A DNA stretch of 64,000 nucleotides from Flagellimonas oceanensis (lineage in GTDB: Bacteria > Bacteroidota > Bacteroidia > Flavobacteriales > Flavobacteriaceae). The notes beneath the pieces were generated by a model. The model searched no databases. It saw only the letters and a list, made by a program, of their open reading frames with translations, and had not been told where the DNA came from. Below, piece by piece: positions 1-64,000 of the stretch (position 1 is the first letter of the stretch; every line of letters begins with the position of its first letter). A program made the translations under genes and the position numbers. The stretch spans positions 1 through 64,000 of the forward strand of contig NZ_RZNA01000005.1 of NCBI RefSeq assembly GCF_003992595.1, given 5' to 3'.

Positions 1-21
1 CTGTAAACTGAACTCTGTCTG
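1..21 (+). repeat. Left terminal inverted repeat of the IS256 element
   Basis: Pairs with the complement of 1312-1332 with three mismatches. The outermost bases CTGTAAA match the right tip exactly. Confidence 0.85.
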
Positions 22-59
22 AAAAAGATTAGAAGTATTAATTTTATTCAGACAGTACC

Positions 60-1325
60 ATGACAAAGAAAGAACAGACAGAATTTGAAAAGAAGGTGCT
101 CGAGCAGTTCATGTCGGGCAAGAACCTTTTCGGTGAGGGAGGCGCCTTTGCCCCCATGCTGAAGAATGTGATCGAGAAGGCCCTTGAGGCGGAGATGGAC
201 GGCCATCTGGACGAGGGTGAGCGCACCAAGGGCAACAAACGCAATGGCAAGGGAAAAAAGACGCTGAAAAGTGGTTTTGGGACCTTCGACATCGATACCC
301 CGCAGGACCGCCAGAGCAGCTTTGAGCCGGAACTTGTGAAGAAACGCCAGACCATCCTGGCGGACAATCTCTCGGAGAAGATCATCGGGCTCTACGGCCT
401 TGGGATGAGTTACCGCGACATCTCGTCCCATATCAAGGAGATGTACGATACGGAGATCTCCCATACGGTCTTAAGCCAGATCACCGATCGGATCGTCCCC
501 GATGTAAAGGCGTGGCAGAACCGTCCCCTGGAGCCCCTCTATTGCATCGTGTGGCTGGATGCCATGCACTACAAGGTAAAGGTCGATGGGAAGATCGAGC
601 ACAAGGCCCTTTATAACATACTTGGCATCAACAAGGAGGGATATAAGGAAGTTTTGGGCATGTACATCTCCGAGAGCGAGGGTGCCAACTTCTGGCTCCA
701 GGTGCTGACCGACCTGAACAACCGTGGACTGCAGGACATCCTTATTGCCTGTACCGATAACCTGAAGGGCTTTACCGAGGCCATACTCAGCATATTCCCA
801 AAGACCCAGGTACAGAAGTGCATTGTACACCAGATACGCAATTCCCTCAGGTATATTGCCTCAAAGGACCAAAAGGAGTTCATGCGGGACCTCAAAGAGG
901 TATACCGGGCCACCAGTAAGGAGGTGGCCGAGGACGGACTCCTGGCCCTGGGCGAAAAATGGGGAGGCAAATATCCCGTGGTCATTGAATCCTGGCAGAA
1001 CAACTGGGAAGAGCTCTCCCAGTACTTCCAATACACCCCGCCCATCCGCAAACTGATCTATACCACCAATGCCGTGGAGGGCTTCCACCGCCAGGTACGC
1101 AAGGTCACCAAGACCAAAGGGGCCTTTACAAACGATATGGCCCTGCTCAAGCTGGTCTACCTGGCCACCAGGAACATCGAGAAGAAATGGACATCGCCCC
1201 TGCAGAATTGGAGCCTGGTGGTCCAGCAACTTTATATTAAATTTGGGGAGAGGATTCCCTTGGAATTAAATCCCAATCCCTCTGGGGCTAGCCCCAGAGG
1301 GATTGATGGATCGGACAGAGTTTAA
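60..1325 (+). CDS. IS256-family (mutator-type) DDE transposase
   Basis: A 421-residue transposase, close to the usual IS256 length of about 400. The catalytic triad is visible: Asp167 in WLDAMHYKV, Asp233 in CTDNLKGF and Glu340 in NAVEGFHRQ. The N-terminal part contains the family segment ALEAEMDGHLDE and a basic stretch that probably binds the terminal repeats. The frame is intact, so the element could be active. The last 15 or so residues are encoded by a perfect 30-base palindrome (1275-1304) followed by the right terminal repeat, so the natural C-terminus looks like a read-out into the IS end. It starts at the ATG 59 bases inside the left end. Confidence 0.95.
   Translation: MTKKEQTEFEKKVLEQFMSGKNLFGEGGAFAPMLKNVIEKALEAEMDGHLDEGERTKGNKRNGKGKKTLKSGFGTFDIDTPQDRQSSFEPELVKKRQTILADNLSEKIIGLYGLGMSYRDISSHIKEMYDTEISHTVLSQITDRIVPDVKAWQNRPLEPLYCIVWLDAMHYKVKVDGKIEHKALYNILGINKEGYKEVLGMYISESEGANFWLQVLTDLNNRGLQDILIACTDNLKGFTEAILSIFPKTQVQKCIVHQIRNSLRYIASKDQKEFMRDLKEVYRATSKEVAEDGLLALGEKWGGKYPVVIESWQNNWEELSQYFQYTPPIRKLIYTTNAVEGFHRQVRKVTKTKGAFTNDMALLKLVYLATRNIEKKWTSPLQNWSLVVQQLYIKFGERIPLELNPNPSGASPRGIDGSDRV
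1275..1304. repeat. Perfect 30-base palindrome at the 3' end of the transposase gene
   Basis: The left arm AATCCCTCTGGGGCT at 1275-1289 is followed directly by its exact reverse complement at 1290-1304. On RNA this would be a very stable hairpin. There is no T-run after it, so it is not a classic terminator. It lies 8 bases inside the right terminal repeat and may block transcription reading into or out of the IS, or act in transposition. Confidence 0.85.
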
Positions 1326-1332
1326 TTTACAG
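1312..1332 (-). repeat. Right terminal inverted repeat of the IS256 element
   Basis: Read on the minus strand it begins CTGTAAATTAAACTC, matching the left end at 18 of 21 positions. It overlaps the last codons and stop of the transposase gene, a compact arrangement. Confidence 0.85.
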
Positions 1333-1893
1333 ACCCCCAAACAGATGAGTGTGCGTAATTCCAAACCTTCATTTCTATTAATGGAAGAAGCACCGACCAT
1401 TCGCTTACTCAATATGCACCGCATTCCAGCGACACTGCGAAGCTATGATATCGCCACCATTTATGTAATGCAGGACAAAATCCAAAACGATATGATGTAT
1501 GGCGATAAGGCCAGCAAAGCTATTTTGAGTAACCTATCCTATCAATTCTTTGGCAAGGTCAATGACCCAGACACGGCAAAGTATTACGAACGTTTTTTTG
1601 AAATTATCAAAAACCCAACAAAAAGCATAAGTAAGGCCGCCAACATCTTTAAAACCGACACCCGAATAACAAAAGGCGAAAGAGAGGTTTCCAAAAGAAG
1701 AGCAGATATTTTCTTTAGGCTCAAACAAGGTGAGTTCGTCACCTTTGCAGACGGGAAGGATAAGAAAGTACGGTTCAAATTATCAAAAATCGAAAGACAA
1801 CTTCCACAGGATACCAAGCGATATTCGGAAGCAGATTTGAGAGCGAATTTTGAAAGGATTTATGATGAGGCGAGGTCGATTTTTAGAGGATAA
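1333..1893 (+). pseudogene. 3' part of the conjugal coupling protein gene (TraG/MobC, VirD4-like), cut by IS256
   Basis: After the right IS end an open frame continues for 186 codons to a normal stop. It contains FLLMEEAPTI, the Walker B region of TraG/VirD4 coupling ATPases, then ATLRSYDIATIYVMQDKIQ, typical of the same family (motor domain that docks the relaxosome to the conjugation channel), then a C-terminal tail. The Walker A half must lie left of the window, on the other side of the IS. The apparent ATG at 1303 lies inside the IS and is not the natural start. Without a joined Walker A and B the product cannot be a working ATPase. Confidence 0.85.
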
Positions 1894-2040
1894 CAACTAA
1901 GCAAGTTTCTCAATCGATTACCCCAAAATATTTAAGTATAGCACTGATGAAAAGTAAAAATTAGAAAAGTTCTAACAATTAGTTTTCCGTACTTTTTATG
2001 AAACCACCACATTCTGAGGTCATTTTTTTATAGTTATCCA
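1894..2040. other. Intergenic gap between coupling-protein remnant and TrlF-like gene
   Basis: An AT-rich stretch of about 150 bases between two convergent genes. I see no strong terminator hairpin and no gene in it. Confidence 0.5.
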
Positions 2041-4896
2041 TTAAAAGCCATATTTATCTTTTCTAAGCCTGAACGCCTTTTCGCCACCTTCCATTACAGA
2101 TGTAATTTCGTTTTTAATCTCTTTGGTGTCAATAGCACCTTCTGCTTTGATAATCCCTCTTGTTTGTGAGCTGGCATCTTTATAGTCGCAGCAAATCACT
2201 AATTCGGCATCGCCGTTAACTACCAAATTGGCATTATGGCTCGTAAAAACCAATTGCCTTTTCTTTTTGGCATTCCAGATATTTTGGATTATTGCATCAA
2301 TAGCTCTATTGTCAATGTCATCTTCGGGTTGGTCGATTAGTAAAGGTATTCCGGGCTGGTTGAGTAATACTGTAAGTAGTGCCGTAGCCTGCTGCCCAGC
2401 AGATGCATCTCGAAAGGGAATTTCATCGCCAAGTTCATTATTTGTTGTATAAAAGAATTCAGGGTCAAATTCTAATTCTGTTGCTGTCAATTGTAACCAG
2501 TCATCGGTTGTGATTTTGGATTGCATCTTTAATTTGTGGTCTTCGCTGAATCCGGTTGAGTCCAAGATTGGTGTAGATGGCAATTCTTCTGGATTCTCTT
2601 CATCAAGTTTAAATTCTGCCAATAATCTTAATTCTTCAGAGATCGCTATAAATTCAGAAATTGGGTCATCTTTGCTGCGGATATGTGCTATTAATGCATC
2701 TATTCGCTCTTCTCTGATTCTCGTTCCTTCAAGAATAGAACGTAATTTTTCCTTGAAATTAGCAAGATTGATATTTTTGGTAACTACTGCTTTAATAAGG
2801 TTATTTGATAAATCGGTGAAATTTGTTGCTTGGTCATTTAATACCTGAACTTTTTCCAAGTGCAGTTCCTTCCATTCTTCTTTATAGGCGTTATAGTCGT
2901 TTTCTGGATTTCCAAGCTCTTTTAATACTGATTTCCTATCGGCAACTAAACTATTAATCTCTGCCAGACGGTCTTCAAGTTTTTTAATATTCGTTAGTTG
3001 TTCTTGACTTGCTATGGACTTCCCCTTGGCAGCCTCATATTCACTATCGAACTGCGCTTGCTTTTTCCCCCATTCTTCTACAATTTCGGTGTACTGCTTT
3101 AATCCGCTCTCATTAAAAATATCCTTCAGATTTTGAACAGCTTCGTTGATATTTTTGAATTTTGTTTTGACCTCTGTATTAAGATTTTCTATCAAATCCT
3201 TGTTCTCTATGTTGTCAATGTGAGGCTCAATAGGTTCTGGGTATAATTTCAAAAGCTCAAGAAGCTCATCAGCTTTAGACTCAAAAAGCGATAGTTCAGA
3301 TTCAGTATTTTCTATAATTGTCTTCTCTAACTCAAATTTTGATTTTTTGTTAATTGTTTTTTGGTCAGCTTCCGAAATCCCTTTTAAAGACTCTCTAATA
3401 CCTTTAACTTGCCCCTTTATAGAACTACCTTCAATATTGAAATTTGCTATCTCATTCTGCACTTTCTTTTTGCGTACTAATTGATTGTACGCATTTTTGA
3501 GTTTTAGATTTGTTTCGTCTAAATTGTAAGAAGTACGCTCTAAGCTGCTCTTAATAGGTTGTTCTATAAACCGCTTTAGTTCTTCTGTCTTTACACCAAC
3601 ATCACTAAGTTGTTTTTGGCTATAGGATTGTATTGGCAGTACTTTTCGAATATCTTCTTCACTAACTTTTTGAAATTCACCATCACCAATTTTCAAAAGT
3701 ATTTCCCTGCTGGCAGAATTTCTTTTAACGATGTGGCGAACATCATTTTTCACCATTGTAATTCTCACTTCACCATCAACGGCTGTCAACGTTTTCCTTA
3801 TTAGCGTATCTCTTCGGTTCTGAATAATATCCAATTCTTGATAGTTGCCTATTTTAACCGTTTGGTCACACAGTCCCCATCTTATGTATTCTAAAATAGT
3901 TGACTTGCCAGTTCCTCTTCCACCAATCAAGGCGTTATATTGCTGATTGAAGTTGATATTGAAACCACCCAGAAATTTAGAGTTTGTAACATCCAGCGAT
4001 TCAATAAATATTTGAGGCATTTCTGGCTCATTCTGAGAAATTCTGGATTCTTTGGCCAAACAGGCCTGCCGAATAGCTTCTGCAGTTGGTTCTGCCCATT
4101 TAACCCAAGTAGAATATTTTCCAAACTCACGACCGTCCTCGTACCTATTATCTGAAGTAGATACAAGACCTATGCTCTTGTTTCCGTAGTTGACATCCCC
4201 ACCGTTAATTTTATTTTGATAACCGGATTCCTGTGATATGTCCTTATCAACATAACCGCCAACGCAAGGCATTTTAATGTAGTGCTCTTGGAAGCCTTGA
4301 CGTATTATGGAATGTTGGCCACCTTTCCCAACATTAGGAAGTACAATGTACCTACCTTTACAATAGCTAACTTCATCTAAAATTTTATGAAGCTGGGGAA
4401 GGTTGTTGATTACCTCTTGGGAAATTCTCTGGGTTTGTACCGTTTGTCTGTCATAGGGGTCTGTAGGTTGTATGCCAAGAAAATTAAGGACAGAGTTGAG
4501 ATGGGTATCCTCGAAATCTGCATCAAAAATAATAATAGTCTGGCTTGCAGGATTGGAAAGGCTGAGTTCAATGCCTGGGAAAACCGTAACTTTTTTCTCT
4601 GGCTCGCCCATTATGTCGTGTATCTCATTCTGCTCTATGGCGACCCTTCGTAAGTGTTGGACAAAAACCACATCGTGATGGTCTGTCATAGCGATGGCGT
4701 TAATTCCTGCACTGCTTATTTTGTCTAAATATTCCTTACAAAATTGATTTCGGTTATCATCAATTTGCTGTTTGTCCTCTTGAGTTAAACCTTCTACTTG
4801 CTCTGGATTTACACCATAACGTGCACCTGTCCAAGCAATATCGCGAGGGCTGTGTACCTGAAAATCACATCGATAAAATTTTGCGCCTTTATTCAT
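2041..4896 (-). CDS. TrlF/Ppl-type protein: PHP phosphoesterase domain fused to SMC-like ATPase
   Basis: A 951-residue protein with two parts. Residues 1-280 resemble a PHP (polymerase and histidinol phosphatase) domain: DFQVHSP at 11-17, TDHH at 71-74, PGIE ending at Glu110, His195 in GGQHS and SDNR at 248-251 supply metal ligands. The rest is an SMC/Rad50-like ATPase: Walker A GGRGTGKST at 325-333, a long coiled coil at about 440-750, signature SAGQQ at 832-836, Walker B LLIDQPEDD at 852-860 and the H-loop TSHN near 886. This matches the family named TrlF and the architecture of the single-gene Ppl antiphage system reported by Gao and colleagues in 2020. Probable role: nucleic-acid or nucleotide cleavage coupled to ATP-driven sensing. 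Substrate unknown. It is ICE cargo, next to a divergent regulator-like gene. Confidence 0.8.
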   Translation of the reverse strand: MNKGAKFYRCDFQVHSPRDIAWTGARYGVNPEQVEGLTQEDKQQIDDNRNQFCKEYLDKISSAGINAIAMTDHHDVVFVQHLRRVAIEQNEIHDIMGEPEKKVTVFPGIELSLSNPASQTIIIFDADFEDTHLNSVLNFLGIQPTDPYDRQTVQTQRISQEVINNLPQLHKILDEVSYCKGRYIVLPNVGKGGQHSIIRQGFQEHYIKMPCVGGYVDKDISQESGYQNKINGGDVNYGNKSIGLVSTSDNRYEDGREFGKYSTWVKWAEPTAEAIRQACLAKESRISQNEPEMPQIFIESLDVTNSKFLGGFNINFNQQYNALIGGRGTGKSTILEYIRWGLCDQTVKIGNYQELDIIQNRRDTLIRKTLTAVDGEVRITMVKNDVRHIVKRNSASREILLKIGDGEFQKVSEEDIRKVLPIQSYSQKQLSDVGVKTEELKRFIEQPIKSSLERTSYNLDETNLKLKNAYNQLVRKKKVQNEIANFNIEGSSIKGQVKGIRESLKGISEADQKTINKKSKFELEKTIIENTESELSLFESKADELLELLKLYPEPIEPHIDNIENKDLIENLNTEVKTKFKNINEAVQNLKDIFNESGLKQYTEIVEEWGKKQAQFDSEYEAAKGKSIASQEQLTNIKKLEDRLAEINSLVADRKSVLKELGNPENDYNAYKEEWKELHLEKVQVLNDQATNFTDLSNNLIKAVVTKNINLANFKEKLRSILEGTRIREERIDALIAHIRSKDDPISEFIAISEELRLLAEFKLDEENPEELPSTPILDSTGFSEDHKLKMQSKITTDDWLQLTATELEFDPEFFYTTNNELGDEIPFRDASAGQQATALLTVLLNQPGIPLLIDQPEDDIDNRAIDAIIQNIWNAKKKRQLVFTSHNANLVVNGDAELVICCDYKDASSQTRGIIKAEGAIDTKEIKNEITSVMEGGEKAFRLRKDKYGF

Positions 4897-5081
4897 GAAA
4901 AAATAGTGATATTAAAATCGATAAAGTTAATTAACATTTTATGGATTTTAACATTTCACAACAGTTTAGTTTTAACAAATGTTTTCTTGCAGATTGAATC
5001 ATCGTAATCTTATTATATCTGTTTTTTGCTAAAACCCACAATTTAATATCACTATCTTTATCCCCTAATTTACCTTGATGA
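4897..5081. promoter_or_regulatory. Divergent promoter region between TrlF-like and AlbA_2-type genes
   Basis: 185 AT-rich bases separate two divergently read genes, so both promoters must lie here. On the plus strand TATCTTTA near 5056 is a plausible -7 element (TAnnTTTG with one change) about 20 bases before the ATG at 5082. I see no convincing palindromic operator. Confidence 0.4.
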
Positions 5082-6440
5082 ATGCCAGAAACAAACCGTA
5101 TAGAATACAAACGAGAACTGTCCGATGGGCTTGAAAAAGAGGTCATTGCTTTTTTGAACTATCGCGAGGGTGGTATTCTCTATATCGGTATTGACAAAAA
5201 CGAGAATGTTTACGGTTTGGCGGATTCGGATGGCGACCAACTTAAGATTAAGGATAGGCTAAAGAACAACATCCGACCTTTCGCATTGGGTCTGTTTGAC
5301 ATCGTGAGCGAGGAACGGGATGGTAAAGACATCCTTAAAATTATTGTCGCCAGCGGTCCTGAAAAACTGTATCATCTTAGAAAGTATGGGATGAGCGAAA
5401 AGGGGTGTTTTATCCGTATGGGTTCATCTGCAGAGCCAATGTCCCAAAAGATGATAGACGAGCTCTTTGCTAAGCGCACACGAAATTCCATCAGCAAAAT
5501 TAAATCTGGACGACAGGACCTGAGCTTTGGACAGTTGAAAATCTATTACGAAGAAGCTGGCTATAATTTGGGGAAAGCCTTTACAAAGAACCTGGAATTG
5601 CTTACCGAAGATGGCGCATTCAATTACGCAGGCTATCTTTTAGCTGACAAGAACAATACCTCTATTAAAGTGGCCAAGTATTCAGGCAAGACCCGAACAG
5701 ATCTCATTGAAAGTAACGAATATGGTCACGAATGCTTGGTAAAAGCGACCAAGCAGGTCATTGATAAGATTGCCGTCGAGAACAGAACAGCCACAAAAAT
5801 TACCGCAAAGGAACGACAACAGGCCAATCTTTGGAATCCCATCGCCTTACGGGAAGCTATTATCAATGCATTTGTGCATTACGACTATACCAACGAGATT
5901 ACCCCAAAGTTTGAAATCTTTTCGGACAGGATAGAAATTACATCAGCTGGTGGTCTGCCCGAAGGTTTGAGCAAAAAGGAATTTTTTGAGGGCTTTTCAG
6001 TCCCACGGAATAAAGAACTGATGCGAATTTTTAAGGATTTAGAACTGGTGGAACAATTAGGTTCTGGCATCCCTCGTATTTTGGAACACTATGGCAAAGA
6101 GAGTTTTAGTTTTTCTGATAACTTTCTTAGAATGACATTTGAGGCTAAAGAAACTACTGTTGATGAAGGTGGTGCAAAAGGTGGTCTAAAAGGTGGTCAA
6201 ATAGGTGGTCAAATCGAAAAGGATATTGGTGCCATTTCTGAATTAACACATAGACAAAAAGAAGTTCTGAAGTTAATTGCTCAAGATAATCGAATAAGTC
6301 GTTCCGGTATTGCAGAAGTATTACATATCAATGAATCTGCAATTCAAAAACACCTCAATAATTTAAAGGATGCTGGATATATAGAGCGTGTGGGCGGAAC
6401 AAGAGGCTATTGGGAAATCAATCTCGATAAAAATAAATAA
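5082..6440 (+). CDS. AlbA_2 (Schlafen-like) domain protein with HATPase-like and winged-helix domains
   Basis: A 452-residue protein of the COG2865 type, usually called ATP-binding protein or transcriptional regulator. The N-terminal AlbA_2 domain (about 1-130) begins IEYKRELSDGLEKEV and has the strand GGILYIGIDKNENVYGL. The middle (about 250-350) has NPIALREAIINAFVHYDY and EIFSDRIEITSAGGLP, typical of the HATPase_c_4 region. After a Gly-rich linker built of four 12-base repeats (6168-6215) comes a winged helix (about 385-445) with ISRSGIAEVLHINESAIQK. It is divergent from the TrlF-like gene and may control it, or act as a companion; that pairing is inference. Exact biochemical function of this family is not settled. 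Confidence 0.75.
   Translation: MPETNRIEYKRELSDGLEKEVIAFLNYREGGILYIGIDKNENVYGLADSDGDQLKIKDRLKNNIRPFALGLFDIVSEERDGKDILKIIVASGPEKLYHLRKYGMSEKGCFIRMGSSAEPMSQKMIDELFAKRTRNSISKIKSGRQDLSFGQLKIYYEEAGYNLGKAFTKNLELLTEDGAFNYAGYLLADKNNTSIKVAKYSGKTRTDLIESNEYGHECLVKATKQVIDKIAVENRTATKITAKERQQANLWNPIALREAIINAFVHYDYTNEITPKFEIFSDRIEITSAGGLPEGLSKKEFFEGFSVPRNKELMRIFKDLELVEQLGSGIPRILEHYGKESFSFSDNFLRMTFEAKETTVDEGGAKGGLKGGQIGGQIEKDIGAISELTHRQKEVLKLIAQDNRISRSGIAEVLHINESAIQKHLNNLKDAGYIERVGGTRGYWEINLDKNK
6168..6215 (+). repeat. Four tandem 12-base units encoding a Gly-Gly linker
   Basis: GGTGGT recurs at 6168, 6180, 6192 and 6204, each unit 12 bases long, encoding GGAK, GGLK, GGQI, GGQI. The unit keeps frame, so gain or loss of units would only change linker length between the ATPase-like and winged-helix domains. 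Confidence 0.85.
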
Positions 6441-6449
6441 ATACGTTTT

Positions 6450-6821
6450 TCAAAAAGGCGATTTATCTTTTGAACCTCTGGCATCTGCCAGCCACTTACC
6501 GTTTTGCTTAACCAGTTTGAAAAGGCCGGGTGTTTTATCGTAAGCTGTTGTATATTTTACCCAAGCCACATCACCCATAATCGTGTCCTGCAAAACACTA
6601 AAATTGGAATCATCTTTTGGTGTAGCGTTGAACATATTTATGGTATTCATATAGTTAGAATAAGCCTGTGGTGTTGAGTTGGCTTTTAAGGTTTCTTCAT
6701 CCTTTTCATAAAAGCTTTCGATAACAACTTGGGCTGTAGCACTTGGTCCTGAAACTTTAGTTGTGGAATCTGCACACGAAAGGAACAGCAATACGAGCGT
6801 GAAAACGATACTATTTTTCAT
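6450..6821 (-). CDS. Small lipoprotein, DUF4878-like
   Basis: 123 residues. The N-terminus is a signal peptide ending in a lipobox-like FLSC, so Cys16 is probably lipidated. The remainder has the look of a small NTF2/DUF4878-like fold: ATAQVVIESFYEKDEETLK followed by VAWVKYTTAY and LVKQNGKWLAD near the C-terminus. It lies 8 bases after traN in the same direction and is probably the last gene of the tra operon. Its role is unknown; an entry-exclusion or envelope function would fit the place but nothing in the sequence proves it. It is convergent with the AlbA_2-type gene. Confidence 0.65.
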   Translation of the reverse strand: MKNSIVFTLVLLFLSCADSTTKVSGPSATAQVVIESFYEKDEETLKANSTPQAYSNYMNTINMFNATPKDDSNFSVLQDTIMGDVAWVKYTTAYDKTPGLFKLVKQNGKWLADARGSKDKSPF

Positions 6822-6828
6822 AATGACT

Positions 6829-7668
6829 TTAATTTGGGTTATTGATATATCTGTACGATAGTTTCATTTCAATATTTCGTTCACCATCCTTTTCATTCAG
6901 TTCTAAAATTGCCCTACGGTCATTGGATAATGAAAATTTTGGCAATACATAAACGAACCGTACCGTTTCACCTTCTGCAATTTTTGAAGGCAGATTATGT
7001 TTGTAAATCGGCTCTTGATACAAACGTTGTAATGATTTCCTTTTTCCTTTTTGTCGTGTTTCAATCGAAAGGTTCAAGAAATTCAAATCGTAATCCAAGG
7101 TAGAATTATTCTCAATCTGGATGACGAAGTACAGTTCTTCTTTATCGAAAACGATATTCTCAACACGTAAAACAATACCTTCATTTCGCTTTTTGATTCG
7201 ACCAATGCGCTGTTTCCTATTGAGAAGGTATGCGCAGAATTTTTGGTAATGGTACGTTCTGTTATCTACACGCTCTTCAGAAGATTCAGCAAGAATTGAA
7301 TCGGTTACAATCGGTTTTTCATTTCCGATACTACTTGATATCGGAATAAAATAATTGAGCTTAGAAAGCTGTTTTTTATACCTTACAATATACGAAAAAA
7401 TCGAGCCATTTCGGTTGATTACCAGCAAATTACTTTCCTTTCCAGGCTTGGCTTGCAACAGTCCAAAATATTGTTCTTTTTCACGATTGTAGGTAAAGAC
7501 AAAATTATCTGAACCGGTTATACCTTGCCGAATAGGTTCTGGGAAGAATAGTGCCACATTTTTAGTGTCATTTGCATAAATGGTATCAAGTAAGTGGGTG
7601 GTTTGTGCGTTCGCTTTCGCGAAAGCGAAAACAAATACCATTATGAATATATAATTATATCGTCTCAT
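6829..7668 (-). CDS. traN: Conjugative transposon protein TraN (DUF4138)
   Basis: 279 residues with a cleavable signal peptide (MRRYNYIFIMVFVFAFAKAN). Family traits: the early segment DTIYANDTKNVALFFPEPI and the tail ERNIEMKLSYRYINNPN near the end. TraN is thought to be the VirB9-like outer-membrane-associated part of the Bacteroidetes mating channel. Its start overlaps the end of traM by 4 bases, showing translational coupling. Gene order traM-traN matches CTnDOT. Confidence 0.88.
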   Translation of the reverse strand: MRRYNYIFIMVFVFAFAKANAQTTHLLDTIYANDTKNVALFFPEPIRQGITGSDNFVFTYNREKEQYFGLLQAKPGKESNLLVINRNGSIFSYIVRYKKQLSKLNYFIPISSSIGNEKPIVTDSILAESSEERVDNRTYHYQKFCAYLLNRKQRIGRIKKRNEGIVLRVENIVFDKEELYFVIQIENNSTLDYDLNFLNLSIETRQKGKRKSLQRLYQEPIYKHNLPSKIAEGETVRFVYVLPKFSLSNDRRAILELNEKDGERNIEMKLSYRYINNPN

Positions 7669-8594
7669 AGTTTTGGTTTTAGGATTAATCTGTAATTGTT
7701 CAGGACGGTTACTTTTACCCTGCGGTTAGAACGCCTAAATACTTGTGTAAGTCCGCCAACTTGCGGTACGCTGGGAATATTAATATCGCCAATAACATCA
7801 TCAAATACCTCTCTGGTTACCTCTTCCCTAAAGTTGTTTTCGACATAGATACCCTCACTACCGTCTTGCAAATCGAAGGCTTTTAGTTTAGTGGGATGGT
7901 GTTTAATATTCTCAATTTCAATTAAAGCACGATTGGGCTGGAAACTGATAAAGCCAAAAACAGGCGTGTTCTTTGGCATAAGTTTACCATTGATAGTAGC
8001 CGATTTGGTTAGGCGCATCCGTAATCGGGTATTTGCTTGAACAACCTGGTCACCATCTACGACTACGTAAATCGTTTCATCAGTATTGCCGATAATTGAA
8101 ACTTCATTGGGCTTGGGCGAGGCCGCAAAGAACAGTTGATGTTCCAGGCCCAATTCTTCGGCTTCAATTTTTTGTTCTCTTTTAACTTCAGCAGAATCCA
8201 CCTTTGGTGTTGTTTGTTGAACAACTCGCTTTTGTCCCAAATTTTGATAGCGTTTTTCGGAATACTTAATCTTGCCAGCCTTGTAAATACTATCCACAAT
8301 GCGTTGCTTTTTTTGTTCTGGCAAATCAGGATTGTACAGTCCCGTAGAATCCAAGAGCTTTTCATCGTAGATGCTCGGTGCGGTGCTTTCACGCACTTCC
8401 TTGAGGTCGTTTATGGCATCGAGTTTGGAATCGTATTCCTTTTGGTCATCTTCCAGTTCAGGAACAAGCGTCTGTTGCAAGGTGTCTTCATCATTGTCCT
8501 CATCTTCCATAAGCATTACTGAATACGAGATAAGGAAGAGGAAAATGATGGCGAGTACACCAGCAAAAATGATTTTATTCTTTTCTACTTTCAT
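7665..8594 (-). CDS. traM: Conjugative transposon protein TraM (VirB10-like)
   Basis: 309 residues: a short cytoplasmic start, one membrane span at about 9-28, a long charged periplasmic linker (about 30-150), then a C-terminal domain with ATINGKLMPKNTPVFGFIS and IYVENNFREEV. This layout is that of TraM, the channel component that spans the cell envelope much as VirB10 does. It overlaps the end of traK by 20 bases and the start of traN by 4 bases, as expected in a tight operon. Confidence 0.87.
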   Translation of the reverse strand: MKVEKNKIIFAGVLAIIFLFLISYSVMLMEDEDNDEDTLQQTLVPELEDDQKEYDSKLDAINDLKEVRESTAPSIYDEKLLDSTGLYNPDLPEQKKQRIVDSIYKAGKIKYSEKRYQNLGQKRVVQQTTPKVDSAEVKREQKIEAEELGLEHQLFFAASPKPNEVSIIGNTDETIYVVVDGDQVVQANTRLRMRLTKSATINGKLMPKNTPVFGFISFQPNRALIEIENIKHHPTKLKAFDLQDGSEGIYVENNFREEVTREVFDDVIGDINIPSVPQVGGLTQVFRRSNRRVKVTVLNNYRLILKPKL

Positions 8595-9198
8595 AATCTA
8601 TTTTTCTTAAAGTGTTTTCGAAATAATTGGTAATCAACAATCCGTGTGGATTGTTGGGAAAGTTTCGGTCTACCATAATCAAGTTTCCTGTAGATACCAA
8701 TTCGTAAGTGTCAATGACTGAACCTCTATTGATTTCAAAAATGGTTACTGTCCTGAAGACGTAGCTTCCGTTTTGCTGCTCTACTTGCGAATCGATGCTC
8801 AGCACTCTTTGAACAAGGGAATACTGAAGCAATCGATTATAGACACCATCAGCCTTTTTCTGACGGTAGAGATTATCCACCGAGCTGTTGGCCAGCCAAA
8901 GAGCCTTTTCCAGATTGCGTTCGTAGTTGCTGGCATCGATGTTATAGAAGTAGTTATGGAACAGTTCTAAGTGAGCCAGAGCTTCGACCCTGAAATTTTC
9001 CTTTTGAGTTACGAGCTTTAACGGAATGATACTGCCATCGGTATTGATAGCAAAGGCACTATTGAGAGCAGTTTTGTTCATATTATAAACCATTAAAAGC
9101 GAAAAGCTGCTGGATAGCAACGCACAGATGACTACTGCCAAAACAATAAGCCGATTCAGTTTCAATATTTTGTATATGTTCTTGTAAGGTGTTTTCAT
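8575..9198 (-). CDS. traK: Conjugative transposon protein TraK (VirB8-like)
   Basis: 207 residues with one N-terminal membrane span (about 17-36, LIVLAVVICALLSSSFSLLM) and a periplasmic domain. The family segment ALAHLELFHNYFYNID and the later tail GLLITNYFENTLRKIDYE are clear. TraK is the assembly factor equivalent to VirB8. It follows traJ after 11 bases; traL, which stands between K and M in CTnDOT, is absent here, and traK overlaps traM instead. Confidence 0.88.
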   Translation of the reverse strand: MKTPYKNIYKILKLNRLIVLAVVICALLSSSFSLLMVYNMNKTALNSAFAINTDGSIIPLKLVTQKENFRVEALAHLELFHNYFYNIDASNYERNLEKALWLANSSVDNLYRQKKADGVYNRLLQYSLVQRVLSIDSQVEQQNGSYVFRTVTIFEINRGSVIDTYELVSTGNLIMVDRNFPNNPHGLLITNYFENTLRKIDYESRKE

Positions 9199-9209
9199 TC
9201 TGAATGGAA

Positions 9210-10052
9210 TTAGTTGGTAAATAATCTGAGGGTAAACGAGGTTGCACGTCTATACAATTTGAATTTTAGAAAAACGATAAAGCCAACTGAGCCCAGTTGA
9301 ACTACAGGCGCAAAAAAGCCCTGACCTGTATCGGTTCCGAACAGGTTAACCCAGAAATTGGTATTTATTTCCGTGTAAATGGCATTGATAAACACATTGA
9401 CCAGAAAGAATGCTGGTACGAGCATATAAACGGCAGCGTACAGTTTAAAGAAGGTATAGGCGAGCGAACGGAATTTTTCAAAAACTGCCAAACTAATGAC
9501 CAATGGAAAAAACGCCTGCATTATTCCCAAGAGGAAAAAGCGTTCTGCTAAAAACAGCGGATAGATAAACAAATCCAATATCCAAAGTATGGTGCTTAGG
9601 ATAAAGGCCAATATCTTGAACCCATATAATGGTGTTACCAATGCCTCATACAAAAGCGTCATTGCCGAGCTTGCGGCATCAAAAAGGCTGACATCTTCCT
9701 CTAATGGTATATCCTGCATTTGCAATGGAAGTAACGCAGGTGCCGTGCCCCTATATTGTTCCTCGATGGCTACCAATATCCCATCAAAGAATCCTAACAC
9801 CTGCGTTGAAAATATGACCAATAGGACAATGGCAAAATTCTTTGCCAATTCGCCCGGACTCAACCCCCAAGTGTAACCGTCCTTGTCAGCAATACCTTCG
9901 TTGTATTTTTTAAGGATGTTGACCAAGAAAAATAGGACAGCAAGTGTTTTCATTCCGGCAATAGTGTATTGCGAAAAGTCGCTGGCCTGTATGGTCTGGA
10001 ACACCGTATCGATGTATTCCAAGCCAATTCCTAAAATGATGGTCGCAGTCAT
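9210..10052 (-). CDS. traJ: Conjugative transposon protein TraJ (VirB6-like)
   Basis: 280 residues with several membrane spans, the polytopic inner-membrane component of the mating channel. Recognisable family features: ADKDGYTWGLSPGELAKNF near residue 55 and a long hydrophobic C-terminal half with ILWILDLFIYPLFLAERFF. It begins 2 bases after traI ends. Typical TraJ proteins are somewhat longer, so this one is on the short side but complete at both ends. Confidence 0.87.
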   Translation of the reverse strand: MTATIILGIGLEYIDTVFQTIQASDFSQYTIAGMKTLAVLFFLVNILKKYNEGIADKDGYTWGLSPGELAKNFAIVLLVIFSTQVLGFFDGILVAIEEQYRGTAPALLPLQMQDIPLEEDVSLFDAASSAMTLLYEALVTPLYGFKILAFILSTILWILDLFIYPLFLAERFFLLGIMQAFFPLVISLAVFEKFRSLAYTFFKLYAAVYMLVPAFFLVNVFINAIYTEINTNFWVNLFGTDTGQGFFAPVVQLGSVGFIVFLKFKLYRRATSFTLRLFTN

Positions 10053-10054
10053 TG

Positions 10055-10630
10055 TTAATATCCTATTTCTCGATTATTGACTTTATCCTGCATCTTTCTG
10101 AATGAAATAATATCACGATAGCGTTTTGTTTTCATAGTGATGCTGGAAACCATCTGCTTCGATTCCAGTTCCTTGGTTTTCAGGACTTCGGCGCGTTCGG
10201 CATCACTCATTTTTAGATAATCACTTGAGAGAACTTCGTCTATAAAATCCACCGTGTCCAAGGAATTTTGTACAATGGTTTCGAAAGAACCCATAACCTT
10301 GTCAATTTCCTCGGGTTTGATGTAGGGGGAATTGAGAATATCCTGAAGGTCATTTTGCATTACATCAATAAGGCGCTGATTGTTCTGTGCGATTTCCTCA
10401 ACTGCCCTAAGCTGTTGGACAACGCTTGAAACTTTTTCAATAGCTTCTTTGGCATCCTTGAGAAATTTTACGGACTTAATCATTTCTGCGGTCTGTTTAC
10501 CCGATTCCAATAGCTGTTTAACCAAACTGATGAAGTTGGTATTGTCATAGACTGGCATTCCCTGGCACGCAGCGCGTGCAGGCAATAAAAAGATGAATGC
10601 CGTTGCGATAATCAAGATTTTTGTTTTCAT
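10055..10630 (-). CDS. traI: Conjugative transposon protein TraI (DUF4141)
   Basis: 191 residues with an N-terminal signal peptide ending near ARAACQG, then a mostly helical body with PVYDNTNFISLVKQLLESG, the mark of the DUF4141 family. Such proteins sit at the VirB5 place of Bacteroidetes conjugation operons and are likely secreted to the periplasm or pilus. It follows traG after 4 bases. Confidence 0.85.
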   Translation of the reverse strand: MKTKILIIATAFIFLLPARAACQGMPVYDNTNFISLVKQLLESGKQTAEMIKSVKFLKDAKEAIEKVSSVVQQLRAVEEIAQNNQRLIDVMQNDLQDILNSPYIKPEEIDKVMGSFETIVQNSLDTVDFIDEVLSSDYLKMSDAERAEVLKTKELESKQMVSSITMKTKRYRDIISFRKMQDKVNNREIGY

Positions 10631-10634
10631 AACA

Positions 10635-13043
10635 TTATGTTTTAGATGTGAATTGAATTATTGCTTTTTCCATATCCTGATGCTCATTGTAGAGCTTCAT
10701 TATTTCCTCATTTTCCTTTCCATCCGTTAAGTAGGCGGCATAAACTTCCTTTGGAACTTCCAACCGGAAGATGTTGCTTTCCTTCCCGATTTTGATGAAC
10801 ATTTCGGTGTACTTCCGTGGTCCGGAAAGATTGTTCTTGATGGACTTTAACTGATTCAGGTCGTGGCTGGAAAGATTAAGGCGTTTGACCAGTTCATCAT
10901 AACCCTTTTCATTGTTTAAGCTGTAAATGACCTGTGTATTTTCAAGAATACTGGCCGATGTAGAATTGTTGGGTAACTGATTGATGGATTGTAAAATAAT
11001 ACCGATAGCACCGTTTTGCTTTCTGATGGCTTGGTAGTAGAATTCCACACTTTCCAGTACATTATCAAACTTCAGTTGCTTCGCAAACTCATCGAACAGG
11101 ATGATGCCCTTTTCGGCACGATTGCGCCAGATGGTTCTTTGGATGGCCGACTTGATGAGCTTGAGCATTACGGACAAGATTTCCTTATTGTCCTTCACTT
11201 CATCCAGTTCAAAAACAATCAATCGTTTGTCCTCAATTTTATAGGTTTGGTCCTCGCTAACTTCAAAGAGAAAACTATATAGACCATCGCCGACATACTC
11301 GGATATCACGTGCAGAAAGCTCGTTACATTAAAGTAGTCGGGATGGATTTTTAGGTCGCTCAGAATATCTTTTTGATGCCTTTCTATAAAATTGTAGAAG
11401 CCTTCCAGAGAATGGTTTTCAGAAGTGCTATCGTAATAATGACGCAGTATTTTTTTGATCGAAACGGATTGTGCTTTCGTCACTTTTAAATCAGAAGCAA
11501 ACAATTCAAAAAGGAACACCGATAAATCTTCAAGCCGTTCCGGTGTTAGGTCATTTTTATCGCTAATAAAGAATGGGTTAATACCAAGGTTCTTTCCGCT
11601 CTCATAGCGAAGCACGGTGTACTTTTCGGGATAGAGCTTGGCAAATTTGGTGTAGGATCCACCCAAGTCAATAATGACCAAGCGGACACCTTTTTCAAAA
11701 TACTGGCGCAGTATGTTATTGGCAAGGAACGATTTGCCTTCGCCCGTTGGGGCGAAAATGGCAAAGTTTCGTGCTTTGATACGCTTCTTTCGTTCATCCC
11801 AAACATCTTTAAGAACTGGAATGTTATGCTCTCGGTCATTAAAGATGATTCCGGTATCGTCAGATTTGTAGTTGGTATTGTTAATGGACAGGCAAAGTGC
11901 TTGTTTCAAATCTGTTACATACAAATCATTGTTCGAGAAGTTGGATGAAAAACAGCAATAGCTGTTCAGGATGTAATTCTTGCGTTCTTCACCTCTTGGA
12001 TAATATGGGATGATATCCAGTTCCTTGAACTCGGTCTTGATTTTTGAAGTAATGGAATCCAGACTTTTTTTGTCCTTTGCCCAATAGACCACATTCAAAT
12101 GACCTCGGATAATCCGTGCATTGTCATCGGCATTGATTTGGTCAAGGATGTGCTGGATTTTACCAAGAACCACCTTATTCTGCGAACCGAAATTGGAACT
12201 TTTGTTAAGCTCTTCTATTTTCTTGTCGAGCAGCTTTCGCCATTTCTGTTTATCATCCAAATACAAAATTTGGTTTACGATATGGTTCTCGTTCAACGTA
12301 AGCCCTAAGCCATCAATAAACCCTTGATGAAATACAAAATCGTCAGAAGTGAATTTCTCATTGGTCTTGCTACTTTGTACACTTTCGCCAAAGCACAGTT
12401 CGCTGTTGACGGCCAGGGCATCAAAATGATTGTCACCGATGGTGACGTTTTTCTTTTCCAGTAGGATGTCGGTATCAAATCCTTCACTAAATCCATTGAA
12501 GTATGAGCTGGTCAAGTCTTCTATTTCTTTCGCTTGAAGCGGAATAAAACGCATCTTTCTACTATTGTTGATGAAGGACACCGAATCGCTGACCGCATTG
12601 GCAAATACCTTAATGTTGTCATCCATTTGCTGGACAATCCCCTTAGAAACCTTCCGGAACGGATTGACATATTTAGAATTGTTGAGTGCCTTGTTTTTAG
12701 TCAGGATAAAGAACAGATAGCATTGGTGCTCTATATAACCAAGTCCCTTAAAATGGTTGTGGGTGGCCTTTTCAAGAAAAGATGTGTTGGGCAATTGTTC
12801 TGAAGAGTAGGACTTCTTTAAATAGATATCCTGTTTATGAACCACCGTTCCAACAGGTAGTGACTTCAAGGCTTGGAACCACGCACCGTGTATATCCTCA
12901 AAGTCCTTTTCAGAAAGCGAATAGATTTCTGGCAGATTCCCTTTATAGCACAACACCACATTGCCATTATTGGCAAAGACGATATTATCCTGAATATCTG
13001 CAATGGGTTGATATGCTGAGAGGTTCATCTTATTCATATTCAA
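10635..13043 (-). CDS. traG: Conjugative transposon ATPase TraG (VirB4-like)
   Basis: 802 residues. Walker A APTGEGKSFLANN lies near residue 432, the segment LVIIDLGGSYTKFAKLYP follows, and Walker B IILFDEFAKQL lies near residue 650, with a sensor-like GIILQSINQLP after it. This is the VirB4-type motor that powers channel assembly and substrate transfer in CTnDOT-like elements, not to be confused with the VirD4 coupling protein whose remnant lies at 1333-1893. Its start overlaps traF by 14 bases. Full length for the family. Confidence 0.93.
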   Translation of the reverse strand: MNMNKMNLSAYQPIADIQDNIVFANNGNVVLCYKGNLPEIYSLSEKDFEDIHGAWFQALKSLPVGTVVHKQDIYLKKSYSSEQLPNTSFLEKATHNHFKGLGYIEHQCYLFFILTKNKALNNSKYVNPFRKVSKGIVQQMDDNIKVFANAVSDSVSFINNSRKMRFIPLQAKEIEDLTSSYFNGFSEGFDTDILLEKKNVTIGDNHFDALAVNSELCFGESVQSSKTNEKFTSDDFVFHQGFIDGLGLTLNENHIVNQILYLDDKQKWRKLLDKKIEELNKSSNFGSQNKVVLGKIQHILDQINADDNARIIRGHLNVVYWAKDKKSLDSITSKIKTEFKELDIIPYYPRGEERKNYILNSYCCFSSNFSNNDLYVTDLKQALCLSINNTNYKSDDTGIIFNDREHNIPVLKDVWDERKKRIKARNFAIFAPTGEGKSFLANNILRQYFEKGVRLVIIDLGGSYTKFAKLYPEKYTVLRYESGKNLGINPFFISDKNDLTPERLEDLSVFLFELFASDLKVTKAQSVSIKKILRHYYDSTSENHSLEGFYNFIERHQKDILSDLKIHPDYFNVTSFLHVISEYVGDGLYSFLFEVSEDQTYKIEDKRLIVFELDEVKDNKEILSVMLKLIKSAIQRTIWRNRAEKGIILFDEFAKQLKFDNVLESVEFYYQAIRKQNGAIGIILQSINQLPNNSTSASILENTQVIYSLNNEKGYDELVKRLNLSSHDLNQLKSIKNNLSGPRKYTEMFIKIGKESNIFRLEVPKEVYAAYLTDGKENEEIMKLYNEHQDMEKAIIQFTSKT

Positions 13044-13308
13044 AACCTGAGTTACGCTTGTTGCTGATGATTTTTGGAAAAGGATTACCCATTTGGAAAA
13101 GCTGCGGATTGTTGGCTATTCGAGTCAAGGCAATATAAAGTCCACCATTAAAGACCATTAGCCCGATGATGATGCCAAAGCTGAAGGAAAAAATGATGAT
13201 GAGCAGTGATGCCAAAATAGATACCATCATCAAGGCAAATAGCGAAATGGGCAGGCCAAATATGACCGCCCGTTTCCGCATATTTCTATAGACTTCAAAC
13301 TTCTTCAC
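13030..13308 (-). CDS. traF: Conjugative transposon protein TraF (DUF4133)
   Basis: 92 residues with two adjacent membrane spans (about 13-58) and the C-terminal signature IANNPQLFQMGNPFPK. It belongs to the VirB3-like DUF4133 family that works beside the VirB4-like ATPase. It shares one base with traE at its start and overlaps traG at its end, so the three are translationally coupled. Confidence 0.87.
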   Translation of the reverse strand: MKKFEVYRNMRKRAVIFGLPISLFALMMVSILASLLIIIFSFSFGIIIGLMVFNGGLYIALTRIANNPQLFQMGNPFPKIISNKRNSGFEYE

Positions 13309-13595
13309 TACACTACGATGCCTATGAGATAGGTGAAGATTCCAACTACCGCGCCTGCGATTAAAACAAATACCAAGACTCGCGTGATTCCTTTTTTGAG
13401 GTCTGCGTTTTCACCAAAGAAATGACCTGCATTAAAAAGGAATCCAATAAGGAATATGACCCCTAAGATGATTGGGAAAATGGCTCTGATGGTATCGGAA
13501 ACATCGTTGACCGAATCTTCAATACCACCAATCTGTGCAAAAAGCGATGTGGATAAGAGCGAAAGAAAGCCCGCCAAATAATATGTTTTTTTCAT
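13308..13595 (-). CDS. traE: Conjugative transposon protein TraE (DUF4134)
   Basis: 95 residues: signal peptide ending near SLFAQ, then two hydrophobic helices (about 40-58 and 70-92), a pilin-like layout (VirB2-like) of DUF4134. The segment IFPIILGVIFLIGFLFNAG is typical. It is the first gene of the visible tra operon, so the operon promoter should lie between it and the divergent amidase gene at 13785. Upstream traA-D homologues are not adjacent. Confidence 0.86.
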   Translation of the reverse strand: MKKTYYLAGFLSLLSTSLFAQIGGIEDSVNDVSDTIRAIFPIILGVIFLIGFLFNAGHFFGENADLKKGITRVLVFVLIAGAVVGIFTYLIGIVV

Positions 13596-13784
13596 AACGA
13601 ATGGGTTTAAATTTTTGGTTCATTTTCGTTATGTGAAATTTACATATATTTGAATATAAATAACTGAAAATCAAATATTTGTGAATAAAATATTATTTGA
13701 TATTATTTAGTTTTCGATGTTATTATTTGACATCAAATTCTATGAAATTTTGAAGTGGAACTGTTAATAAGAGAAAAATTGAAA
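13596..13784. promoter_or_regulatory. Divergent control region between traE and the amidase gene, with direct repeats
   Basis: Very AT-rich. TATTATTTGA occurs at 13691-13700 and 13721-13730, with a partial copy TATTATTTAG at 13701-13710. A dyad GATGT-N9-ACATC spans 13716-13734 around the second copy, and CAAATATTTG near 13672 is a palindrome. On the plus strand TATATTTG at 13645-13652 is a full match to the Bacteroidetes -7 element. The region must hold the tra operon promoter on the minus strand, but I could not pick a clear -7 there. Confidence 0.5.
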
Positions 13785-14417
13785 ATGAAAAAGTGGCTCA
13801 AAAACGTCAGTTTTATGATTTTGCTTCTCAAAAGTTGCATCTTTTTGGGTCAGGATTTGGATGAGAAAAAAATCATCGTAATTGACCCTGGCCACGGCGG
13901 AAATGATTCCGGTGCAATTGGGGTAAATAACTTAAAGGAAAAGAGTATAACCTTGGAAATAGCAAGGTTGATTTCAGAATTGGCCGAGAAAAACCACAAT
14001 AAAACTGTGGAAATTTATCAAACACGTTATAGCGATACCTTAATTTCTTTAAGTGATAGGGGCAAGCTGGCCAAAGTTCTAAATGCAGATTTGTTCCTGT
14101 CCTTGCATTGCAATCATTCGGATAATCCTAATGCTCGTGGTGTAGAAATCTATGTGTTCAATCAAAGGTCGAAGTTTTTGGATGAAGCAACTTGGTTGGC
14201 GTTTCAATTACAAGCTGATTTGAATGACAAGTTGGGATTTGAAAGTAGAGGCGTAAAGTTTTCCAATTTTCAGGTGCTTCGGGAAACGAAGGACTTTATG
14301 CCATCCGTTCTATTGGAATTGGGGTTTTTAAGTCATCCTAAAGAGGAAAAATATCTTGTAGTCACAAAGAATATTACACTCTTGGCGAACATCATATTAA
14401 AATCAATAAACAATTAA
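13785..14417 (+). CDS. N-acetylmuramoyl-L-alanine amidase (Amidase_3) of the ICE
   Basis: I take the ATG at 13785 (MKKWLKN), giving 210 residues with a signal peptide; an earlier in-frame ATG at 13755 would put a charged segment before it. Amidase_3 zinc motifs are clear: IVIDPGHGGNDSGA (first His and acidic ligand region), LFLSLHCNHSDN (second His) and SVLLELGFLSHPKEE (catalytic Glu). It cleaves the amide between MurNAc and L-Ala in peptidoglycan. Genes like this accompany Bacteroidetes tra operons, where local wall opening would help channel assembly. It is read away from the tra operon. Confidence 0.87.
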   Translation: MKKWLKNVSFMILLLKSCIFLGQDLDEKKIIVIDPGHGGNDSGAIGVNNLKEKSITLEIARLISELAEKNHNKTVEIYQTRYSDTLISLSDRGKLAKVLNADLFLSLHCNHSDNPNARGVEIYVFNQRSKFLDEATWLAFQLQADLNDKLGFESRGVKFSNFQVLRETKDFMPSVLLELGFLSHPKEEKYLVVTKNITLLANIILKSINN

Positions 14418-14420
14418 TCA

Positions 14421-14480
14421 ATGAAAGAACTATCTCAAAAAATTTTACATAGTCTTAAAGCAATTTCAAAAACGACATAG
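14421..14480 (+). CDS. 19-codon remnant or leader frame after the amidase
   Basis: Three bases after the amidase stop an ATG opens MKELSQKILHSLKAISKTT and then stops. It looks like the start of a helical protein cut short, perhaps the left edge of the inserted ietAS cargo. It could equally be chance. Confidence 0.25.
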   Translation: MKELSQKILHSLKAISKTT

Positions 14481-14493
14481 AAGTAATAATTTC

Positions 14494-16959
14494 TTATATC
14501 AAAATGTCTATTTGATTGAGAACGGGATTATATAGGTCAACCGTATTGTCTGGTGATTCAATAGATAGAATTAAACTGTACCTGACTTGACTATTGTAAC
14601 GCAACAATTTTTTTCTGGTACGCCACCAACCATTGACAGGATAAATGGCAACTTTATTTCTGGTAGCTAAGTCGGCAGCGGTGCCTTTCCAAATATCTTT
14701 ATGCACAGAGCCCTTATCCCGAACTTTATTTCCGATAATCCAACTTTCTCCGGAATACGAACCATTTTGGTCTTCTAATCTAGCTTCGCGATTTACTCTT
14801 TCCCGAAAATGTTCAATAGTTTCACCCGAATCAATCATTTTAAACCGCAGACCGTGAGATTGATAGTAATATGATTTACTGTATTGCTTGTTGCCGGGGT
14901 TTGGTTCTATAAAATAACATAATGTGGCCGTAAGGGTTACTTCGCTATCAAATAATCCCGTTAGAACATCGGTAGGCCAAGGTAAACTGTGTAAATGCAT
15001 TTGATTTGTTTTAACCGTACCATCATCAAGTATAAAAGGACTCAAAGATTCTTGCGCAATAAAGGTAAGTGAATTGTTTGCGCTTCTTACAGCTTTTTGA
15101 AAATCGGGAACGCCGTACCCAAAAGTTCTTAGAAGCCTGATTTGTTCTGTGTTGTTCAATTCCTGTATAGCCCTGTTACCAAGCATTTCATTTGTCCAAT
15201 CGGCCGAATGAACAAGAAGGCCCTTTATGGTTTCTGGCCATAATGTGGGATATTGCGAAGTTAGCATTGCTGCATACCTAGAGGCCAAAGCTGTAGCTCC
15301 ACTGGTATCACCAAAGCTGGAAAGAGGTTCGGTTCTAAAATTTTTTCCAACGGAAAGTACTCTTAGTGAATCTGGGTCGATTATACCTCCGTTATGAATA
15401 CCATAATTGCCACCTTCCATAACCAGTTCTGGCTTTAGAGCCCAATTGTTTTCCCACATTACTGAAGTGCTATTGCTTGGTGACATACCACCTGCAGGTA
15501 CTAAAGGTGTTGCTCCATTAAATTGACCTTGGTCTATGACGGTTTTTTGGGTAAATGAACCAATGGTAAGTGCATTGAAGGCCTGTGCAGGGTCGTGTAT
15601 AGATTCTTCAAAATTCTTTTGTGGATATTCCGAAATATTAAATATCACGGTATTTCCGCTTGAGACACAGAACAGTGATTTGTCATCAGTTGTACCTTCC
15701 TCTCCAAAAGCAATTTTATCTACGGAGCTTGACCACGATGATGGTTTACCTTTGTCACGTCCATCAGTAGCAGTTACCGCCATTGCTAATACTCGCTTGT
15801 TGGTAGGGTTTAGAATTATTGCCCTGGCAATGGCTTCTTCCGTTACTGCACCATATAATTCAGGTTGATGCGGGTTGTTGGGATGAATTAATTTGATAGA
15901 TTCAAGCCGATGGAATATTTCAATATTTGAGTTGTCCTGCAATAAATCGGTAAGGTCTCCATAAAGTGCAATTCCTGCCATTGGTGTTCCGTGGCCGTGG
16001 GGATGTGTGTCGGCATTTCCCCATTCAGGGTTTACGGAATCCATATTGTCTTCTGGGATAAAACCCTGTAGCAAGGAATGACCTCGGTTTACACCTGTGT
16101 CCAATAAGCAGATTATAACGGAATCATCAGTGGTTCTATCAATCGTTCTATTTCTTAGGTCCTCAACCCAATCGTTGGCATCATCGTTATTTAATCCTGT
16201 GAAAAAATCAGCAGCTTCTTTGGGTTTTCTTAATTCTGCTAGTTTATCAGTATATAACAGAGTAGTTGATAGTTCTCTTGCTGTACCTCGAATCATTCGA
16301 ACAATGTGCTCTGGGAACAACAATCTCCGTTCAGCAACCACAATTACATTATCTAAGAGCATATTTATCATCTCCTCATCTTCACGGATGTCGTTTTGTG
16401 AGTTGTCTCGTCGTAACCAAACTTCCCACCAAACTTCTTCATCGAGACCAGGAAAATCGATTTCATCCTCTTGCCAAAAACTTGCCAAAGTAGCCTGCTG
16501 TATATTAGCAATATTATTGAGCAGCTTAGTGTTTCTAGGGTTACCGGAATCACTGTCCTTCTCGGGATCTAGATAAGCTTCGATTTTTCTCAGGAATTTG
16601 GATATTCCATTGGTGTTTAAAAACACACAAGCCCTGTAGCGTTCGTGTTCCTGACCGTCAATTATGACTTTTTCCAATTTTGACGATACAAAACGATGGT
16701 CGCCACTTCTACCATCTTCAAAACTATCAAAGGCCAAAAGGCAATCCTTTTCAGAAATAAACTCCAGATATACAAAATCCATATCTGTATTTTGCCTAAA
16801 GGCCATTTCAGCCATTTGAAGCTGGTTGCGCAACGCATTTCCGTGAGTGTTTCTATTTCTCCCAATTGGAGTTACTCTATCCCGTCCTGTGCTTGGGCTT
16901 GTATAAGACTCGGTAGATGCATACCCAGAAAGAATTATGTGTTCTAAGTTTCTAGGCAT
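14494..16959 (-). CDS. S8 subtilase partner of an ATPase, IetS-like
   Basis: 821 residues with no signal peptide, so it acts in the cytoplasm. The subtilisin triad is complete: Asp287 in CLLDTGVN, His323 in HGHGTPMAG and Ser553 in GDTSGATALAS, with the oxyanion Asn436 in VSSGN. About 270 residues precede the protease domain, with a further 200 after it. The start lies 7 bases after the stop of an AAA ATPase gene in the same direction. A cytoplasmic subtilase coupled to an AAA ATPase is the layout of ietAS, a plasmid stability/incompatibility pair validated as antiphage defence by Gao and colleagues in 2020. Target protein unknown. Confidence 0.85.
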   Translation of the reverse strand: MPRNLEHIILSGYASTESYTSPSTGRDRVTPIGRNRNTHGNALRNQLQMAEMAFRQNTDMDFVYLEFISEKDCLLAFDSFEDGRSGDHRFVSSKLEKVIIDGQEHERYRACVFLNTNGISKFLRKIEAYLDPEKDSDSGNPRNTKLLNNIANIQQATLASFWQEDEIDFPGLDEEVWWEVWLRRDNSQNDIREDEEMINMLLDNVIVVAERRLLFPEHIVRMIRGTARELSTTLLYTDKLAELRKPKEAADFFTGLNNDDANDWVEDLRNRTIDRTTDDSVIICLLDTGVNRGHSLLQGFIPEDNMDSVNPEWGNADTHPHGHGTPMAGIALYGDLTDLLQDNSNIEIFHRLESIKLIHPNNPHQPELYGAVTEEAIARAIILNPTNKRVLAMAVTATDGRDKGKPSSWSSSVDKIAFGEEGTTDDKSLFCVSSGNTVIFNISEYPQKNFEESIHDPAQAFNALTIGSFTQKTVIDQGQFNGATPLVPAGGMSPSNSTSVMWENNWALKPELVMEGGNYGIHNGGIIDPDSLRVLSVGKNFRTEPLSSFGDTSGATALASRYAAMLTSQYPTLWPETIKGLLVHSADWTNEMLGNRAIQELNNTEQIRLLRTFGYGVPDFQKAVRSANNSLTFIAQESLSPFILDDGTVKTNQMHLHSLPWPTDVLTGLFDSEVTLTATLCYFIEPNPGNKQYSKSYYYQSHGLRFKMIDSGETIEHFRERVNREARLEDQNGSYSGESWIIGNKVRDKGSVHKDIWKGTAADLATRNKVAIYPVNGWWRTRKKLLRYNSQVRYSLILSIESPDNTVDLYNPVLNQIDILI

Positions 16960-16966
16960 TTATAAA

Positions 16967-17950
16967 TTAAAACTTGGTCTTTTTATTTTGGATAAATTTA
17001 AAAAGAGTAGCGGAAGACACTTTTTCTGTGTTTTGTACAATCATCTCCTTAATTGCATCCTTACAAGCATTGGAAACGTCCGCAAAACTAAGTCCTACAG
17101 CCTCTTTGGCAAGTGCATTCACGGTTTTGCCTTTGGCAAGCGAGTACCCCTTTAACTGAACTTTGATGAGTTCGGCAATTTCCTTGCTGCTTGGTAAAGG
17201 ATATTGTATAATGTCATCGAATCTCCTGAATAACGCCTTATCAAGAGATTCAGGAATATTGGTAGCGGCAATCAACAAACTATTCGATTGGTCTTTCTCA
17301 ATATTCATTAAAAAACTGTTTAGAACACGCTTGATTTCCCCGACATCGTTACCATAGCTGCGATTTGAACCTATGGAATCAAATTCATCAAACAGGTAAA
17401 CCGCTCTATGTTGGTACATCGAATCAAATATCAATTTAAGCTTTGCTATAGACTCACCCATATAGCGACTAATCAATCCATCCAAACGGATAATGAACAA
17501 TGGAATTTCCAAGTCGCCAGCAATTGCTTTGGCCGTCATTGTTTTTCCACAACCAGGAGGGCCAACTAGCATTAATTTTCGCCTTGGTTCTAAATTATGC
17601 TGTAAGAGCTGATCAAATTTCAGTTGTTCTGAGAGAATACGTTCAATAGCTTCCGAAACTTGTTCGGTCAAAACCATATCCTTGGTTTTGATATGTGGTC
17701 TATAAACTTCTAGTAAATCCTTTAACTCTCTTTGGGCTTCATTTACAGGAAGAATTCTTGTTTTTGAAACTGAATCGACTTTTCGCTTTGACTTGATTTT
17801 TTCAATCAAGACCTTCAATTCCTCAGCAAGTTTTGTATGCCCTTTTTTGGCTTCAGAAGCGGCAATTTGCATTGCGGTGGTGTAAAAACGATTATCGTCT
17901 TCGTCACCAAAACTTTGTAATAATGCCTTTATTTTTTCTGCCGCTGCCAA
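16967..17950 (-). CDS. AAA ATPase partner of a subtilase, IetA-like
   Basis: 327 residues. Walker A GPPGCGKT at 130-137, Walker B YLFDEFD at 185-191, sensor 1 IAATN near 230 and an arginine finger in LFRRFDD near 240 place it with the FtsH/VPS4-like classical AAA group. The first 100 residues are helical and probably bind the partner or target. It is read just before the subtilase and is likely its regulator, either unfolding targets for it or holding it inactive. The pair sits between the conjugation amidase and the DnaC-like gene, so it is cargo. Confidence 0.85.
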   Translation of the reverse strand: MAAAEKIKALLQSFGDEDDNRFYTTAMQIAASEAKKGHTKLAEELKVLIEKIKSKRKVDSVSKTRILPVNEAQRELKDLLEVYRPHIKTKDMVLTEQVSEAIERILSEQLKFDQLLQHNLEPRRKLMLVGPPGCGKTMTAKAIAGDLEIPLFIIRLDGLISRYMGESIAKLKLIFDSMYQHRAVYLFDEFDSIGSNRSYGNDVGEIKRVLNSFLMNIEKDQSNSLLIAATNIPESLDKALFRRFDDIIQYPLPSSKEIAELIKVQLKGYSLAKGKTVNALAKEAVGLSFADVSNACKDAIKEMIVQNTEKVSSATLFKFIQNKKTKF

Positions 17951-18006
17951 ATTATTTTTAACAAAAATAGTAAAATGAAAATTTTAATTCTCTAGCAATT
18001 GCATAT

Positions 18007-18669
18007 TTATTTTCTCTTATCCCCAGCCGCCTTATCAAAAGCAATCAAATTAAAGAGTTCACGCATCCGGCTTCGGACACGATTGCCGTAGCGTTCTTCC
18101 AGTTCTTCGGCGTTAAGGTTAGTGGTGGCGTGGGTCTTGATTTTTCGCTTGGTGGAAAGGTAAAGCTCGTAGCGTGATAAAAGTACTTCGCCCATTACGT
18201 TCAAGTCCTTGCCATAAAATCGGCCAGCAGGTTCAACTCCCAAATCGTCAAAACAATAGAATTTGGTATTGCCATATTCCTCGACCGTTTTAAAGCCCAA
18301 ATGGTTAAACCCAAAGGTTACGTTTCGGCAGGGAATCACTTCATACGGACGTTGTAAGGGTACGATATGCCGTAATAATTTCATCAGGCTTGTTTTTCCG
18401 CATCCCACAGGGCCGGAAAGCAGTATGCCCTTGTCAATATCAATGCCATTTGCGTTGCAATATTCCTTGTCTTTGATAAAGTAGGAACAGAGCTTCAAGA
18501 GAATATCTCTGTCCTCATCATAAATCCTAAACTTTTTGCCGAACAACAGCTTTCCTTTGGCATTCAGGTAAATTATGATTTTAGGAAAATCGTACACTAT
18601 GCTTTTCCCGTCGAATGTTCCGATCGAATATTCCACGCTACCTTCTGTGATTTTAGAGGGGTTGTCCAT
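18007..18669 (-). CDS. DnaC/IstB-like ATPase of the ICE
   Basis: I choose the ATG at 18669 (MDNPSKITEG), giving 220 residues; the frame is open further upstream, but that part lies inside the preceding gene. Walker A SGPVGCGKTS lies near residue 80, Walker B FYCFDDLGVEP near residue 130 and a sensor-like THATTNL near 180. The look is that of DnaC-type helicase loaders. With the wHTH protein before it, which it overlaps by 17 bases, it probably forms a small replication module for the excised circle. Confidence 0.75.
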   Translation of the reverse strand: MDNPSKITEGSVEYSIGTFDGKSIVYDFPKIIIYLNAKGKLLFGKKFRIYDEDRDILLKLCSYFIKDKEYCNANGIDIDKGILLSGPVGCGKTSLMKLLRHIVPLQRPYEVIPCRNVTFGFNHLGFKTVEEYGNTKFYCFDDLGVEPAGRFYGKDLNVMGEVLLSRYELYLSTKRKIKTHATTNLNAEELEERYGNRVRSRMRELFNLIAFDKAAGDKRK

Positions 18670-19405
18670 AGTCTTTTGTTTTAGTGGTACGCAGGTTGTC
18701 CTTGATTTGGGATGCTTGTTTTTTGTTTGGTTTGTTTTCGGTGTCGAACAGTTCGGTACGGTCCATCCAGTTGATGGCCACCGCACGCCAGTCACGAATC
18801 GGTTCCCCATCGCCTGTTTGCCAATTTCGATCAGTATAGTGCTGATAGAATTTTTCCGCTTCATCGGCATCAAAATTCTTTTCCTCAAAAAAATCAGTGA
18901 CGGCCTGACAGTCCTTTGGCTGTTTTATATAGTTTTCCTCTTTGGTATTGTTTGTATTAGATACCAATGCTTGTCCGCTGGTGGGACGGTGCGGGTTCAC
19001 TACCTGTCCGTTTTTGGGATGGTTGTGTCCTCCAAGCGGTACACCTCTGGGATAGTACTGTTCCGCAAGCTGTTCTAAAATGGGATTGTACTGTCCCGCA
19101 TCCGGTTCATCACTTGTCCCGATAATGGACATCTTCACTTTGCTGCCCTTGTACGGATTGTTTGAAGGAAAATAGGAGAGGTATTGCCAACCGTCCAAAT
19201 CGACGATGCATCTGTGGTAGGTAGATTTTGAGCCAATCTTGGCCACACGCATCAGCTCTCGGCGGTTCACGTAGAACTCTTCGGCAAAACGGTTGCTGTT
19301 CCATTCCTGGAACAGGGCCATATACAGGCTGATATGGGTCGGGTTTAGGCGGTCATCAAAATAGAACTTTTCAAAAGCCGCATTGAGTAGCTTTATGTAG
19401 TTCAT
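18653..19405 (-). CDS. Winged-helix, DnaD/RepA-like protein of the ICE
   Basis: 250 residues. The first 110 look like a winged-helix domain (NPTHISLYMALFQEWN, then RRELMRVAKIGSKSTYHR, a recognition helix, and GWQYLSYFPS for the wing). After a disordered middle comes a short C-terminal segment EKFYQHYTDRNWQTGDG with DWRAVAINW, a DnaD-like tail. Such proteins initiate or help replication in plasmids and ICEs. It starts 3 bases after the HTH gene and overlaps the DnaC-like gene at its end, so the three form one operon. No enzyme motif is present. Confidence 0.65.
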   Translation of the reverse strand: MNYIKLLNAAFEKFYFDDRLNPTHISLYMALFQEWNSNRFAEEFYVNRRELMRVAKIGSKSTYHRCIVDLDGWQYLSYFPSNNPYKGSKVKMSIIGTSDEPDAGQYNPILEQLAEQYYPRGVPLGGHNHPKNGQVVNPHRPTSGQALVSNTNNTKEENYIKQPKDCQAVTDFFEEKNFDADEAEKFYQHYTDRNWQTGDGEPIRDWRAVAINWMDRTELFDTENKPNKKQASQIKDNLRTTKTKDYGQPL

Positions 19406-19408
19406 CGT

Positions 19409-19693
19409 TTACGGATTTAGACCGTGGTGCACACGGTTAGCATCCATAACCTTTTGAATTTCCTCGGCATCGTAGTAGATTATTCCACCAACCTTTGTAT
19501 AGGGCAATGTGCCATTGATGCGTAGGTTTTGAAGTGTTCCCGGACTGACTTGAAGTAAGTCCATAACCTCGGATGATTTAAGGTATTTCTTGAGCCTGCC
19601 CTTCGATTGTTTGGCAAGCAGGTTTTTGATGTCATCGAGCAATTCCATTTTGAACTCCCGAAGGTCGTCTGTGGTTATAATACTTGTTGGCAT
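19409..19693 (-). CDS. Excisionase-type helix-turn-helix protein
   Basis: 94 residues. The C-terminal 60 carry a MerR/Xis-like winged helix: YLKSSEVMDLLQVSPGTLQ, then RINGTLPYTKVGGIIYY, ending in an AEEIQKVMD helix. This matches the HTH_17 proteins that serve as recombination direction factors in CTnDOT-type ICEs (Xis2c class). It is first in an operon with the DnaD-like and DnaC-like genes, and palindromes at 19816-19966 lie upstream, so its expression is probably what triggers excision. Confidence 0.78.
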   Translation of the reverse strand: MPTSIITTDDLREFKMELLDDIKNLLAKQSKGRLKKYLKSSEVMDLLQVSPGTLQNLRINGTLPYTKVGGIIYYDAEEIQKVMDANRVHHGLNP

Positions 19694-20013
19694 AATAGAA
19701 CGGTTTAAAAGAAAGGGACTGCCGCTTTGCTTTCAACTAATTTGACAGGCCCTGACCCAATTTGACTTTCGTTCTACAAATTTGATATGGATTATTGGAT
19801 TTTCTTCCCCAGTACGACCGTACTACGGTCAAAATTTAACATCTTGAAATTTGGTATGCTTTGGTGCGGTTTGATATAGTTGATGCCGAAATTTATACTT
19901 AAATCGAACTGAATTTTATGGACATTCGCTGAAAACCAAAACACCGTAGTTCAACCGTAGTACGGTAATTTTTTAACATTTAGATTTGATAAGAAAACAG
20001 CTGGAAAATGATA
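19694..20013. promoter_or_regulatory. Control region upstream of the excisionase operon with ACCGTA/TACGGT dyads
   Basis: 320 bases without a gene. Two dyads share half-sites: GACCGTACTACGGTC at 19816-19830 and ACCGTAGTACGGT at 19954-19966, with an extra half-site ACCGTAG at 19943-19949. A second overlapping dyad AGTACG-AC-CGTACT covers 19811-19824. Each main dyad is followed by a similar stretch (A/T-rich, TTTAACAT, then ATTTG). In CTnDOT, RteC binds inverted half-sites upstream of the excision operon; these dyads lie in the matching place, 120 to 275 bases before the excisionase start, so they are likely RteC or LuxR operators. Confidence 0.6.
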
Positions 20014-20850
20014 TTATTTCTCGCTTTTATCCATTTCGGAAAGAAGGGAAGTGGATAGCTCATCGAGGAAAAGGGTTCGGCTTTTTTTCCTGTATTTGAT
20101 GTCTTGATAAGTTTTGTAGATGTCTTTCGGCTCAACATCAAAAATCTGGCTTAAGTAATCTGAAATTTTAACAATACTCAGATTGTTTTTAGCGCCAAGC
20201 CCTTTAGCGTGAAGCGCATAAATGAGTTCCACATAGTCTGTATTGCTGAACGGCCAATGCATTTTTTCGGTGTGAGATAATGAAATCTCATTTCCATTCA
20301 ACCCATTCTTCAATTTATTTTGCTTGTCCACTAAATATTTGGTTAGGGACTTGTAGGCATTGTATTTGCCGAGCAACATATCTCTTGCTGTACAGAATTC
20401 TGGGTCTTGAAAATAGAATTTTGAAAGTGTGATATGATACCCATTGAGATAATCACGAGTGTAATACTCTTTATCAAAATGCGTCTGCCCTGATTCGATG
20501 TATCTTCCGAAGTCCAGATTATAGAGAAAGAATCGATTGAGTTTGTTGCTTTTCTTTTTGACGGATTTGAGCTGCCTTTTTAAGTCGATTTTCGGGAACT
20601 GAATTTCAAACGAATGGATTTCGGAATAGTAGATTAACTCAACGAGAGGGACTTGTTTGGTTACTTTAAAAAAATGGATTTCGTCTTGAATGGATTTGAA
20701 GCCTTGCGACAGAACCTCTTTTTTAAGCAAGCTTAATGAATCACGGCAGAGCCCAATGGAACGGTGTGCCCTTTCAAGGATGCTCTCGTTTTGAAGTTTT
20801 ATATCATCAAGTTCTTTTTTTAGTCGCTGTGTTAATAATTGAAAGTCCAT
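20014..20850 (-). CDS. rteC: RteC-family regulator of ICE excision
   Basis: 278 residues. The C-terminal third has the RteC marks: HWPFSNTDYVELIYALHAKG followed by an ISDYLSQIFDVEP helix and YRKKSRTLFLDEL. In CTnDOT, RteC is the winged-helix activator of the excision operon. The gene is followed, in the same direction, by the dyad region and the excisionase operon, the same order as in CTnDOT. No RteA/RteB two-component genes accompany it; a membrane LuxR protein stands in their place. The N-terminal 150 residues are less conserved and helical. Confidence 0.85.
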   Translation of the reverse strand: MDFQLLTQRLKKELDDIKLQNESILERAHRSIGLCRDSLSLLKKEVLSQGFKSIQDEIHFFKVTKQVPLVELIYYSEIHSFEIQFPKIDLKRQLKSVKKKSNKLNRFFLYNLDFGRYIESGQTHFDKEYYTRDYLNGYHITLSKFYFQDPEFCTARDMLLGKYNAYKSLTKYLVDKQNKLKNGLNGNEISLSHTEKMHWPFSNTDYVELIYALHAKGLGAKNNLSIVKISDYLSQIFDVEPKDIYKTYQDIKYRKKSRTLFLDELSTSLLSEMDKSEK

Positions 20851-21037
20851 AAGCAGGTGTATTTTGATATGAAACCATAGAAATGGGATTTAGTTGATGC
20901 GGTTGGTTAGATGATATCATAGTCCTGCAAAATGATATAAATGAACGCCACAGGTCATTAAATTTGTGGCTCATTGGTGTATTTTATGGAACTCTCACTA
21001 AAATAATTTTACTTCATAAACGTACAAGGAAAACTTG

Positions 21038-21075
21038 CCGTATTTAATTACGGAACGAGCCGTATTTTTCTACGG
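21038..21075. promoter_or_regulatory. Pair of CCGTA-N6-TACGG dyads upstream of rteC
   Basis: CCGTA-TTTAAT-TACGG at 21038-21053 and CCGTA-TTTTTC-TACGG at 21060-21075 are spaced 22 bases start to start, about two helical turns, so they face the same side of DNA. They share half-sites with the excisionase-side dyads but have a 6-base rather than 1-base centre. A 16-base dyad fits a LuxR/NarL-type dimer; the LuxR gene ends 50 bases away. The rteC start lies about 190 bases downstream on the minus strand. Confidence 0.6.
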
Positions 21076-21125
21076 AAACTCTGAGAGACAATGAATATGC
21101 TTAGGTCTTAAGAGAGGTAATTTAA

Positions 21126-22040
21126 TTATCTTTTTTTGCGAAACCGCTTTAAAAATTCACGACGGTTCTTCACACCGGTTTTCTTGAAGATATTTGAGGC
21201 GTGTTTTGATACGGTGCTTTCGGCAATGAAAAGTTCCTCGGCAATTTTCTTATAACTAAGATTGCTAAGAATGGATAACGCAACTTCAATTTCCCTTCTC
21301 GTTAAATCCTCATAGATTATCTTGCGCTCTACAGATTCTTCGCGTTGTTTTTTCTTCAGGGCAAACACTTCATACATTCGGGTATTGTTTTCCAAAAAGT
21401 ATAGATACCTATCTACCTCAATGGCTGTAATGGCAAAGAAGGCCAAGTTCATTACGGTAAAAGTTATCCATTGATAATCGCCTATCACGGTGCAAATTGG
21501 CAACAGAGCTATACTCGCTACGCTCACCATAGACAATTTGTTTCGCCTTAAAATAAACGCATTCGGATTGCTCGGATTTGAAATACGTCTATAGAAAATG
21601 ATGAGAAATATAAACGCTATTAAGGATATGGGAATAGTAAAAAGAAAGCGAGCCGCATCCAAAGAGTCTGTCAAAAAATAAGGCATCAAAAAAAGGACAA
21701 CATAGCTGCCACTCGCTAAAAATGCGAGATTTTTAATGGATGAGTTGAATTTCAATACGACGATGTCATATTCTTTATAGAGGTAGTAAACGATATATAC
21801 GCATAACGCAATGGCCACGCCATACGTAATGATATATTGAAGGATGAATGGCCCTGGAAAGTTCTCTATGGGTAAAAATCCGCCCGTAGCATTGTACGTT
21901 ATGAAAAGGATGCCGAGATATAAAAACCGTCGAAGGCTACTTCGTGCATTTCTTCTCGAAAAGTAAAATGTGAGCAATACAATGACCGTATCTATTAAAA
22001 GATAAAAGAAAGTTGTCCAATGTATTGACGTGCCAAACAT
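21126..22040 (-). CDS. Membrane-bound LuxR-family regulator
   Basis: 304 residues. Six or seven hydrophobic spans fill residues 8-215; the C-terminal 65 form a LuxR/GerE HTH: LTRREIEVALSILSNLSYKK, then IAEELFIAESTVSKHASNIF as recognition helix. A sensor in the inner membrane would pass a signal straight to the DNA-binding domain. It follows the asparaginase-domain gene after 5 bases and precedes rteC in the same direction, so it probably takes the place of RteA/RteB in controlling rteC. The signal is unknown. Confidence 0.78.
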   Translation of the reverse strand: MFGTSIHWTTFFYLLIDTVIVLLTFYFSRRNARSSLRRFLYLGILFITYNATGGFLPIENFPGPFILQYIITYGVAIALCVYIVYYLYKEYDIVVLKFNSSIKNLAFLASGSYVVLFLMPYFLTDSLDAARFLFTIPISLIAFIFLIIFYRRISNPSNPNAFILRRNKLSMVSVASIALLPICTVIGDYQWITFTVMNLAFFAITAIEVDRYLYFLENNTRMYEVFALKKKQREESVERKIIYEDLTRREIEVALSILSNLSYKKIAEELFIAESTVSKHASNIFKKTGVKNRREFLKRFRKKR

Positions 22041-22045
22041 TTACT

Positions 22046-22534
22046 TTACTGGTCATTGCGCTCAAATTTGTTGGTTTCTAAATTTTTTGAAACATTGTTC
22101 CAATTGAAAATCTGTCCGTTCATAGCAATATAAACATCCGGTTTTAGAAGCTGTAATGAGCTCAGTGCATAGCCTAAATTAAATGGTGCATCTGTCTCTG
22201 CAGATGAACCTAAAATGAAAGACCCAACCAGTACGATGGTTTTATTCAGGTTGAGTTTTCCGATATATTTTGCGGTATCTTCCATTGTGAAAGTACCGTG
22301 AGTTATCAAAATTTTTGTCGCAGCAGATTCATTTATCTTGCAAACCAACTGCGCTCTGTCCTCATCTGTGATGGCCCTGCTATCCTTTTTGAACACACTT
22401 TTGATGGTGTAATCAAAATCAATATTGGCACTCTCAAGAAAACTTTGAATCGTGACATTTGATTGGGTGATTCCTTTACCATCTACATAATCCAGTCCTT
22501 CTATGGTGCCGCCGGTTGTAAGAATATGTATCAT
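22046..22534 (-). CDS. Single-domain asparaginase-like protein with altered active site
   Basis: 162 residues, equal to the N-terminal half of a type I/II L-asparaginase (usually about 330). TTGGTIEG near the start keeps the first catalytic Thr region. The second motif, normally HGTDT, reads HGTFT (in ITHGTFTMEDTA), so the Asp that holds the substrate amino group is Phe. The C-terminal half domain is missing. A classical asparaginase is therefore unlikely; a sensing or binding role next to the LuxR gene is possible. Proteins of this size recur in Bacteroidetes ICEs. Confidence 0.75.
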   Translation of the reverse strand: MIHILTTGGTIEGLDYVDGKGITQSNVTIQSFLESANIDFDYTIKSVFKKDSRAITDEDRAQLVCKINESAATKILITHGTFTMEDTAKYIGKLNLNKTIVLVGSFILGSSAETDAPFNLGYALSSLQLLKPDVYIAMNGQIFNWNNVSKNLETNKFERNDQ

Positions 22535-22603
22535 AAAATAGGACTTGTTGTGACCTATAAAGATAATGGAATTTGAGATACTGTAATTTGAAGTATTACC
22601 TTC

Positions 22604-23818
22604 TCAGAAGTTAATTACATTTTCCAAAGCATCATCTGCATCTTTATGAATGAAATTAGCTTGATAGTTAATGGTGGTTTTCAAATCCGTATGGCGATAT
22701 AATTTTTGAAGCATAAGCGGGTGAATGTTGTCGCCTGCAATATTGCCAAAAGAGTGTCGAGCAATGTGCATCGTAACTTTTTTCTGGATGCCTGCTCTTT
22801 TCGCAATCTTTTTAAGGTGGTCATTGAATTTTTTGTTCGCTACTTTTTTCTTTCGATATATGTCTTTCGCATCAGATAAGTCGGCTTTTTTCATTTCGGA
22901 GAAAACAAAGTCATCATCATTTACTCTTTCCTCAACATACTGTAATAAGATTTTTTCAACTTTAGCTGGAATTTTAAGCGACAGTAACTTTGAATTTTTT
23001 CCCATTCTATAATTCAATCGCCCATCATAAATCTCGGACCATCTTATAAACAACACATCTGAAACACGCATTCCAGCAAAATAGAAACTGAACAACCAAA
23101 CATTTAATGAGTGTCTTTCCATATCAGTTAGTTCAGTAACACTTTCAAGGGCTTTTATTTCTTTACTTGAAAGCCCTGTTTTTGTGGTTTCGGGAAATTT
23201 GATTTTAAACTTATCCTTTCCAAAGGGATATATTTCCTTGCTAACAACCTTATCTCGAATAGCTCTATTAAATAGTAATCGTATCAAGACCATTACATTC
23301 ATTGCAGTAGTTTCAGTTAATGAGCAAGAACCTTTTAAATGAATCTTAAATTTTTTGAGAAAGCGCTCATCGATTTCTTGAAAAGTCAAATGTCGGCCAG
23401 AGCAATATTTTTCTATATAGCTTACCCAAGCTGAATCTGTAGAATGGCGATTGATTTTCTTTTCGGCCTCTAAGGCTTCAAGATGCTCGTCAGCAAAATC
23501 AAAAAATGTTAAGCTCGAAGTTGGCTTGTATATTTCTTTTTTGATTTGTCGAGCAGAAGCAGCTTTATTATCCGTCTGTAGTGCAATAAGCCCTTTTCTG
23601 GCTTCGGATAGTTTGGAAGCTATCAAATTGTTTAGACTTTCAGCTTCAGAATGCGATTTTTTTACCTTTAGGTTTTTAGAGTCCCAATCCTCTAATTCAA
23701 TATAATGACCTATATGTTTGTAAGTTGAACGACGGTCTTTGGTTATCCTTATCGCAAGCGGAAAAAGCCCTTTTGCGTTAGGCTTTTTGCGAAGTATTAT
23801 TTTTGCACTCGTTGACAT
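22604..23818 (-). CDS. int: Tyrosine site-specific integrase of the ICE
   Basis: 404 residues. An N-terminal arm-binding domain (1-100) is followed by a SAM-like core-binding domain (about 105-200) and the catalytic domain. The active site is complete: Arg251 in AGMRVSDVL, Lys274 in MGKNS, His351 and Arg354 in HIARHSFGN, His376 in YRHTD and Tyr385 in TTINY as the nucleophile. It would cut and rejoin attP with the tRNA-Leu attB. It lies about 200 bases inside the right att fragment and is read away from it, with three short direct repeats between. Confidence 0.94.
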   Translation of the reverse strand: MSTSAKIILRKKPNAKGLFPLAIRITKDRRSTYKHIGHYIELEDWDSKNLKVKKSHSEAESLNNLIASKLSEARKGLIALQTDNKAASARQIKKEIYKPTSSLTFFDFADEHLEALEAEKKINRHSTDSAWVSYIEKYCSGRHLTFQEIDERFLKKFKIHLKGSCSLTETTAMNVMVLIRLLFNRAIRDKVVSKEIYPFGKDKFKIKFPETTKTGLSSKEIKALESVTELTDMERHSLNVWLFSFYFAGMRVSDVLFIRWSEIYDGRLNYRMGKNSKLLSLKIPAKVEKILLQYVEERVNDDDFVFSEMKKADLSDAKDIYRKKKVANKKFNDHLKKIAKRAGIQKKVTMHIARHSFGNIAGDNIHPLMLQKLYRHTDLKTTINYQANFIHKDADDALENVINF

Positions 23819-23851
23819 TTTGAACCTGTTTTAGATACGAAAGCCAAATCA

Positions 23852-23927
23852 GGTACAACATTTTGTCAAAAATTCACTCTAAAGATACGTCTTTACTACG
23901 AATTTTGGGTACAACATAGGTACAACA
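23852..23927. repeat. Three direct repeats GGTACAACA upstream of int
   Basis: GGTACAACA occurs at 23852-23860, 23908-23916 and 23919-23927, the last two 11 bases apart. They lie between the integrase start and the att fragment, where arm-type integrase or excisionase sites are expected. Just beyond, TGATATTAA occurs twice (near 23933 and 23943). Confidence 0.6.
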
Positions 23928-24026
23928 AATGTTGATATTAACTGATATTAATTGACTTTAAATAAAATGATGAAAAACATAAACAATTGAAAATGAGTTT
24001 ATTTATGCTTTATTGGTGCAATATAT

Positions 24027-24081
24027 ACCAGACTTAGGATCTAGTGCCGCAAGGCGTGGGGGTTCGACTCCCTTCACCCGC
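24027..24081 (+). other. attR: displaced 3' fragment of a tRNA-Leu (TAG anticodon) gene
   Basis: From CCAGACTTAGGATCTAG the sequence follows a tRNA-Leu from the anticodon arm through the long variable arm (TGCCGCAAGGCG), the T-arm (TTCGACT loop) and the 3' acceptor strand CACCCGC plus discriminator A. The 5' half (acceptor strand and D-arm) is absent: the bases before 24027 do not match. The anticodon stem has one decayed pair. This is the expected scar of integration at a tRNA 3' end; the intact gene should be at the other ICE end, outside the window. It is not a functional tRNA. Confidence 0.85.
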
Positions 24082-24084
24082 ACA

Positions 24085-24117
24085 AAAAGCTCTTCAGGAA
24101 CTGAGGGGCTTTTTTTA
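24085..24117 (+). terminator. Rho-independent terminator after the tRNA fragment
   Basis: A 10-base stem, AGCTCTTCAG with CTGAGGGGCT (two G-T pairs), closes a GAA loop at 24087-24109 and runs into eight T. It is probably the original terminator of the tRNA-Leu gene, left on the chromosome side of the att site. Confidence 0.85.
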
Positions 24118-24501
24118 TTTCCTGCCTTTTGGGCGTCTTCTAGCTTGTGTGATATGGCCAATACATCAACAAATAGGGATTTGAGACCAATCAATTTACC
24201 TGATTGATAATAAATAATTAAAATGATCAGTGATAATCAAAAAAGATTTTTAATTATTGATTATTTGTTAAAATAAAAGAATAATTATAAATTTATGTCA
24301 ATCAGATAATTGAAAAAGTTTTCCCTGCTTAAAGTGTAATATCATTTTTTTGACGTAGGGATTTTTATTGTCAGAAATTATTTTTTTACAATAAAATACT
24401 CGTATTTGCAGTTGTTAATAACGCACAATATTGATATTTATCAATTATTCGATTGTGAAACCAAACTGAAACTAAATTATTAATAGGCCAACAACTAAGC
24501 T
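24118..24501. promoter_or_regulatory. AT-rich intergenic region before the response-regulator gene
   Basis: No gene seen in about 380 bases. A 14-base palindrome TTGATATTTATCAA at 24431-24444 resembles the Fnr-type sites farther along, but no TAnnTTTG element lies 23 bases after it, so I only list it as a weak candidate. The promoter for the response regulator must lie here. Confidence 0.4.
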
Positions 24502-24891
24502 ATGTACAAGGAAATATACTTGGTCGATGACGAAGACCTCGTGAATACGGTGAACGCTATTCACTTCAGAAGAATGGGTATGGAAGATAGGGTTAAGAGC
24601 TTTACTAATCCAGAATTGGCCCTAGATGATCTCAGATATAGAGACGACCCAAAAGTAAAAACATTGATATTATTGGATATCAACATGCCCGAAATGAGCG
24701 GGTTTGAATTCTTGGAGTTTATGATGCTCGAGGATTTTCCAGAATCCAATGAGGTACTTTTGGTAACTTCCTCCGAAGCGGAGACAGATAAAGAAGAAGC
24801 CGAAAAGTATGAAAAATACGTAAAGGAATTCATTACCAAACCCTTACGAATAGAGCATCTGGAAGATTATTTACAGAGCGCCAACAAATAG
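24502..24891 (+). CDS. Single-domain response regulator
   Basis: 129 residues, one receiver (REC) domain with no output domain. The acidic pocket is Asp9-Asp10, the phospho-acceptor is Asp59 in LLDINMPEMSG, and the switch residues Thr89/Ser90 (VTSS) and Lys113 (ITKPL) are in place. It is followed 82 bases later by a PAS histidine kinase read the same way, its likely partner. Output must be by protein contact, as with CheY-like or Rcp1-type regulators. Confidence 0.88.
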   Translation: MYKEIYLVDDEDLVNTVNAIHFRRMGMEDRVKSFTNPELALDDLRYRDDPKVKTLILLDINMPEMSGFEFLEFMMLEDFPESNEVLLVTSSEAETDKEEAEKYEKYVKEFITKPLRIEHLEDYLQSANK

Positions 24892-24973
24892 AGTTTTATA
24901 TTAAAGCTGATATAGCCCAAATCTATCACCCTACGCAAACGTTTAATAATTCATTCTGAATAAATTTTAATCC

Positions 24974-26428
24974 TTGAAAAAGAAACAGGAACTTATTCAT
25001 AATAAGATTGAAATCGTTGAAGATAGGAATGATATTGTATGGGCTATGGATGAAAATTATAAGCTGACCGCTTTCAATACATCCTTTAAAGCTCGCCTTA
25101 AACTGGATGGTCTGGAGAACGCGGAAAGAGGCATGGACCTGAAAAAGGTCTACGAGTCCAGTAGTTTCTTCAATTCATGCAAGCAGGGATGCGATCGAGC
25201 ACTCAATCGTTATGCAACTACCTCCAAGCACACTTTTGTGGAAAATGGGGGTACGGTGGTCCACGAGTTTTCCTTTCAGCCTTTCATGAACAGTTCAGGA
25301 GAAGTTGTCGGTTGTTGTATTTGGCAAAGGGATGTTACCCAAGAAGTCAACAATAACTATCGCTTGCGAGAAAGCGAGACAAAGTACAGGGAAGCCCAAG
25401 CAGTGGCCGATGTTGGCCATTGGAACTGGGATATGGTCCAGAACGAAATTACGTGGTCCGACCAATTGTACAGAATTTTTGACCAAGATCCTGAAACCTT
25501 TACGGCCAACTACGAATCCTTGATTGATATTATCCATCCGGAAGACAGGGAGGCTTTTAATGAGGATGTGACCAAATGTATTGAAGACAAAGAGTTGCAC
25601 GACATAGTGCACAGAATTGTGGTTGGGGATGGAGAGATTAGGTATGTGCACCAAAAGGGGAGGGCGTTTTATGATGAAAATGATGTGCCATACCGTATGA
25701 GCGGTACCACTCAGGATGTTACCAAGGATGTGCAGAGCCACCACCAAATTGTGGAGCAAAACCACGAACTTCAAAATTTTGTTCGAATCATATCACATAA
25801 TCTTCGGGGACCGATATCAAATCTCTTGATGCTCTCCAAGATTTATGAATGGGGTAAAGATGAATTGAACGACGACATTGTCAAGAAAATAGAGCTTACC
25901 ACAGAAGCTCTTGACCAAACCATCAAAGACCTGCACCTTTCCTTATCCTTGAAATCCGCGGACAAAAAGAAATTCAGGGAGGTCTCTCTAAAAGATGTGA
26001 TGAAGGATATAGAAGGACTTCTTTCTGAGGAAATTGCACGAAACAAAGCTGTTTTAGAGACCGATTTTTCTAAAACGGATACTGTTTTTGGTGCAAAAAG
26101 CTATGTGGTCAATGTTTTTTACAACCTCATTCTCAATGCCATCAATTACGCTAAGGGTGGTGTTCCTGCCATAGTGAAAATCACAACAGAGACAACGGAA
26201 GAAAAGGTGTTGCTGAAGTTTATGGATAATGGCATCGGAATGGAACTGACCCCCGAAAAAGAACGTAAAATATTCGATATGTACGGTAGGTTGAGCGGTG
26301 CTACCGAAGGCAAGGGATTTGGGCTTTATTTGGTCAAGACCCAAGTAGAGGCCATGGATGGTAAAATTGAGGTGGAAAGCGAAAAGGACATCGGTACGAC
26401 ATTTAAGATCACACTTCCCAAAGCCTAG
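24974..26428 (+). CDS. PAS-domain sensor histidine kinase, cytoplasmic
   Basis: 484 residues from a TTG start; the next in-frame ATG (25046) would cut into the first PAS domain. Two PAS-type sensor domains (about 20-130 and 137-255, the second with the PAS motif GHWNWDMVQNEITWSDQLYR) precede a HisKA dimerisation helix with His275 in ISHNLRGPISNL. The ATP lid region has NVFYNLILNAINYA (N-box), DNGIG (G1) and GFGLYLVKTQ (G2). There is no membrane span, so it senses something inside the cell, such as redox or light. Probable partner: the REC protein before it. Confidence 0.87.
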   Translation: MKKKQELIHNKIEIVEDRNDIVWAMDENYKLTAFNTSFKARLKLDGLENAERGMDLKKVYESSSFFNSCKQGCDRALNRYATTSKHTFVENGGTVVHEFSFQPFMNSSGEVVGCCIWQRDVTQEVNNNYRLRESETKYREAQAVADVGHWNWDMVQNEITWSDQLYRIFDQDPETFTANYESLIDIIHPEDREAFNEDVTKCIEDKELHDIVHRIVVGDGEIRYVHQKGRAFYDENDVPYRMSGTTQDVTKDVQSHHQIVEQNHELQNFVRIISHNLRGPISNLLMLSKIYEWGKDELNDDIVKKIELTTEALDQTIKDLHLSLSLKSADKKKFREVSLKDVMKDIEGLLSEEIARNKAVLETDFSKTDTVFGAKSYVVNVFYNLILNAINYAKGGVPAIVKITTETTEEKVLLKFMDNGIGMELTPEKERKIFDMYGRLSGATEGKGFGLYLVKTQVEAMDGKIEVESEKDIGTTFKITLPKA

Positions 26429-26430
26429 CC

Positions 26431-27366
26431 TTAAAAAGGCAAACTGCTCAGGTCCACATTTCCCCCAGAGATGATGATACCGACCTTTTGGTTTGATAGT
26501 TTCTCTTGTTTTTTAAAAACAGCAGCCAATGCAACTGCGCTGGACGGTTCGCAAACAATCTTGAGGCGTTCCCATATCAATCTCATGGCAGCAACGATAT
26601 CTTCTTCCGTTACCCTGACGATTTCATCCACATGTTTTTGTATGATGGGGAAATTCCTGTCGCCCAATTGGGTCTTCAGTCCATCAGCAAGGGTGTTTGT
26701 GGAGGTATTGGTCTCAATTTTTCCACTTTTTAGGGATCGATAGGCATCGTCCACCTCAAAAGGTTCGCCCCCGATAACCTTGCAGTTTGCACCAAAGAAG
26801 TGAGCGGCCAATGCGGTGCCGGCAATCAAACCGCCACCACCAACGGGAGTGAATAAATAATCCAGGTCTGGGTAGGCTTCCAGCAATTCCTTACAGGCGG
26901 TCCCTTGCCCTAAAATTACCTGGTCATCATTCGATGGATGGATGAAGGTGGCCCCATGCTCTTGCACAATTTCTTGGGATGTGGCTTCCCTGGCGGTTAG
27001 GTTGGGCTCACATTCAATTAAAATCCCACCGTAACCTTTTACCGCTTGTTTTTTTACCAAGGGTGCAGAACTGGGCATCACGATATAGGCCTTTACCCCC
27101 AAACTCTGCGCAGAAAGGGATAGGGCCTGGGCAAAATTTCCGGAAGAATGCGTTACCACTCCACCTTGTTTCTGCTCATCGGTAAGCTGCATTATGGCAT
27201 TGGCGGCCCCGCGCATTTTAAAGGCGCCCATCCGCTGGAAGTTTTCGCATTTAAAATACAATTGGGCTTCCGTCATTTCATTTAAAAGCCGGGAAGTGAG
27301 AACAGGTGTGTTATGGATATAGGGTTGTATCCGCTCGTGGCAGTCAATTAATCGTTGTTTGTCCAT
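26431..27366 (-). CDS. Threonine/serine dehydratase family enzyme (PLP)
   Basis: 311 residues of fold type II PLP enzymes. PLP Lys50 lies in GAFKMRGA, the substrate loop is SSGNFAQAL near 85, the phosphate loop is GGGGLIAG near 175, and the C-terminal SGGNVDL is typical. Length and motifs fit catabolic threonine/serine dehydratase or serine racemase, which cannot be told apart here; there is no C-terminal ACT domain, so it is not the regulated biosynthetic IlvA form. It ends 2 bases from the convergent kinase gene. Confidence 0.82.
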   Translation of the reverse strand: MDKQRLIDCHERIQPYIHNTPVLTSRLLNEMTEAQLYFKCENFQRMGAFKMRGAANAIMQLTDEQKQGGVVTHSSGNFAQALSLSAQSLGVKAYIVMPSSAPLVKKQAVKGYGGILIECEPNLTAREATSQEIVQEHGATFIHPSNDDQVILGQGTACKELLEAYPDLDYLFTPVGGGGLIAGTALAAHFFGANCKVIGGEPFEVDDAYRSLKSGKIETNTSTNTLADGLKTQLGDRNFPIIQKHVDEIVRVTEEDIVAAMRLIWERLKIVCEPSSAVALAAVFKKQEKLSNQKVGIIISGGNVDLSSLPF

Positions 27367-27425
27367 AGGTTACTTTAACAGGGTCTGCAAAATGGCAAAT
27401 CCGGTATAAAGATAGCCATGAAGCA

Positions 27426-28334
27426 TTAATTATGGGACTCCACTTCTTCCTCTTCTTCTTTGGCTTCTGCGGAAACACCCTCCATGCCCAATTCTGGTAT
27501 GACCAACAGCGGTATTTGGGTGTGGAACGCTGTCCTTTTTATGATGGGCTCACGGGTCATTTTTTCCATGTAGCTGTGCTGATAATTGAGCATGGCCAAT
27601 AGATGAATGCCCAATTCCTTGGAGAAGGTCTCCAAAGTATGGGAAACCGAATTGAGCTCTGAAACCGTGTGTACATAGTGCTCTACATCTTTCAGGTAGC
27701 GACGTAGCATGTTCAGGTTGAATTGTTGGAGCTCTGTCAAAGCCTTAATGCCATATTGTACATGGACAATGCGAATAGTGGCATGGAACATCTTGGCCAT
27801 TTCCAATAATGGGGACAGTTCCGATGTGGTATAGAAGCGATTGAAATCCGTTGCAAAGGCAATTTCCGAAGGAGTCACATACTCAAAATGATAGGGGATG
27901 GCGAGAACGGGACATTTTTTGGTGCTTTTAATGATACGTACCGTATTGCTTCCCATAAATACTTCATCCACGCCCGAAGCTCCCTTGGTGCCCGTGACCA
28001 CCAAATGGATACCAAAGGTTTCCACAATGTCCTTTACCTCTTCCACCAATAGATTAAAGGAGGAAATGGTCTCAAAACTATGGTTTGGATTGCCATATTT
28101 GGTTTTGATCTGGTCCACCGTTTTGTTCAATCCCCGTTCGGAATTTTCCCTGACGGCATCGACTATCCGGACCCCATCAATCATTTTGGCCATAAAGCGG
28201 CTGCTCGGTATTACCGGGGTGTACGTATTTAACAGGTAAAATGTACAACGCTTGTTGCGGAACAATTGCATGGCATAATCAATGGCATTCCATGCATTTT
28301 CCGAAAAATCCGTAGGTATTAGTATCTTTTGCAT
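27426..28334 (-). CDS. Universal stress protein, tandem UspA domains
   Basis: 302 residues, two Usp domains. The first keeps the nucleotide-binding motif G-x2-G-x9-G-S in GTKGASGVDEVFMGSNT; the second has no such motif. The C-terminus ends in an acidic tail (EAKEEEEEVE). Such proteins rise in starvation, low oxygen and other stress. An Fnr-type palindrome at 28388-28399 stands 23 bases before a -7 element, so low-oxygen induction is likely. It is one of three Usp genes in this island. Confidence 0.85.
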   Translation of the reverse strand: MQKILIPTDFSENAWNAIDYAMQLFRNKRCTFYLLNTYTPVIPSSRFMAKMIDGVRIVDAVRENSERGLNKTVDQIKTKYGNPNHSFETISSFNLLVEEVKDIVETFGIHLVVTGTKGASGVDEVFMGSNTVRIIKSTKKCPVLAIPYHFEYVTPSEIAFATDFNRFYTTSELSPLLEMAKMFHATIRIVHVQYGIKALTELQQFNLNMLRRYLKDVEHYVHTVSELNSVSHTLETFSKELGIHLLAMLNYQHSYMEKMTREPIIKRTAFHTQIPLLVIPELGMEGVSAEAKEEEEEVESHN

Positions 28335-28356
28335 CGGACTAAGATTTACGATGCGA

Positions 28357-28399
28357 TAAAATTAGACCTAAGGGGTAGGGGATACTATGACAATTGTCA
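28357..28399 (-). promoter_or_regulatory. Fnr-type promoter of the first uspA-like gene
   Basis: The perfect 12-base palindrome TGACAATTGTCA at 28388-28399 is followed on the minus strand, after exactly 23 bases, by TAATTTTA (28357-28364), a -7 element with one change from TAnnTTTG. The start codon is about 22 bases beyond. A centre near -41 is the class II activator position. Confidence 0.8.
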
Positions 28400-28415
28400 G
28401 GTTTTGGAAAATGGT

Positions 28416-29105
28416 CTAAAAGCCTTCAACCATTTCGAGAAGTTTGCGCTCGTCTTTGATGCCGATTTTTTTGCCCGAAGTATGAATCAATCCTTTCTTT
28501 TTAAACTCGGAAATAATCCTGATGGCGGATTCCGTAGCGGTTCCCACCACATTGGAAATATCCTCCCTGGAAAGGGTAAGCGCCAAAAATCCTTCAGGGT
28601 CTTCCCCAAAATTGTTTTTCAGGTATAGGAAGGCCTCTGCCATTCGTTGCTTCACTGTTTTTTGGGAAATATTCACGATGACATCATCGGCCTCTTTAAG
28701 GTCATGGGCCATATGGCGGAGTACTTCCAAAGTAAAGTTTGGATTTTTTTGAAGGGTATTGTTGATGCTCTCCTTAGGGATAAAGCAAACTTCCATATCA
28801 TCAACGGCTATGGCAGAAAGGTTGGTGCTTTCTTGCGAAATCACGGAGCGTTGGCCAAGGACTTCGCCCTTACTGGCCAATTTTACGATTTGGTCTTTAC
28901 CGTTGGCACTCAGTTTGGAAAGCTTTGAAATGCCGTTTCTCACACAATAAACACCATTTAATTTGTCGCCTTCTTCAAATAAAGGCTCTCCTTTTTTTAC
29001 GGTTCGCGTGATTTTGGAGTCAGAAACCTGTTTGAGTTCCTCTTTGCTCATCGCGCGAAGGGAGTTGAACTGCCTGATTATACAATTTTCACACCTGCTT
29101 TCCAT
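28416..29105 (-). CDS. Crp/Fnr-family regulator, probable oxygen sensor
   Basis: 229 residues: a cyclic-nucleotide-binding-like beta barrel (about 25-135), a dimer helix and a winged helix (about 165-225). Compared from memory with E. coli Fnr, Cys5 and Cys8 (CENC) fall at Cys20 and Cys23, and Cys107 (EVCFIP) at Cys122; the Cys29 position is Asn14, but an extra Cys54 exists, so an Fe-S cluster is possible with an altered ligand. The recognition helix TESAIR keeps the Glu and Arg that read TGA/TCA half-sites. It is divergent from the cbb3 operon and is the likely master of the nine palindromes in this window, including its own promoter. Confidence 0.87.
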   Translation of the reverse strand: MESRCENCIIRQFNSLRAMSKEELKQVSDSKITRTVKKGEPLFEEGDKLNGVYCVRNGISKLSKLSANGKDQIVKLASKGEVLGQRSVISQESTNLSAIAVDDMEVCFIPKESINNTLQKNPNFTLEVLRHMAHDLKEADDVIVNISQKTVKQRMAEAFLYLKNNFGEDPEGFLALTLSREDISNVVGTATESAIRIISEFKKKGLIHTSGKKIGIKDERKLLEMVEGF

Positions 29106-29128
29106 AATGATTAGTTTACCTGATTGGA

Positions 29129-29202
29129 CAAATTTAGTGGATAAACATTCACAATTAACTGATAAATATCATATTTTTAAGAAGAAGAGTATTACAATTT
29201 TG
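29129..29202. promoter_or_regulatory. Bidirectional Fnr-type promoter between the regulator gene and ccoI
   Basis: One palindrome, TGATAAATATCA at 29160-29171, serves both directions. To the right, 23 bases on, lies CAATTTTG (29195-29202), a -7 element for ccoI with one change. To the left, also 23 bases on, lies TAAATTTG on the minus strand (29129-29136), a full -7 match for the regulator gene. The symmetry implies that the regulator activates ccoI and controls itself from a single bound dimer. Confidence 0.85.
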
Positions 29203-29224
29203 CGTCAGGTAAAGCAAATGTGAA

Positions 29225-31609
29225 ATGGCAGATTCAACCTGTTATCATTGTGGAGACGAGTGCGGGAAAGGCAGCGTTCGGTTTGATGATAAGGATTTTT
29301 GTTGCAATGGTTGCAAGACCGTGTACGAGATTTTTACATCGAACGGTTTGTCCACGTTCTACGAAATCGAGGGCAAGGCAGGAACCACGCCGAACGAAAT
29401 CCGTCAGAAATACGATTTTTTGGACAACCAGGAAATCGCGCAACAGCTCTTGGAATTCAATGAAGACGGTGTGCAGGTGGTCAGCCTGAGTATTCCCACC
29501 ATCCACTGCAGTTCTTGTATCTGGGTTTTGGAAAACTTGAACAAACTGCATTCGGCTATTACCGTTTCACAAGTCGACTTTCCGAAAAAGACCATCCGGG
29601 TTACCTACAAAACAGAAGATTTTTCCCTTAAAGCCTTGGTGCTTTTGTTGGGAAGTATCGGGTATGAACCCTATATCTCTTTGGAAGAATACAACAAGAA
29701 AGGAAAAAAGGTCGACCGCTCCTTAATATACAAATTGGGCGTGGCAGGCTTTGCCTTTGGCAATGTGATGTTGTTCTCGTTTCCGGAATACTTCGAAGTC
29801 GAGGAATTTTGGTTGGACCAGTACAAACACGTTTTTCGTTGGTTAATGTTTGCCTTCTCTCTGCCAGTTGTGTTCTATGCGGCCCAAGATTATTTCGTCT
29901 CGGCCTATAAAGGCATCCGCTCCAAACTATTGAATATTGATGTGCCCATTGCATTGGGGATATTGGTTCTCTTTTTAAGAAGCTCCGTCGATATCATATT
30001 TGATTTGGGTTCCGGATTCTTTGATAGTCTTACGGGCTTGGTCTTCTTTCTGCTGCTCGGCAAATTCTTTCAGCAAAAGACCTACGCCTATCTATCCTTT
30101 GAGCGGGATTACAAATCCTATTTTCCCATTGCCGTTACCCGGTTGAAGAAAAGCGGGGAAGAGGAAAACATTCAAATCTATAACATTGAGGTAGGGGACA
30201 GGGTATTGATCCGCAGCCATGAGATCATTCCTGTGGATTGCATCCTGATTAAAGGAAATGCCGAAATCGATTATAGTTTCGTGACCGGTGAATCCGACCC
30301 CGTTGTAAAGGAATCCGGGGAAAAATTATTTGCTGGCGGCAAACAGCTATCAGGAGTTTTGGAAGTTGAGGTGTTGAAGTCCGTCTCCCAAAGTTATTTG
30401 ACCCAGCTTTGGGGTAACTCCGTATTTTCAAAAGATAAAGCGAGCCAATTCCAAACCCTTACCGATAGCATAGGCAAAAGATTTACCATTGCGGTGTTGA
30501 GCATAGCTACTTTGGCTACTGTTTACTGGCTGATTTTTGACCCGCGCTTGGCACTCAACGTGTTTACATCGGTATTGATCATTGCCTGCCCCTGTGCCAT
30601 TGCCTTGGCAGCTCCATTCACATTGGGAAACATGCTCCGCATTTTTGGAAAGTATAAGTTCTACCTTAAAAATACCAATGTGATTGAGCGCTTGTCTAAA
30701 ATTGATACTGCCATTTTTGATAAAACGGGAACACTTACCACCAATCAAAAAGATACCATCCACTATGAAGGGATGGAGCTTACAGCGGAAGAGACCGCAC
30801 TTTTGAAAACAACCTTGAGGGCATCCAACCACCCGTTGAGTCGATCGCTTTACGATATTTTAAAGTCCAATTCCATCATGACCCTGGAAGAATTTCAGGA
30901 ACATACAGGCAAAGGAATTGAGGGCAGATACAACCAACATTCCATAAAAGTGGGGTCCGCATCCTACGTAGGGGAAAACAAGTCCCATTCCATTACCAAC
31001 ACGGCAGTGTACGTCAGTGCAGATGAAGATGTGAAAGGAAGGTTTGTGTTCAAGAACACCTATCGGGACGGGATGAGCCTAATTTTTGAGGAGCTGTCAG
31101 ATGATTTGGAACTCGGTATTCTGTCGGGAGATAATGATGGGGAAAAAGCGCAACTGCAAAAAATGCTTCCAGAAAAGACAAAGATGCTATTTGACCAAAA
31201 ACCAGGGGACAAATTGGAGTACATCAAAAGTTTGCAAGAAAAACACAAGGTTCTTATGGTGGGCGACGGATTGAACGATGCAGGTGCCTTGGCCCAAAGC
31301 GATGTTGGATTGGCGGTTTCGGAGAACATCAATGTGTTTTCGCCTGCTTGTGATGGAATTTTGGACGCCAGTAAGTTGAAAATGCTGCCAAAGTTCATAA
31401 AACTGTCCAAGCAGTCCATGCGCATCATTAAAATGAGTTTTTTGTTGTCGCTCTGCTACAATGTGGCAGGATTGTATTTTGCCGTCACAGGCCAGTTGCA
31501 GCCTGTAATCGCAGCCATTTTGATGCCTTTGAGCTCCATCAGTATCGTGGTGTTTACCACCTTGGCAACAAATTATTTCGGTAAAGAATTAAAAACTTTA
31601 GAAAGCTGA
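29225..31609 (+). CDS. ccoI: Copper-exporting P1B-type ATPase for cbb3 oxidase assembly
   Basis: 794 residues. An N-terminal Cys-rich region (CYHCGDEC, CCNGC) is followed by a metal-binding domain with HCSSC near residue 98. Membrane helices enclose CPC in IACPCAIA near 455. The ATPase motor has TGES, DKTGTLT near 498, HPLSRSL and GDGLNDAGAL. This is the CcoI/FixI type that supplies copper to the binuclear centre of cytochrome cbb3, in the inner membrane. It is first in the cco operon, under the shared Fnr-type site. Confidence 0.92.
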   Translation: MADSTCYHCGDECGKGSVRFDDKDFCCNGCKTVYEIFTSNGLSTFYEIEGKAGTTPNEIRQKYDFLDNQEIAQQLLEFNEDGVQVVSLSIPTIHCSSCIWVLENLNKLHSAITVSQVDFPKKTIRVTYKTEDFSLKALVLLLGSIGYEPYISLEEYNKKGKKVDRSLIYKLGVAGFAFGNVMLFSFPEYFEVEEFWLDQYKHVFRWLMFAFSLPVVFYAAQDYFVSAYKGIRSKLLNIDVPIALGILVLFLRSSVDIIFDLGSGFFDSLTGLVFFLLLGKFFQQKTYAYLSFERDYKSYFPIAVTRLKKSGEEENIQIYNIEVGDRVLIRSHEIIPVDCILIKGNAEIDYSFVTGESDPVVKESGEKLFAGGKQLSGVLEVEVLKSVSQSYLTQLWGNSVFSKDKASQFQTLTDSIGKRFTIAVLSIATLATVYWLIFDPRLALNVFTSVLIIACPCAIALAAPFTLGNMLRIFGKYKFYLKNTNVIERLSKIDTAIFDKTGTLTTNQKDTIHYEGMELTAEETALLKTTLRASNHPLSRSLYDILKSNSIMTLEEFQEHTGKGIEGRYNQHSIKVGSASYVGENKSHSITNTAVYVSADEDVKGRFVFKNTYRDGMSLIFEELSDDLELGILSGDNDGEKAQLQKMLPEKTKMLFDQKPGDKLEYIKSLQEKHKVLMVGDGLNDAGALAQSDVGLAVSENINVFSPACDGILDASKLKMLPKFIKLSKQSMRIIKMSFLLSLCYNVAGLYFAVTGQLQPVIAAILMPLSSISIVVFTTLATNYFGKELKTLES

Positions 31610-31649
31610 TATATGTCATTTTTTGAGGAATACCATCAGAGTAGTTTTA
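31607..31649 (+). promoter_or_regulatory. Fnr-type promoter upstream of ccoS-ccoNO
   Basis: TGATATATGTCA at 31607-31618 begins on the stop codon of ccoI and is followed after 23 bases by TAGTTTTA (31642-31649), a -7 element with one change, 20 bases before ccoS. The structural oxidase genes thus have their own Fnr-type promoter besides the one before ccoI. Confidence 0.75.
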
Positions 31650-31668
31650 CACCTAAATTCAGGCAGGT

Positions 31669-31878
31669 ATGAGTGTTATTTATGTGTTGCTGGCCATAAG
31701 CATAACGGTGGCCATAGTCTTTTTTGTAGCCTTTGTTTTTTCGGTAAAAAGCGGACAGTACGATGATACCTATACCCCATCGGTAAGAATGTTGTTTGAA
31801 GATGAGGTGGTCAAGGACAAGGATAAATCAAACCTAAATAAAAAGGAAATCAAACAAACTAAAAGTACAAACCAATAA
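31669..31878 (+). CDS. ccoS: Cbb3 oxidase maturation protein CcoS
   Basis: 69 residues with one N-terminal membrane span (VIYVLLAISITVAIVFFVAF) and the short following segment SVKSGQYDD, the family mark; a charged tail completes it. CcoS is needed to insert cofactors into cbb3 oxidase. It ends 2 bases before ccoN. Confidence 0.88.
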   Translation: MSVIYVLLAISITVAIVFFVAFVFSVKSGQYDDTYTPSVRMLFEDEVVKDKDKSNLNKKEIKQTKSTNQ

Positions 31879-31880
31879 AT

Positions 31881-34082
31881 ATGGAAATACAACAGTTCCG
31901 TTACGATAACAAAATCGTACAAAAGTTCTTATACGCTACCATTCTATGGGGCGTGGTAGGTATGGCAGTAGGTCTCTTGTTGGCCTTTATGTTTTTGTTC
32001 CCTAATGTTACAGAAGGTATCTCTTGGTTGAGTTTTGGGCGTTTGCGTCCATTGCACACCAATGCAGTGATCTTCGCATTTGTGGGGAACGCCATTTTTG
32101 CAGGGGTGTATTACTCGCTGCAACGTTTGCTAAAAGCAAGAATGTTCAGTGATGTCCTGAGCAATATCAACTTCTGGGGTTGGCAATTGATCATTGTCGC
32201 CGCAGCCTTGACCTTGCCTTTGGGATACACTACATCCAAGGAATATGCCGAATTGGAGTGGCCTATAGATTTGGCCATTGCAGCTGTTTGGGTAGTTTTT
32301 GGTTGGAACATGATCGGTACCATTTTAAAAAGAAGACAAAGGCACCTTTATGTTGCGATTTGGTTCTACTTGGCCACATTTGTAACGGTAGCCGTGCTGC
32401 ATATTTTCAACAGCTTGGAGTTGCCGGTTACTGCCTTGAAGAGTTATTCGGTTTACGCGGGTGTTCAAGATGCCTTGGTACAATGGTGGTATGGTCACAA
32501 TGCGGTAGCATTCTTCTTGACCACGCCTTTCTTGGGGTTGATGTACTACTTTGTTCCAAAAGCGGCCAACCGTCCCATTTATTCCTATAGGCTGTCCATC
32601 GTCCACTTCTGGTCGTTGATATTCATTTATATCTGGGCGGGTCCTCACCACTTGTTGTACTCTGCTTTGCCTGATTGGGCACAGAACCTTGGGGTGGTAT
32701 TCTCCGTAATGCTGATCGCACCATCTTGGGGTGGTATGATCAATGGTCTGTTGACCCTTCGTGGAGTTTGGGACAAAGTAAGAAGTGATGCCACATTAAA
32801 GTTTATGGTGGTTGCGATTACCGGTTATGGTATGGCCACCTTTGAAGGTCCAATGCTTTCTTTGAAAAACGTAAACGCCATTGCGCACTTCAGTGACTGG
32901 ATCATTGCCCACGTTCACGTTGGGGCCTTGGCTTGGAACGGGTTCTTGACCTTTGGTATGATCTATTGGTTGGTTCCCCGTATGTTCAAAACGGAACTCC
33001 ACTCCAAAGGATTGGCCAATTTCCACTTCTGGATCGGAACCTTGGGTATTGTACTTTATGCCCTTCCGATGTACGTAGCTGGATTTACCCAAGCCTTGAT
33101 GTGGAAAGAATTCAACCCAGATGGAACCTTGGTATACGGTAACTTCTTGGAAACCGTTACCCAAATTATCCCAATGTACTGGATGAGGGCCATTGGAGGT
33201 TCGTTGTACATCTTGGGTATGTTCGTACTGCTGTACAACGTGGTAAGAACCATTAGATCGGGCAGTAAGGTTGAAGATGAAGCGGCGGAAGCTCCAGCTT
33301 TGGAACGCGTTGCCAAAAGAAGAGTCGCTGGAGAAACCTTCCATAACTGGTTGGAAAGAAAACCTGTTCAGTTGACCATCTTGGCTACTGTAGCCATTTT
33401 GATTGGTGGTATTGTACAAATTGTACCAACAATACTGGTAAAATCGAACATTCCTACCATAACAAGTGTTAAACCATATACACCTTTGGAGCTGGAAGGT
33501 CGTGACCTTTACATAAGGGAAGGCTGTGTGAGTTGTCACTCGCAAATGATACGTCCGTTTCGTAGTGAGGTGGAACGTTATGGTGAGTATGCCAAAGCAG
33601 GGGAGTTTGTTTACGACCACCCATTCCTATGGGGTAGTAAGCGTACAGGTCCCGACCTCTTGCGAGTCGGGGGCAAATACTCCGATAGCTGGCACTTGAA
33701 CCATATGTACGATCCACAAAGTACCTCGGCAGGTTCCATCATGCCATCCTACGAATGGCTGGTTACCGATGAGCACGATCGCAGCGATGTTCAGGCCAAA
33801 ATGGAAACCATGGTGAAACTTGGAGTTCCCTATACGGAAGAGGACATTGCCAATGCTCCGCAATCCATGGCAGAGCAAGCGGCTGGAATAGAGAAGAGCC
33901 TGTACGCAGACCCAGAATTCGAAAAAACGTACGAAGCGGATAAAAAATACGCCGAGGAAAACGGATTGGATTTTGTGGAAATGCGAGATCGTGAAATCGT
34001 GGCCTTGATTGCTTATCTACAGCGATTGGGCACCGATATCAAAATTGAAGGAACAGAAGAAACCATATCTCAAAACAAATAA
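31881..34082 (+). CDS. ccoNO: Cytochrome cbb3 oxidase, fused catalytic CcoN and cytochrome CcoO subunits
   Basis: 733 residues. Residues 1 to about 475 are CcoN, the haem-copper subunit with about 12 helices; key His residues are seen in LHTNAVIFAF, WWYGHNAVAF (Cu-B ligand region), GPHHLLYSALP and IIAHVHVGALAW. After a linker and one membrane span (about 493-520) comes CcoO with a c-haem site at Cys549-Cys552-His553 (CVSCHS) and Met ligands likely in SIMPSYEW. In Proteobacteria these are two genes; the fusion is usual in Bacteroidetes. It reduces oxygen to water with high affinity and pumps protons. Confidence 0.95.
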   Translation: MEIQQFRYDNKIVQKFLYATILWGVVGMAVGLLLAFMFLFPNVTEGISWLSFGRLRPLHTNAVIFAFVGNAIFAGVYYSLQRLLKARMFSDVLSNINFWGWQLIIVAAALTLPLGYTTSKEYAELEWPIDLAIAAVWVVFGWNMIGTILKRRQRHLYVAIWFYLATFVTVAVLHIFNSLELPVTALKSYSVYAGVQDALVQWWYGHNAVAFFLTTPFLGLMYYFVPKAANRPIYSYRLSIVHFWSLIFIYIWAGPHHLLYSALPDWAQNLGVVFSVMLIAPSWGGMINGLLTLRGVWDKVRSDATLKFMVVAITGYGMATFEGPMLSLKNVNAIAHFSDWIIAHVHVGALAWNGFLTFGMIYWLVPRMFKTELHSKGLANFHFWIGTLGIVLYALPMYVAGFTQALMWKEFNPDGTLVYGNFLETVTQIIPMYWMRAIGGSLYILGMFVLLYNVVRTIRSGSKVEDEAAEAPALERVAKRRVAGETFHNWLERKPVQLTILATVAILIGGIVQIVPTILVKSNIPTITSVKPYTPLELEGRDLYIREGCVSCHSQMIRPFRSEVERYGEYAKAGEFVYDHPFLWGSKRTGPDLLRVGGKYSDSWHLNHMYDPQSTSAGSIMPSYEWLVTDEHDRSDVQAKMETMVKLGVPYTEEDIANAPQSMAEQAAGIEKSLYADPEFEKTYEADKKYAEENGLDFVEMRDREIVALIAYLQRLGTDIKIEGTEETISQNK

Positions 34083-34084
34083 CC

Positions 34085-34273
34085 ATGTTGAAATTTGTAA
34101 AAGAACATATGGAAACCATCGATGGGATAGCCAACTATCCCATGGTTTCCCTGCTTATCTTCTTTGTGTTTTTCGTGCTATTGTTCTGGTGGGTGTTTAC
34201 CGCTACCAAGGAACACATAAGGGAGATGTCCGAACTGCCACTGGATAACGAAGATCAACAAAACAAACTATAA
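34085..34273 (+). CDS. ccoQ: Small cbb3 oxidase subunit CcoQ
   Basis: 62 residues with a single membrane span (SLLIFFVFFVLLFWWVFTATK). Place and size fit CcoQ/FixQ, which stabilises the complex. Three bases separate it from ccoNO and four from ccoP. Confidence 0.82.
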   Translation: MLKFVKEHMETIDGIANYPMVSLLIFFVFFVLLFWWVFTATKEHIREMSELPLDNEDQQNKL

Positions 34274-34277
34274 CATT

Positions 34278-35252
34278 ATGAGTACAAGAACACCTTGGTG
34301 GATACGAGTCCCAGTTTTATTCTTTTTGATCTTCGGATTGATGGAATTCTTTATAGACTCTGGAGACAAACCCGCAATTATCGAATATCCCATCACGCAG
34401 TTTTTTATGCTGTTGGTGCTGATGATTCTTATCGCCATAGAATTGATATTGGCGTCCATAGAGAACATTATGTTCCAGACCCTTTCCGAAGAAGGCAAGG
34501 AACGTTACTTGGAGGCCAAAAGCAAGAAGTTTGAATGGACATGGGCCAAGAACCTTATGAAGAAATTGACCAAGAGTCGCTCCATTGAGCGTGAGGGCGA
34601 AATTGTCCTGGACCATAATTATGATGGTATCCGAGAGCTGGACAACGTATTGCCTCCTTGGTGGGTATACCTGTTCTATGGAACCATTGTTTTTGCAGTA
34701 GTGTACCTGGTGCGATTCCATATCATTGGGGATTATGACCAAGAGCTGGAGTACGAACAGGAAGTTGCCGCCGCACAATTGGCAATCGAGGAATATAAAA
34801 GAACGGCCAAGGATTTGGTGGATGCCAGTACGGTCGAGTTCCTTTCAGATGAATCCGATTTGGCCGCAGGGGAGAAAATCTTCCAAACCAACTGTGTTGC
34901 TTGCCATACACAAGATGGAGGTGGGTCGATTGGTCCAAACCTGACCGATAAATATTGGATATTGGGTGGGGGCATCAAAAATGTCTTTACAACAATCTCT
35001 GAAGGAGGTCGTGATGGTAAAGGGATGATTGCATGGAAGCAAAGCCTGAAGCCTGCAGAAATAGCTCAGGTGGCCAGTTATGTAATCTCATTGGGCGGAA
35101 CCACTCCTGCCAATCCAAAGGAACCTGAAGGCGAAATCTGGGTTGATCCAGATGCTCCCGAAGATACCAATGGAACCGAATCTGAAGCGGAAGAAACTGC
35201 CCCAGAAGAAATGGAGCAGGCCGCAGATTCAACAGAAGTTGCCATGAATTAG
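34278..35252 (+). CDS. ccoP: Cytochrome cbb3 oxidase subunit CcoP, one c-haem
   Basis: 324 residues. Two early membrane spans, then the FixP_N segment NYDGIRELDNVLPPWW with a further span (about 133-155), then one cytochrome c domain with CVACH at Cys206-His210 and a Met ligand probably in GMIAW. Proteobacterial CcoP carries two haems and lacks the extra N-terminal helices; the single-haem form is common in Bacteroidetes. The C-terminus is a long acidic, Glu-rich tail (about 280-324). It passes electrons from soluble cytochromes to CcoO. Confidence 0.92.
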   Translation: MSTRTPWWIRVPVLFFLIFGLMEFFIDSGDKPAIIEYPITQFFMLLVLMILIAIELILASIENIMFQTLSEEGKERYLEAKSKKFEWTWAKNLMKKLTKSRSIEREGEIVLDHNYDGIRELDNVLPPWWVYLFYGTIVFAVVYLVRFHIIGDYDQELEYEQEVAAAQLAIEEYKRTAKDLVDASTVEFLSDESDLAAGEKIFQTNCVACHTQDGGGSIGPNLTDKYWILGGGIKNVFTTISEGGRDGKGMIAWKQSLKPAEIAQVASYVISLGGTTPANPKEPEGEIWVDPDAPEDTNGTESEAEETAPEEMEQAADSTEVAMN

Positions 35253-35303
35253 TCCCGTTGGGACATTTGGCAGCAATATATTTATCCATAAACCACACAT
35301 GCG

Positions 35304-36713
35304 ATGGAAGAAAATTTTAGAGATTCCATAGGCACAATCACACAAGAAGGGAAAAGGAATTTTATTTTCCCGAAGAAACCCAGTGGGCGTTATTACGATT
35401 ACCGGAAGTACGTAAGTTACTTTCTACTGATTTTTTTGATAGCAGCCCCCTTTGTTAAAATCAACGGACACCAATTCTTAATGTTCAACGTGCTCGATCG
35501 GCGGTTCAATATTTTTGGACTTCCCTTTTGGCCTCAGGATTTTCACTTGGTGGTAGTGTCCATGATTATCGGAGTGATTTTCATCGCACTGTTTACGGTC
35601 GCTTATGGTCGTATTTTCTGTGGATGGATGTGTCCCCAGACCATTTTTTTGGAAATGGTCTTCCGCCGCATCGAATATTGGATCGATGGTGATCGGGGGG
35701 CTCAAATGCGATTGGCCAAAGCACCATGGACGGGTAAAAAGATTCGAAAAAGAGTATTGAAGTGGTTTGTTTTCTTCATTATTTCCTTTTTCATTGCCAA
35801 TGTTTTCTTGGCGTACCTAATTGGTAGTGATCAATTGATCGCTTACATCACCGATGGCCCAATGGAGCACTTGAGCACCATGATTCCGTTGTTGATTTTT
35901 ACCGGGGTGTTCTATTTCATCTTTGCATGGTTCAGGGAGCAGGTATGTATCATTGCATGCCCTTATGGACGATTGCAAGGGGTGCTTTTGGATGATAAAT
36001 CCATAGTTGTGGCCTACGACCATGAACGTGGTGAAGGAGAAAATGGACGTAAAAAGTTCCGAAAGAATGAAGACCGGGAAGCGCTCGGACACGGTGACTG
36101 TATTGATTGTCTGCAATGTGTGAACGTATGTCCCACGGGAATAGACATCCGTAACGGAACACAATTGGAATGTGTGAACTGTACCGCTTGCATTGATGAG
36201 TGCGATCACATAATGGAGAGTATCGACAAACCTAAAGGTTTGATTCGATATGCCAGTGAAGATGAGATAACCAATAAGAACAAGTTCAAGTTTACCGCCC
36301 GGATGAAGGGGTACACCGCAGTACTTGTTGTTCTGATTGGTGTGTTGGTCGGAATGTTGTTCATGAGGAACGAGGTCGAGGCGAACGTATTGCGCTTACC
36401 AGGGCAGTTGTACGAGCGCAAGGAGAACAATATCATCAGTAATGTGTACACCTATAAATTGGTGAACAAGACCACAAAGGATATCGAAAATGTATCTTTT
36501 GAACTGATGTCGCACAAAGGCGAAATCAAGATGGTGTCACAGGATACCTTCACGGTCCCCGCAGAGGAGCTTGCAGAAGGAACTTTGTTTATCGAAATAA
36601 ATGCTTCGGCATTGAACGGGGACAAAGACAAATTGGAGATAGGGGTTTATAGTGGGGATAAACTCATAGAAACCACGGTGACCCAGTTTTTGGCGCCGAG
36701 GAGCTATAATTAA
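35304..36713 (+). CDS. ccoG: Cbb3 oxidase accessory Fe-S protein CcoG/RdxA
   Basis: 469 residues, membrane-bound. Membrane helices hold CGWMCPQT and CIIACPYGRLQG; then a ferredoxin domain with C-x2-C-x2-C-x3-CP (CIDCLQCVNVCPTG) and CVNCTACIDECD binds two [4Fe-4S] clusters. The C-terminal 120 residues form an Ig-like periplasmic domain. CcoG reduces Cu(II) to Cu(I) for delivery to cbb3 oxidase. It starts 51 bases after ccoP. Confidence 0.92.
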   Translation: MEENFRDSIGTITQEGKRNFIFPKKPSGRYYDYRKYVSYFLLIFLIAAPFVKINGHQFLMFNVLDRRFNIFGLPFWPQDFHLVVVSMIIGVIFIALFTVAYGRIFCGWMCPQTIFLEMVFRRIEYWIDGDRGAQMRLAKAPWTGKKIRKRVLKWFVFFIISFFIANVFLAYLIGSDQLIAYITDGPMEHLSTMIPLLIFTGVFYFIFAWFREQVCIIACPYGRLQGVLLDDKSIVVAYDHERGEGENGRKKFRKNEDREALGHGDCIDCLQCVNVCPTGIDIRNGTQLECVNCTACIDECDHIMESIDKPKGLIRYASEDEITNKNKFKFTARMKGYTAVLVVLIGVLVGMLFMRNEVEANVLRLPGQLYERKENNIISNVYTYKLVNKTTKDIENVSFELMSHKGEIKMVSQDTFTVPAEELAEGTLFIEINASALNGDKDKLEIGVYSGDKLIETTVTQFLAPRSYN

Positions 36714-36724
36714 AAAAGACAGAG

Positions 36725-37171
36725 ATGAAAATTAATTGGGGAACGGGAATCGTGTTGGCGTTCATAGGATTTATAGGCTTTATCCTATACTTTGTGATTA
36801 GGATGAGCACCGACGATAGTGCCAATCACGATTTGGTAACGGAGGAATATTATAAAAAGGAATTATCCTATCAACAGGAGATAGATGCCTCCAAAACCGC
36901 TACGGAAATGAATGCCAACCTTACCGTTGAAAAAACGGATGAGGGATTGATGATCTATTTTCCAGAGCGTTTCGACCCCAAAAAAATAAGTGGAACAGTG
37001 TCCCTATACAGACCGTCTAACAAGCACTTGGATACCAACTTTCCTATAAGTTTGTCCAATACACATTTGCTCATACCTGACAATCGCTTGGTGGACGGTC
37101 GCTGGGACATTTCCATAAACTGGGAATACGAAGGTAACTCCTTTTTGCATAAAGAAAAATTGGTGTACTGA
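36725..37171 (+). CDS. fixH: FixH/CcoH family protein
   Basis: 148 residues: one N-terminal membrane span (GIVLAFIGFIGFILYFVIRM), then a periplasmic domain with LVTEEYYKKELSYQQEID, the FixH signature, and a beta-rich C-terminus. It aids stability and assembly of cbb3 oxidase. It lies 11 bases after ccoG and 2 bases before the next gene. Confidence 0.87.
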   Translation: MKINWGTGIVLAFIGFIGFILYFVIRMSTDDSANHDLVTEEYYKKELSYQQEIDASKTATEMNANLTVEKTDEGLMIYFPERFDPKKISGTVSLYRPSNKHLDTNFPISLSNTHLLIPDNRLVDGRWDISINWEYEGNSFLHKEKLVY

Positions 37172-37173
37172 TC

Positions 37174-37884
37174 ATGTTGACCTCGGCGTTGGTTTTGGGG
37201 CTTTTGGGAAGCTTGCACTGCTTGGGCATGTGCGGGCCAATAGCCTTTATGCTGCCTTTGGACCAGACCAATAAAGTTAAGAAGACCGCGCAGTTGTCCA
37301 TTTACCACTTTGGCAGGCTGTTGGCCTATGGCGTCATAGGGGTTCTTTTTGGGCTTTTGGGAAAGGGATTGTCCTTGTTCGGTATCCAACAGAAGCTTTC
37401 CATCGGCATAGGTGCGCTCATGATCATATTGGTACTGATTCCAGGTAAATACCTGAACGGACACAAGTTGTTGTCGCCCGTTTACTCCATTATCGGGAAG
37501 GTAAAATCAAAACTCGGGGCCGAACTCAAGAAAAAGACACCCGATACCTTTTTGACCATTGGTTTTTTGAACGGCTTTCTGCCCTGTGGATTGGTTTATA
37601 TGGCCCTTTTGGGAGCCTTGGCCATGGGAAGTCCTTTGGAAGGAGGTCTATATATGATGATCTTTGGTCTGGGAACAGTCCCGCTAATGTCCTTGGTGGT
37701 ATATTCCAAGGGGATGTTCAGTGCTCCCATAAAATCTAGAATACAAAAAATGATACCGGTATTTGTGGTCATCATAGGTATTTTGTTTATTGTACGTGGG
37801 CTTGGACTGGGAATACCGTATGTTTCCCCAAAAGCAGCCCCAACAGATACAGTATCGGCGACCATAGAGTGCCATCAACCCTAA
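37174..37884 (+). CDS. TauE/SafE-like membrane protein of the cco operon
   Basis: 236 residues with about six spans. The first carries GSLHCLGMCGPIAF, a Cys-containing motif typical of the sulfite exporter TauE/SafE-like proteins that stand after fixH in Bacteroidetes. Related proteins (CcoA/DsbD-like helices) move copper or reducing power; here I infer copper import or thiol transfer for oxidase assembly, not sulfite export. It is the last clear cco gene, 15 bases before an acetyl-CoA hydrolase gene. Confidence 0.78.
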   Translation: MLTSALVLGLLGSLHCLGMCGPIAFMLPLDQTNKVKKTAQLSIYHFGRLLAYGVIGVLFGLLGKGLSLFGIQQKLSIGIGALMIILVLIPGKYLNGHKLLSPVYSIIGKVKSKLGAELKKKTPDTFLTIGFLNGFLPCGLVYMALLGALAMGSPLEGGLYMMIFGLGTVPLMSLVVYSKGMFSAPIKSRIQKMIPVFVVIIGILFIVRGLGLGIPYVSPKAAPTDTVSATIECHQP

Positions 37885-37899
37885 AAAATCTAATCCATA

Positions 37900-39168
37900 A
37901 TGAAAATAACGTCAGCGGAAGAAGCGGTAGGAATTGTAAAATCAGGAGACCGGGTCTTTTTCCAAGGAGCCGCAATGACCCCCAATGAATTGATCGATGC
38001 CCTCTGTGAGCGTCACAATGAGTTGAAGGATGTTGAGATAATTTCCATCCACACCGAAGGGGATGCAAAATATACAAGGGCTCCTTATTGTGATGCCTTT
38101 ACCCTGAATGCATGTTTTGTGGGGGGCAACGTAAGAACCTTTGTAAACACGTATATGGGAGACTATATCCCTGTTTTTTTAAGTGAGATACCATGGCTGT
38201 TCGCAGATGAGTACCTTCCATTGGATGTGGCCTTTGTACAGGTGTCACCACCGGACAAACATGGTTATTGTTCCCTTGGGGTTTCGGTGGATGTGGCATT
38301 GCCAGCAATCAGAACGGCCAAGAAAATTGTGGCACAGATCAACCCACAGGTGCCCAGAACCCACGGTACGGGCATTGTTCATGTAGATGAGATCGTATTC
38401 GCTACCGAAGTGGATAGGCCGATTCATGCACATCTTCCTACCGAACCATCGGAAGTGGAACATGAGATAGGCAGGCACGTGGCATCCCTTATCGATGATG
38501 GAGCTACGTTGCAGATGGGAATCGGAAACATACCCAACGCGGTATTGTCCAATCTAGGAAACCATAAAAACCTTGGAATCCATACAGAGATGTTTTCCGA
38601 TGGGGTATTGCCCCTTTTGGAAAGCGGTGTGATCAACGGTAAGGAAAAGGAGGTGAAGCGAGGTAAAATCGTGAGCTGCTTTGCAGTAGGCTCCCAAAAA
38701 CTATATGATTTCATTGACGACAACCCCATTTGTGATTTCAGGGACTCCGGTTATACCAACGATACGGCAAGAATCCGAAGAAACCCCAAAGCAACTGCAA
38801 TCAATAGTGCCATAGAGATTGATCTTACCGGGCAAGTATGTGCCGATACCATTGGGGGATACCAATTTTCCGGGGTAGGAGGCCAAATGGACTTTATGCG
38901 GGGAGCTTCACTTTCCAAAGGAGGGAAGCCCATTATTGCCATGTCCGCCACTACCAAAAAAGGGGTGTCCAAGATAACGCCGTTTTTGAAACAAGGGGCA
39001 GGTGTTACCACGACCCGTGCACACATGCACTACGTGGCCACTGAATTTGGTGTGGTAAATCTTTTTGGAAAGAATCTTCAACAACGTGCCAAAGCACTTA
39101 TTTCCATTGCGCATCCCGATCACAGGGAAGAATTGGAAAAAGCGGCTTACGAACGATTCCATGGTTAA
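37900..39168 (+). CDS. Acetyl-CoA hydrolase/transferase family protein
   Basis: 422 residues of the class I CoA-transferase family (Ach1/4-hydroxybutyrate CoA-transferase group). The early GDRVFFQGAAMTPNELIDAL and the catalytic Glu in LGIHTEMFSDG (near residue 230) are clear, with VGGQMDFMRGA and TPFLKQGAGVTTTRAH later. It would move CoA between acetate and another acyl-CoA or hydrolyse acetyl-CoA. It follows the cco operon by 15 bases, so it is probably co-transcribed; acetate overflow at low oxygen would fit. Exact acceptor cannot be read from sequence. Confidence 0.85.
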   Translation: MKITSAEEAVGIVKSGDRVFFQGAAMTPNELIDALCERHNELKDVEIISIHTEGDAKYTRAPYCDAFTLNACFVGGNVRTFVNTYMGDYIPVFLSEIPWLFADEYLPLDVAFVQVSPPDKHGYCSLGVSVDVALPAIRTAKKIVAQINPQVPRTHGTGIVHVDEIVFATEVDRPIHAHLPTEPSEVEHEIGRHVASLIDDGATLQMGIGNIPNAVLSNLGNHKNLGIHTEMFSDGVLPLLESGVINGKEKEVKRGKIVSCFAVGSQKLYDFIDDNPICDFRDSGYTNDTARIRRNPKATAINSAIEIDLTGQVCADTIGGYQFSGVGGQMDFMRGASLSKGGKPIIAMSATTKKGVSKITPFLKQGAGVTTTRAHMHYVATEFGVVNLFGKNLQQRAKALISIAHPDHREELEKAAYERFHG

Positions 39169-39189
39169 GTCTGAAGAGAAAAGCAATAA

Positions 39190-39224
39190 AAAAGGGGGCA
39201 ATTTTAAAATTGTCCCCTTTTATT
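39190..39224. terminator. Bidirectional terminator between the cco/CoA-transferase operon and uspA
   Basis: AAAGGGGGCAATTTT at 39190-39204 pairs with AAAATTGTCCCCTTT at 39205-39219 (one G-T pair) with A-run before and T-run after. It separates two convergent operons. Confidence 0.85.
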
Positions 39225-39258
39225 TGAATTACATGAAACCAATCAAAAATGCAATCCA

Positions 39259-40083
39259 TTAAATTTTAAAGGTAATTACCGGAGCTTCGGAATGATTGGC
39301 GATATCCTCGCCAATACTTCCCATAAAGAAGTGTGATAAACCTCTTCTGCCATGCGTAGGAATACCGATAAGGTCCGCACCTATATTGTTGCTGTAGTTG
39401 ATGACACCTTTTTCAACGGTATAGTCGTTATAGATCTCAACCTCCATACCTTCTTTGGCCTCGTTCAAAAACGCGGATATTTTGGCGTTGGCATCATCAG
39501 TGCTCATGAATTCATCTCCTGGGGTGTTGATGTAGACCAAGTGCAGTGTGGAACCCAATAATCCGGCCATTTCTTTGGCCTTCTTAAGTACAGGCACACT
39601 TTCCTTTTCAAAATCACAGGCAAACACGAATTCTTTTGGCACAAAATCCTCAGCTTCATTGCCTTTGATGACCAAAACGGGAACATCGGAAGTTCTAACC
39701 ACTCTTTCGGTGTTGGATCCGATAAAGATTTCCTGAAGGCCATCGGCACCATTGGATCCCATAACGATCAGGTCTGCCTTGTGCTTTTCGGCGACTTCGG
39801 CCACCTCACTGAACACCTTATAGTGTTTGATCACGGGCGTAACCTTGATTTCCTTTAAATAGGGTTTGTCCAAAAAGTCGGAAAAACGTTGTTCGCCCAA
39901 TTTGATGAGGTGAACCACCTGTTCTTGGGAAATATATCCTGATTCCCCCATAATGGCAGGGGACAACTCCAACATATGGAGCACATATAGCTCAGCTTTT
40001 TGTTGCTTGGCTAAGGAAGCGGCCACTTTTAGGGCTTTTTCAGATTGATTGGAAAAATCAACCGGTACGATTATACTTTTCAT
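39259..40083 (-). CDS. Universal stress protein, tandem UspA domains
   Basis: 274 residues. The first Usp domain (1-145) has an intact G-x2-G-x9-G-S in GSNGADGLQEIFIGSNT; the second has THGRRGLSHFFMGS, with only the first Gly changed. So both halves may bind ATP, unlike the Usp at 27426-28334. It lies 17 bases after hemN in the same direction, so it is read from the Fnr-type hemN promoter. Confidence 0.88.
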   Translation of the reverse strand: MKSIIVPVDFSNQSEKALKVAASLAKQQKAELYVLHMLELSPAIMGESGYISQEQVVHLIKLGEQRFSDFLDKPYLKEIKVTPVIKHYKVFSEVAEVAEKHKADLIVMGSNGADGLQEIFIGSNTERVVRTSDVPVLVIKGNEAEDFVPKEFVFACDFEKESVPVLKKAKEMAGLLGSTLHLVYINTPGDEFMSTDDANAKISAFLNEAKEGMEVEIYNDYTVEKGVINYSNNIGADLIGIPTHGRRGLSHFFMGSIGEDIANHSEAPVITFKI

Positions 40084-40100
40084 TTTATTGCTTTTTTAGG

Positions 40101-41468
40101 TTAAACGGTCATGGAAAATATTCGGGTATTTGGTTTCTTTCTGTGCATTTTAAGGTCAAAGGCCATACTGATGTTTCTTACAAAAGGCCTTCCTTTGTCA
40201 GTGACCTTAAGATTTTTGTTGTTGATTTCGACCAGTCCATCCACTTCCAGTTCGGATAGGTTGGCCATAATAGTGTCAAAATCGACGACCTCTTCTTCAT
40301 CAACATTCCATGTGGTCTCGAACTGGCACATGATATTAAGGATGTGACTTCTCAATATTTCATCTTCCTCATTTAAAATATGCCCCCTAAAAATAGGGAT
40401 AACTCCATGTGAAACCAAATTTTGATATTCTTCCACATTCTTCACGTTTTGGGCAAATCCATACCAACTATCACTGATACTGGAGGCCCCCAGACCAACC
40501 ATCAACTTTGTCTTGGAGGGGGTGTAGCCCATAAAATTTCGGTGTAGGGTACCATTTTCCAAAGCTTTGTACAAACTATCGGTCGGTAAGGCAAAGTGGT
40601 CCATGCCAACATCCTTATAGCCGAATTCCGTGAGCATTTTCTTGCCTGTTTCGTACTGTGCTTTCTTCTCTTCGGAGGAAGGGAGATCCCCATCTTTATA
40701 GCCCCTTTGACCATTTCCCTTCAGCCATGGGACGTGGGCGTAACTGTAAAAAGCTATTCTGTCCGGTTTTATGGCATTGGTCTTGTTGACGGTTTCCTTT
40801 ACGTTGTCAAGGTTTTGGAACGGCAAACCATAAATGATATCGTGCCCTATCGAAGTGTATCCGATTTCCCTGGCCCATTCCGTAACGTTTTTTACATTTT
40901 CAAAGGGCTGGATTCTGTTTATGGCCCGCTGTACGGTCAAGTTGTAATCCTGTACCCCAAAACACACCCTTCTAAAACCAACATCATAGAGCGCTTGTAA
41001 ATGCTCTTTTGTGGTGTTGTTGGGGTGTCCTTCAAAACTAAACTCTATATCATCCGTCTTTTTGCTGAGACGTACGATACCGTTGATCAGCATTTTCAGG
41101 TTTTCTGGAGAAAAGAAGGTTGGGGTTCCGCCGCCCAGATGGAGTTCTTTTATAACGGGTTTAGATTCCATTAGGTCGACGTACAATTCCCACTCCTTTA
41201 AAACCGCTGAAATATAAGGTCCTTCCACTTCGTGCCGTTTTGTGATGCGTTTGTGGCATCCACAAAAGGTGCACATGCTCTCGCAAAAGGGCAGGTGTAT
41301 GTACACGCTGACTCCCTCATCGGGGCTTTCGCCGAATGCTTTGAGCACACTGGATTTCCATTTTTTTCCTGAAAAACTTTCAATCTCCCAATAAGGCACC
41401 GTAGGGTAACTCGTGTATCGAGGGCCTGGAACATTGTATTTTTGAACTAATTCGCACATAAGCTGCAT
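40101..41468 (-). CDS. hemN: Oxygen-independent coproporphyrinogen III oxidase
   Basis: 455 residues. Radical SAM site C-x3-C-x2-C in CESMCTFCGC (Cys62, Cys66, Cys69). The early PGPRYTSYPTVPYW, then HLGGGTPTFFSPENL and GHDIIYGLPFQ, are typical of true HemN rather than the HemW chaperone. It makes protoporphyrinogen IX without oxygen, supplying haem when oxygen is scarce. A -7 element 18 bases upstream and the Fnr-type palindrome at 41517-41528 control it. Start could be Met1 or Met4 (MCELVQKYN). Confidence 0.93.
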   Translation of the reverse strand: MQLMCELVQKYNVPGPRYTSYPTVPYWEIESFSGKKWKSSVLKAFGESPDEGVSVYIHLPFCESMCTFCGCHKRITKRHEVEGPYISAVLKEWELYVDLMESKPVIKELHLGGGTPTFFSPENLKMLINGIVRLSKKTDDIEFSFEGHPNNTTKEHLQALYDVGFRRVCFGVQDYNLTVQRAINRIQPFENVKNVTEWAREIGYTSIGHDIIYGLPFQNLDNVKETVNKTNAIKPDRIAFYSYAHVPWLKGNGQRGYKDGDLPSSEEKKAQYETGKKMLTEFGYKDVGMDHFALPTDSLYKALENGTLHRNFMGYTPSKTKLMVGLGASSISDSWYGFAQNVKNVEEYQNLVSHGVIPIFRGHILNEEDEILRSHILNIMCQFETTWNVDEEEVVDFDTIMANLSELEVDGLVEINNKNLKVTDKGRPFVRNISMAFDLKMHRKKPNTRIFSMTV

Positions 41469-41485
41469 ACCATTACATTATAGTT

Positions 41486-41528
41486 CAAAATTACTTTTGA
41501 TGGTTTGCAAAAAACATGATAATTGTCA
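41486..41528 (-). promoter_or_regulatory. Fnr-type promoter of hemN-uspA
   Basis: On the minus strand TGACAATTATCA (41517-41528) is followed after exactly 23 bases by TAATTTTG (41486-41493), a full -7 match. This is the cleanest example of the site-plus-promoter unit in the window. Confidence 0.85.
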
Positions 41529-41568
41529 GTCCGTGTATGTGCAATATCGAAAAATGAAGGTTTTTGCC

Positions 41569-41611
41569 TGATAGGTATCATGTTTTTCACCTTCATAAGA
41601 CCGTATCTTTA
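41569..41611 (+). promoter_or_regulatory. Fnr-type promoter of the GCS2-like/CBS gene
   Basis: TGATAGGTATCA (41569-41580, perfect five-base arms) is followed after 23 bases by TATCTTTA (41604-41611), a -7 element with one change. Together with the hemN site it makes a divergent pair with separate palindromes. Confidence 0.8.
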
Positions 41612-41642
41612 AGGATTAAGGTTGACCGTTAATTTAATTCCA

Positions 41643-43487
41643 ATGGGAGAGCATATCAAAAAAAGTGCGTTTGACGAAGAGGAACGAAAAGTATTCGTAC
41701 AGCAGTTGATTGACGATATCCAAGCTTTGGAGAACATGATCCAAAATGGATTGATCGAGGACGATGTCGTACGTATTGGCGCTGAACAGGAAATGTGCTT
41801 GATAAAAAACGACTATAGGCCATCCTCCAATTCGTTGGATATCATAAAAGATTTGGACGATGGCCATTATACCACCGAATTCGCAACCTACAATATCGAG
41901 GCCAACCTGGACCCTTTCAAATTGGAGAAGGATTGTTTCAGTATGGTCGAAGGACAGTTGACGGGATTGGTGGACAAGGTGAAAAAGACAGCGTCCAAAC
42001 ACAACACCAAGGTGCTTTTGACAGGTATCCTCCCCACCATCAGCAAGGACGAACTGGGAATGGACTATATGACCCCGATTCCTAGATATTACAGAATCAA
42101 TGAAGTGTTGAAAGCTTGGCGGGGCAATGATTTTACCGTAAGGATCAAGGGGGCCGATGAATTGTCCCTCCATCACGATTCCGTGCTTTTTGAAGCCTGC
42201 AATACCAGTTTTCAGTTGCATCTGCAAATACCTCCCGAAGATTTCATGAAGAGCTACAATTGGGCCCAGGCGATTTCCGGGCCTGTTTTGGGAGTCTGTT
42301 GCAATTCCCCCTTGCTTTTGGGCAAAGAACTTTGGAGGGAAACACGGATCGCCCTGTTCCAGCAAAGTTTGGATACCCGTATTTGGACCAAGGCCTTGAG
42401 GGAAGAAGTGGCCAGGGTCGGGTTTGGGCAACGATGGCATAAAAATTCCGTGACCGAAATTTTTAAACAGGATATTTCCACACATCGTATTCTATTGACC
42501 AAGCCCATTCAACAAAATTCGTTGGACTTGCTCCAACAGGGTAAGATACCAAAACTGGAGGCCCTGAGCTTGTTCAACAGCACGGTGTACCGCTGGAACC
42601 GTCCTTGTTACGGGGTCGGCAATGGAAAGCCGCACCTGCGTATTGAGAACAGATATATTCCAGCAGGTCCCACCATACTGGATGAAATGGCCAACTTTGC
42701 CTTTTGGGTCGGGCTTATGGCAGGGAGACCCAAAAAGTATGATGATATCCCCAGCTTGATGGATTTCAGAACGGCCAAACTCAATTTTTTAAGAGCGGCA
42801 ACCAGTGGTAGGCATGCCATGTTCTCGTGGATGGGAAAGGCCATGACAGCCAAAAAAATAGTGAGGGAAGAACTCTTGCCCATTGCATACGAAGGACTCC
42901 GCAAATTCAATATTGACGAGAAGGATATCACAAGATTACTGGGGGTTATCGAGGAGCGTACAAAAGGAGGCACAGGTGCGGAATGGCAAATCCATAATTT
43001 CAGGGAGTTGAGAAAACAAATGAAGTTGGACAGTGCCATTGTGCAATTGACAAGATCCATGTACAAAAACCAACAGACCAAGAAACCTGTGCACCAATGG
43101 AAACCTATCGATAAGATGACGGAGACAAAGGAGTCCTTTCATAGGGTCGGTCAAATCATGTCCACAAAGCTTTTGAAATTATATGGGGATGATTATGCAA
43201 ACTTGGCATTGGCCATCATGAAATGGAACAATATACACCATCTGCCCGTGGAAAATGGAAAGGGGGAACTGGCAGGACTGCTTACATGGAGCCATATCGA
43301 AAAGTTTGAGCAACTTGACAAAAAAGAGGCCAGAGTGTCAGATATCATGGTAAAGAAAGTGATAAGTGTAACGCCCAGAACAGAAATAGAAGCAGCAAAA
43401 AAAATGATGGAAGAAAACCAAATAGGGTGTTTGCCGGTCTGTGTGGATACCCATATTGTGGGAATCATCAGTAAAAAAGATCTATAA
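41643..43487 (+). CDS. Glutamate-cysteine ligase-like domain fused to CBS pair
   Basis: I take the ATG at 41643 (MGEHIKKS), 614 residues; a TTG 21 bases earlier is also in frame. The first 400 residues resemble the GCS2/carboxylate-amine ligase fold: RIGAEQEMCLI and the metal/ATP segments TEFATYNIEANL, FQLHLQIPPED and HLRIENRYIPAGPT. The last 120 hold a CBS pair (NIHHLPVENGKGELAGLLTW, then VSDIMVKKVISVTP and NQIGCLPVCV), which usually binds adenine nucleotides. The likely reaction is ATP-dependent amide bond formation between Glu and an amino compound, gated by energy charge; this is inference. It is Fnr-type controlled and coupled to an aspartoacylase-like gene, 2 bases downstream. Confidence 0.75.
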   Translation: MGEHIKKSAFDEEERKVFVQQLIDDIQALENMIQNGLIEDDVVRIGAEQEMCLIKNDYRPSSNSLDIIKDLDDGHYTTEFATYNIEANLDPFKLEKDCFSMVEGQLTGLVDKVKKTASKHNTKVLLTGILPTISKDELGMDYMTPIPRYYRINEVLKAWRGNDFTVRIKGADELSLHHDSVLFEACNTSFQLHLQIPPEDFMKSYNWAQAISGPVLGVCCNSPLLLGKELWRETRIALFQQSLDTRIWTKALREEVARVGFGQRWHKNSVTEIFKQDISTHRILLTKPIQQNSLDLLQQGKIPKLEALSLFNSTVYRWNRPCYGVGNGKPHLRIENRYIPAGPTILDEMANFAFWVGLMAGRPKKYDDIPSLMDFRTAKLNFLRAATSGRHAMFSWMGKAMTAKKIVREELLPIAYEGLRKFNIDEKDITRLLGVIEERTKGGTGAEWQIHNFRELRKQMKLDSAIVQLTRSMYKNQQTKKPVHQWKPIDKMTETKESFHRVGQIMSTKLLKLYGDDYANLALAIMKWNNIHHLPVENGKGELAGLLTWSHIEKFEQLDKKEARVSDIMVKKVISVTPRTEIEAAKKMMEENQIGCLPVCVDTHIVGIISKKDL

Positions 43488-43489
43488 CC

Positions 43490-44692
43490 ATGTCCCTAGT
43501 TCATAGTATTGCATTGGAAGAAACCGTAAAGATCGATAGAGTCATAGACCATATCGTCGGAACTGAAGAAGGACCAACAATGGTGTTCTTTGGAGGTATT
43601 CATGGTAATGAACCGGCAGGGGTGTTCGCCCTAAGACAGGTGTTTGATGAAATAAGGTCCAAAAAACTGAATATAAAAGGCGAGATTTATGCCATTTCGG
43701 GGAATTTGGGAGCTTTGGAAACCCATCAACGTTTTCAGCAGGAGGATTTGAACAGGATTTGGTTCCCCGACCGTATTGAGGACATTATTGAAAAGCAGAA
43801 AATCCATCATGAAGAGGAAAATGAACTGAGTCAGCTTTACCTTTTGATACAGGATATCCTTGAAAACAGCAATCCCCCTTTTTATTTTTTGGACCTACAT
43901 ACCACATCAAGCGATACCACACCCTTTATGATCTTGAATGATAGTCTACTGAACCGCAAATACGGTTCCAACTATCCATTGCCCATAATTTTAGGGATAG
44001 AGGAGTACCTGAAGGGGGCATTGTTGAGCTATATCAACGAGCTTGGATATGTTTCACTTGGTTTTGAAAGTGGCCAGCATGATGATGAAAAGGCCATAAG
44101 GAACAGTGTTGATTTTATACGGTATTCTTTGGCCTTGACACAATCCCTGGATGTTACTGAAAAGGAAAAGGAATTGCTTAGGGAGAAAATTTCCAATACG
44201 TCGAATGACTCACATAGGTTCTATGAAATCTATCATCAGCATGATATAGGTCCTGAAAATGATTTTGAAATGTTTCCGGGCTTTTCCAATTTTCAAAAAG
44301 TACCAAAGGGGGTAAGTTTAGCCCTTGTGGATGGAGTGGAATTGAAAACGACCAAGAGACGGCAAATATTTATGCCTTTGTACCAAAAGCAAGGTAATGA
44401 GGGGTTCTACTTTATCAGGCCTATACCTAAAATTTGGTTATGGTTGTCCAAAGAATTGAGAAGGTTCAAGGTCGACCATATTCTCGTAAAATTACCTGGT
44501 GTGGAATGGGCCGATGGTAAAAAAGACATCTTGGTCGTAGATCAACGGATTGCTCGCTTTTTTGCCAAATCCTTTCTTCACTTGTTGGGGTATCGTGCCA
44601 GAAGATCTGATAAAACCCATTTAATGGCCAAGAACAGGGAGCGGGCATCAAAATCCAATGAGTATACCAATGCCCTTTGGTTCAATCAATAA
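43490..44692 (+). CDS. Succinylglutamate desuccinylase/aspartoacylase-family protein
   Basis: 400 residues. The zinc site of the M14-like AstE/AspA family is visible: GGIHGNEPAG (His and Glu ligands) near residue 36 and DLHTTS (third His) near 139, with the Arg-bearing EDLNRIW between. These enzymes cut N-acyl amino acids or related amides. It starts 2 bases after the GCS2-like/CBS gene: one gene seems to build an amide bond and the other to cut one, so the pair may control one small molecule. No membrane span or signal peptide. Confidence 0.8.
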   Translation: MSLVHSIALEETVKIDRVIDHIVGTEEGPTMVFFGGIHGNEPAGVFALRQVFDEIRSKKLNIKGEIYAISGNLGALETHQRFQQEDLNRIWFPDRIEDIIEKQKIHHEEENELSQLYLLIQDILENSNPPFYFLDLHTTSSDTTPFMILNDSLLNRKYGSNYPLPIILGIEEYLKGALLSYINELGYVSLGFESGQHDDEKAIRNSVDFIRYSLALTQSLDVTEKEKELLREKISNTSNDSHRFYEIYHQHDIGPENDFEMFPGFSNFQKVPKGVSLALVDGVELKTTKRRQIFMPLYQKQGNEGFYFIRPIPKIWLWLSKELRRFKVDHILVKLPGVEWADGKKDILVVDQRIARFFAKSFLHLLGYRARRSDKTHLMAKNRERASKSNEYTNALWFNQ

Positions 44693-44728
44693 AAAAGGTC
44701 CAAGTTGAATTTACTTGGACCTTTTTTT
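44691..44728. terminator. Bidirectional terminator between the AstE-like gene and tonB
   Basis: GGTCCAAGT (44697-44705) pairs with ACTTGGACC (44713-44721), preceded by six A and followed by seven T, between two convergent genes. Confidence 0.88.
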
Positions 44729-44745
44729 GGTTATGTTCAGTGTTT

Positions 44746-45474
44746 TTAGTTCTGCATGATAAAGTTTATCGGTATGCTGTATTTCACACTTACGGCTTTA
44801 CCACGTTGCTGGCCGGGTTTTACTTTGGGCAAGGAAGCGATGATTCGTTCAGCTTCTTTTTCCAAAAGTTTGTCAGGACCTCTTTTTTGTATTCCTGTAA
44901 CGCGACCGTTTGAATCAATCACAAATTGAACATAAACTCGTCCGGTAATTCCCATTTCCAAGGCAGATGCGGGATAATTGAAATTGGCTTTAATGTGCTC
45001 TTGTACTTTTTCGTTAAAGCAAGCTTTGCGTTCTGCTTGGGTCTCTAAACTTTCACATCCTGGGAAAACAGGTACATATTCGATTATGGCAAAGGGCACT
45101 ACAATATCCTCTTCCACTTCTTCCACATCCACATCCTCGATACGTACCACGGCATCTTCGATAAAGGTCTCTTGGCTACTCTCGGTACTTTCAATGATGG
45201 TCTCTTTCACATCTTCCACATCTTCCACAATCTCTATCACATTAGGTGCGGATGGTGGGGGTGGGGGTGGAGTGGTTCTGATCATTTCTGTAATGGGTAC
45301 ATCTTCCTTAAGCTCATCCGTTACTTGTACAACTTCTGAAACTTTGGTGTCCTCCTCATAGAACTTAACTTCAAAGGATTGCCATGTAATGAACAAAACG
45401 GAAGTTAATCCTATCATGAAATAAAGACTGCTGTTGCGTCCAATTTCTGCGTTTGGGTTCTTTTTTGGTTTCAT
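44746..45474 (-). CDS. TonB-family energy transducer
   Basis: 242 residues: one membrane anchor (about 14-30), a Pro-rich PPPPPPSAP stretch, a very acidic linker (Glu/Asp/Val rich, about 70-125), and a C-terminal TonB domain with GITGRVYVQFVIDSNGRVTG. Bacteroidetes TonB of this type ends in SVKYSIPINFIMQN, as here. It passes proton-motive energy to outer-membrane receptors. A near-palindromic Fnr-type site lies at 45528-45539. Confidence 0.9.
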   Translation of the reverse strand: MKPKKNPNAEIGRNSSLYFMIGLTSVLFITWQSFEVKFYEEDTKVSEVVQVTDELKEDVPITEMIRTTPPPPPPSAPNVIEIVEDVEDVKETIIESTESSQETFIEDAVVRIEDVDVEEVEEDIVVPFAIIEYVPVFPGCESLETQAERKACFNEKVQEHIKANFNYPASALEMGITGRVYVQFVIDSNGRVTGIQKRGPDKLLEKEAERIIASLPKVKPGQQRGKAVSVKYSIPINFIMQN

Positions 45475-45496
45475 GACTTCTACTATTTAACTATGT

Positions 45497-45539
45497 TAAA
45501 GGTAGTCCTCTTCCATATCAGAAAATATGATAATAATCA
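45497..45539 (-). promoter_or_regulatory. Fnr-type promoter of tonB
   Basis: On the minus strand TGATTATTATCA (45528-45539) stands 23 bases before TACCTTTA (45497-45504), a -7 element with one change; the tonB ATG is 22 bases beyond. The half-sites TGAT/ATCA match, the fifth base less well. Confidence 0.65.
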
Positions 45540-45582
45540 GGTTTTTGAGAAGAACGGAATATCCTTGTTTTGAGAGGCTTAG

Positions 45583-46299
45583 CTATTTGTTGGTTTGAAG
45601 CGCCAAGTCGTTTTTGGTAAGGTCAATAGTGAAGGATAAACTCAATCTGACCATGTCTTCCCTGTAATTTTTGAACATTCGGTTGAAATATCCGATATCC
45701 GCTTTAAAGTTTGGTGTGATTTGACGGCCAACACCCACGAAGATTCTATTTTGACTATATGCCTTGCCTTCCAAATTAAGGAAGAGTTCATCAAAGGCCT
45801 TAAAATAGATGTCCTTATATATAGGCCGGACATATTGGAGTCGGTATCTGATCCTGTTGTTCACTTTGGGGTCTTCTGTATGGATGAGCCGTCTGTTTTC
45901 AAAACGAACCCGATGTGCCAAAGAGTTGTCGTTGAACTTGGATTTTAAGGAGTACTCCCCATATAGCCAAAGTTGATTGGTGTTGACCACATCATTAGGC
46001 TCCAGATAAGAGTTGGAGTTGAGCAGGGCAAACCCTCCTGTAAAAGTGGAAGCTTTGCTTATGTTGTACGAGGCCCCCGTCCTGAAAAAGAAAAAACCAT
46101 ATTTGTCCAGCATGTGGTGATGGCGAATGATTCCTACGGCGGGGATACTCCAGTCTTCATGTATTTTTGCGGTACCACAAAGCACCAACCAAGACCCATA
46201 GTCATTTTCCTCTGAATTTTGGGCATGAAGGGGTTGGGCTAAAAGGGCAGTGAGTACTATGGAACAAAGCAGTCCTGAACAATACTTTGTAAACTCCAT
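45583..46299 (-). CDS. DUF2490 outer-membrane protein
   Basis: 238 residues: signal peptide ending HAQ (about 26), then alternating hydrophobic/polar strands typical of a small beta barrel: LAHRVRFENR and RYRLQYVRPIY, ending in DMVRLSLSFTIDL with an aromatic final strand. This is the DUF2490 family of uncertain role. It is in the same direction as tonB but about 100 bases upstream of it, with its own Fnr-type site at 46359-46370. Confidence 0.82.
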   Translation of the reverse strand: MEFTKYCSGLLCSIVLTALLAQPLHAQNSEENDYGSWLVLCGTAKIHEDWSIPAVGIIRHHHMLDKYGFFFFRTGASYNISKASTFTGGFALLNSNSYLEPNDVVNTNQLWLYGEYSLKSKFNDNSLAHRVRFENRRLIHTEDPKVNNRIRYRLQYVRPIYKDIYFKAFDELFLNLEGKAYSQNRIFVGVGRQITPNFKADIGYFNRMFKNYREDMVRLSLSFTIDLTKNDLALQTNK

Positions 46300-46326
46300 A
46301 ATCTATGGTTTTTGATTGTTGGAGTA

Positions 46327-46370
46327 CAAAGGTTTCCATTAAAATCAATGGCATAGTATGACAGTTGTCA
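46327..46370 (-). promoter_or_regulatory. Fnr-type promoter of the DUF2490 gene
   Basis: ATGACAGTTGTCAT (46358-46371) is a palindrome with six-base arms; on the minus strand AACCTTTG (46327-46334), a -7 element with one change, stands 24 bases downstream, one more than in the other units. Confidence 0.65.
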
Positions 46371-46409
46371 TAGATGACGTTTTTTTGATGAAAAATATGC
46401 TGTTTTGGG

Positions 46410-47372
46410 CTATTTTTTCTTTTTGGTCTCCCAAATAAGGGCGGCAGCCCCACAAATGGCGGCTGTTTTTCCCTCCATACTGGAATGTAGTAGTTTTACC
46501 TTGCCCTTGTACACATCCAATAGAAAACCGTTGAAGTATTTTTCCAAAGGTGTCATGATCCATTTACCGCTATTGGTAAGCCCACCCATTAAAATAAATG
46601 CTTCGGGTTGGGTAAATGCGGTAAAATTGGCCAAGGCTTGAGCCATTATACGGGCCGTGTAGTCGAAGGCTTTCAGTGCAATTTCGTCTCCTTCTTCGGC
46701 CGCTTGGGTAATGTCCTCACCATGGAGGTCGTTATAGGCAATATCCCTAAACCTACTATCAACAAGATATTTGCTTTGCATGTACATTACGGTTCGCTTT
46801 AACCCAGTGGCGGAAACATAGGCTTCCAAACCGCCCTTTACACCGAGTCCTGTCAACCGGCCATCACCAATGGTCATGTCCACATGGCCGAGCTCTCCCG
46901 CAAAGCCATCATATCCATCTATAAGTTGGCCATTGGCCACGATTCCTGCGCCAAAACCGGTTCCCAAGGTTATTACGATAAAATCGGTCATGTCCTTTGC
47001 CCCACCAAAGAGCATTTCACCCAATGCCGCAGCACTGGCATCGTTCATTATTCTTATGGGCATGTCCAATCGTTGTTTGAGCAATTTTACCAAGGGAACA
47101 CTCCCTTTCCATGCCAAATTACTGGCGCTTTCAATGGTGCCGTTTTTACTGGAGGCATTTGGGGCGCCAATACCACATCCGATTACGTTGGCTCCCTCTC
47201 CAAAATTTTCCAAAAGCTCATCAACAGTGGATTTTATTTTATCCAGATAATTATCCAGGTTGGGATATTCCTTGGTCCTGAAAAAGGTTTTTTCGTAGCA
47301 TTCGCCATGTTCATCCACCAAACCGATCTTGGTTTTGGTTCCTCCTATGTCAATTCCTATTACTAAATCCAT
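46410..47372 (-). CDS. ROK-family sugar kinase (glucokinase-like)
   Basis: 320 residues. The ATP site DIGGTKTKIGLVDEHG opens the protein; the catalytic Asp lies in RIMNDASAAALGE near residue 108 and the second phosphate loop in ITLGTGFGAG. The ROK zinc motif (CxCGxxGC) is replaced by GLGVKGGLEAY with no Cys, though the preceding ELGHVD keeps the metal His. Many Bacteroidetes glucokinases lack it. Probable substrate glucose; another hexose is possible. Confidence 0.82.
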   Translation of the reverse strand: MDLVIGIDIGGTKTKIGLVDEHGECYEKTFFRTKEYPNLDNYLDKIKSTVDELLENFGEGANVIGCGIGAPNASSKNGTIESASNLAWKGSVPLVKLLKQRLDMPIRIMNDASAAALGEMLFGGAKDMTDFIVITLGTGFGAGIVANGQLIDGYDGFAGELGHVDMTIGDGRLTGLGVKGGLEAYVSATGLKRTVMYMQSKYLVDSRFRDIAYNDLHGEDITQAAEEGDEIALKAFDYTARIMAQALANFTAFTQPEAFILMGGLTNSGKWIMTPLEKYFNGFLLDVYKGKVKLLHSSMEGKTAAICGAAALIWETKKKK

Positions 47373-47493
47373 ATTTAAAGTCGCGTTGTTTTAGGGTTTT
47401 TAAATATAACCATTATGGCAGCAATAAAATAACCGTTCAGACTTTTATGGTGGCTGATTTTTTGGTAATATCAAGGAGAAAAGTTGAAAACCC

Positions 47494-47536
47494 TGATTTC
47501 TGTCATGTTTTAGGTCATGGGTCGATTCTACTTTTG
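47494..47536 (+). promoter_or_regulatory. Fnr-type promoter of the uspA-SLC13-pckA-pfk operon
   Basis: TGATTTCTGTCA (47494-47505) matches TGAYA-NN-TRTCA with one mismatch and stands exactly 23 bases before TACTTTTG (47529-47536), a full -7 match; the ATG at 47570 follows by 33 bases. The exact spacing persuades more than the degenerate palindrome. Confidence 0.7.
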
Positions 47537-47569
47537 AAATGAGAATTGAAATCAATAAATATTATAGGT

Positions 47570-48361
47570 ATGAGCAGTTTAAATAAAATATTAATTCCTT
47601 TCGATTTTTCCGAAGCATCAGTCAATGCTTTGGAGTATGTGGTCAATTTCGTGGGCACAGATAAATCCATTGGTATTTTGGGTCTTTATGTAAGTAAGAT
47701 GCCCATCAGTGACTCTGATAATGAAAAGTTAGGGAAGGATTTCTCCAAACTAATGGATTCCTTTGGTGTGAGATTGAAGGTTGCTCCCGAATTCAAGACA
47801 GAAACCGGGGAAGTGATCAGTACCATACTTGCCGCACAGGAAAAAAGCAAGGCCGATTTGATCATGATGGGAACCATGGGCGATAAAGTTACCGATGAGG
47901 CCATTACGAACACCTCACAATTGGTGTTGGAGGCCAATTGCCCCGTAATATCCATTCCTTATGGAACAAGCACAAAAAATCCCAAGAACATTGCCTTGGT
48001 AATGGGTGGCGAAAAGATTGACGACAAAGAGGTTTTGGGAACCCTATTGGACGTAGCCAGAACTTTTGATGCCCGTGTCCATGTGCTGACCATTTATAAG
48101 GATTCGGTGTATGATGAACAAGCCATTAAGGAATCCAACGAGAATCTGTTGGAATACTATTTGGAGCATTTTTATGCCGACCATACCTTCAGTAAAAATG
48201 AAGATGTGGAGCAAGGCATCCTGGATTACATCAAAGAAAAGAGCATAGACCTGTTAACCATATTGCCCCGTAACCATACCGAAAAAAGTACTCCTTCAGA
48301 AGGCAGATTGACAAAACTGTTGACTCTGCACTCCGAGATACCGGTATTGGCTCTGGACTAA
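47570..48361 (+). CDS. Universal stress protein, tandem UspA domains
   Basis: I choose ATG 47570 (MSSLNKILIPFDFSEAS), 263 residues; a TTG start 24 bases upstream is also in frame. Two Usp domains are seen, but the nucleotide motif in the first is broken: GTMGDKVTDEAITNTSQ keeps G-x2-G but has no G-S, and the second has none. It is probably a non-ATP-binding Usp. It is the first gene of a run with the SLC13 permease, pckA and pfk. Confidence 0.85.
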   Translation: MSSLNKILIPFDFSEASVNALEYVVNFVGTDKSIGILGLYVSKMPISDSDNEKLGKDFSKLMDSFGVRLKVAPEFKTETGEVISTILAAQEKSKADLIMMGTMGDKVTDEAITNTSQLVLEANCPVISIPYGTSTKNPKNIALVMGGEKIDDKEVLGTLLDVARTFDARVHVLTIYKDSVYDEQAIKESNENLLEYYLEHFYADHTFSKNEDVEQGILDYIKEKSIDLLTILPRNHTEKSTPSEGRLTKLLTLHSEIPVLALD

Positions 48362-48380
48362 CCTTTTGACCTCTTAAAGC

Positions 48381-50216
48381 ATGCTGCCACTGCTTATTAT
48401 TTTAGGTATTACGATTTTATTGTTTGTTTGGGGAAAATTCCCTCCCGATGTCGTAGCCCTTATGGCGATGTTATCGCTCTTTCTTACTGGGATTTTGGAC
48501 TTGAGCGAGACCTTGGCGGGTTTCAGTAACCCAACAGTGATCATGATTGCCGCTCTTTTCATTATCGGCGAAGGGCTCTCCAGGACGGGTTGGACCGCAA
48601 TGGCAGGTCAATTCTTTGTGAAATGGGCTCGAAGGAACATATCACGTTTATTGGTCATTGTTACTTTGGGATCCAGTTTGTTGTCAGGATTTGTGAGCAA
48701 TACAGGTACGGTAGCGGCATTGCTTCCAGTAACGGTAACCGCTGCATGGAACGCAGGTACCTTGCCATCAAAATTGTTGATTCCCGTAGCCTTTGGGTCC
48801 AATACAGGTGGACTGTTGACTTTGACGGGTACACCACCTAATATTATTGTCAGCAATGCGTTGGTGGAGAATGGTTTTACTGGTTTTTCGTTCTTTGAAT
48901 TTGGTTTGATAGGACTTCCGCTACTGATTATTTCCGTACTCTATTTTAGATATGTAGGTTATAGGTTGCTTCCAAGCCACAGGACCAACAATAAGCCTAT
49001 GGCCATTGATCAGGAAATGCACAAATGGATAGAGAATTACAGTATCGGAGATAACCTTTACCGATTGCGTATCCGTTCCATGTCACAACTGATCAATACC
49101 AAGATAGGGGATTGGAATTTTGAGAGCGAGCACAAGGTATCCGTCATGCGTCTTAAACGCAGACACCCCAACAAGCTACATAGAATTCCACAATTTGTGG
49201 AAATGCCCAGTTTGGATACGGAGATGCGCTATCACGATATCATAACCGTGAAGGGGGAACCTGAGGATGTGGATAAATTGGTGCTGAAATTCCATTTGGG
49301 GGTAATTCCACTGAAACCTGAAAAAGATATGCTCAAAAAAGAGCTGATCAATCAAGAGGTGGGCATGGCGGAGATGATCATTACCCCAAAGTCGGTATTT
49401 GTGGGCAAGACCATTAACTTGGGACATTACCTTCGCCAGGCTGGAGTACAATTATTGGCCGTATCGCGGGACAATGCTCCACTGACAGGTAAAATAAAGA
49501 TCAAGGCAGGTGATGCGTTTGTCATCCGTGGCCAGTGGGAAAATATCATCGCATTGAAATCCATGTACGAAAATCTTGTGATTTCAGGCAGCCCCGAGGC
49601 CTTGTCCAAAAATGTGGATCAGCTCACCACGAGGAGTTATATCGCTCTGGGGACCTTGGTTTTGATGATCCTTCTTTTGGTTTTCAAAATATTGCCAGGA
49701 GCCATTGCTGCATTGGTTTGTGCAGGAATCATGATGTTGACCGGCTGTGTGCCCATAAGCAAAGCTTACAAAGGTATCAGTTGGACAAGTGTGGTCATGA
49801 TCGCGGCCATGATTCCCATGGGATTGGCCTTGCAAAAAACAGGCGTGGCACAATTGGCGGCCAACAGCTTGGTGGATACCTTGGGAAGCATACATCCCGT
49901 GGCCTTGTTGGCAGGTGTTTTCTTGTTGACAGCTGCCTTTAGTCAAACCATAAACAATTCCGCAACAGCGGTATTAATGGCACCGATAGCAATAATGGCA
50001 TCCATGACCTTGGGAGTTTCACCCAAGCCTTTTATGATCGCCGTTGCCGTAAGTGCTTCCACCGCATTCTTGACCCCTGTGGGAACCACGACAAATGCCA
50101 TGGTAATGGGCGCAGGTGGATATAAATTCATTGATTATGTAAAAGTAGGTGGGCCTCTGCTGCTACTTTTCTTTATAGCAACATTAGTATTGGTTCCATG
50201 GATATGGAGCTTCTAA
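48381..50216 (+). CDS. SLC13/DASS-family permease with TrkA-C regulatory domains
   Basis: 611 residues. Hydrophobic helices fill 1-195 and 405-611; between them are two RCK/TrkA-C domains (about 220-400, with VGMAEMIITPKSVFVGK). Conserved loops SNTGTVAALLPV, NTGGLLTLTGTPPNIIV and INNSATAVLMAP match sodium:dicarboxylate/sulfate symporters. Substrate could be a C4-dicarboxylate, citrate or sulfate. The place before pckA favours a dicarboxylate, but that is inference. Confidence 0.82.
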   Translation: MLPLLIILGITILLFVWGKFPPDVVALMAMLSLFLTGILDLSETLAGFSNPTVIMIAALFIIGEGLSRTGWTAMAGQFFVKWARRNISRLLVIVTLGSSLLSGFVSNTGTVAALLPVTVTAAWNAGTLPSKLLIPVAFGSNTGGLLTLTGTPPNIIVSNALVENGFTGFSFFEFGLIGLPLLIISVLYFRYVGYRLLPSHRTNNKPMAIDQEMHKWIENYSIGDNLYRLRIRSMSQLINTKIGDWNFESEHKVSVMRLKRRHPNKLHRIPQFVEMPSLDTEMRYHDIITVKGEPEDVDKLVLKFHLGVIPLKPEKDMLKKELINQEVGMAEMIITPKSVFVGKTINLGHYLRQAGVQLLAVSRDNAPLTGKIKIKAGDAFVIRGQWENIIALKSMYENLVISGSPEALSKNVDQLTTRSYIALGTLVLMILLLVFKILPGAIAALVCAGIMMLTGCVPISKAYKGISWTSVVMIAAMIPMGLALQKTGVAQLAANSLVDTLGSIHPVALLAGVFLLTAAFSQTINNSATAVLMAPIAIMASMTLGVSPKPFMIAVAVSASTAFLTPVGTTTNAMVMGAGGYKFIDYVKVGGPLLLLFFIATLVLVPWIWSF

Positions 50217-50234
50217 CCATTAAAACAAAAAAAT

Positions 50235-51851
50235 ATGAGCACAACCAAAGACCTAAGTAAGTATGGATTGAAAAATGTCCAAGCACAATGGAATCTTGAT
50301 GCCGAAACGTTACAAAAACTGACCGTTGAAAAAGGTATGGGGGTAGAAACCGAAAACGGTACCCTCTGCGTGAACACGGGCAAGTTTACCGGTAGATCGC
50401 CCAAAGACCGATTTTTGGTAAAGGACGATTACACCAAGGACAAGGTTTGGTGGGGTAGGATCAACAAGCCTGTTTCTCCTGAAAATTTCGATAAATTGTA
50501 TGATGAGGTAACCGATTATCTCGATGGCAAAGAAGTTTTTGTAAGGGATGCCTATGTGTGCGCGGACCCAAAATATAGAATGAATGTAAGAACCATCACG
50601 GAATATCCATGGTCCAATTACTTCATCAAAAACATGTTCTTACGATTGGATGAGAGCGAGCTTGAAAACTTTGAAGAAGAATGGCTGGTATTGTGCGCTC
50701 CAGGGTATGAAGCGCAGAATCCATCGGAATATGGAATTTTGAGCGGTAATTTCTCCATCCTCAATTTTACTAAAAAAATTGCACTGGTAGCCGGTTCCGC
50801 ATATACCGGAGAGATGAAAAAAGGTATTTTCAGTGCACTGAACCTGATCCTTCCCACGGAAAAAGAAGTGCTTCCCATGCACTGCTCCGCCAACGTTGGT
50901 GAGGCCGGGGATACCGCAATTTTCTTTGGATTGTCCGGTACAGGGAAAACCACATTGTCCGCCGACCCCGACCGCAAACTTATCGGGGACGATGAGCATG
51001 GCTGGACCAAGGAGGACACCATCTTCAATTTTGAAGGCGGATGTTACGCCAAGGTAATCGATCTTACCGAGGAAAAGGAGCCAGATATTTTTAGGGCCAT
51101 TAGACCTGGTGCATTATTGGAGAACATCATGTTCAAAGAAGGAACCAAAGAGGTGGACTATTTTGACAGCACCATTACCCAGAACACAAGGGTAAGCTAT
51201 CCTATTTTCCATATTGATAACATTCAAGAACCTTCCTATGCATCCAATCCCAAAAATATCTTTTTCTTAACTTGTGATGCCTTTGGGGTATTGCCTCCGG
51301 TATCCAAACTGACTCCTGGTCAGGCGGCTTACCATTTTATTTCTGGTTATACGGCTAAAGTGGCTGGGACAGAAGCTGGTATTACAGAGCCCGTTCCATC
51401 GTTCTCCGCATGTTTCGGGGAACCCTTTATGCCATTGCACCCAGCGGTTTATGCAGAAATGCTGAGCGAAAAAATGAAAACCTCCGGAGTCAATGTCTGG
51501 TTGGTGAACACTGGATGGAGTGGAGGACCTTACGGCGTGGGGTCCAGAATCAAGCTTAAATATACCAGAGCCATGATTTCTGCCATTCTGGAAGGTAAAT
51601 TGGACGATGTGGACTTTGATACACACCCGATTTTTGGTCTATACATGCCGAAATATTGCCCGGGTGTTCCAACTGAGATCTTGGATCCCATGAACACTTG
51701 GTTGCAAAAAGGAGCGTATGTGAGCAAGGCCATTCAATTGGCGCACTCGTTCCACATCAACTTTGATAAATTTGCAAGTCAGGCATCGGATGAGATCATG
51801 AACGGCGGACCCCTCATTGATTCGCACCACAGCTTGACAGAACATTTTTAA
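50235..51851 (+). CDS. pckA: ATP-dependent phosphoenolpyruvate carboxykinase
   Basis: 538 residues, normal length for the ATP type. Kinase motif GLSGTGKTTLS near 231-241, the metal/substrate motif CSANVGEAGDTA before it, the adenine segment in the C-terminal half (NTGWSGGPYGVGSRIKL) and the early GRSPKDRF all match. It interconverts oxaloacetate and PEP with ATP. Set between a permease and phosphofructokinase, it may run in either direction; in low oxygen it could carboxylate PEP toward fumarate reduction. Confidence 0.95.
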   Translation: MSTTKDLSKYGLKNVQAQWNLDAETLQKLTVEKGMGVETENGTLCVNTGKFTGRSPKDRFLVKDDYTKDKVWWGRINKPVSPENFDKLYDEVTDYLDGKEVFVRDAYVCADPKYRMNVRTITEYPWSNYFIKNMFLRLDESELENFEEEWLVLCAPGYEAQNPSEYGILSGNFSILNFTKKIALVAGSAYTGEMKKGIFSALNLILPTEKEVLPMHCSANVGEAGDTAIFFGLSGTGKTTLSADPDRKLIGDDEHGWTKEDTIFNFEGGCYAKVIDLTEEKEPDIFRAIRPGALLENIMFKEGTKEVDYFDSTITQNTRVSYPIFHIDNIQEPSYASNPKNIFFLTCDAFGVLPPVSKLTPGQAAYHFISGYTAKVAGTEAGITEPVPSFSACFGEPFMPLHPAVYAEMLSEKMKTSGVNVWLVNTGWSGGPYGVGSRIKLKYTRAMISAILEGKLDDVDFDTHPIFGLYMPKYCPGVPTEILDPMNTWLQKGAYVSKAIQLAHSFHINFDKFASQASDEIMNGGPLIDSHHSLTEHF

Positions 51852-51863
51852 GAACAAATAAAA

Positions 51864-53183
51864 GTGAGTGATATAAATAGATTTGATATAGAAAGTTTAG
51901 GGGCGTCTGAATATAAGTCGCCCCTTGAACTTAGTACCGTAAAGGGAGACCGTATTTTCAACTTTGTGAGTGAATCGGACCGACTGTTGTTCGATCTTTC
52001 CATGGACCATTACAATCAATGTTTGACTGATGGGGTGACACCTATTTGCATGGAAAAGGCAGGCCCCAGACAGGATATATTTTTTGATTGTGGGAATGCC
52101 ACTGCAGCCATAGTTACCTGTGGTGGACTTTGTCCTGGAATCAACAATGTAATTAGGGGGCTGGTCATGGCTCTGCATTATTTCTATGGGGTCAAAAAAA
52201 TCATCGGAATACCTTATGGCTATGAAGGTTTAAACCCAGAGAAGGGGCATGAGTTAGTGGAATTGACTCCAGATAAGGTCAAGGATATCCATCAATTCGG
52301 AGGGACATTTTTGGGCTCTTCCCGAGGTGGACAGGATGTGTCTGTCATGGTGGATACCCTTGAAGATAACAAAGTGGACATGCTTTTTGCCATTGGGGGG
52401 GATGGAACCTTGAAAGGCGTAAATGCCATAGGAGAGGAAATTTCCAAAAGAGGAGCGAAAATCAGCGTTGTTGGGATTCCAAAGACCATAGACAACGATA
52501 TTGACTTGATTGATGAATCCTTTGGGTTCGAAACAGCTTTTGATGTAGCAAGTCCCATTTTACGTGATGCCCATAACGAGGCTACTGGTGCCTACAATGG
52601 TATTTCCATTATCAAATTGATGGGAAGGGACAGCGGTTTTATCGCCGCATCGGCCGCTTTGGCCATGCCCGTGGTCAACTTTGTATTGATCCCCGAAATG
52701 GATTTTGCCCTTGATGGTGAAGATGGTTTTTTGAAAACCCTGGAAAAACGGCTGAAACAGAAAAAACACGCCGTGATCGTGGTGGCCGAAGGAGCAGGTC
52801 AACAACTGTTCAAAGACAGGCAGATTGTGACTGATGCATCAGGGAATGTACAGCACGAGGACATTGGGGTTTTCCTAAAGGAAAAAATATCGGAATACTT
52901 CAAAGGAAGGAGCCCTGTGACCATCAAATATATCGACCCAAGCTATATTGTACGTTGTGCACCTGCCAATTCGAGCGATAGTGTGTATTGCAGTGGACTG
53001 GCATATCACGCGGTGCACGGAGCTATGGCCGGCAAGACCAAATTTGTGGCCAGTAGGGTCAACAACAGGTATGTGTACATACCTATTTCTGAAGTGACCA
53101 AAAAACGCAAGAAAATCGATCTGGAAGGCGAGTTTTGGTTCTCTGTGCTTCAGAGTACAGGTCAGCCCTTTTTTCTAGGATAG
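51864..53183 (+). CDS. 6-phosphofructokinase
   Basis: 439 residues from a GTG start 12 bases after pckA. PFK motifs: GGLCPGINNVIRG (first phosphate loop), GGDGTLKG near 178-185, PKTIDNDID near 206 and ATGAYNGISIIKLMGRDSGF. Gly in GGDG points to ATP rather than pyrophosphate as donor, while Lys in PKTIDND is shared with pyrophosphate enzymes, so it belongs to the mixed plant-like clade. It makes fructose 1,6-bisphosphate in glycolysis. With pckA next to it, an operon holding one committed glycolytic and one gluconeogenic step is unusual. Confidence 0.88.
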   Translation: MSDINRFDIESLGASEYKSPLELSTVKGDRIFNFVSESDRLLFDLSMDHYNQCLTDGVTPICMEKAGPRQDIFFDCGNATAAIVTCGGLCPGINNVIRGLVMALHYFYGVKKIIGIPYGYEGLNPEKGHELVELTPDKVKDIHQFGGTFLGSSRGGQDVSVMVDTLEDNKVDMLFAIGGDGTLKGVNAIGEEISKRGAKISVVGIPKTIDNDIDLIDESFGFETAFDVASPILRDAHNEATGAYNGISIIKLMGRDSGFIAASAALAMPVVNFVLIPEMDFALDGEDGFLKTLEKRLKQKKHAVIVVAEGAGQQLFKDRQIVTDASGNVQHEDIGVFLKEKISEYFKGRSPVTIKYIDPSYIVRCAPANSSDSVYCSGLAYHAVHGAMAGKTKFVASRVNNRYVYIPISEVTKKRKKIDLEGEFWFSVLQSTGQPFFLG

Positions 53184-53199
53184 GAATAGGGAATCAAAC

Positions 53200-53242
53200 T
53201 GACAATTGTCATTAAATCTTATCTTTACTAGTCATAGATTTG
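53200..53242 (+). promoter_or_regulatory. Fnr-type promoter of the hibernation factor gene
   Basis: The perfect palindrome TGACAATTGTCA (53200-53211) is followed after exactly 23 bases by TAGATTTG (53235-53242), a full -7 match, and the ATG at 53264 lies 21 bases beyond. Confidence 0.85.
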
Positions 53243-53263
53243 AATATAATCAAAACAATAATC

Positions 53264-53563
53264 ATGGAAGTACAAGTTCAATATCAAAAGATGATGACCA
53301 GTGAATCATTAACCGAATTGTTAATGAAAAAACTGGAAGGTTTGGAAAATAAATACAACTGGTTGATCAAGGCCAATGTGCTTTTCAAAACAGAGAACGA
53401 TAAGACCGGGGAAGGCAAGATTTGCGAAATTGAACTGAGTGCCCCGGGTCCAAGGATATTTGCCAAGTCCGATACCGATGATTTTGAAAAATCCATGTCC
53501 AAAACCATCGAGGATTTGAGAAGACAACTTGAAAAAAGGCAAGCGACATTTGCCCATAAATAG
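53264..53563 (+). CDS. Short ribosome hibernation-promoting factor (HPF/RaiA)
   Basis: I choose the ATG at 53264 (MEVQVQYQ), 99 residues; the earlier in-frame start lies next to the -7 element. The fold pattern of HPF/YfiA is visible: SESLTELLMKKLEGLENKY, then an edge strand with ICEIELSAPGPRIFAK, and the second helix DFEKSMSKTIEDLRRQLEKR. It would bind the 30S decoding region and silence ribosomes. Control by an Fnr-type site ties ribosome shut-down to oxygen loss. The C-terminal dimerisation domain of long HPF is absent. Confidence 0.82.
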   Translation: MEVQVQYQKMMTSESLTELLMKKLEGLENKYNWLIKANVLFKTENDKTGEGKICEIELSAPGPRIFAKSDTDDFEKSMSKTIEDLRRQLEKRQATFAHK

Positions 53564-53605
53564 AAACAAGATCCTTGCTGCGCATGAATCTTTAAAACCG
53601 AGGTA

Positions 53606-54235
53606 ATGAAACTCAAATTGATAGGCATAAGTTTACTGCTCCTTATGGGATGCTCTTCAACCAGATTGGTTGGTACCTGGAAGAATCCGGATATCGTACT
53701 TTTTGATGCATACCAAGTACTTGTAGTGGGTATGGTGCGGGATGACAATGCCAGAATGGAGTTCGAGACCAGTTTTGTGGACGCTTTGAAAGAACAGGGT
53801 GTGGATGCCATGCGCAGCATAGATCTATTTGATGTGGAATTTACCTCATCGGAAAGGTCTGAAGAAGAACTTGAAGAAGTCGAACAACAATTGTTGGACA
53901 AAGGGTTTGATGCCATTTTGTTTACCAAGGTCGTGGGTACCGAGAACCGTAGAACGTTCAGGGAGCACATCAATCAAGTGGATCAAATGCTTGTTCGGTT
54001 CAGTACGGATTACTTGGAGCATCAAGAAATCTACTATAATCCCGAATATTACGATACCTTCAACATATACCATTCAGAGACTTCCCTCTATTGTATATGT
54101 ATCGGAAAGGAAATTGAATTGATTTGGCGGGGGGAAGTGGATGTCACGGAACCTGAAAACGTCAATAGGACCATTGACTCCTATATCAAGCTGGTGACCA
54201 AATCAATGGGGGAACAGGACGTGATATTTAATTAG
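53606..54235 (+). CDS. Putative lipoprotein of unknown function
   Basis: 209 residues. Signal peptide with lipobox LLMGC (Cys16), so an outer-membrane or periplasmic lipoprotein. The body has LVGTWKNPDI, then VLVVGMVRDDNARMEFE and LDKGFDAILFTKVVGTE, a pattern reminiscent of DUF4136-type lipoproteins. It follows the hibernation factor by 42 bases and is probably co-transcribed, so it may belong to the low-oxygen response. Function unknown. Confidence 0.65.
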   Translation: MKLKLIGISLLLLMGCSSTRLVGTWKNPDIVLFDAYQVLVVGMVRDDNARMEFETSFVDALKEQGVDAMRSIDLFDVEFTSSERSEEELEEVEQQLLDKGFDAILFTKVVGTENRRTFREHINQVDQMLVRFSTDYLEHQEIYYNPEYYDTFNIYHSETSLYCICIGKEIELIWRGEVDVTEPENVNRTIDSYIKLVTKSMGEQDVIFN

Positions 54236-54377
54236 AAAGTCCGATGGCTTCCAATACGCCCAAAAAGTCCAAAACAATCAAAACGGGGATTGCGATCAAA
54301 ATCACGATCAATACAAAAACCATGATTCGCAAAAAACCGACCATGAGTTTGTTTCCAATGCTAATTTCATCTGCCAT
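54228..54377 (-). CDS. Small membrane protein, 49 residues
   Basis: MADEISIGNKLMVGFLRIM opens the frame, followed by a hydrophobic run VFVLIVILIAIPVLIVLDFL and GVLEAIGLSN before a TAA. One membrane span, acid-poor, no family I recognise. It overlaps the convergent lipoprotein gene by 8 bases. The frame is intact and the composition is that of a real membrane helix, so I think it is a gene; independent support is lacking. Confidence 0.5.
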   Translation of the reverse strand: MADEISIGNKLMVGFLRIMVFVLIVILIAIPVLIVLDFLGVLEAIGLSN

Positions 54378-54481
54378 AATAGTGTAATTTCCATCAATTT
54401 AAGAAATTATTAGCGTATTTCCCCTAAGGTAATGGCCACTAATCGATTAACTGATGTTTTTTCAGCATGTGCTGTAAACCC

Positions 54482-55873
54482 TCATTTTGATTTGTCGCGC
54501 TTTCCACTGAGCAGTTTTCCAAGCTCTTCCAAAGTGATTCCCTTGGTTTCCGGCATCATGAACATTACCCAGAGCAATTGCAATACCATCATAACGGCAA
54601 AAAAGATAAAAATAGGCCAAGGATTGTCCTTGAAGATACCGATTTCAGCATCTAAAAAAGTAGGGGTGAGCAGGGTGATCAAAGCGGCAAATACCCAATG
54701 TGTCCCCGTGCCCCAAGACTGTCCGTAAGAGCGAACGTTGTTCGGGAATATTTCAGAGATGAAAACCCATATCACTGCCCCTTGACCAACGGCATGGGAG
54801 GCTATAAATATCAAAATAAAGGTAAGCAACAGTACGGAACTGGCACTCGAATAGAAACACCAACCCACCATGGCCAAACTCACAATATAGCCAATGGAAC
54901 CAATGTACATGAGTTGCTTTCTGCCCAATTTGTCAATCAGGGATATGCCCACAAAGGTGAAGATCAAGTTGATGACCCCGATGGAGATGGAACTGAAGAG
55001 CGATTCGCCAGAGGCCAATCCTGCCCGCTCCAAAATTTCAGGGGCATAGTACAGGACAAAGTTAATGCCCGATAGCTGATTGAAAAATGCGATCAAAAAT
55101 GCCAATAACAGGGGTTTGTTATACCTTCCAGAGAACAGGCTTTCACTTTTCTTCTCCTTTGTTTCCACTATGGCGATTTTGATTTGCTCCAGATGAACAG
55201 CGGCTTTGTCCTTGGCAATGCCCAATAGCGTGATGGACTCCATGACCACGGCATCCGCTCTATCCTTCATCAAGAGCCATCTAGGACTGTTCGGTATCTT
55301 AAATACCATAAAGGTATAGATCAGGGCCGGAAGTCCCTCAATACCCAACATCCACCGCCAAGCTATGCTTTCGTCAAATAGTATCCCGATGAGGTAGTTG
55401 GAAATAAAAGCCAATAGAATTCCAAAAACGATATTGAACTGGTACATGGCCGTCAGTCTTCCTCGTGTCCGGGCCGTGGAAATTTCAGAAATGTATACCG
55501 GGGCCGCTACCGATGAAGCCCCCACACCGACCCCGCCGATAAACCTGAAAAATGAAAAGCTATACGCTTCGGGAGCAAAGGCGGAACCCATTGCCGAGGC
55601 AAAGTAAAGTACACCTATCCAAAACAAGGTCTTTTTTCTGCCCAAACGGTCCGTGGGAATACCTCCAAACAGTGAACCGAGAACGGTTCCCCAAAGGGCC
55701 ATGGACATGATAAAGATACCATGAAACGTAAAAATGGAATCGCCCAAAAACCAGTTGGTGTCCCAAATTTCTTTAATGGGTTGATTGGCGCCTGAGATGA
55801 CCACTGTGTCAAATCCAAATAAAAAGCCCGCTAAGGCCGCCGTCAATGAAATTCTGAAAATACGCTTGTCCAT
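54482..55873 (-). CDS. MFS sugar/proton symporter (XylE/GLUT-like)
   Basis: 463 residues with twelve spans. Sugar-porter motifs are complete: FGFDTVVISGA in helix 1, DRLGRKKTL between helices 2 and 3, RFIGGVGVGASS, PVYISEISTARTRGRL, NSPRWLLMKD after helix 6, QLSGINFVLYYAPEI in helix 7 and the end motif PETKGITLEELG. It would import a hexose or pentose with protons. It ends 250 bases after the small membrane gene and starts 32 bases after waaA ends, same direction, so perhaps read together. Confidence 0.9.
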   Translation of the reverse strand: MDKRIFRISLTAALAGFLFGFDTVVISGANQPIKEIWDTNWFLGDSIFTFHGIFIMSMALWGTVLGSLFGGIPTDRLGRKKTLFWIGVLYFASAMGSAFAPEAYSFSFFRFIGGVGVGASSVAAPVYISEISTARTRGRLTAMYQFNIVFGILLAFISNYLIGILFDESIAWRWMLGIEGLPALIYTFMVFKIPNSPRWLLMKDRADAVVMESITLLGIAKDKAAVHLEQIKIAIVETKEKKSESLFSGRYNKPLLLAFLIAFFNQLSGINFVLYYAPEILERAGLASGESLFSSISIGVINLIFTFVGISLIDKLGRKQLMYIGSIGYIVSLAMVGWCFYSSASSVLLLTFILIFIASHAVGQGAVIWVFISEIFPNNVRSYGQSWGTGTHWVFAALITLLTPTFLDAEIGIFKDNPWPIFIFFAVMMVLQLLWVMFMMPETKGITLEELGKLLSGKRDKSK

Positions 55874-55905
55874 GCAGGATGAATTTTGCTAAAGCTAACC
55901 AAATT

Positions 55906-57150
55906 TTACAAAATCTTGGAAATGTATTTCATGATCAGGTCAGCGGCCCCTCGATTGGTGTTGATGTAGTTGGCGTTGATATTGCCTATGTTTTTGATGG
56001 AAATAGGCTTGTTGAGCAGGTCGCCCATCAAATTGTCAAAGCTATCTTGACTGGAAATCGGGATGATTCCCCCTTCGTTGACCAGGTCCTCCGCCTCTTT
56101 GAAACCCTGAAATTGTGGCCCAATGATGATGGGGATGCCAAAGACCGCTGGTTCCATGGTGTTGTGCAGCCCAGTGGCAAATCCACCACCAACGTAAGCA
56201 ATATTGGCATAGCTGTAAATTTTGGTCAACAAACCGATGGTATCAATAATGAGGACATCGATTTCCTTTAGGTTTTGGTGGTCCAACTCAGAATAGCGTA
56301 CAACGGTTTTTTCAAGGGATGAAGTGATTTTATCAATATGGTTAGGTTTTATTTCGTGTGGAGCGATGACAAACTTTAGTTTTTCGTTGCTGCTATTGAT
56401 GTAGCTGAACAGGATTTTTTCATCTTCGGGCCATGTGCTTCCCGCTACCAAGCACAACTGGTTGTTTTTGAAGCGATCCATGAAATCCAACTGATTGTTC
56501 CTGTTCAAAATTTCTGAAACTCGGTCCAATCGAGTATCACCGCCTATAGTTGAATTGTTTAGACCGATAGACCCCAAAAGTTCTTGGGACTTTTCATCCT
56601 GAACAAAATAGTGGTCGAACATCCCTAAACCCTTCCGCATAAATCCTCCAAAGGATTTAAAATAAATCTGCCTTTCCGAGAAAATGGCGGAGACCAAAAT
56701 GGTGGGAATGTTTCTTTTCTTGAGATGATGTAGATAATTGGGCCAGACTTCGTACTTCACAAAAATGGCCAGCCGTGGATTTACTAAATCTAAAAAACGC
56801 TTCACCTTGGGATTGCTGTCCATGGGGAGATAAACCACTACATCGGCAGCGGAGGTATTGCTTTTTACTTCGTATCCCGAAGGCGAAAAGAAGCTGAGAA
56901 CCAATTTGTGTTCGGGATATTGGGAGCGTAAACGTTCCAAAATAGGAAGACCCTGTTCGAACTCGCCCAAAGAAGCTACATGCATCCAAATAGTGTTGTC
57001 CGTAGGGCGGATTTTTTCTTCTAATAGGGGAAAGGTGTGTTTTCTGCCCCGTACGAACAATTTGATTTTGGCATTGAAAAGCGAGATCACTTTCAGCACA
57101 AGCCAAGCCATGTTGATCAGAATGTTATAAAGAAAACGCAAGGGCATCAT
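55906..57150 (-). CDS. waaA: 3-deoxy-D-manno-octulosonate (Kdo) transferase
   Basis: 414 residues. An N-terminal membrane anchor (about 4-25), then a GT-B fold: WMHVASLGEFEQGLPILERL with the catalytic Glu, SFFSPSGYEV, and in the C-terminal half YSYANIAYVGGGF and GLHNTMEPAVFGIPIIIGP. It adds Kdo to lipid IV-A on the cytosolic face of the inner membrane, in lipopolysaccharide synthesis. The frame runs divergently from the DegT aminotransferase gene. Confidence 0.9.
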   Translation of the reverse strand: MMPLRFLYNILINMAWLVLKVISLFNAKIKLFVRGRKHTFPLLEEKIRPTDNTIWMHVASLGEFEQGLPILERLRSQYPEHKLVLSFFSPSGYEVKSNTSAADVVVYLPMDSNPKVKRFLDLVNPRLAIFVKYEVWPNYLHHLKKRNIPTILVSAIFSERQIYFKSFGGFMRKGLGMFDHYFVQDEKSQELLGSIGLNNSTIGGDTRLDRVSEILNRNNQLDFMDRFKNNQLCLVAGSTWPEDEKILFSYINSSNEKLKFVIAPHEIKPNHIDKITSSLEKTVVRYSELDHQNLKEIDVLIIDTIGLLTKIYSYANIAYVGGGFATGLHNTMEPAVFGIPIIIGPQFQGFKEAEDLVNEGGIIPISSQDSFDNLMGDLLNKPISIKNIGNINANYINTNRGAADLIMKYISKIL

Positions 57151-57204
57151 TTTTCGCTAAAATACATTCTTTAAGTCAGAGACCATTATGGCATCTTAAT
57201 TTCT

Positions 57205-57212
57205 TAATTTTG
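57205..57212 (+). promoter_or_regulatory. -7 element of the DegT-galE operon
   Basis: TAATTTTG fully matches the Bacteroidetes -7 consensus and lies 18 bases before the ATG at 57231. There is no Fnr-type palindrome nearby. Confidence 0.6.
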
Positions 57213-57230
57213 ACCTATTAATTTATTCCG

Positions 57231-58385
57231 ATGAAAAAAATACAAATGGTTGACCTGAAAGGTCAATACGAAGGCATAAAAACCGAGGTCAACGAAGCCA
57301 TTGCGGAAATCTTGGATTCCTCTGCATTTATCAACGGGCCCCATGTTCACGCGTTTCAAAGTGAATTGGAGGAATATTTGGGTGTAAAGCATGTGATTCC
57401 ATGTGCGAATGGGACCGATGCGCTCCAAATATGCATGATGGGCCTTGGGTTGCAACCGGGCGATGAAGTGATTACGGCAGATTTTACCTTTGCCGCTACC
57501 GTTGAGGTTATCGGTCTTTTGCAATTGACACCGGTTTTGGTGGACGTGGAACCCGATACTTTCAATATAGATGTGAAGGCCATTGAAAAGGCGATCACGC
57601 CAAAAACAAAGGCCATTGTTCCCGTGCATCTTTTTGGACAGTGTGCCAATATGGACGAGATCATGGTGTTGGCCAAGAAGCATGATTTGTATGTCATTGA
57701 AGACAATGCCCAAGCGATCGGTGGATCCTATATCTCCAAAGATGGCTCCAAACAAAAAGCTGGGAGCATCGGGCATGTTGGCGCTACATCGTTCTTCCCG
57801 TCCAAGAACTTGGGCTGTTATGGAGACGGAGGTGCCATTTTTACCAATGATGACGATTTGGCCCATACCATTCGCGGTATCGTAAATCATGGTATGCACA
57901 AGCGGTATTATCACGATGTGGTCGGTGTCAACTCGCGTTTGGATTCCATTCAGGCCGCTGTGTTGCGGGCAAAATTGCCCAAGTTGGACCATTACAACCA
58001 AAAACGTTGGGAAGCCGCATCAAAATACTCCAAGGCATTCAAAGGGCAAGAGCATATCATCGCGCCTAAAATTTCTTGTGGTTGCGATACGGAGCAAAGT
58101 CTTTGCGATTGCCACGTGTTTCATCAATATACTTTGAGAATAACCAATGGCACACGAGATGGTCTTGTGCAACATTTAAATGATAATAACGTTCCTTGCG
58201 GTGTGTATTATCCGGTTCCGTTGCACAAACAGAAGGCCTATGCGGATGAGCGTTACAATGAGGATGATTTCCCTGTGACCAATCTATTGGTGAACGAAGT
58301 GATTTCACTTCCCATGCATACCGAGTTGGATGATGAGCAAATAGAATACATTACCAACATGGTCATTGAATTTGTAAATAAATAA
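57231..58385 (+). CDS. DegT/DnrJ/EryC1/StrS-family aminotransferase
   Basis: 384 residues of the sugar aminotransferase family. The early VDLKGQYEGIK, the cofactor region ANGTDALQI, VHLFGQCANMDEI, EDNAQAIG and the PLP Lys192 in FFPSKNLGCYGDGG are clear. An unusual Cys-rich insert, CGC at 283-285 and CDC at 292-294 (in DTEQSLCDC), precedes HVFHQYTLRI. Substrate is probably a nucleotide-linked keto-sugar of surface polysaccharide. It is followed 2 bases later by galE. Confidence 0.87.
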   Translation: MKKIQMVDLKGQYEGIKTEVNEAIAEILDSSAFINGPHVHAFQSELEEYLGVKHVIPCANGTDALQICMMGLGLQPGDEVITADFTFAATVEVIGLLQLTPVLVDVEPDTFNIDVKAIEKAITPKTKAIVPVHLFGQCANMDEIMVLAKKHDLYVIEDNAQAIGGSYISKDGSKQKAGSIGHVGATSFFPSKNLGCYGDGGAIFTNDDDLAHTIRGIVNHGMHKRYYHDVVGVNSRLDSIQAAVLRAKLPKLDHYNQKRWEAASKYSKAFKGQEHIIAPKISCGCDTEQSLCDCHVFHQYTLRITNGTRDGLVQHLNDNNVPCGVYYPVPLHKQKAYADERYNEDDFPVTNLLVNEVISLPMHTELDDEQIEYITNMVIEFVNK

Positions 58386-58387
58386 AT

Positions 58388-59404
58388 ATGAAAATATTAG
58401 TGACTGGTGGTTTGGGCTTTATCGGTTCCCATACCGTAGTTGAATTGCAAAATGAAGGCTTTGAAGTGGTCATTGTGGACAATCTTTCCAATTCATCCAT
58501 TGAAGTTTTGGATGGTATCGAAGCCATAATAGGCAAAAGGCCAATTTTCGAAGAGTTTGACCTTCGCGATAAACCAAAAGTCCAGGATTTCTTTCAAAAG
58601 CATGATGATATTGCAGGGGTCATTCATTTTGCTGCATCAAAGGCAGTGGGGGAAAGTGTGGAAGAACCATTGCTGTACTACGAAAACAACCTTGGTGTAT
58701 TGGTGTACATACTACAGGAGTTAAAGAAAAAAGGGAATGCCAGTTTTATTTTCAGTAGTTCCTGTACCGTTTATGGTCAGGCAGATGAAATGCCGATTAC
58801 CGAAGCTGCTCCTGTAAAACCTGCAGAATCCCCCTATGGGAATACCAAGCAGGTCGGTGAGGAAATCATTCGGGATACCTGTAAGGTAAACCCAGGGTTG
58901 AAAGCAATATCACTACGATATTTTAACCCCATTGGGGCACATCCATCAGGTAAAATAGGGGAATTGCCCATTGGAGTGCCGCAGAATTTGGTGCCGTTCA
59001 TCACGCAAACCGGTATTGGTCTTCGTGAGCAATTGTCCGTGTTCGGCGATGATTACCCTACGGAAGATGGTACCTGTATCAGGGATTACATCCATGTGGT
59101 CGATTTGGCCAAGGCGCATGTGGCCGCGCTAAAGCGTTTGTTGGAAAATAAAAACGAAAGCAATTACGAAGTGTTCAATTTAGGTACGGGAACAGGAAGT
59201 TCGGTGTTGGAAGTCATTCAAAGCTTTGAACGTGTATCCGGGGAAAAATTGAACTATAAAATAGTGGATAGAAGGCCTGGGGACATTACCCAAGCCTATG
59301 CTGATACCAAAAGAGCAAATGATGTTTTGGGGTGGAAGGCAAAATCGACCCTTGATGATGCCATGAAATCGGCTTGGGAGTGGGAGAAGATCGTGAGGAG
59401 CTAA
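58388..59404 (+). CDS. galE: UDP-glucose 4-epimerase
   Basis: 338 residues, the usual length. NAD site TGGLGFIGSH at the start, the SDR catalytic Ser in SSSCTVYG and Tyr/Lys in PYGNTKQ, then the C-terminal substrate loop NLGTGTGSSVLE. It interconverts UDP-glucose and UDP-galactose in the cytoplasm, feeding surface polysaccharide together with the preceding aminotransferase, 2 bases upstream. Confidence 0.93.
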   Translation: MKILVTGGLGFIGSHTVVELQNEGFEVVIVDNLSNSSIEVLDGIEAIIGKRPIFEEFDLRDKPKVQDFFQKHDDIAGVIHFAASKAVGESVEEPLLYYENNLGVLVYILQELKKKGNASFIFSSSCTVYGQADEMPITEAAPVKPAESPYGNTKQVGEEIIRDTCKVNPGLKAISLRYFNPIGAHPSGKIGELPIGVPQNLVPFITQTGIGLREQLSVFGDDYPTEDGTCIRDYIHVVDLAKAHVAALKRLLENKNESNYEVFNLGTGTGSSVLEVIQSFERVSGEKLNYKIVDRRPGDITQAYADTKRANDVLGWKAKSTLDDAMKSAWEWEKIVRS

Positions 59405-59430
59405 TAGAACAGTGTGAATGTATATTCATG

Positions 59431-59456
59431 AAAAGCCTGTCCATGGACAGGCTTTT
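59431..59456 (+). terminator. Rho-independent terminator after galE
   Basis: A perfect 26-base palindrome, AAAAGCCTGTCCA (59431-59443) followed by its complement, running into T-run GCTTTTTT. Confidence 0.9.
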
Positions 59457-59480
59457 TTGCACTTGATTTTTTCAAATCGA

Positions 59481-59509
59481 TTGAAATACAGGAAGTATCG
59501 CTATTTTTG
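59481..59509 (+). promoter_or_regulatory. Promoter of the amidohydrolase gene
   Basis: TATTTTTG at 59502-59509 matches the -7 consensus and TTGA at 59481-59484 is a plausible -33 element, 17-18 bases upstream. The ATG at 59541 follows by 31 bases. Confidence 0.6.
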
Positions 59510-59540
59510 TTGTTTAGCTAACCAATAATCAACTAAGGCA

Positions 59541-60815
59541 ATGAAAAAACTAATTACTTCCTTGATTTACCTATTTACGGTCATAGTGTTTGCCCAAGAC
59601 ACCTATTTGCATTGCGGACGCATCGTGGATGTGGAGAACGGGAAAATTTTGAAAGAGAAAACCATTGTGGTTTCCGGAACATCCATTAAGTCAATTGAAG
59701 ATGGGTATGTAAATGGTGGTTCTGCAAATGTTGTGGTCGATTTGAAAAACAAGACCGTTATGCCGGGATTTATAGATATGCACGTACATATTGAGTCAGA
59801 ATCCAATCCAGCAGCCTATATCCAAACCTTTACCCTGAATGAAGCAGATATAGCCTTTAACTCGACTGTCTATGCAAAGAAAACGCTAATGGCAGGATTC
59901 ACTACGGTTCGTGATCTTGGAGGAAGCGGAGTGAATATTTCCCTGAGGAATGCCATAAACAAGGGGACTGTTGAGGGGCCTAGAATTTTTACTGCAGGGA
60001 AAGCAATTGGAACTACGGGAGGTCATGCCGACCCAACCAATGGTATGAAAAAATCATTGATGGGGGATCCTGGGCCAAAAGAAGGCGTGGTAAACTCTGT
60101 TGATGATGCAAGAAAAGCCGTGAGACAACGCTATAAAGATGGAGCTGATGTTATCAAAATAACTGCTACGGGAGGAGTTTTGAGTGTGGCCAAGAGCGGA
60201 CAAAATCCACAGTTTACCACAGAGGAGATAAAGAGCATTACCTCTACAGCGAAGGATTACAATTTTTTGACTGCGGCTCACGCTCACGGAGATGAGGGGA
60301 TGCGAAGAGCTGTATTGGGAGGTATCAAAACTATTGAACATGGAACACTGATGAGTGATGAAACCATGGATTTGATGATTGAGCACGATACTTATTTGGT
60401 ACCTACGATCACAGCAGGAAAGGAAGTTGCACAAAAGGCTACTAAGCCTGGGTATTATCCAGAAGTAGTAGCCAAAAAAGCGATAGAGATTGGTCCGAAA
60501 ATCCAATCGATGTTTGCCAGAGCATACAAAAAAGGCGTGCCAATTGCATTTGGGACAGATGCGGGTGTTTATCCGCATGGTGAAAATGCAAGGGAATTTG
60601 TGTACATGGTTGAGGCTGGAATGCCTATTATGGAAGCTATTAAATCAGCAACGATTACCAATGCCAACCTTCTGGGAATGGATGACTTGGGACAATTGAA
60701 AAAAGGATTTATTGCAGACATTGTTGCAGTGGATGGAAATCCGGATAAGGATGTGGAAAGTTTGAAGAACGTTTCTTTTGTAATGAAAGAAGGTAAAATC
60801 TTTAAGGAGGAATAA
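59541..60815 (+). CDS. Secreted amidohydrolase (imidazolonepropionase/Xaa-Pro dipeptidase-like)
   Basis: 424 residues with a signal peptide ending at VFAQ (19). The metal site of the amidohydrolase superfamily is complete: His81 and His83 in DMHVHIE, carboxylated Lys206 in VIKITATGG, His247/His249 in AAHAHG, His267 in IEHGTL and Asp340 in FGTDAG. The family cuts cyclic amides or Xaa-Pro dipeptides; I cannot name the substrate. It acts outside the cytoplasm. It has its own promoter and is flanked by terminators or unrelated genes. Confidence 0.85.
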   Translation: MKKLITSLIYLFTVIVFAQDTYLHCGRIVDVENGKILKEKTIVVSGTSIKSIEDGYVNGGSANVVVDLKNKTVMPGFIDMHVHIESESNPAAYIQTFTLNEADIAFNSTVYAKKTLMAGFTTVRDLGGSGVNISLRNAINKGTVEGPRIFTAGKAIGTTGGHADPTNGMKKSLMGDPGPKEGVVNSVDDARKAVRQRYKDGADVIKITATGGVLSVAKSGQNPQFTTEEIKSITSTAKDYNFLTAAHAHGDEGMRRAVLGGIKTIEHGTLMSDETMDLMIEHDTYLVPTITAGKEVAQKATKPGYYPEVVAKKAIEIGPKIQSMFARAYKKGVPIAFGTDAGVYPHGENAREFVYMVEAGMPIMEAIKSATITNANLLGMDDLGQLKKGFIADIVAVDGNPDKDVESLKNVSFVMKEGKIFKEE

Positions 60816-60846
60816 TCCCAAACCCCGGTTTGTACGTAAATAGAGT

Positions 60847-61203
60847 ATGCTGCCCAAGTACAATGACAGTCTGGAGTTGCTGGAAGGCGTTCGGCGCGAG
60901 CAACTCTATCAAAACCTATTAGTGCAACTCAAAAAGGATTTTGAATTGGCCAATGTGCCTATCAACATCCCTTTGGACATTTCCCCGGAAGAACTTAAAA
61001 GTACCATACACGAGAAAATCTACTTTTTAATAGTGGAAAAGTTTCCGGAATATCTCAACTTGTTGTACGTCGTGGACATCTCGGAGAGCGAAGTGAAAAA
61101 GATAGCTCCATCCGATGTTGTCGATATTTCGGCGGAGGTATCCTTTTTATTGTTGAAAAGGGAATGGCAAAAAGTGTGGTACAAAGCCAAATATAGCAGT
61201 TGA
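60847..61203 (+). CDS. Conserved hypothetical protein
   Basis: 118 residues with no signal peptide, no span and no motif that I know. Composition is charged, with alternating helices (DSLELLEGVRREQLYQNLLV near the start) and a C-terminal WQKVWYKAKYSS. It follows the amidohydrolase by 31 bases and ends 7 bases before a convergent gene. It is probably real because the frame is intact in the only space available. Confidence 0.5.
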   Translation: MLPKYNDSLELLEGVRREQLYQNLLVQLKKDFELANVPINIPLDISPEELKSTIHEKIYFLIVEKFPEYLNLLYVVDISESEVKKIAPSDVVDISAEVSFLLLKREWQKVWYKAKYSS

Positions 61204-61210
61204 CCTTTGG

Positions 61211-62311
61211 TCAGACCTTCACGTAAATACCCTTTTTGTCCAGAAAGTAGCCCACGACCCAACAAGTGAGCATTACCCAAAGGGCAAACAACAAGGAGCC
61301 TACATATCCACCGGACCACGATATAAATATGTTGTCGGCAATCCATCTGTATAACGATTCCCCATTGACGTCAATGGCAAATAGGGTTATGATGAACAGT
61401 TCGGACAACAAGTAAATGAACAGGGTGTTTTTGCCAAAGACCTCAAAAAAGTAACTCCAACTTTTGGCTTTTTTCATGTCCAGGATATAAATAAGCGTAG
61501 CGATGGCAAAAAGGTCTATGCCACAGGTAAGCAACACAAAGGAGCTTGTCCACAGTTTCTTGTTGATGGGCAGAATCAAGTCCCATGCCAATCCCGCGAA
61601 GACCAAAGCAAAACCGAACATCATCAACTTGGCCACCGTTTCAAAGTTTTGGCCATTGTTCTGGATAAATCTGCCCGCCAAGTAACCAATGATCACATTT
61701 ACAATCGCAGGAAGGGTGCTCAACAACCCCTCGGGGTCAAAGGCAATCCCTTCCCCGTGGTACATGTGGTTGGCACCAATGAGCCATTTGTCCAGTTTTA
61801 GGACTGCATTGCCCGTTAAGGTAAGGTCGCCAAAACCGATTAAAATGAGATGGTAGCCCACTAAAAAGACAGCACTCAGCCAAATGGCCGTTTTGGTCTT
61901 CACAAAATGAAGGATGATGGAGGCGAACATATAACAGAGCGCAATACGCTGCAGGACACCAAAGACCCGGGTTTCTGAGAACGGTTTCAATTGGCCGTCA
62001 TCAAAAAACGGATACCAGTACATTAAAAAACCCAAAAGAAAGATGATGGCGGTGCGCTTCAATATCTTTTTGAAGACGGCGGATTGTCCCATGCTCTCAT
62101 ATTTTTTCATGCTAAAGCTCATCGAGTTTCCCACGACGAAAAGGAAAGTGGGGAAAACAAGGTCGGTCAATGTGAAACCGTTCCAATCTGCGTGCAACAA
62201 TGGCGAAAATGAGGTGGAGCCATTTCCGGGAGAGTTGACAATGATCATCAAAGCGACATCCAACCCCCTGAAAACATCAAGGGAGAGGTATCTGTTTTTA
62301 AGTTTGGACAT
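61211..62311 (-). CDS. Heparan-alpha-glucosaminide N-acetyltransferase-like membrane protein (DUF5009)
   Basis: About 366 residues from ATG 62311 (MSKLKNRYLSLD); a start 27 bases upstream is also in frame. About ten membrane spans; the signature LDVFRGLDVALMIIVNS with FPTFLFVVGNSMSFSM near residue 50 defines the NagX/DUF5009 acyltransferase group. Such proteins may acetylate amino sugars across the inner membrane, using acetyl-CoA on the inner face. The substrate is unknown. It is convergent with the small hypothetical gene. Confidence 0.78.
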   Translation of the reverse strand: MSKLKNRYLSLDVFRGLDVALMIIVNSPGNGSTSFSPLLHADWNGFTLTDLVFPTFLFVVGNSMSFSMKKYESMGQSAVFKKILKRTAIIFLLGFLMYWYPFFDDGQLKPFSETRVFGVLQRIALCYMFASIILHFVKTKTAIWLSAVFLVGYHLILIGFGDLTLTGNAVLKLDKWLIGANHMYHGEGIAFDPEGLLSTLPAIVNVIIGYLAGRFIQNNGQNFETVAKLMMFGFALVFAGLAWDLILPINKKLWTSSFVLLTCGIDLFAIATLIYILDMKKAKSWSYFFEVFGKNTLFIYLLSELFIITLFAIDVNGESLYRWIADNIFISWSGGYVGSLLFALWVMLTCWVVGYFLDKKGIYVKV

Positions 62312-62395
62312 GTTCAGTTGGCTTAGCTGGTCGCCCAAGTTAAATTATTTTTAGTTTCCTCTGTTAATTTCAGTTAAAAATTTCATTTTTATTGC

Positions 62396-62430
62396 TTTGG
62401 TGTTCATTCTGTGATATAGTTGTAAATTTG
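62396..62430 (+). promoter_or_regulatory. Promoter of sucA
   Basis: TAAATTTG (62423-62430) is a full -7 match; TTTG at 62396-62399 is a plausible -33 element 23 bases before. The ATG is 90 bases further. Confidence 0.6.
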
Positions 62431-62520
62431 AATAAGAAATTAAAGGGAATGCAAGCATATAAATGCTAAAACCCGTATTTTTGACAAAATTTTCCATAAA
62501 GTTTTGGAGAAACAGAAAGA

Positions 62521-64000
62521 ATGGACAAATATTCATTTTTAAATGCTGCGCACACATCGTTTTTTGCGGAGCAATACGATAAATATCTAACGAATCCCGA
62601 TAATGTAGAGCCCAGTTGGAGGGCTTTTTTTCAAGGATTTGATTTTGGTTTGGAAGGTTCCCTCGAAGATTTGGGGATCGAATCCGATAAGAGCGGAATG
62701 GTCGTGCTTTCCAATGGAAGGAAAGTGGAAATGCCCGAAGCCCTTCAAAAGGAGTTTCAGGTCATTCGCCTGATTGACGGTTACCGCTCCAGAGGACACC
62801 TTTTCACCGAAACCAATCCAGTAAGGGAGAGAAGAAAGTATGTCCCTACTTTGGACATCGATAATTTTGGACTGAACCAAGACGATCTCGATACTGTTTT
62901 TGATGCAGGAAAGATACTGGGTATCGGCCCGGCCTCATTAAAGGAGATCATCCGTCATTTGGAAAGCATCTATTGTGATGCCATCGGGGTGGAGTACATG
63001 TACATCCGCACCCCGGAACGTATCCAATGGATCCAGGATTGGCTCAACAAGAACGACAATCACCCAAACTATACCCCGGACGAGAAGAAGAACATCCTCA
63101 GGAAATTGAACGAGGCCGTTTCTTTCGAGAGTTTTTTGCACACTAAATATGTGGGTCAAAAACGATTTTCGCTCGAAGGAGGTGAATCCTTGATTCCGGC
63201 ATTGGATGTGATCATTGAAAAAGCTGCGGACAAAGGCGTAAAGCAATTTGTAGTGGGGATGGCCCACCGGGGACGCTTGAACGTGCTTACCAATATTTTC
63301 GGGAAGTCGCCAAAGGACATCTTCAGTGAGTTCGATGGAAAGGATTACGAGGAAACCATCTTTGATGGGGATGTGAAATATCACTTGGGATGGACCTCGA
63401 AGCGTGAAACGGATTCTGGGAAGATGATCAATATGAACATTGCCCCGAACCCATCGCATTTGGAGACCGTCAACTCGATTGTTGAAGGGATTTCTCGTGC
63501 CAAGCAAGATCGCGATCATAGTGAGGAAATATCCGAAGTGCTGCCGATCTTGATTCATGGTGATGCCGCTTTTGCTGCCCAAGGCGTGGTTTACGAAACC
63601 ATTCAAATGGCACGTTTGGACGGGTATACCACAGGAGGAACCATCCATATCGTGGTGAACAACCAGATTGGATTTACCACCAACTATTTGGATGCAAGGT
63701 CCTCGACCTATTGTACCGATGTGGGCAAAGTGACGCTTTCGCCGGTACTTCACGTCAATGCCGATGATGCGGAGGCCGTGGTACACGCCACAACTTTTGC
63801 GTTGGAATACAGGATGCGGTACAAGCGTGATATTTTCTTGGATTTATTGGGCTATAGAAAGTATGGGCACAACGAGGGGGATGAGCCTAAGTTTACCCAG
63901 CCTTTGTTGTACAAATCCATATCAAAACATAAAAACCCAAGGGATATTTACGCGGAGAAATTGATTGCCGAAGGTGTGATCGATGAAAACTACGTAAAGG
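62521..64000 (+). CDS. sucA: 2-oxoglutarate dehydrogenase E1 component, 5' part
   Basis: Open from the ATG at 62521 to the window end, 493 codons of an expected 900 or so. The N-terminal DKYSFLNAAHTSFFAEQYD, then GMAHRGRLNVLTNI, and the thiamine diphosphate motif GDAAFAAQG near residue 347 with NNQIGFTT, are all typical. It decarboxylates 2-oxoglutarate and passes succinyl groups to SucB in the TCA cycle. The 3' end and sucB lie outside the window. Confidence 0.95.
   Translation, partial: MDKYSFLNAAHTSFFAEQYDKYLTNPDNVEPSWRAFFQGFDFGLEGSLEDLGIESDKSGMVVLSNGRKVEMPEALQKEFQVIRLIDGYRSRGHLFTETNPVRERRKYVPTLDIDNFGLNQDDLDTVFDAGKILGIGPASLKEIIRHLESIYCDAIGVEYMYIRTPERIQWIQDWLNKNDNHPNYTPDEKKNILRKLNEAVSFESFLHTKYVGQKRFSLEGGESLIPALDVIIEKAADKGVKQFVVGMAHRGRLNVLTNIFGKSPKDIFSEFDGKDYEETIFDGDVKYHLGWTSKRETDSGKMINMNIAPNPSHLETVNSIVEGISRAKQDRDHSEEISEVLPILIHGDAAFAAQGVVYETIQMARLDGYTTGGTIHIVVNNQIGFTTNYLDARSSTYCTDVGKVTLSPVLHVNADDAEAVVHATTFALEYRMRYKRDIFLDLLGYRKYGHNEGDEPKFTQPLLYKSISKHKNPRDIYAEKLIAEGVIDENYVK

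Follow-up and report, generated by a model that had tools for sequence, protein, structure and literature searches.

A pTiC58-branch IetAS gene pair in the cargo slot of a Bacteroidota ICE, probably acting as a toxin-antitoxin-like module

We analysed a 64,000-nucleotide stretch of Flagellimonas oceanensis DNA (contig NZ_RZNA01000005.1, positions 1 to 64,000; hereafter the window), in which an ATPase gene and a protease gene occupy the variable cargo slot of an ICE that, from its gene set, we take to be of the CTnDOT kind. The features, by window position and strand, are as follows:

13755-14417, plus strand: amidase gene, flank of the slot
14418-18006, no strand: the ICE's variable cargo slot, bounded by two flanking genes whose 3' ends converge on it
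14494-16959, minus strand: ietS-like gene, S8 (subtilisin-type) protease of 821 aa, proposed toxin/effector
14500-15084, minus strand: C-terminal beta-rich region of IetS, about residues 626-820
15112-16125, minus strand: S8 catalytic domain, IetS residues 279-616
16099-16101, 15991-15993 and 15301-15303, minus strand: IetS triad codons D287, H323 and S553, respectively
16228-16434, minus strand: second ferredoxin-like unit, IetS residues 176-244 (predicted, AlphaFold2)
16495-16776, minus strand: first ferredoxin-like unit (beta-alpha-beta-beta-alpha-beta), IetS residues 62-155 (predicted, AlphaFold2)
16967-17950, minus strand: ietA-like gene, AAA ATPase of 327 aa with a TTG start, proposed antitoxin/regulator
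17540-17563, minus strand: Walker A of IetA, GPPGCGKT
17962-17969, minus strand: TATTTTTG, promoter-like box 11 bases before the ietA start, putative function
18007-18888, minus strand: AAA-like gene, flank of the slot

The two genes are co-oriented, with the ATPase directly upstream and 7 bases between the end of ietA and ietS. The initial annotation, made from the sequence alone, had described this IetAS-type ATPase-subtilase pair, its spacing, its location in a Bacteroidota ICE and a full Asp-His-Ser triad including Ser553, and the analysis bears it out on all of these points. Pfam identified Peptidase_S8 in IetS (E 4.2e-54, residues 279-616) and AAA in IetA (E 5.3e-30, residues 126-251); D287, H323 and S553, together with N436, were invariant in 35/35 aligned sequences, the window's copy included. 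Walker A, Walker B and the arginine finger are all present in the window IetA, and across 54 IetA sequences we found Walker A and R[RK]F in every one, a strict Walker B pattern in 45 and ATN in 46. The low hydropathy of IetS (maximum 19-residue Kyte-Doolittle mean 1.17; <0 near the N-terminus) is consistent with a cytoplasmic protein, hydropathy being no test of localisation. The ietA start codon is TTG in 6/8 close copies, the window included, and ATG in the other two. The box TATTTTTG matches what we take to be the Bacteroidota -7 box, TANNTTTG; all 8/8 close copies have the pattern within 40 bases upstream of ietA, and in 6/8 it lies 11-12 bases from the start codon. These counts are not independent because the copies are related, and the pattern also occurs in 344/12000 shuffled 40-mers.

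Among relatives of the pair, an ATPase gene lay upstream of the protease, at most 514 bases from the protease match, in 53/53 loci with more than 1 kb of upstream sequence (57 loci were examined, some near-copies of each other; L012, L100, L123 and L125 were short of upstream sequence). A housekeeping protease with no ATPase beside it, the case that the initial annotation had set against itself, is thereby ruled out. The pair is therefore real and not a product of chance, since the same gene order recurs in unrelated hosts, all 53 loci are paired and dN/dS is low. Comparison of close copies shows purifying selection on both genes: against L009, dN/dS is ~0.05 in ietS and ~0.03 in ietA. Within IetS it is 0.053 over residues 1-270, 0.051 over the S8 part and 0.035 over the C-terminal part, values that give no strong sign of arms-race evolution of the N-terminal part among close copies. 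Against more distant copies the N-terminal part alters somewhat faster at the protein level than the S8 part (pN with L010, L069 and L070 of 0.082, 0.162 and 0.136 vs. 0.075, 0.106 and 0.124, with synonymous sites near saturation), and mean identity in a wider alignment (32 rows) was 25.7% and 27.9% for the N-terminal units, 39.5% for the S8 part and 41.5% for the C-terminus; the structure alignments were built from the window plus 34 (A3) or 31 (A4) of the 57 loci. For parts of ietA, one metagenome survey reports positive selection (PMC10924106).

By sequence comparison, the pair is a member of the known IetAS family and shares a large branch of it with pTiC58 IetAS. Window IetS shares 34% identity with pTiC58 IetS over residues 1-816, and the two IetA proteins are 42% identical. 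In a 94-row IetA tree (midpoint root, with long branches outside the group of interest), the window and pTiC58 fall in a 72-row group (support 100/98) that excludes L018-L020 and L067; within it, the window lies in a 16-row sub-branch (81/73) and pTiC58 in a 55-row sub-branch (85/84), both weakly supported, which makes pTiC58 a cousin rather than the closest relative of the window pair. The initial annotation had suggested profile comparison with IetA and IetS, and the outcome was divided. The PADLOC models matched window IetA (4.6e-76, residues 3-324) and window IetS (6.5e-37, only residues 271-773), the IetA model alone being unspecific (at E 1e-45 it was matched in 6/14 control genomes). 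The NCBIfam anti-phage equivalog models, in contrast, gave 38.5 bits for the protease (cut-off 900) and 208.3 bits for the ATPase (cut-off 510); pTiC58's own pair was likewise far under cut-off (39.9 and 198.8 bits), and therefore defence data do not carry over in a simple way.

The N-terminal 270 residues or so of IetS had been described as matchless and as a possible target-sensing region. They have clear relatives: they align along their full length with pTiC58 IetS, and 387/479 matching plasmid records cover at least 80% of the protease, which together rule out an orphan N-terminal domain. Pfam gave no match for this part of window IetS, and PDB sequence searches returned at best one match with the N-terminal profile (E 0.39) and none at E 0.01 with the full protease. 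In the predicted structure, the catalytic domain and the C-terminal region together match KP-43 (1wmd), and the second ferredoxin-like unit directly precedes the catalytic domain, the propeptide position in subtilases. Residues 159-250 aligned with pro-Tk-SP (3afg_A; Z 7.7, rmsd 2.5, 81 aligned) and with POIA1 (1v5i_B; Z 7.0), scores that unrelated ferredoxin-like folds equal (top Z 8.7); the unit thus has the predicted position and shape of a subtilase propeptide, yet is inseparable from other ferredoxin-like folds. The top Foldseek match of the full model was again pro-Tk-SP, with an rmsd of 22.5 over the whole alignment, too large to fix where the N-terminal part sits relative to the catalytic domain. 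Target sensing finds no support here; position and predicted fold would be at least as compatible with a regulatory role resembling that of a propeptide. A more specific idea, which we regard as speculative and unlikely as it stands, is that the two ferredoxin-like units form a double inhibitor of propeptide type that stays attached for good, with IetA as an ATP-driven machine that either holds this inhibitor against the active site or pulls it away; if true, IetAS would be an intracellular zymogen switch in which the AAA ATPase, and not self-cleavage, sets the state of the subtilase.

We compared 20 ICE regions, a non-random set of high-ranking neighbour-gene matches, the pair carriers L069 and L070, L068 (a further ICE of carrier G144) and L071 (one same-genus genome); L060, L065 and L066, with no tra genes within 10 kb, were left out. 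L076 served solely to locate the pair. Among the 17 related ICEs, which include near-copy slots (L055/L056; L054/L057/L058/L059; L061/L062), the slot is empty in two and holds a window-type pair in two, and the remainder carry CBASS (L053), a type II methyltransferase operon (L063), another IetAS branch (L067), or metal-related or other genes. In 12/17, L064 included, the slot was empty or no defence family was identified in a scan over part of the slot ORFs. The pair has recently spread together with the ICE. The left end of the shared stretch is an insertion sequence and not an ICE end, and no 11-base direct repeat was found between the two ends of that stretch.

pTiC58 IetAS has been described as a toxin-antitoxin pair, and ietAS was reportedly tested against phages by Gao and co-workers in 2020. 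The initial annotation's 'tested as defence' was too strong for this pair: its place in the IetAS family stands, the NCBIfam anti-phage cut-offs were missed, and the tests in relatives that our search turned up concern toxin-antitoxin behaviour. In the SGI1 pair, SgiT is reported to be toxic and SgiA neutralising, with 36% identity between SgiT and pTiC58 IetS and 50% between SgiA and pTiC58 IetA (PMC5006074). The mycoplasma T133 is likewise reported to be toxic and A132 neutralising (PMC8562856); cells tolerated loss of the toxin gene, alone or together with the antitoxin gene, whereas loss of just the antitoxin gene was lethal (PMC6755753). Our search of the open-licence PMC literature found no toxicity, stability or phage test of the window pair or of any Bacteroidota copy, and no paper on this ICE slot or on Bacteroidota IetAS.

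We reasoned that the pair is probably a toxin-antitoxin-like ICE cargo of the pTiC58 branch, in which a toxic protease, IetS, is held by IetA and freed on ICE loss or infection; the module probably guards the ICE or fights phages. IetS would be a cytoplasmic protease, harmful when free, and its N-terminal ferredoxin-like units together with the IetA ATPase, probably a ring, would keep it inactive or misdirected. Were the ICE lost, IetA would decay, or else an invader might disturb the complex, and the freed IetS would cut one or more cell proteins, resulting in growth arrest or death. The outcome would be a stabilised ICE and possibly aborted phage or plasmid entry, and the promoter-like box just upstream of ietA would allow the pair to move and be expressed as a unit. 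The observed basis consists of the order of the genes, their intact active sites, homology over the full length, purifying selection in close copies, the shared cargo slot and the recent spread with the ICE. We favour this reading because of the pTiC58 homology, the near-universal pairing, the conjugative plasmid carriers (336 of the 479 plasmid records with a match were typed conjugative and 28 mobilizable) and the toxicity tests in relatives, and also because the slots of some relatives hold other defence modules. Counted against it are a Planctomyces plasmid (L021) with a distant IetS-like gene and no IetA relative beside it, and the SGI1 pair, for which expression from the native promoter reportedly produced no post-segregational killing (PMC5006074). 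The NCBIfam scores under cut-off, the separate IetA sub-branches of window and pTiC58, the predicted nature of the folds and the negative literature search for tests of a Bacteroidota copy also weigh against it.

A primarily anti-phage, abortive role, in which infection would be sensed by IetA or by the IetS N-terminal part and IetS would then cleave phage or host proteins, ICE loss being no relevant trigger, is credible but in our view less likely than not. PADLOC places both proteins under IetA/IetS, a PADLOC Ppl match lies elsewhere on the same ICE, and the slot holds CBASS, methyltransferase and other-branch IetAS genes in relatives; however, the branch that bears the anti-phage name is a different one, the N-terminal profile has no match in the L067 protease, and most of the 17 slots were empty or gave no identified defence family among the ORFs scanned.

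Exclusion of plasmids or ICEs, whereby the host is made to reject related incoming elements, seems unlikely to us. The title of the pTiC58 paper (Yamamoto 2009) names incompatibility besides stability, and conjugative types prevail among the plasmid carriers, but one genome can carry the marker gene of this type of ICE at several positions (four matches in carrier G144, two in G203), so that exclusion is not absolute and could only be specific. Less likely still is a two-polypeptide ATP-dependent protease, with IetA recognising, unfolding and feeding proteins to IetS as an activator and not an antitoxin. The near-obligate pairing would suit such a machine, as would the next best NCBIfam matches of IetA (proteasome-activating nucleotidase and FtsH), whereas the protease of relatives is reportedly toxic without the ATPase and neutralised by it, and the best matches of the predicted IetS core are ordinary subtilisins, enzymes that do not form a closed chamber.

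The pTiC58 branch of IetAS, familiar from work on plasmid and island maintenance, is here represented in a mobile slot where some relatives carry defence genes, and toxin-antitoxin and defence roles therefore become testable on one element. The database label 'anti-phage' rests on models that miss the branch containing pTiC58, the N-terminal region is common to that branch and open to dissection, and the slot is a place to seek more defence and resistance cargo in Flavobacteriaceae ICEs.

Compared with known systems, the window pair resembles pTiC58 IetAS in the order and close spacing of its genes, in homology that runs the full length and takes in the N-terminal 270 residues, and in its mobile location, but differs in host phylum, in lying in an ICE cargo slot and not on a Ti plasmid, and in its IetA sub-branch. 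SgiAT of Salmonella genomic island 1 likewise joins an ATPase antitoxin to an S8 toxin on a chromosomal mobile element, and its probable relation to the window pair follows from its reported identity to pTiC58 IetS and IetA (PMC5006074). Mycoplasma T133/A132, as described, shares the upstream AAA ATPase, an S8 protease (757 aa) and the reported toxicity and neutralisation, but is chromosomal, in mycoplasmas and minimal cells. NCBIfam IteA/IteS (NF042959, NF042956) is also an AAA and S8 pair, with alignable ATPase and catalytic domains; unlike it, the window pair scores under cut-off, and the protease-model alignment begins only at residue 270. The L067 pair (PADLOC PDLC02195/PDLC02199) occupies the identical ICE slot and is a gene pair of equal kind, its protease reaching 1026 bits on a PADLOC IetS model and a higher NCBIfam score than the window protease, still under cut-off (270 and 323 bits for the pair); it differs from the window pair in its opposite orientation, in an IetA of 33% identity over residues 49-272 and in a protease to which the N-terminal profile finds no match.

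The ietA-like and ietS-like genes lie on the minus strand of the window, separated by seven bases:

16967-17950, minus strand: AAA ATPase (IetA) gene, 327 residues, TTG start
14494-16959, minus strand: S8 protease (IetS) gene, 821 residues

We found that IetA carries a Walker A motif (GPPGCGKT), Walker B, sensor 1 and FRRFD, and that residues D287, H323, S553 and N436 of IetS are invariant in 35/35 aligned sequences; no secretion signal was evident on IetS by hydropathy. Among close copies, every part of the pair is under purifying selection (dN/dS ~0.03-0.05 against the comparison locus L009). PADLOC names the two proteins IetA and IetS, and the initial annotation had rightly recognised the kind of pair: both genes are present, with domains and active-site residues intact, and together they are a further member of IetAS, a kind already known. 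Across eight close copies (window counted), IetA starts with TTG in six and ATG in two, and the pattern TANNTTTG, a putative Bacteroidota -7 element, occurs at most 40 bases upstream of the start in 8/8 and at 11-12 bases before it in 6/8; the chance level is 344/12000 shuffled 40-mers, and the eight copies share kinship.

A plasmid tblastn with the protease matched 479 records, 387 of which cover at least 80% of the protease in one place and 336 of which are typed conjugative; the best match was a Haliscomenobacter plasmid (43% identity), followed by Rhizobium etli p42d (40%), with Enterobacter and Klebsiella plasmids at 37-39%. Matches were found in 2/50,697 phage records, at 51 IMG/VR loci (whose contigs may be fragments of prophages or plasmids) and, at E 1e-20 or better, in 6/299 same-family genomes and 3/21 relatives (the window's own counted in both). 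Among 57 loci examined, some of them near-copies of one another, all 53 that have more than 1 kb upstream carry an ATPase there, no further than 514 bases from the protease match. A distant plasmid homologue of IetS (L021:3161-5716, from a Planctomyces plasmid) has no IetA relative beside it and immediately follows parA/parB. The PADLOC IetA model rang in 53/395 Bacteroidota genomes and also in 6/14 control genomes, and the former figure is therefore not a count of IetAS.

The N-terminal 270 residues of the protease had been thought to have no known match; this is refuted by the pTiC58 homologue, which aligns over residues 1-816 at 34% identity (Ti plasmid of A. fabrum C58 GV3101, plasmid tblastn). 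At 10 of the 29 loci from the PADLOC IetA search (window excluded) the protease match begins within residues 1-17, a lower bound given that these loci span only ~4 kb. In AlphaFold2 models (mean pLDDT 84.3 for the whole of IetS and 82.0 for residues 1-276), residues 62-155 and 176-244 each run beta-alpha-beta-beta-alpha-beta, as read by eye. The second predicted unit resembles ferredoxin-like folds by VIA-align 2 (mitochondrial small-subunit ribosomal chain 8csr_E, Z 8.7; homoserine dehydrogenase, Z 8.6; pro-Tk-SP N-terminal part 3afg_A, Z 7.7, rmsd 2.5, 81 residues; POIA1 1v5i_B, Z 7.0), and, because these scores bunch across such folds, only position and fold type argue for a propeptide-like reading. 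Acetohydroxyacid synthase regulatory subunits are among the best Foldseek rows for the N-terminal model (E 8e-5, with low TM-scores). The catalytic and C-terminal parts (model 280-800) align with the KP-43 protease 1wmd (Z 27.4, rmsd 2.8, 374 residues).

In a 94-row IetA tree (midpoint root, long branches), a 72-row group (support 100/98) holds both the window and pTiC58 and leaves out the comparison loci L018-L020 as well as L067 and its neighbours. Inside this group, the window belongs to a 16-row sub-branch (81/73) that also contains Bacteroidota copies and two IMG/VR loci, and pTiC58 belongs to a different one of 55 rows (85/84). By hhalign, the N-terminal profile matched the L018/L019 profile at a probability of 93.6 over 222 columns and did not match the L067 protease (probability 0.2), a weak negative with a single sequence on the L067 side. 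The best PADLOC protease model aligns only residues 271-773 of the window IetS and 283-822 of that of pTiC58, and the NCBIfam anti-phage equivalogs score 208 and 38.5 for the window ATPase and protease (cut-offs 510 and 900) and 198.8 and 39.9 for the pTiC58 pair. As both pairs fit poorly, the seed sequences of these models probably came from another part of the family.

The slot that holds the pair (14418-18006; L052-L071 in relatives), between two converging genes (an amidase gene and an AAA-like gene), is a cargo hotspot of this Flavobacteriaceae ICE family.

Contents of the slot in 17 readable ICE relatives (20 fetched, 3 dropped; a non-random sample with several near-copies)
Empty: 2/17 (114 and 231 bases)
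This kind of pair: 2/17 (ICEs picked because they are carriers)
A different IetAS: 1/17 (L067)
CBASS: 1/17 (L053; cyclase 884 bits, 2TM effector 501 bits)
Type II methyltransferase and GHKL-type ATPase gene: 1/17 (L063)
Operon including a 5-hmdU DNA kinase helical domain: 1/17 (L064)
MerT-type gene: 5/17 (domain scan in L054; other four by like ORFs)
ArsR/AHSA1/DUF1801 set: 2/17 (L055 scanned)
FUR/TonB receptor/cation efflux set: 2/17 (L061 scanned)

The ICE-marking neighbour gene was matched in 91/299 family genomes (E 1e-20, many matches distant), and the protease lies within ~3 kb of it in four of six protease-bearing genomes. The pair is thus occasional cargo, outside the ICE core. The cargo at L064:3164-8242 comprises eight ORFs, including HTH, IrrE-type peptidase, the kinase helical domain, dCTP deaminase-like, MazG_C and ACPS domains, and resembles a system linked to modified bases or nucleotides. 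At L070:5595-7301, the pair has as its neighbour in the slot a gene for a 568-aa protein that matches the NERD (nuclease-related) domain.

The pair lies amid the conjugation genes of the ICE and other genes, among them:

10635-13043: TraG P-loop ATPase (conjugation)
20014-20850: RteC gene
22604-23818: tyrosine integrase

Window positions 1337-24089 (22,753 bases) are 99.956% identical to G172, a genome from a different genus in the family; over 17.6 kb, an Allomuricauda MAG (L007) reaches 99.96% identity. Beyond the right end of the shared stretch the window genome and G172 differ; in both, that end looks like the 3' portion of a tRNA-Leu(TAG) gene, and an ARAGORN scan of the window returned no complete tRNA. 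Near-identity in another genus, together with the same tRNA-Leu(TAG)-like end, points to very recent transfer between genera. At 60-1893, insertion of a Mutator-family transposase gene interrupts a coupling-protein gene, whose C-terminal piece (1303-1893, TraG-D_C) has an end resembling a 496-codon open frame in G172; the window copy may be unable to transfer by itself. Two further genes of the ICE may form a second stretch of defence cargo: one at 2041-4896 (minus strand), whose product matches the PADLOC Ppl model (137 bits), and one at 5082-6440 (plus strand) for a Schlafen AlbA_2 protein. At 21126-22534 (minus strand), beside the integrase, the ICE encodes a short protein of the asparaginase N-terminal type (162 aa) and, adjoining it, what reads as a regulator that resembles a membrane protein and ends in a LuxR-type part.

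The pair had been presented as matching a system tested as defence; its kind stands, but the strength of the defence evidence was overstated, and both proteins miss the NCBIfam anti-phage cut-offs. According to a 2023 paper, the ietAS defence mechanism was then still to be described (PMC9958689). The close copy in Gillisia limnaea (L011:8001-10466) has an in-frame stop in its protease gene, yet its ATPase retains a match across 327 residues, a single case that would be as expected were the ATPase an antidote. According to the respective reports, deletion of the antitoxin gene alone is lethal in mycoplasma and deletion of the toxin gene or of both is not (PMC6755753), and a toxic protease is neutralised by an ATPase both in SgiAT of SGI1 (PMC5006074) and in mycoplasma T133/A132 (PMC8562856). 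Given these reports, we favour a reading by analogy in which the window IetS would likewise be a protease toxin restrained by IetA, and in which the uses of the pair, stabilising the ICE and defence, would overlap.
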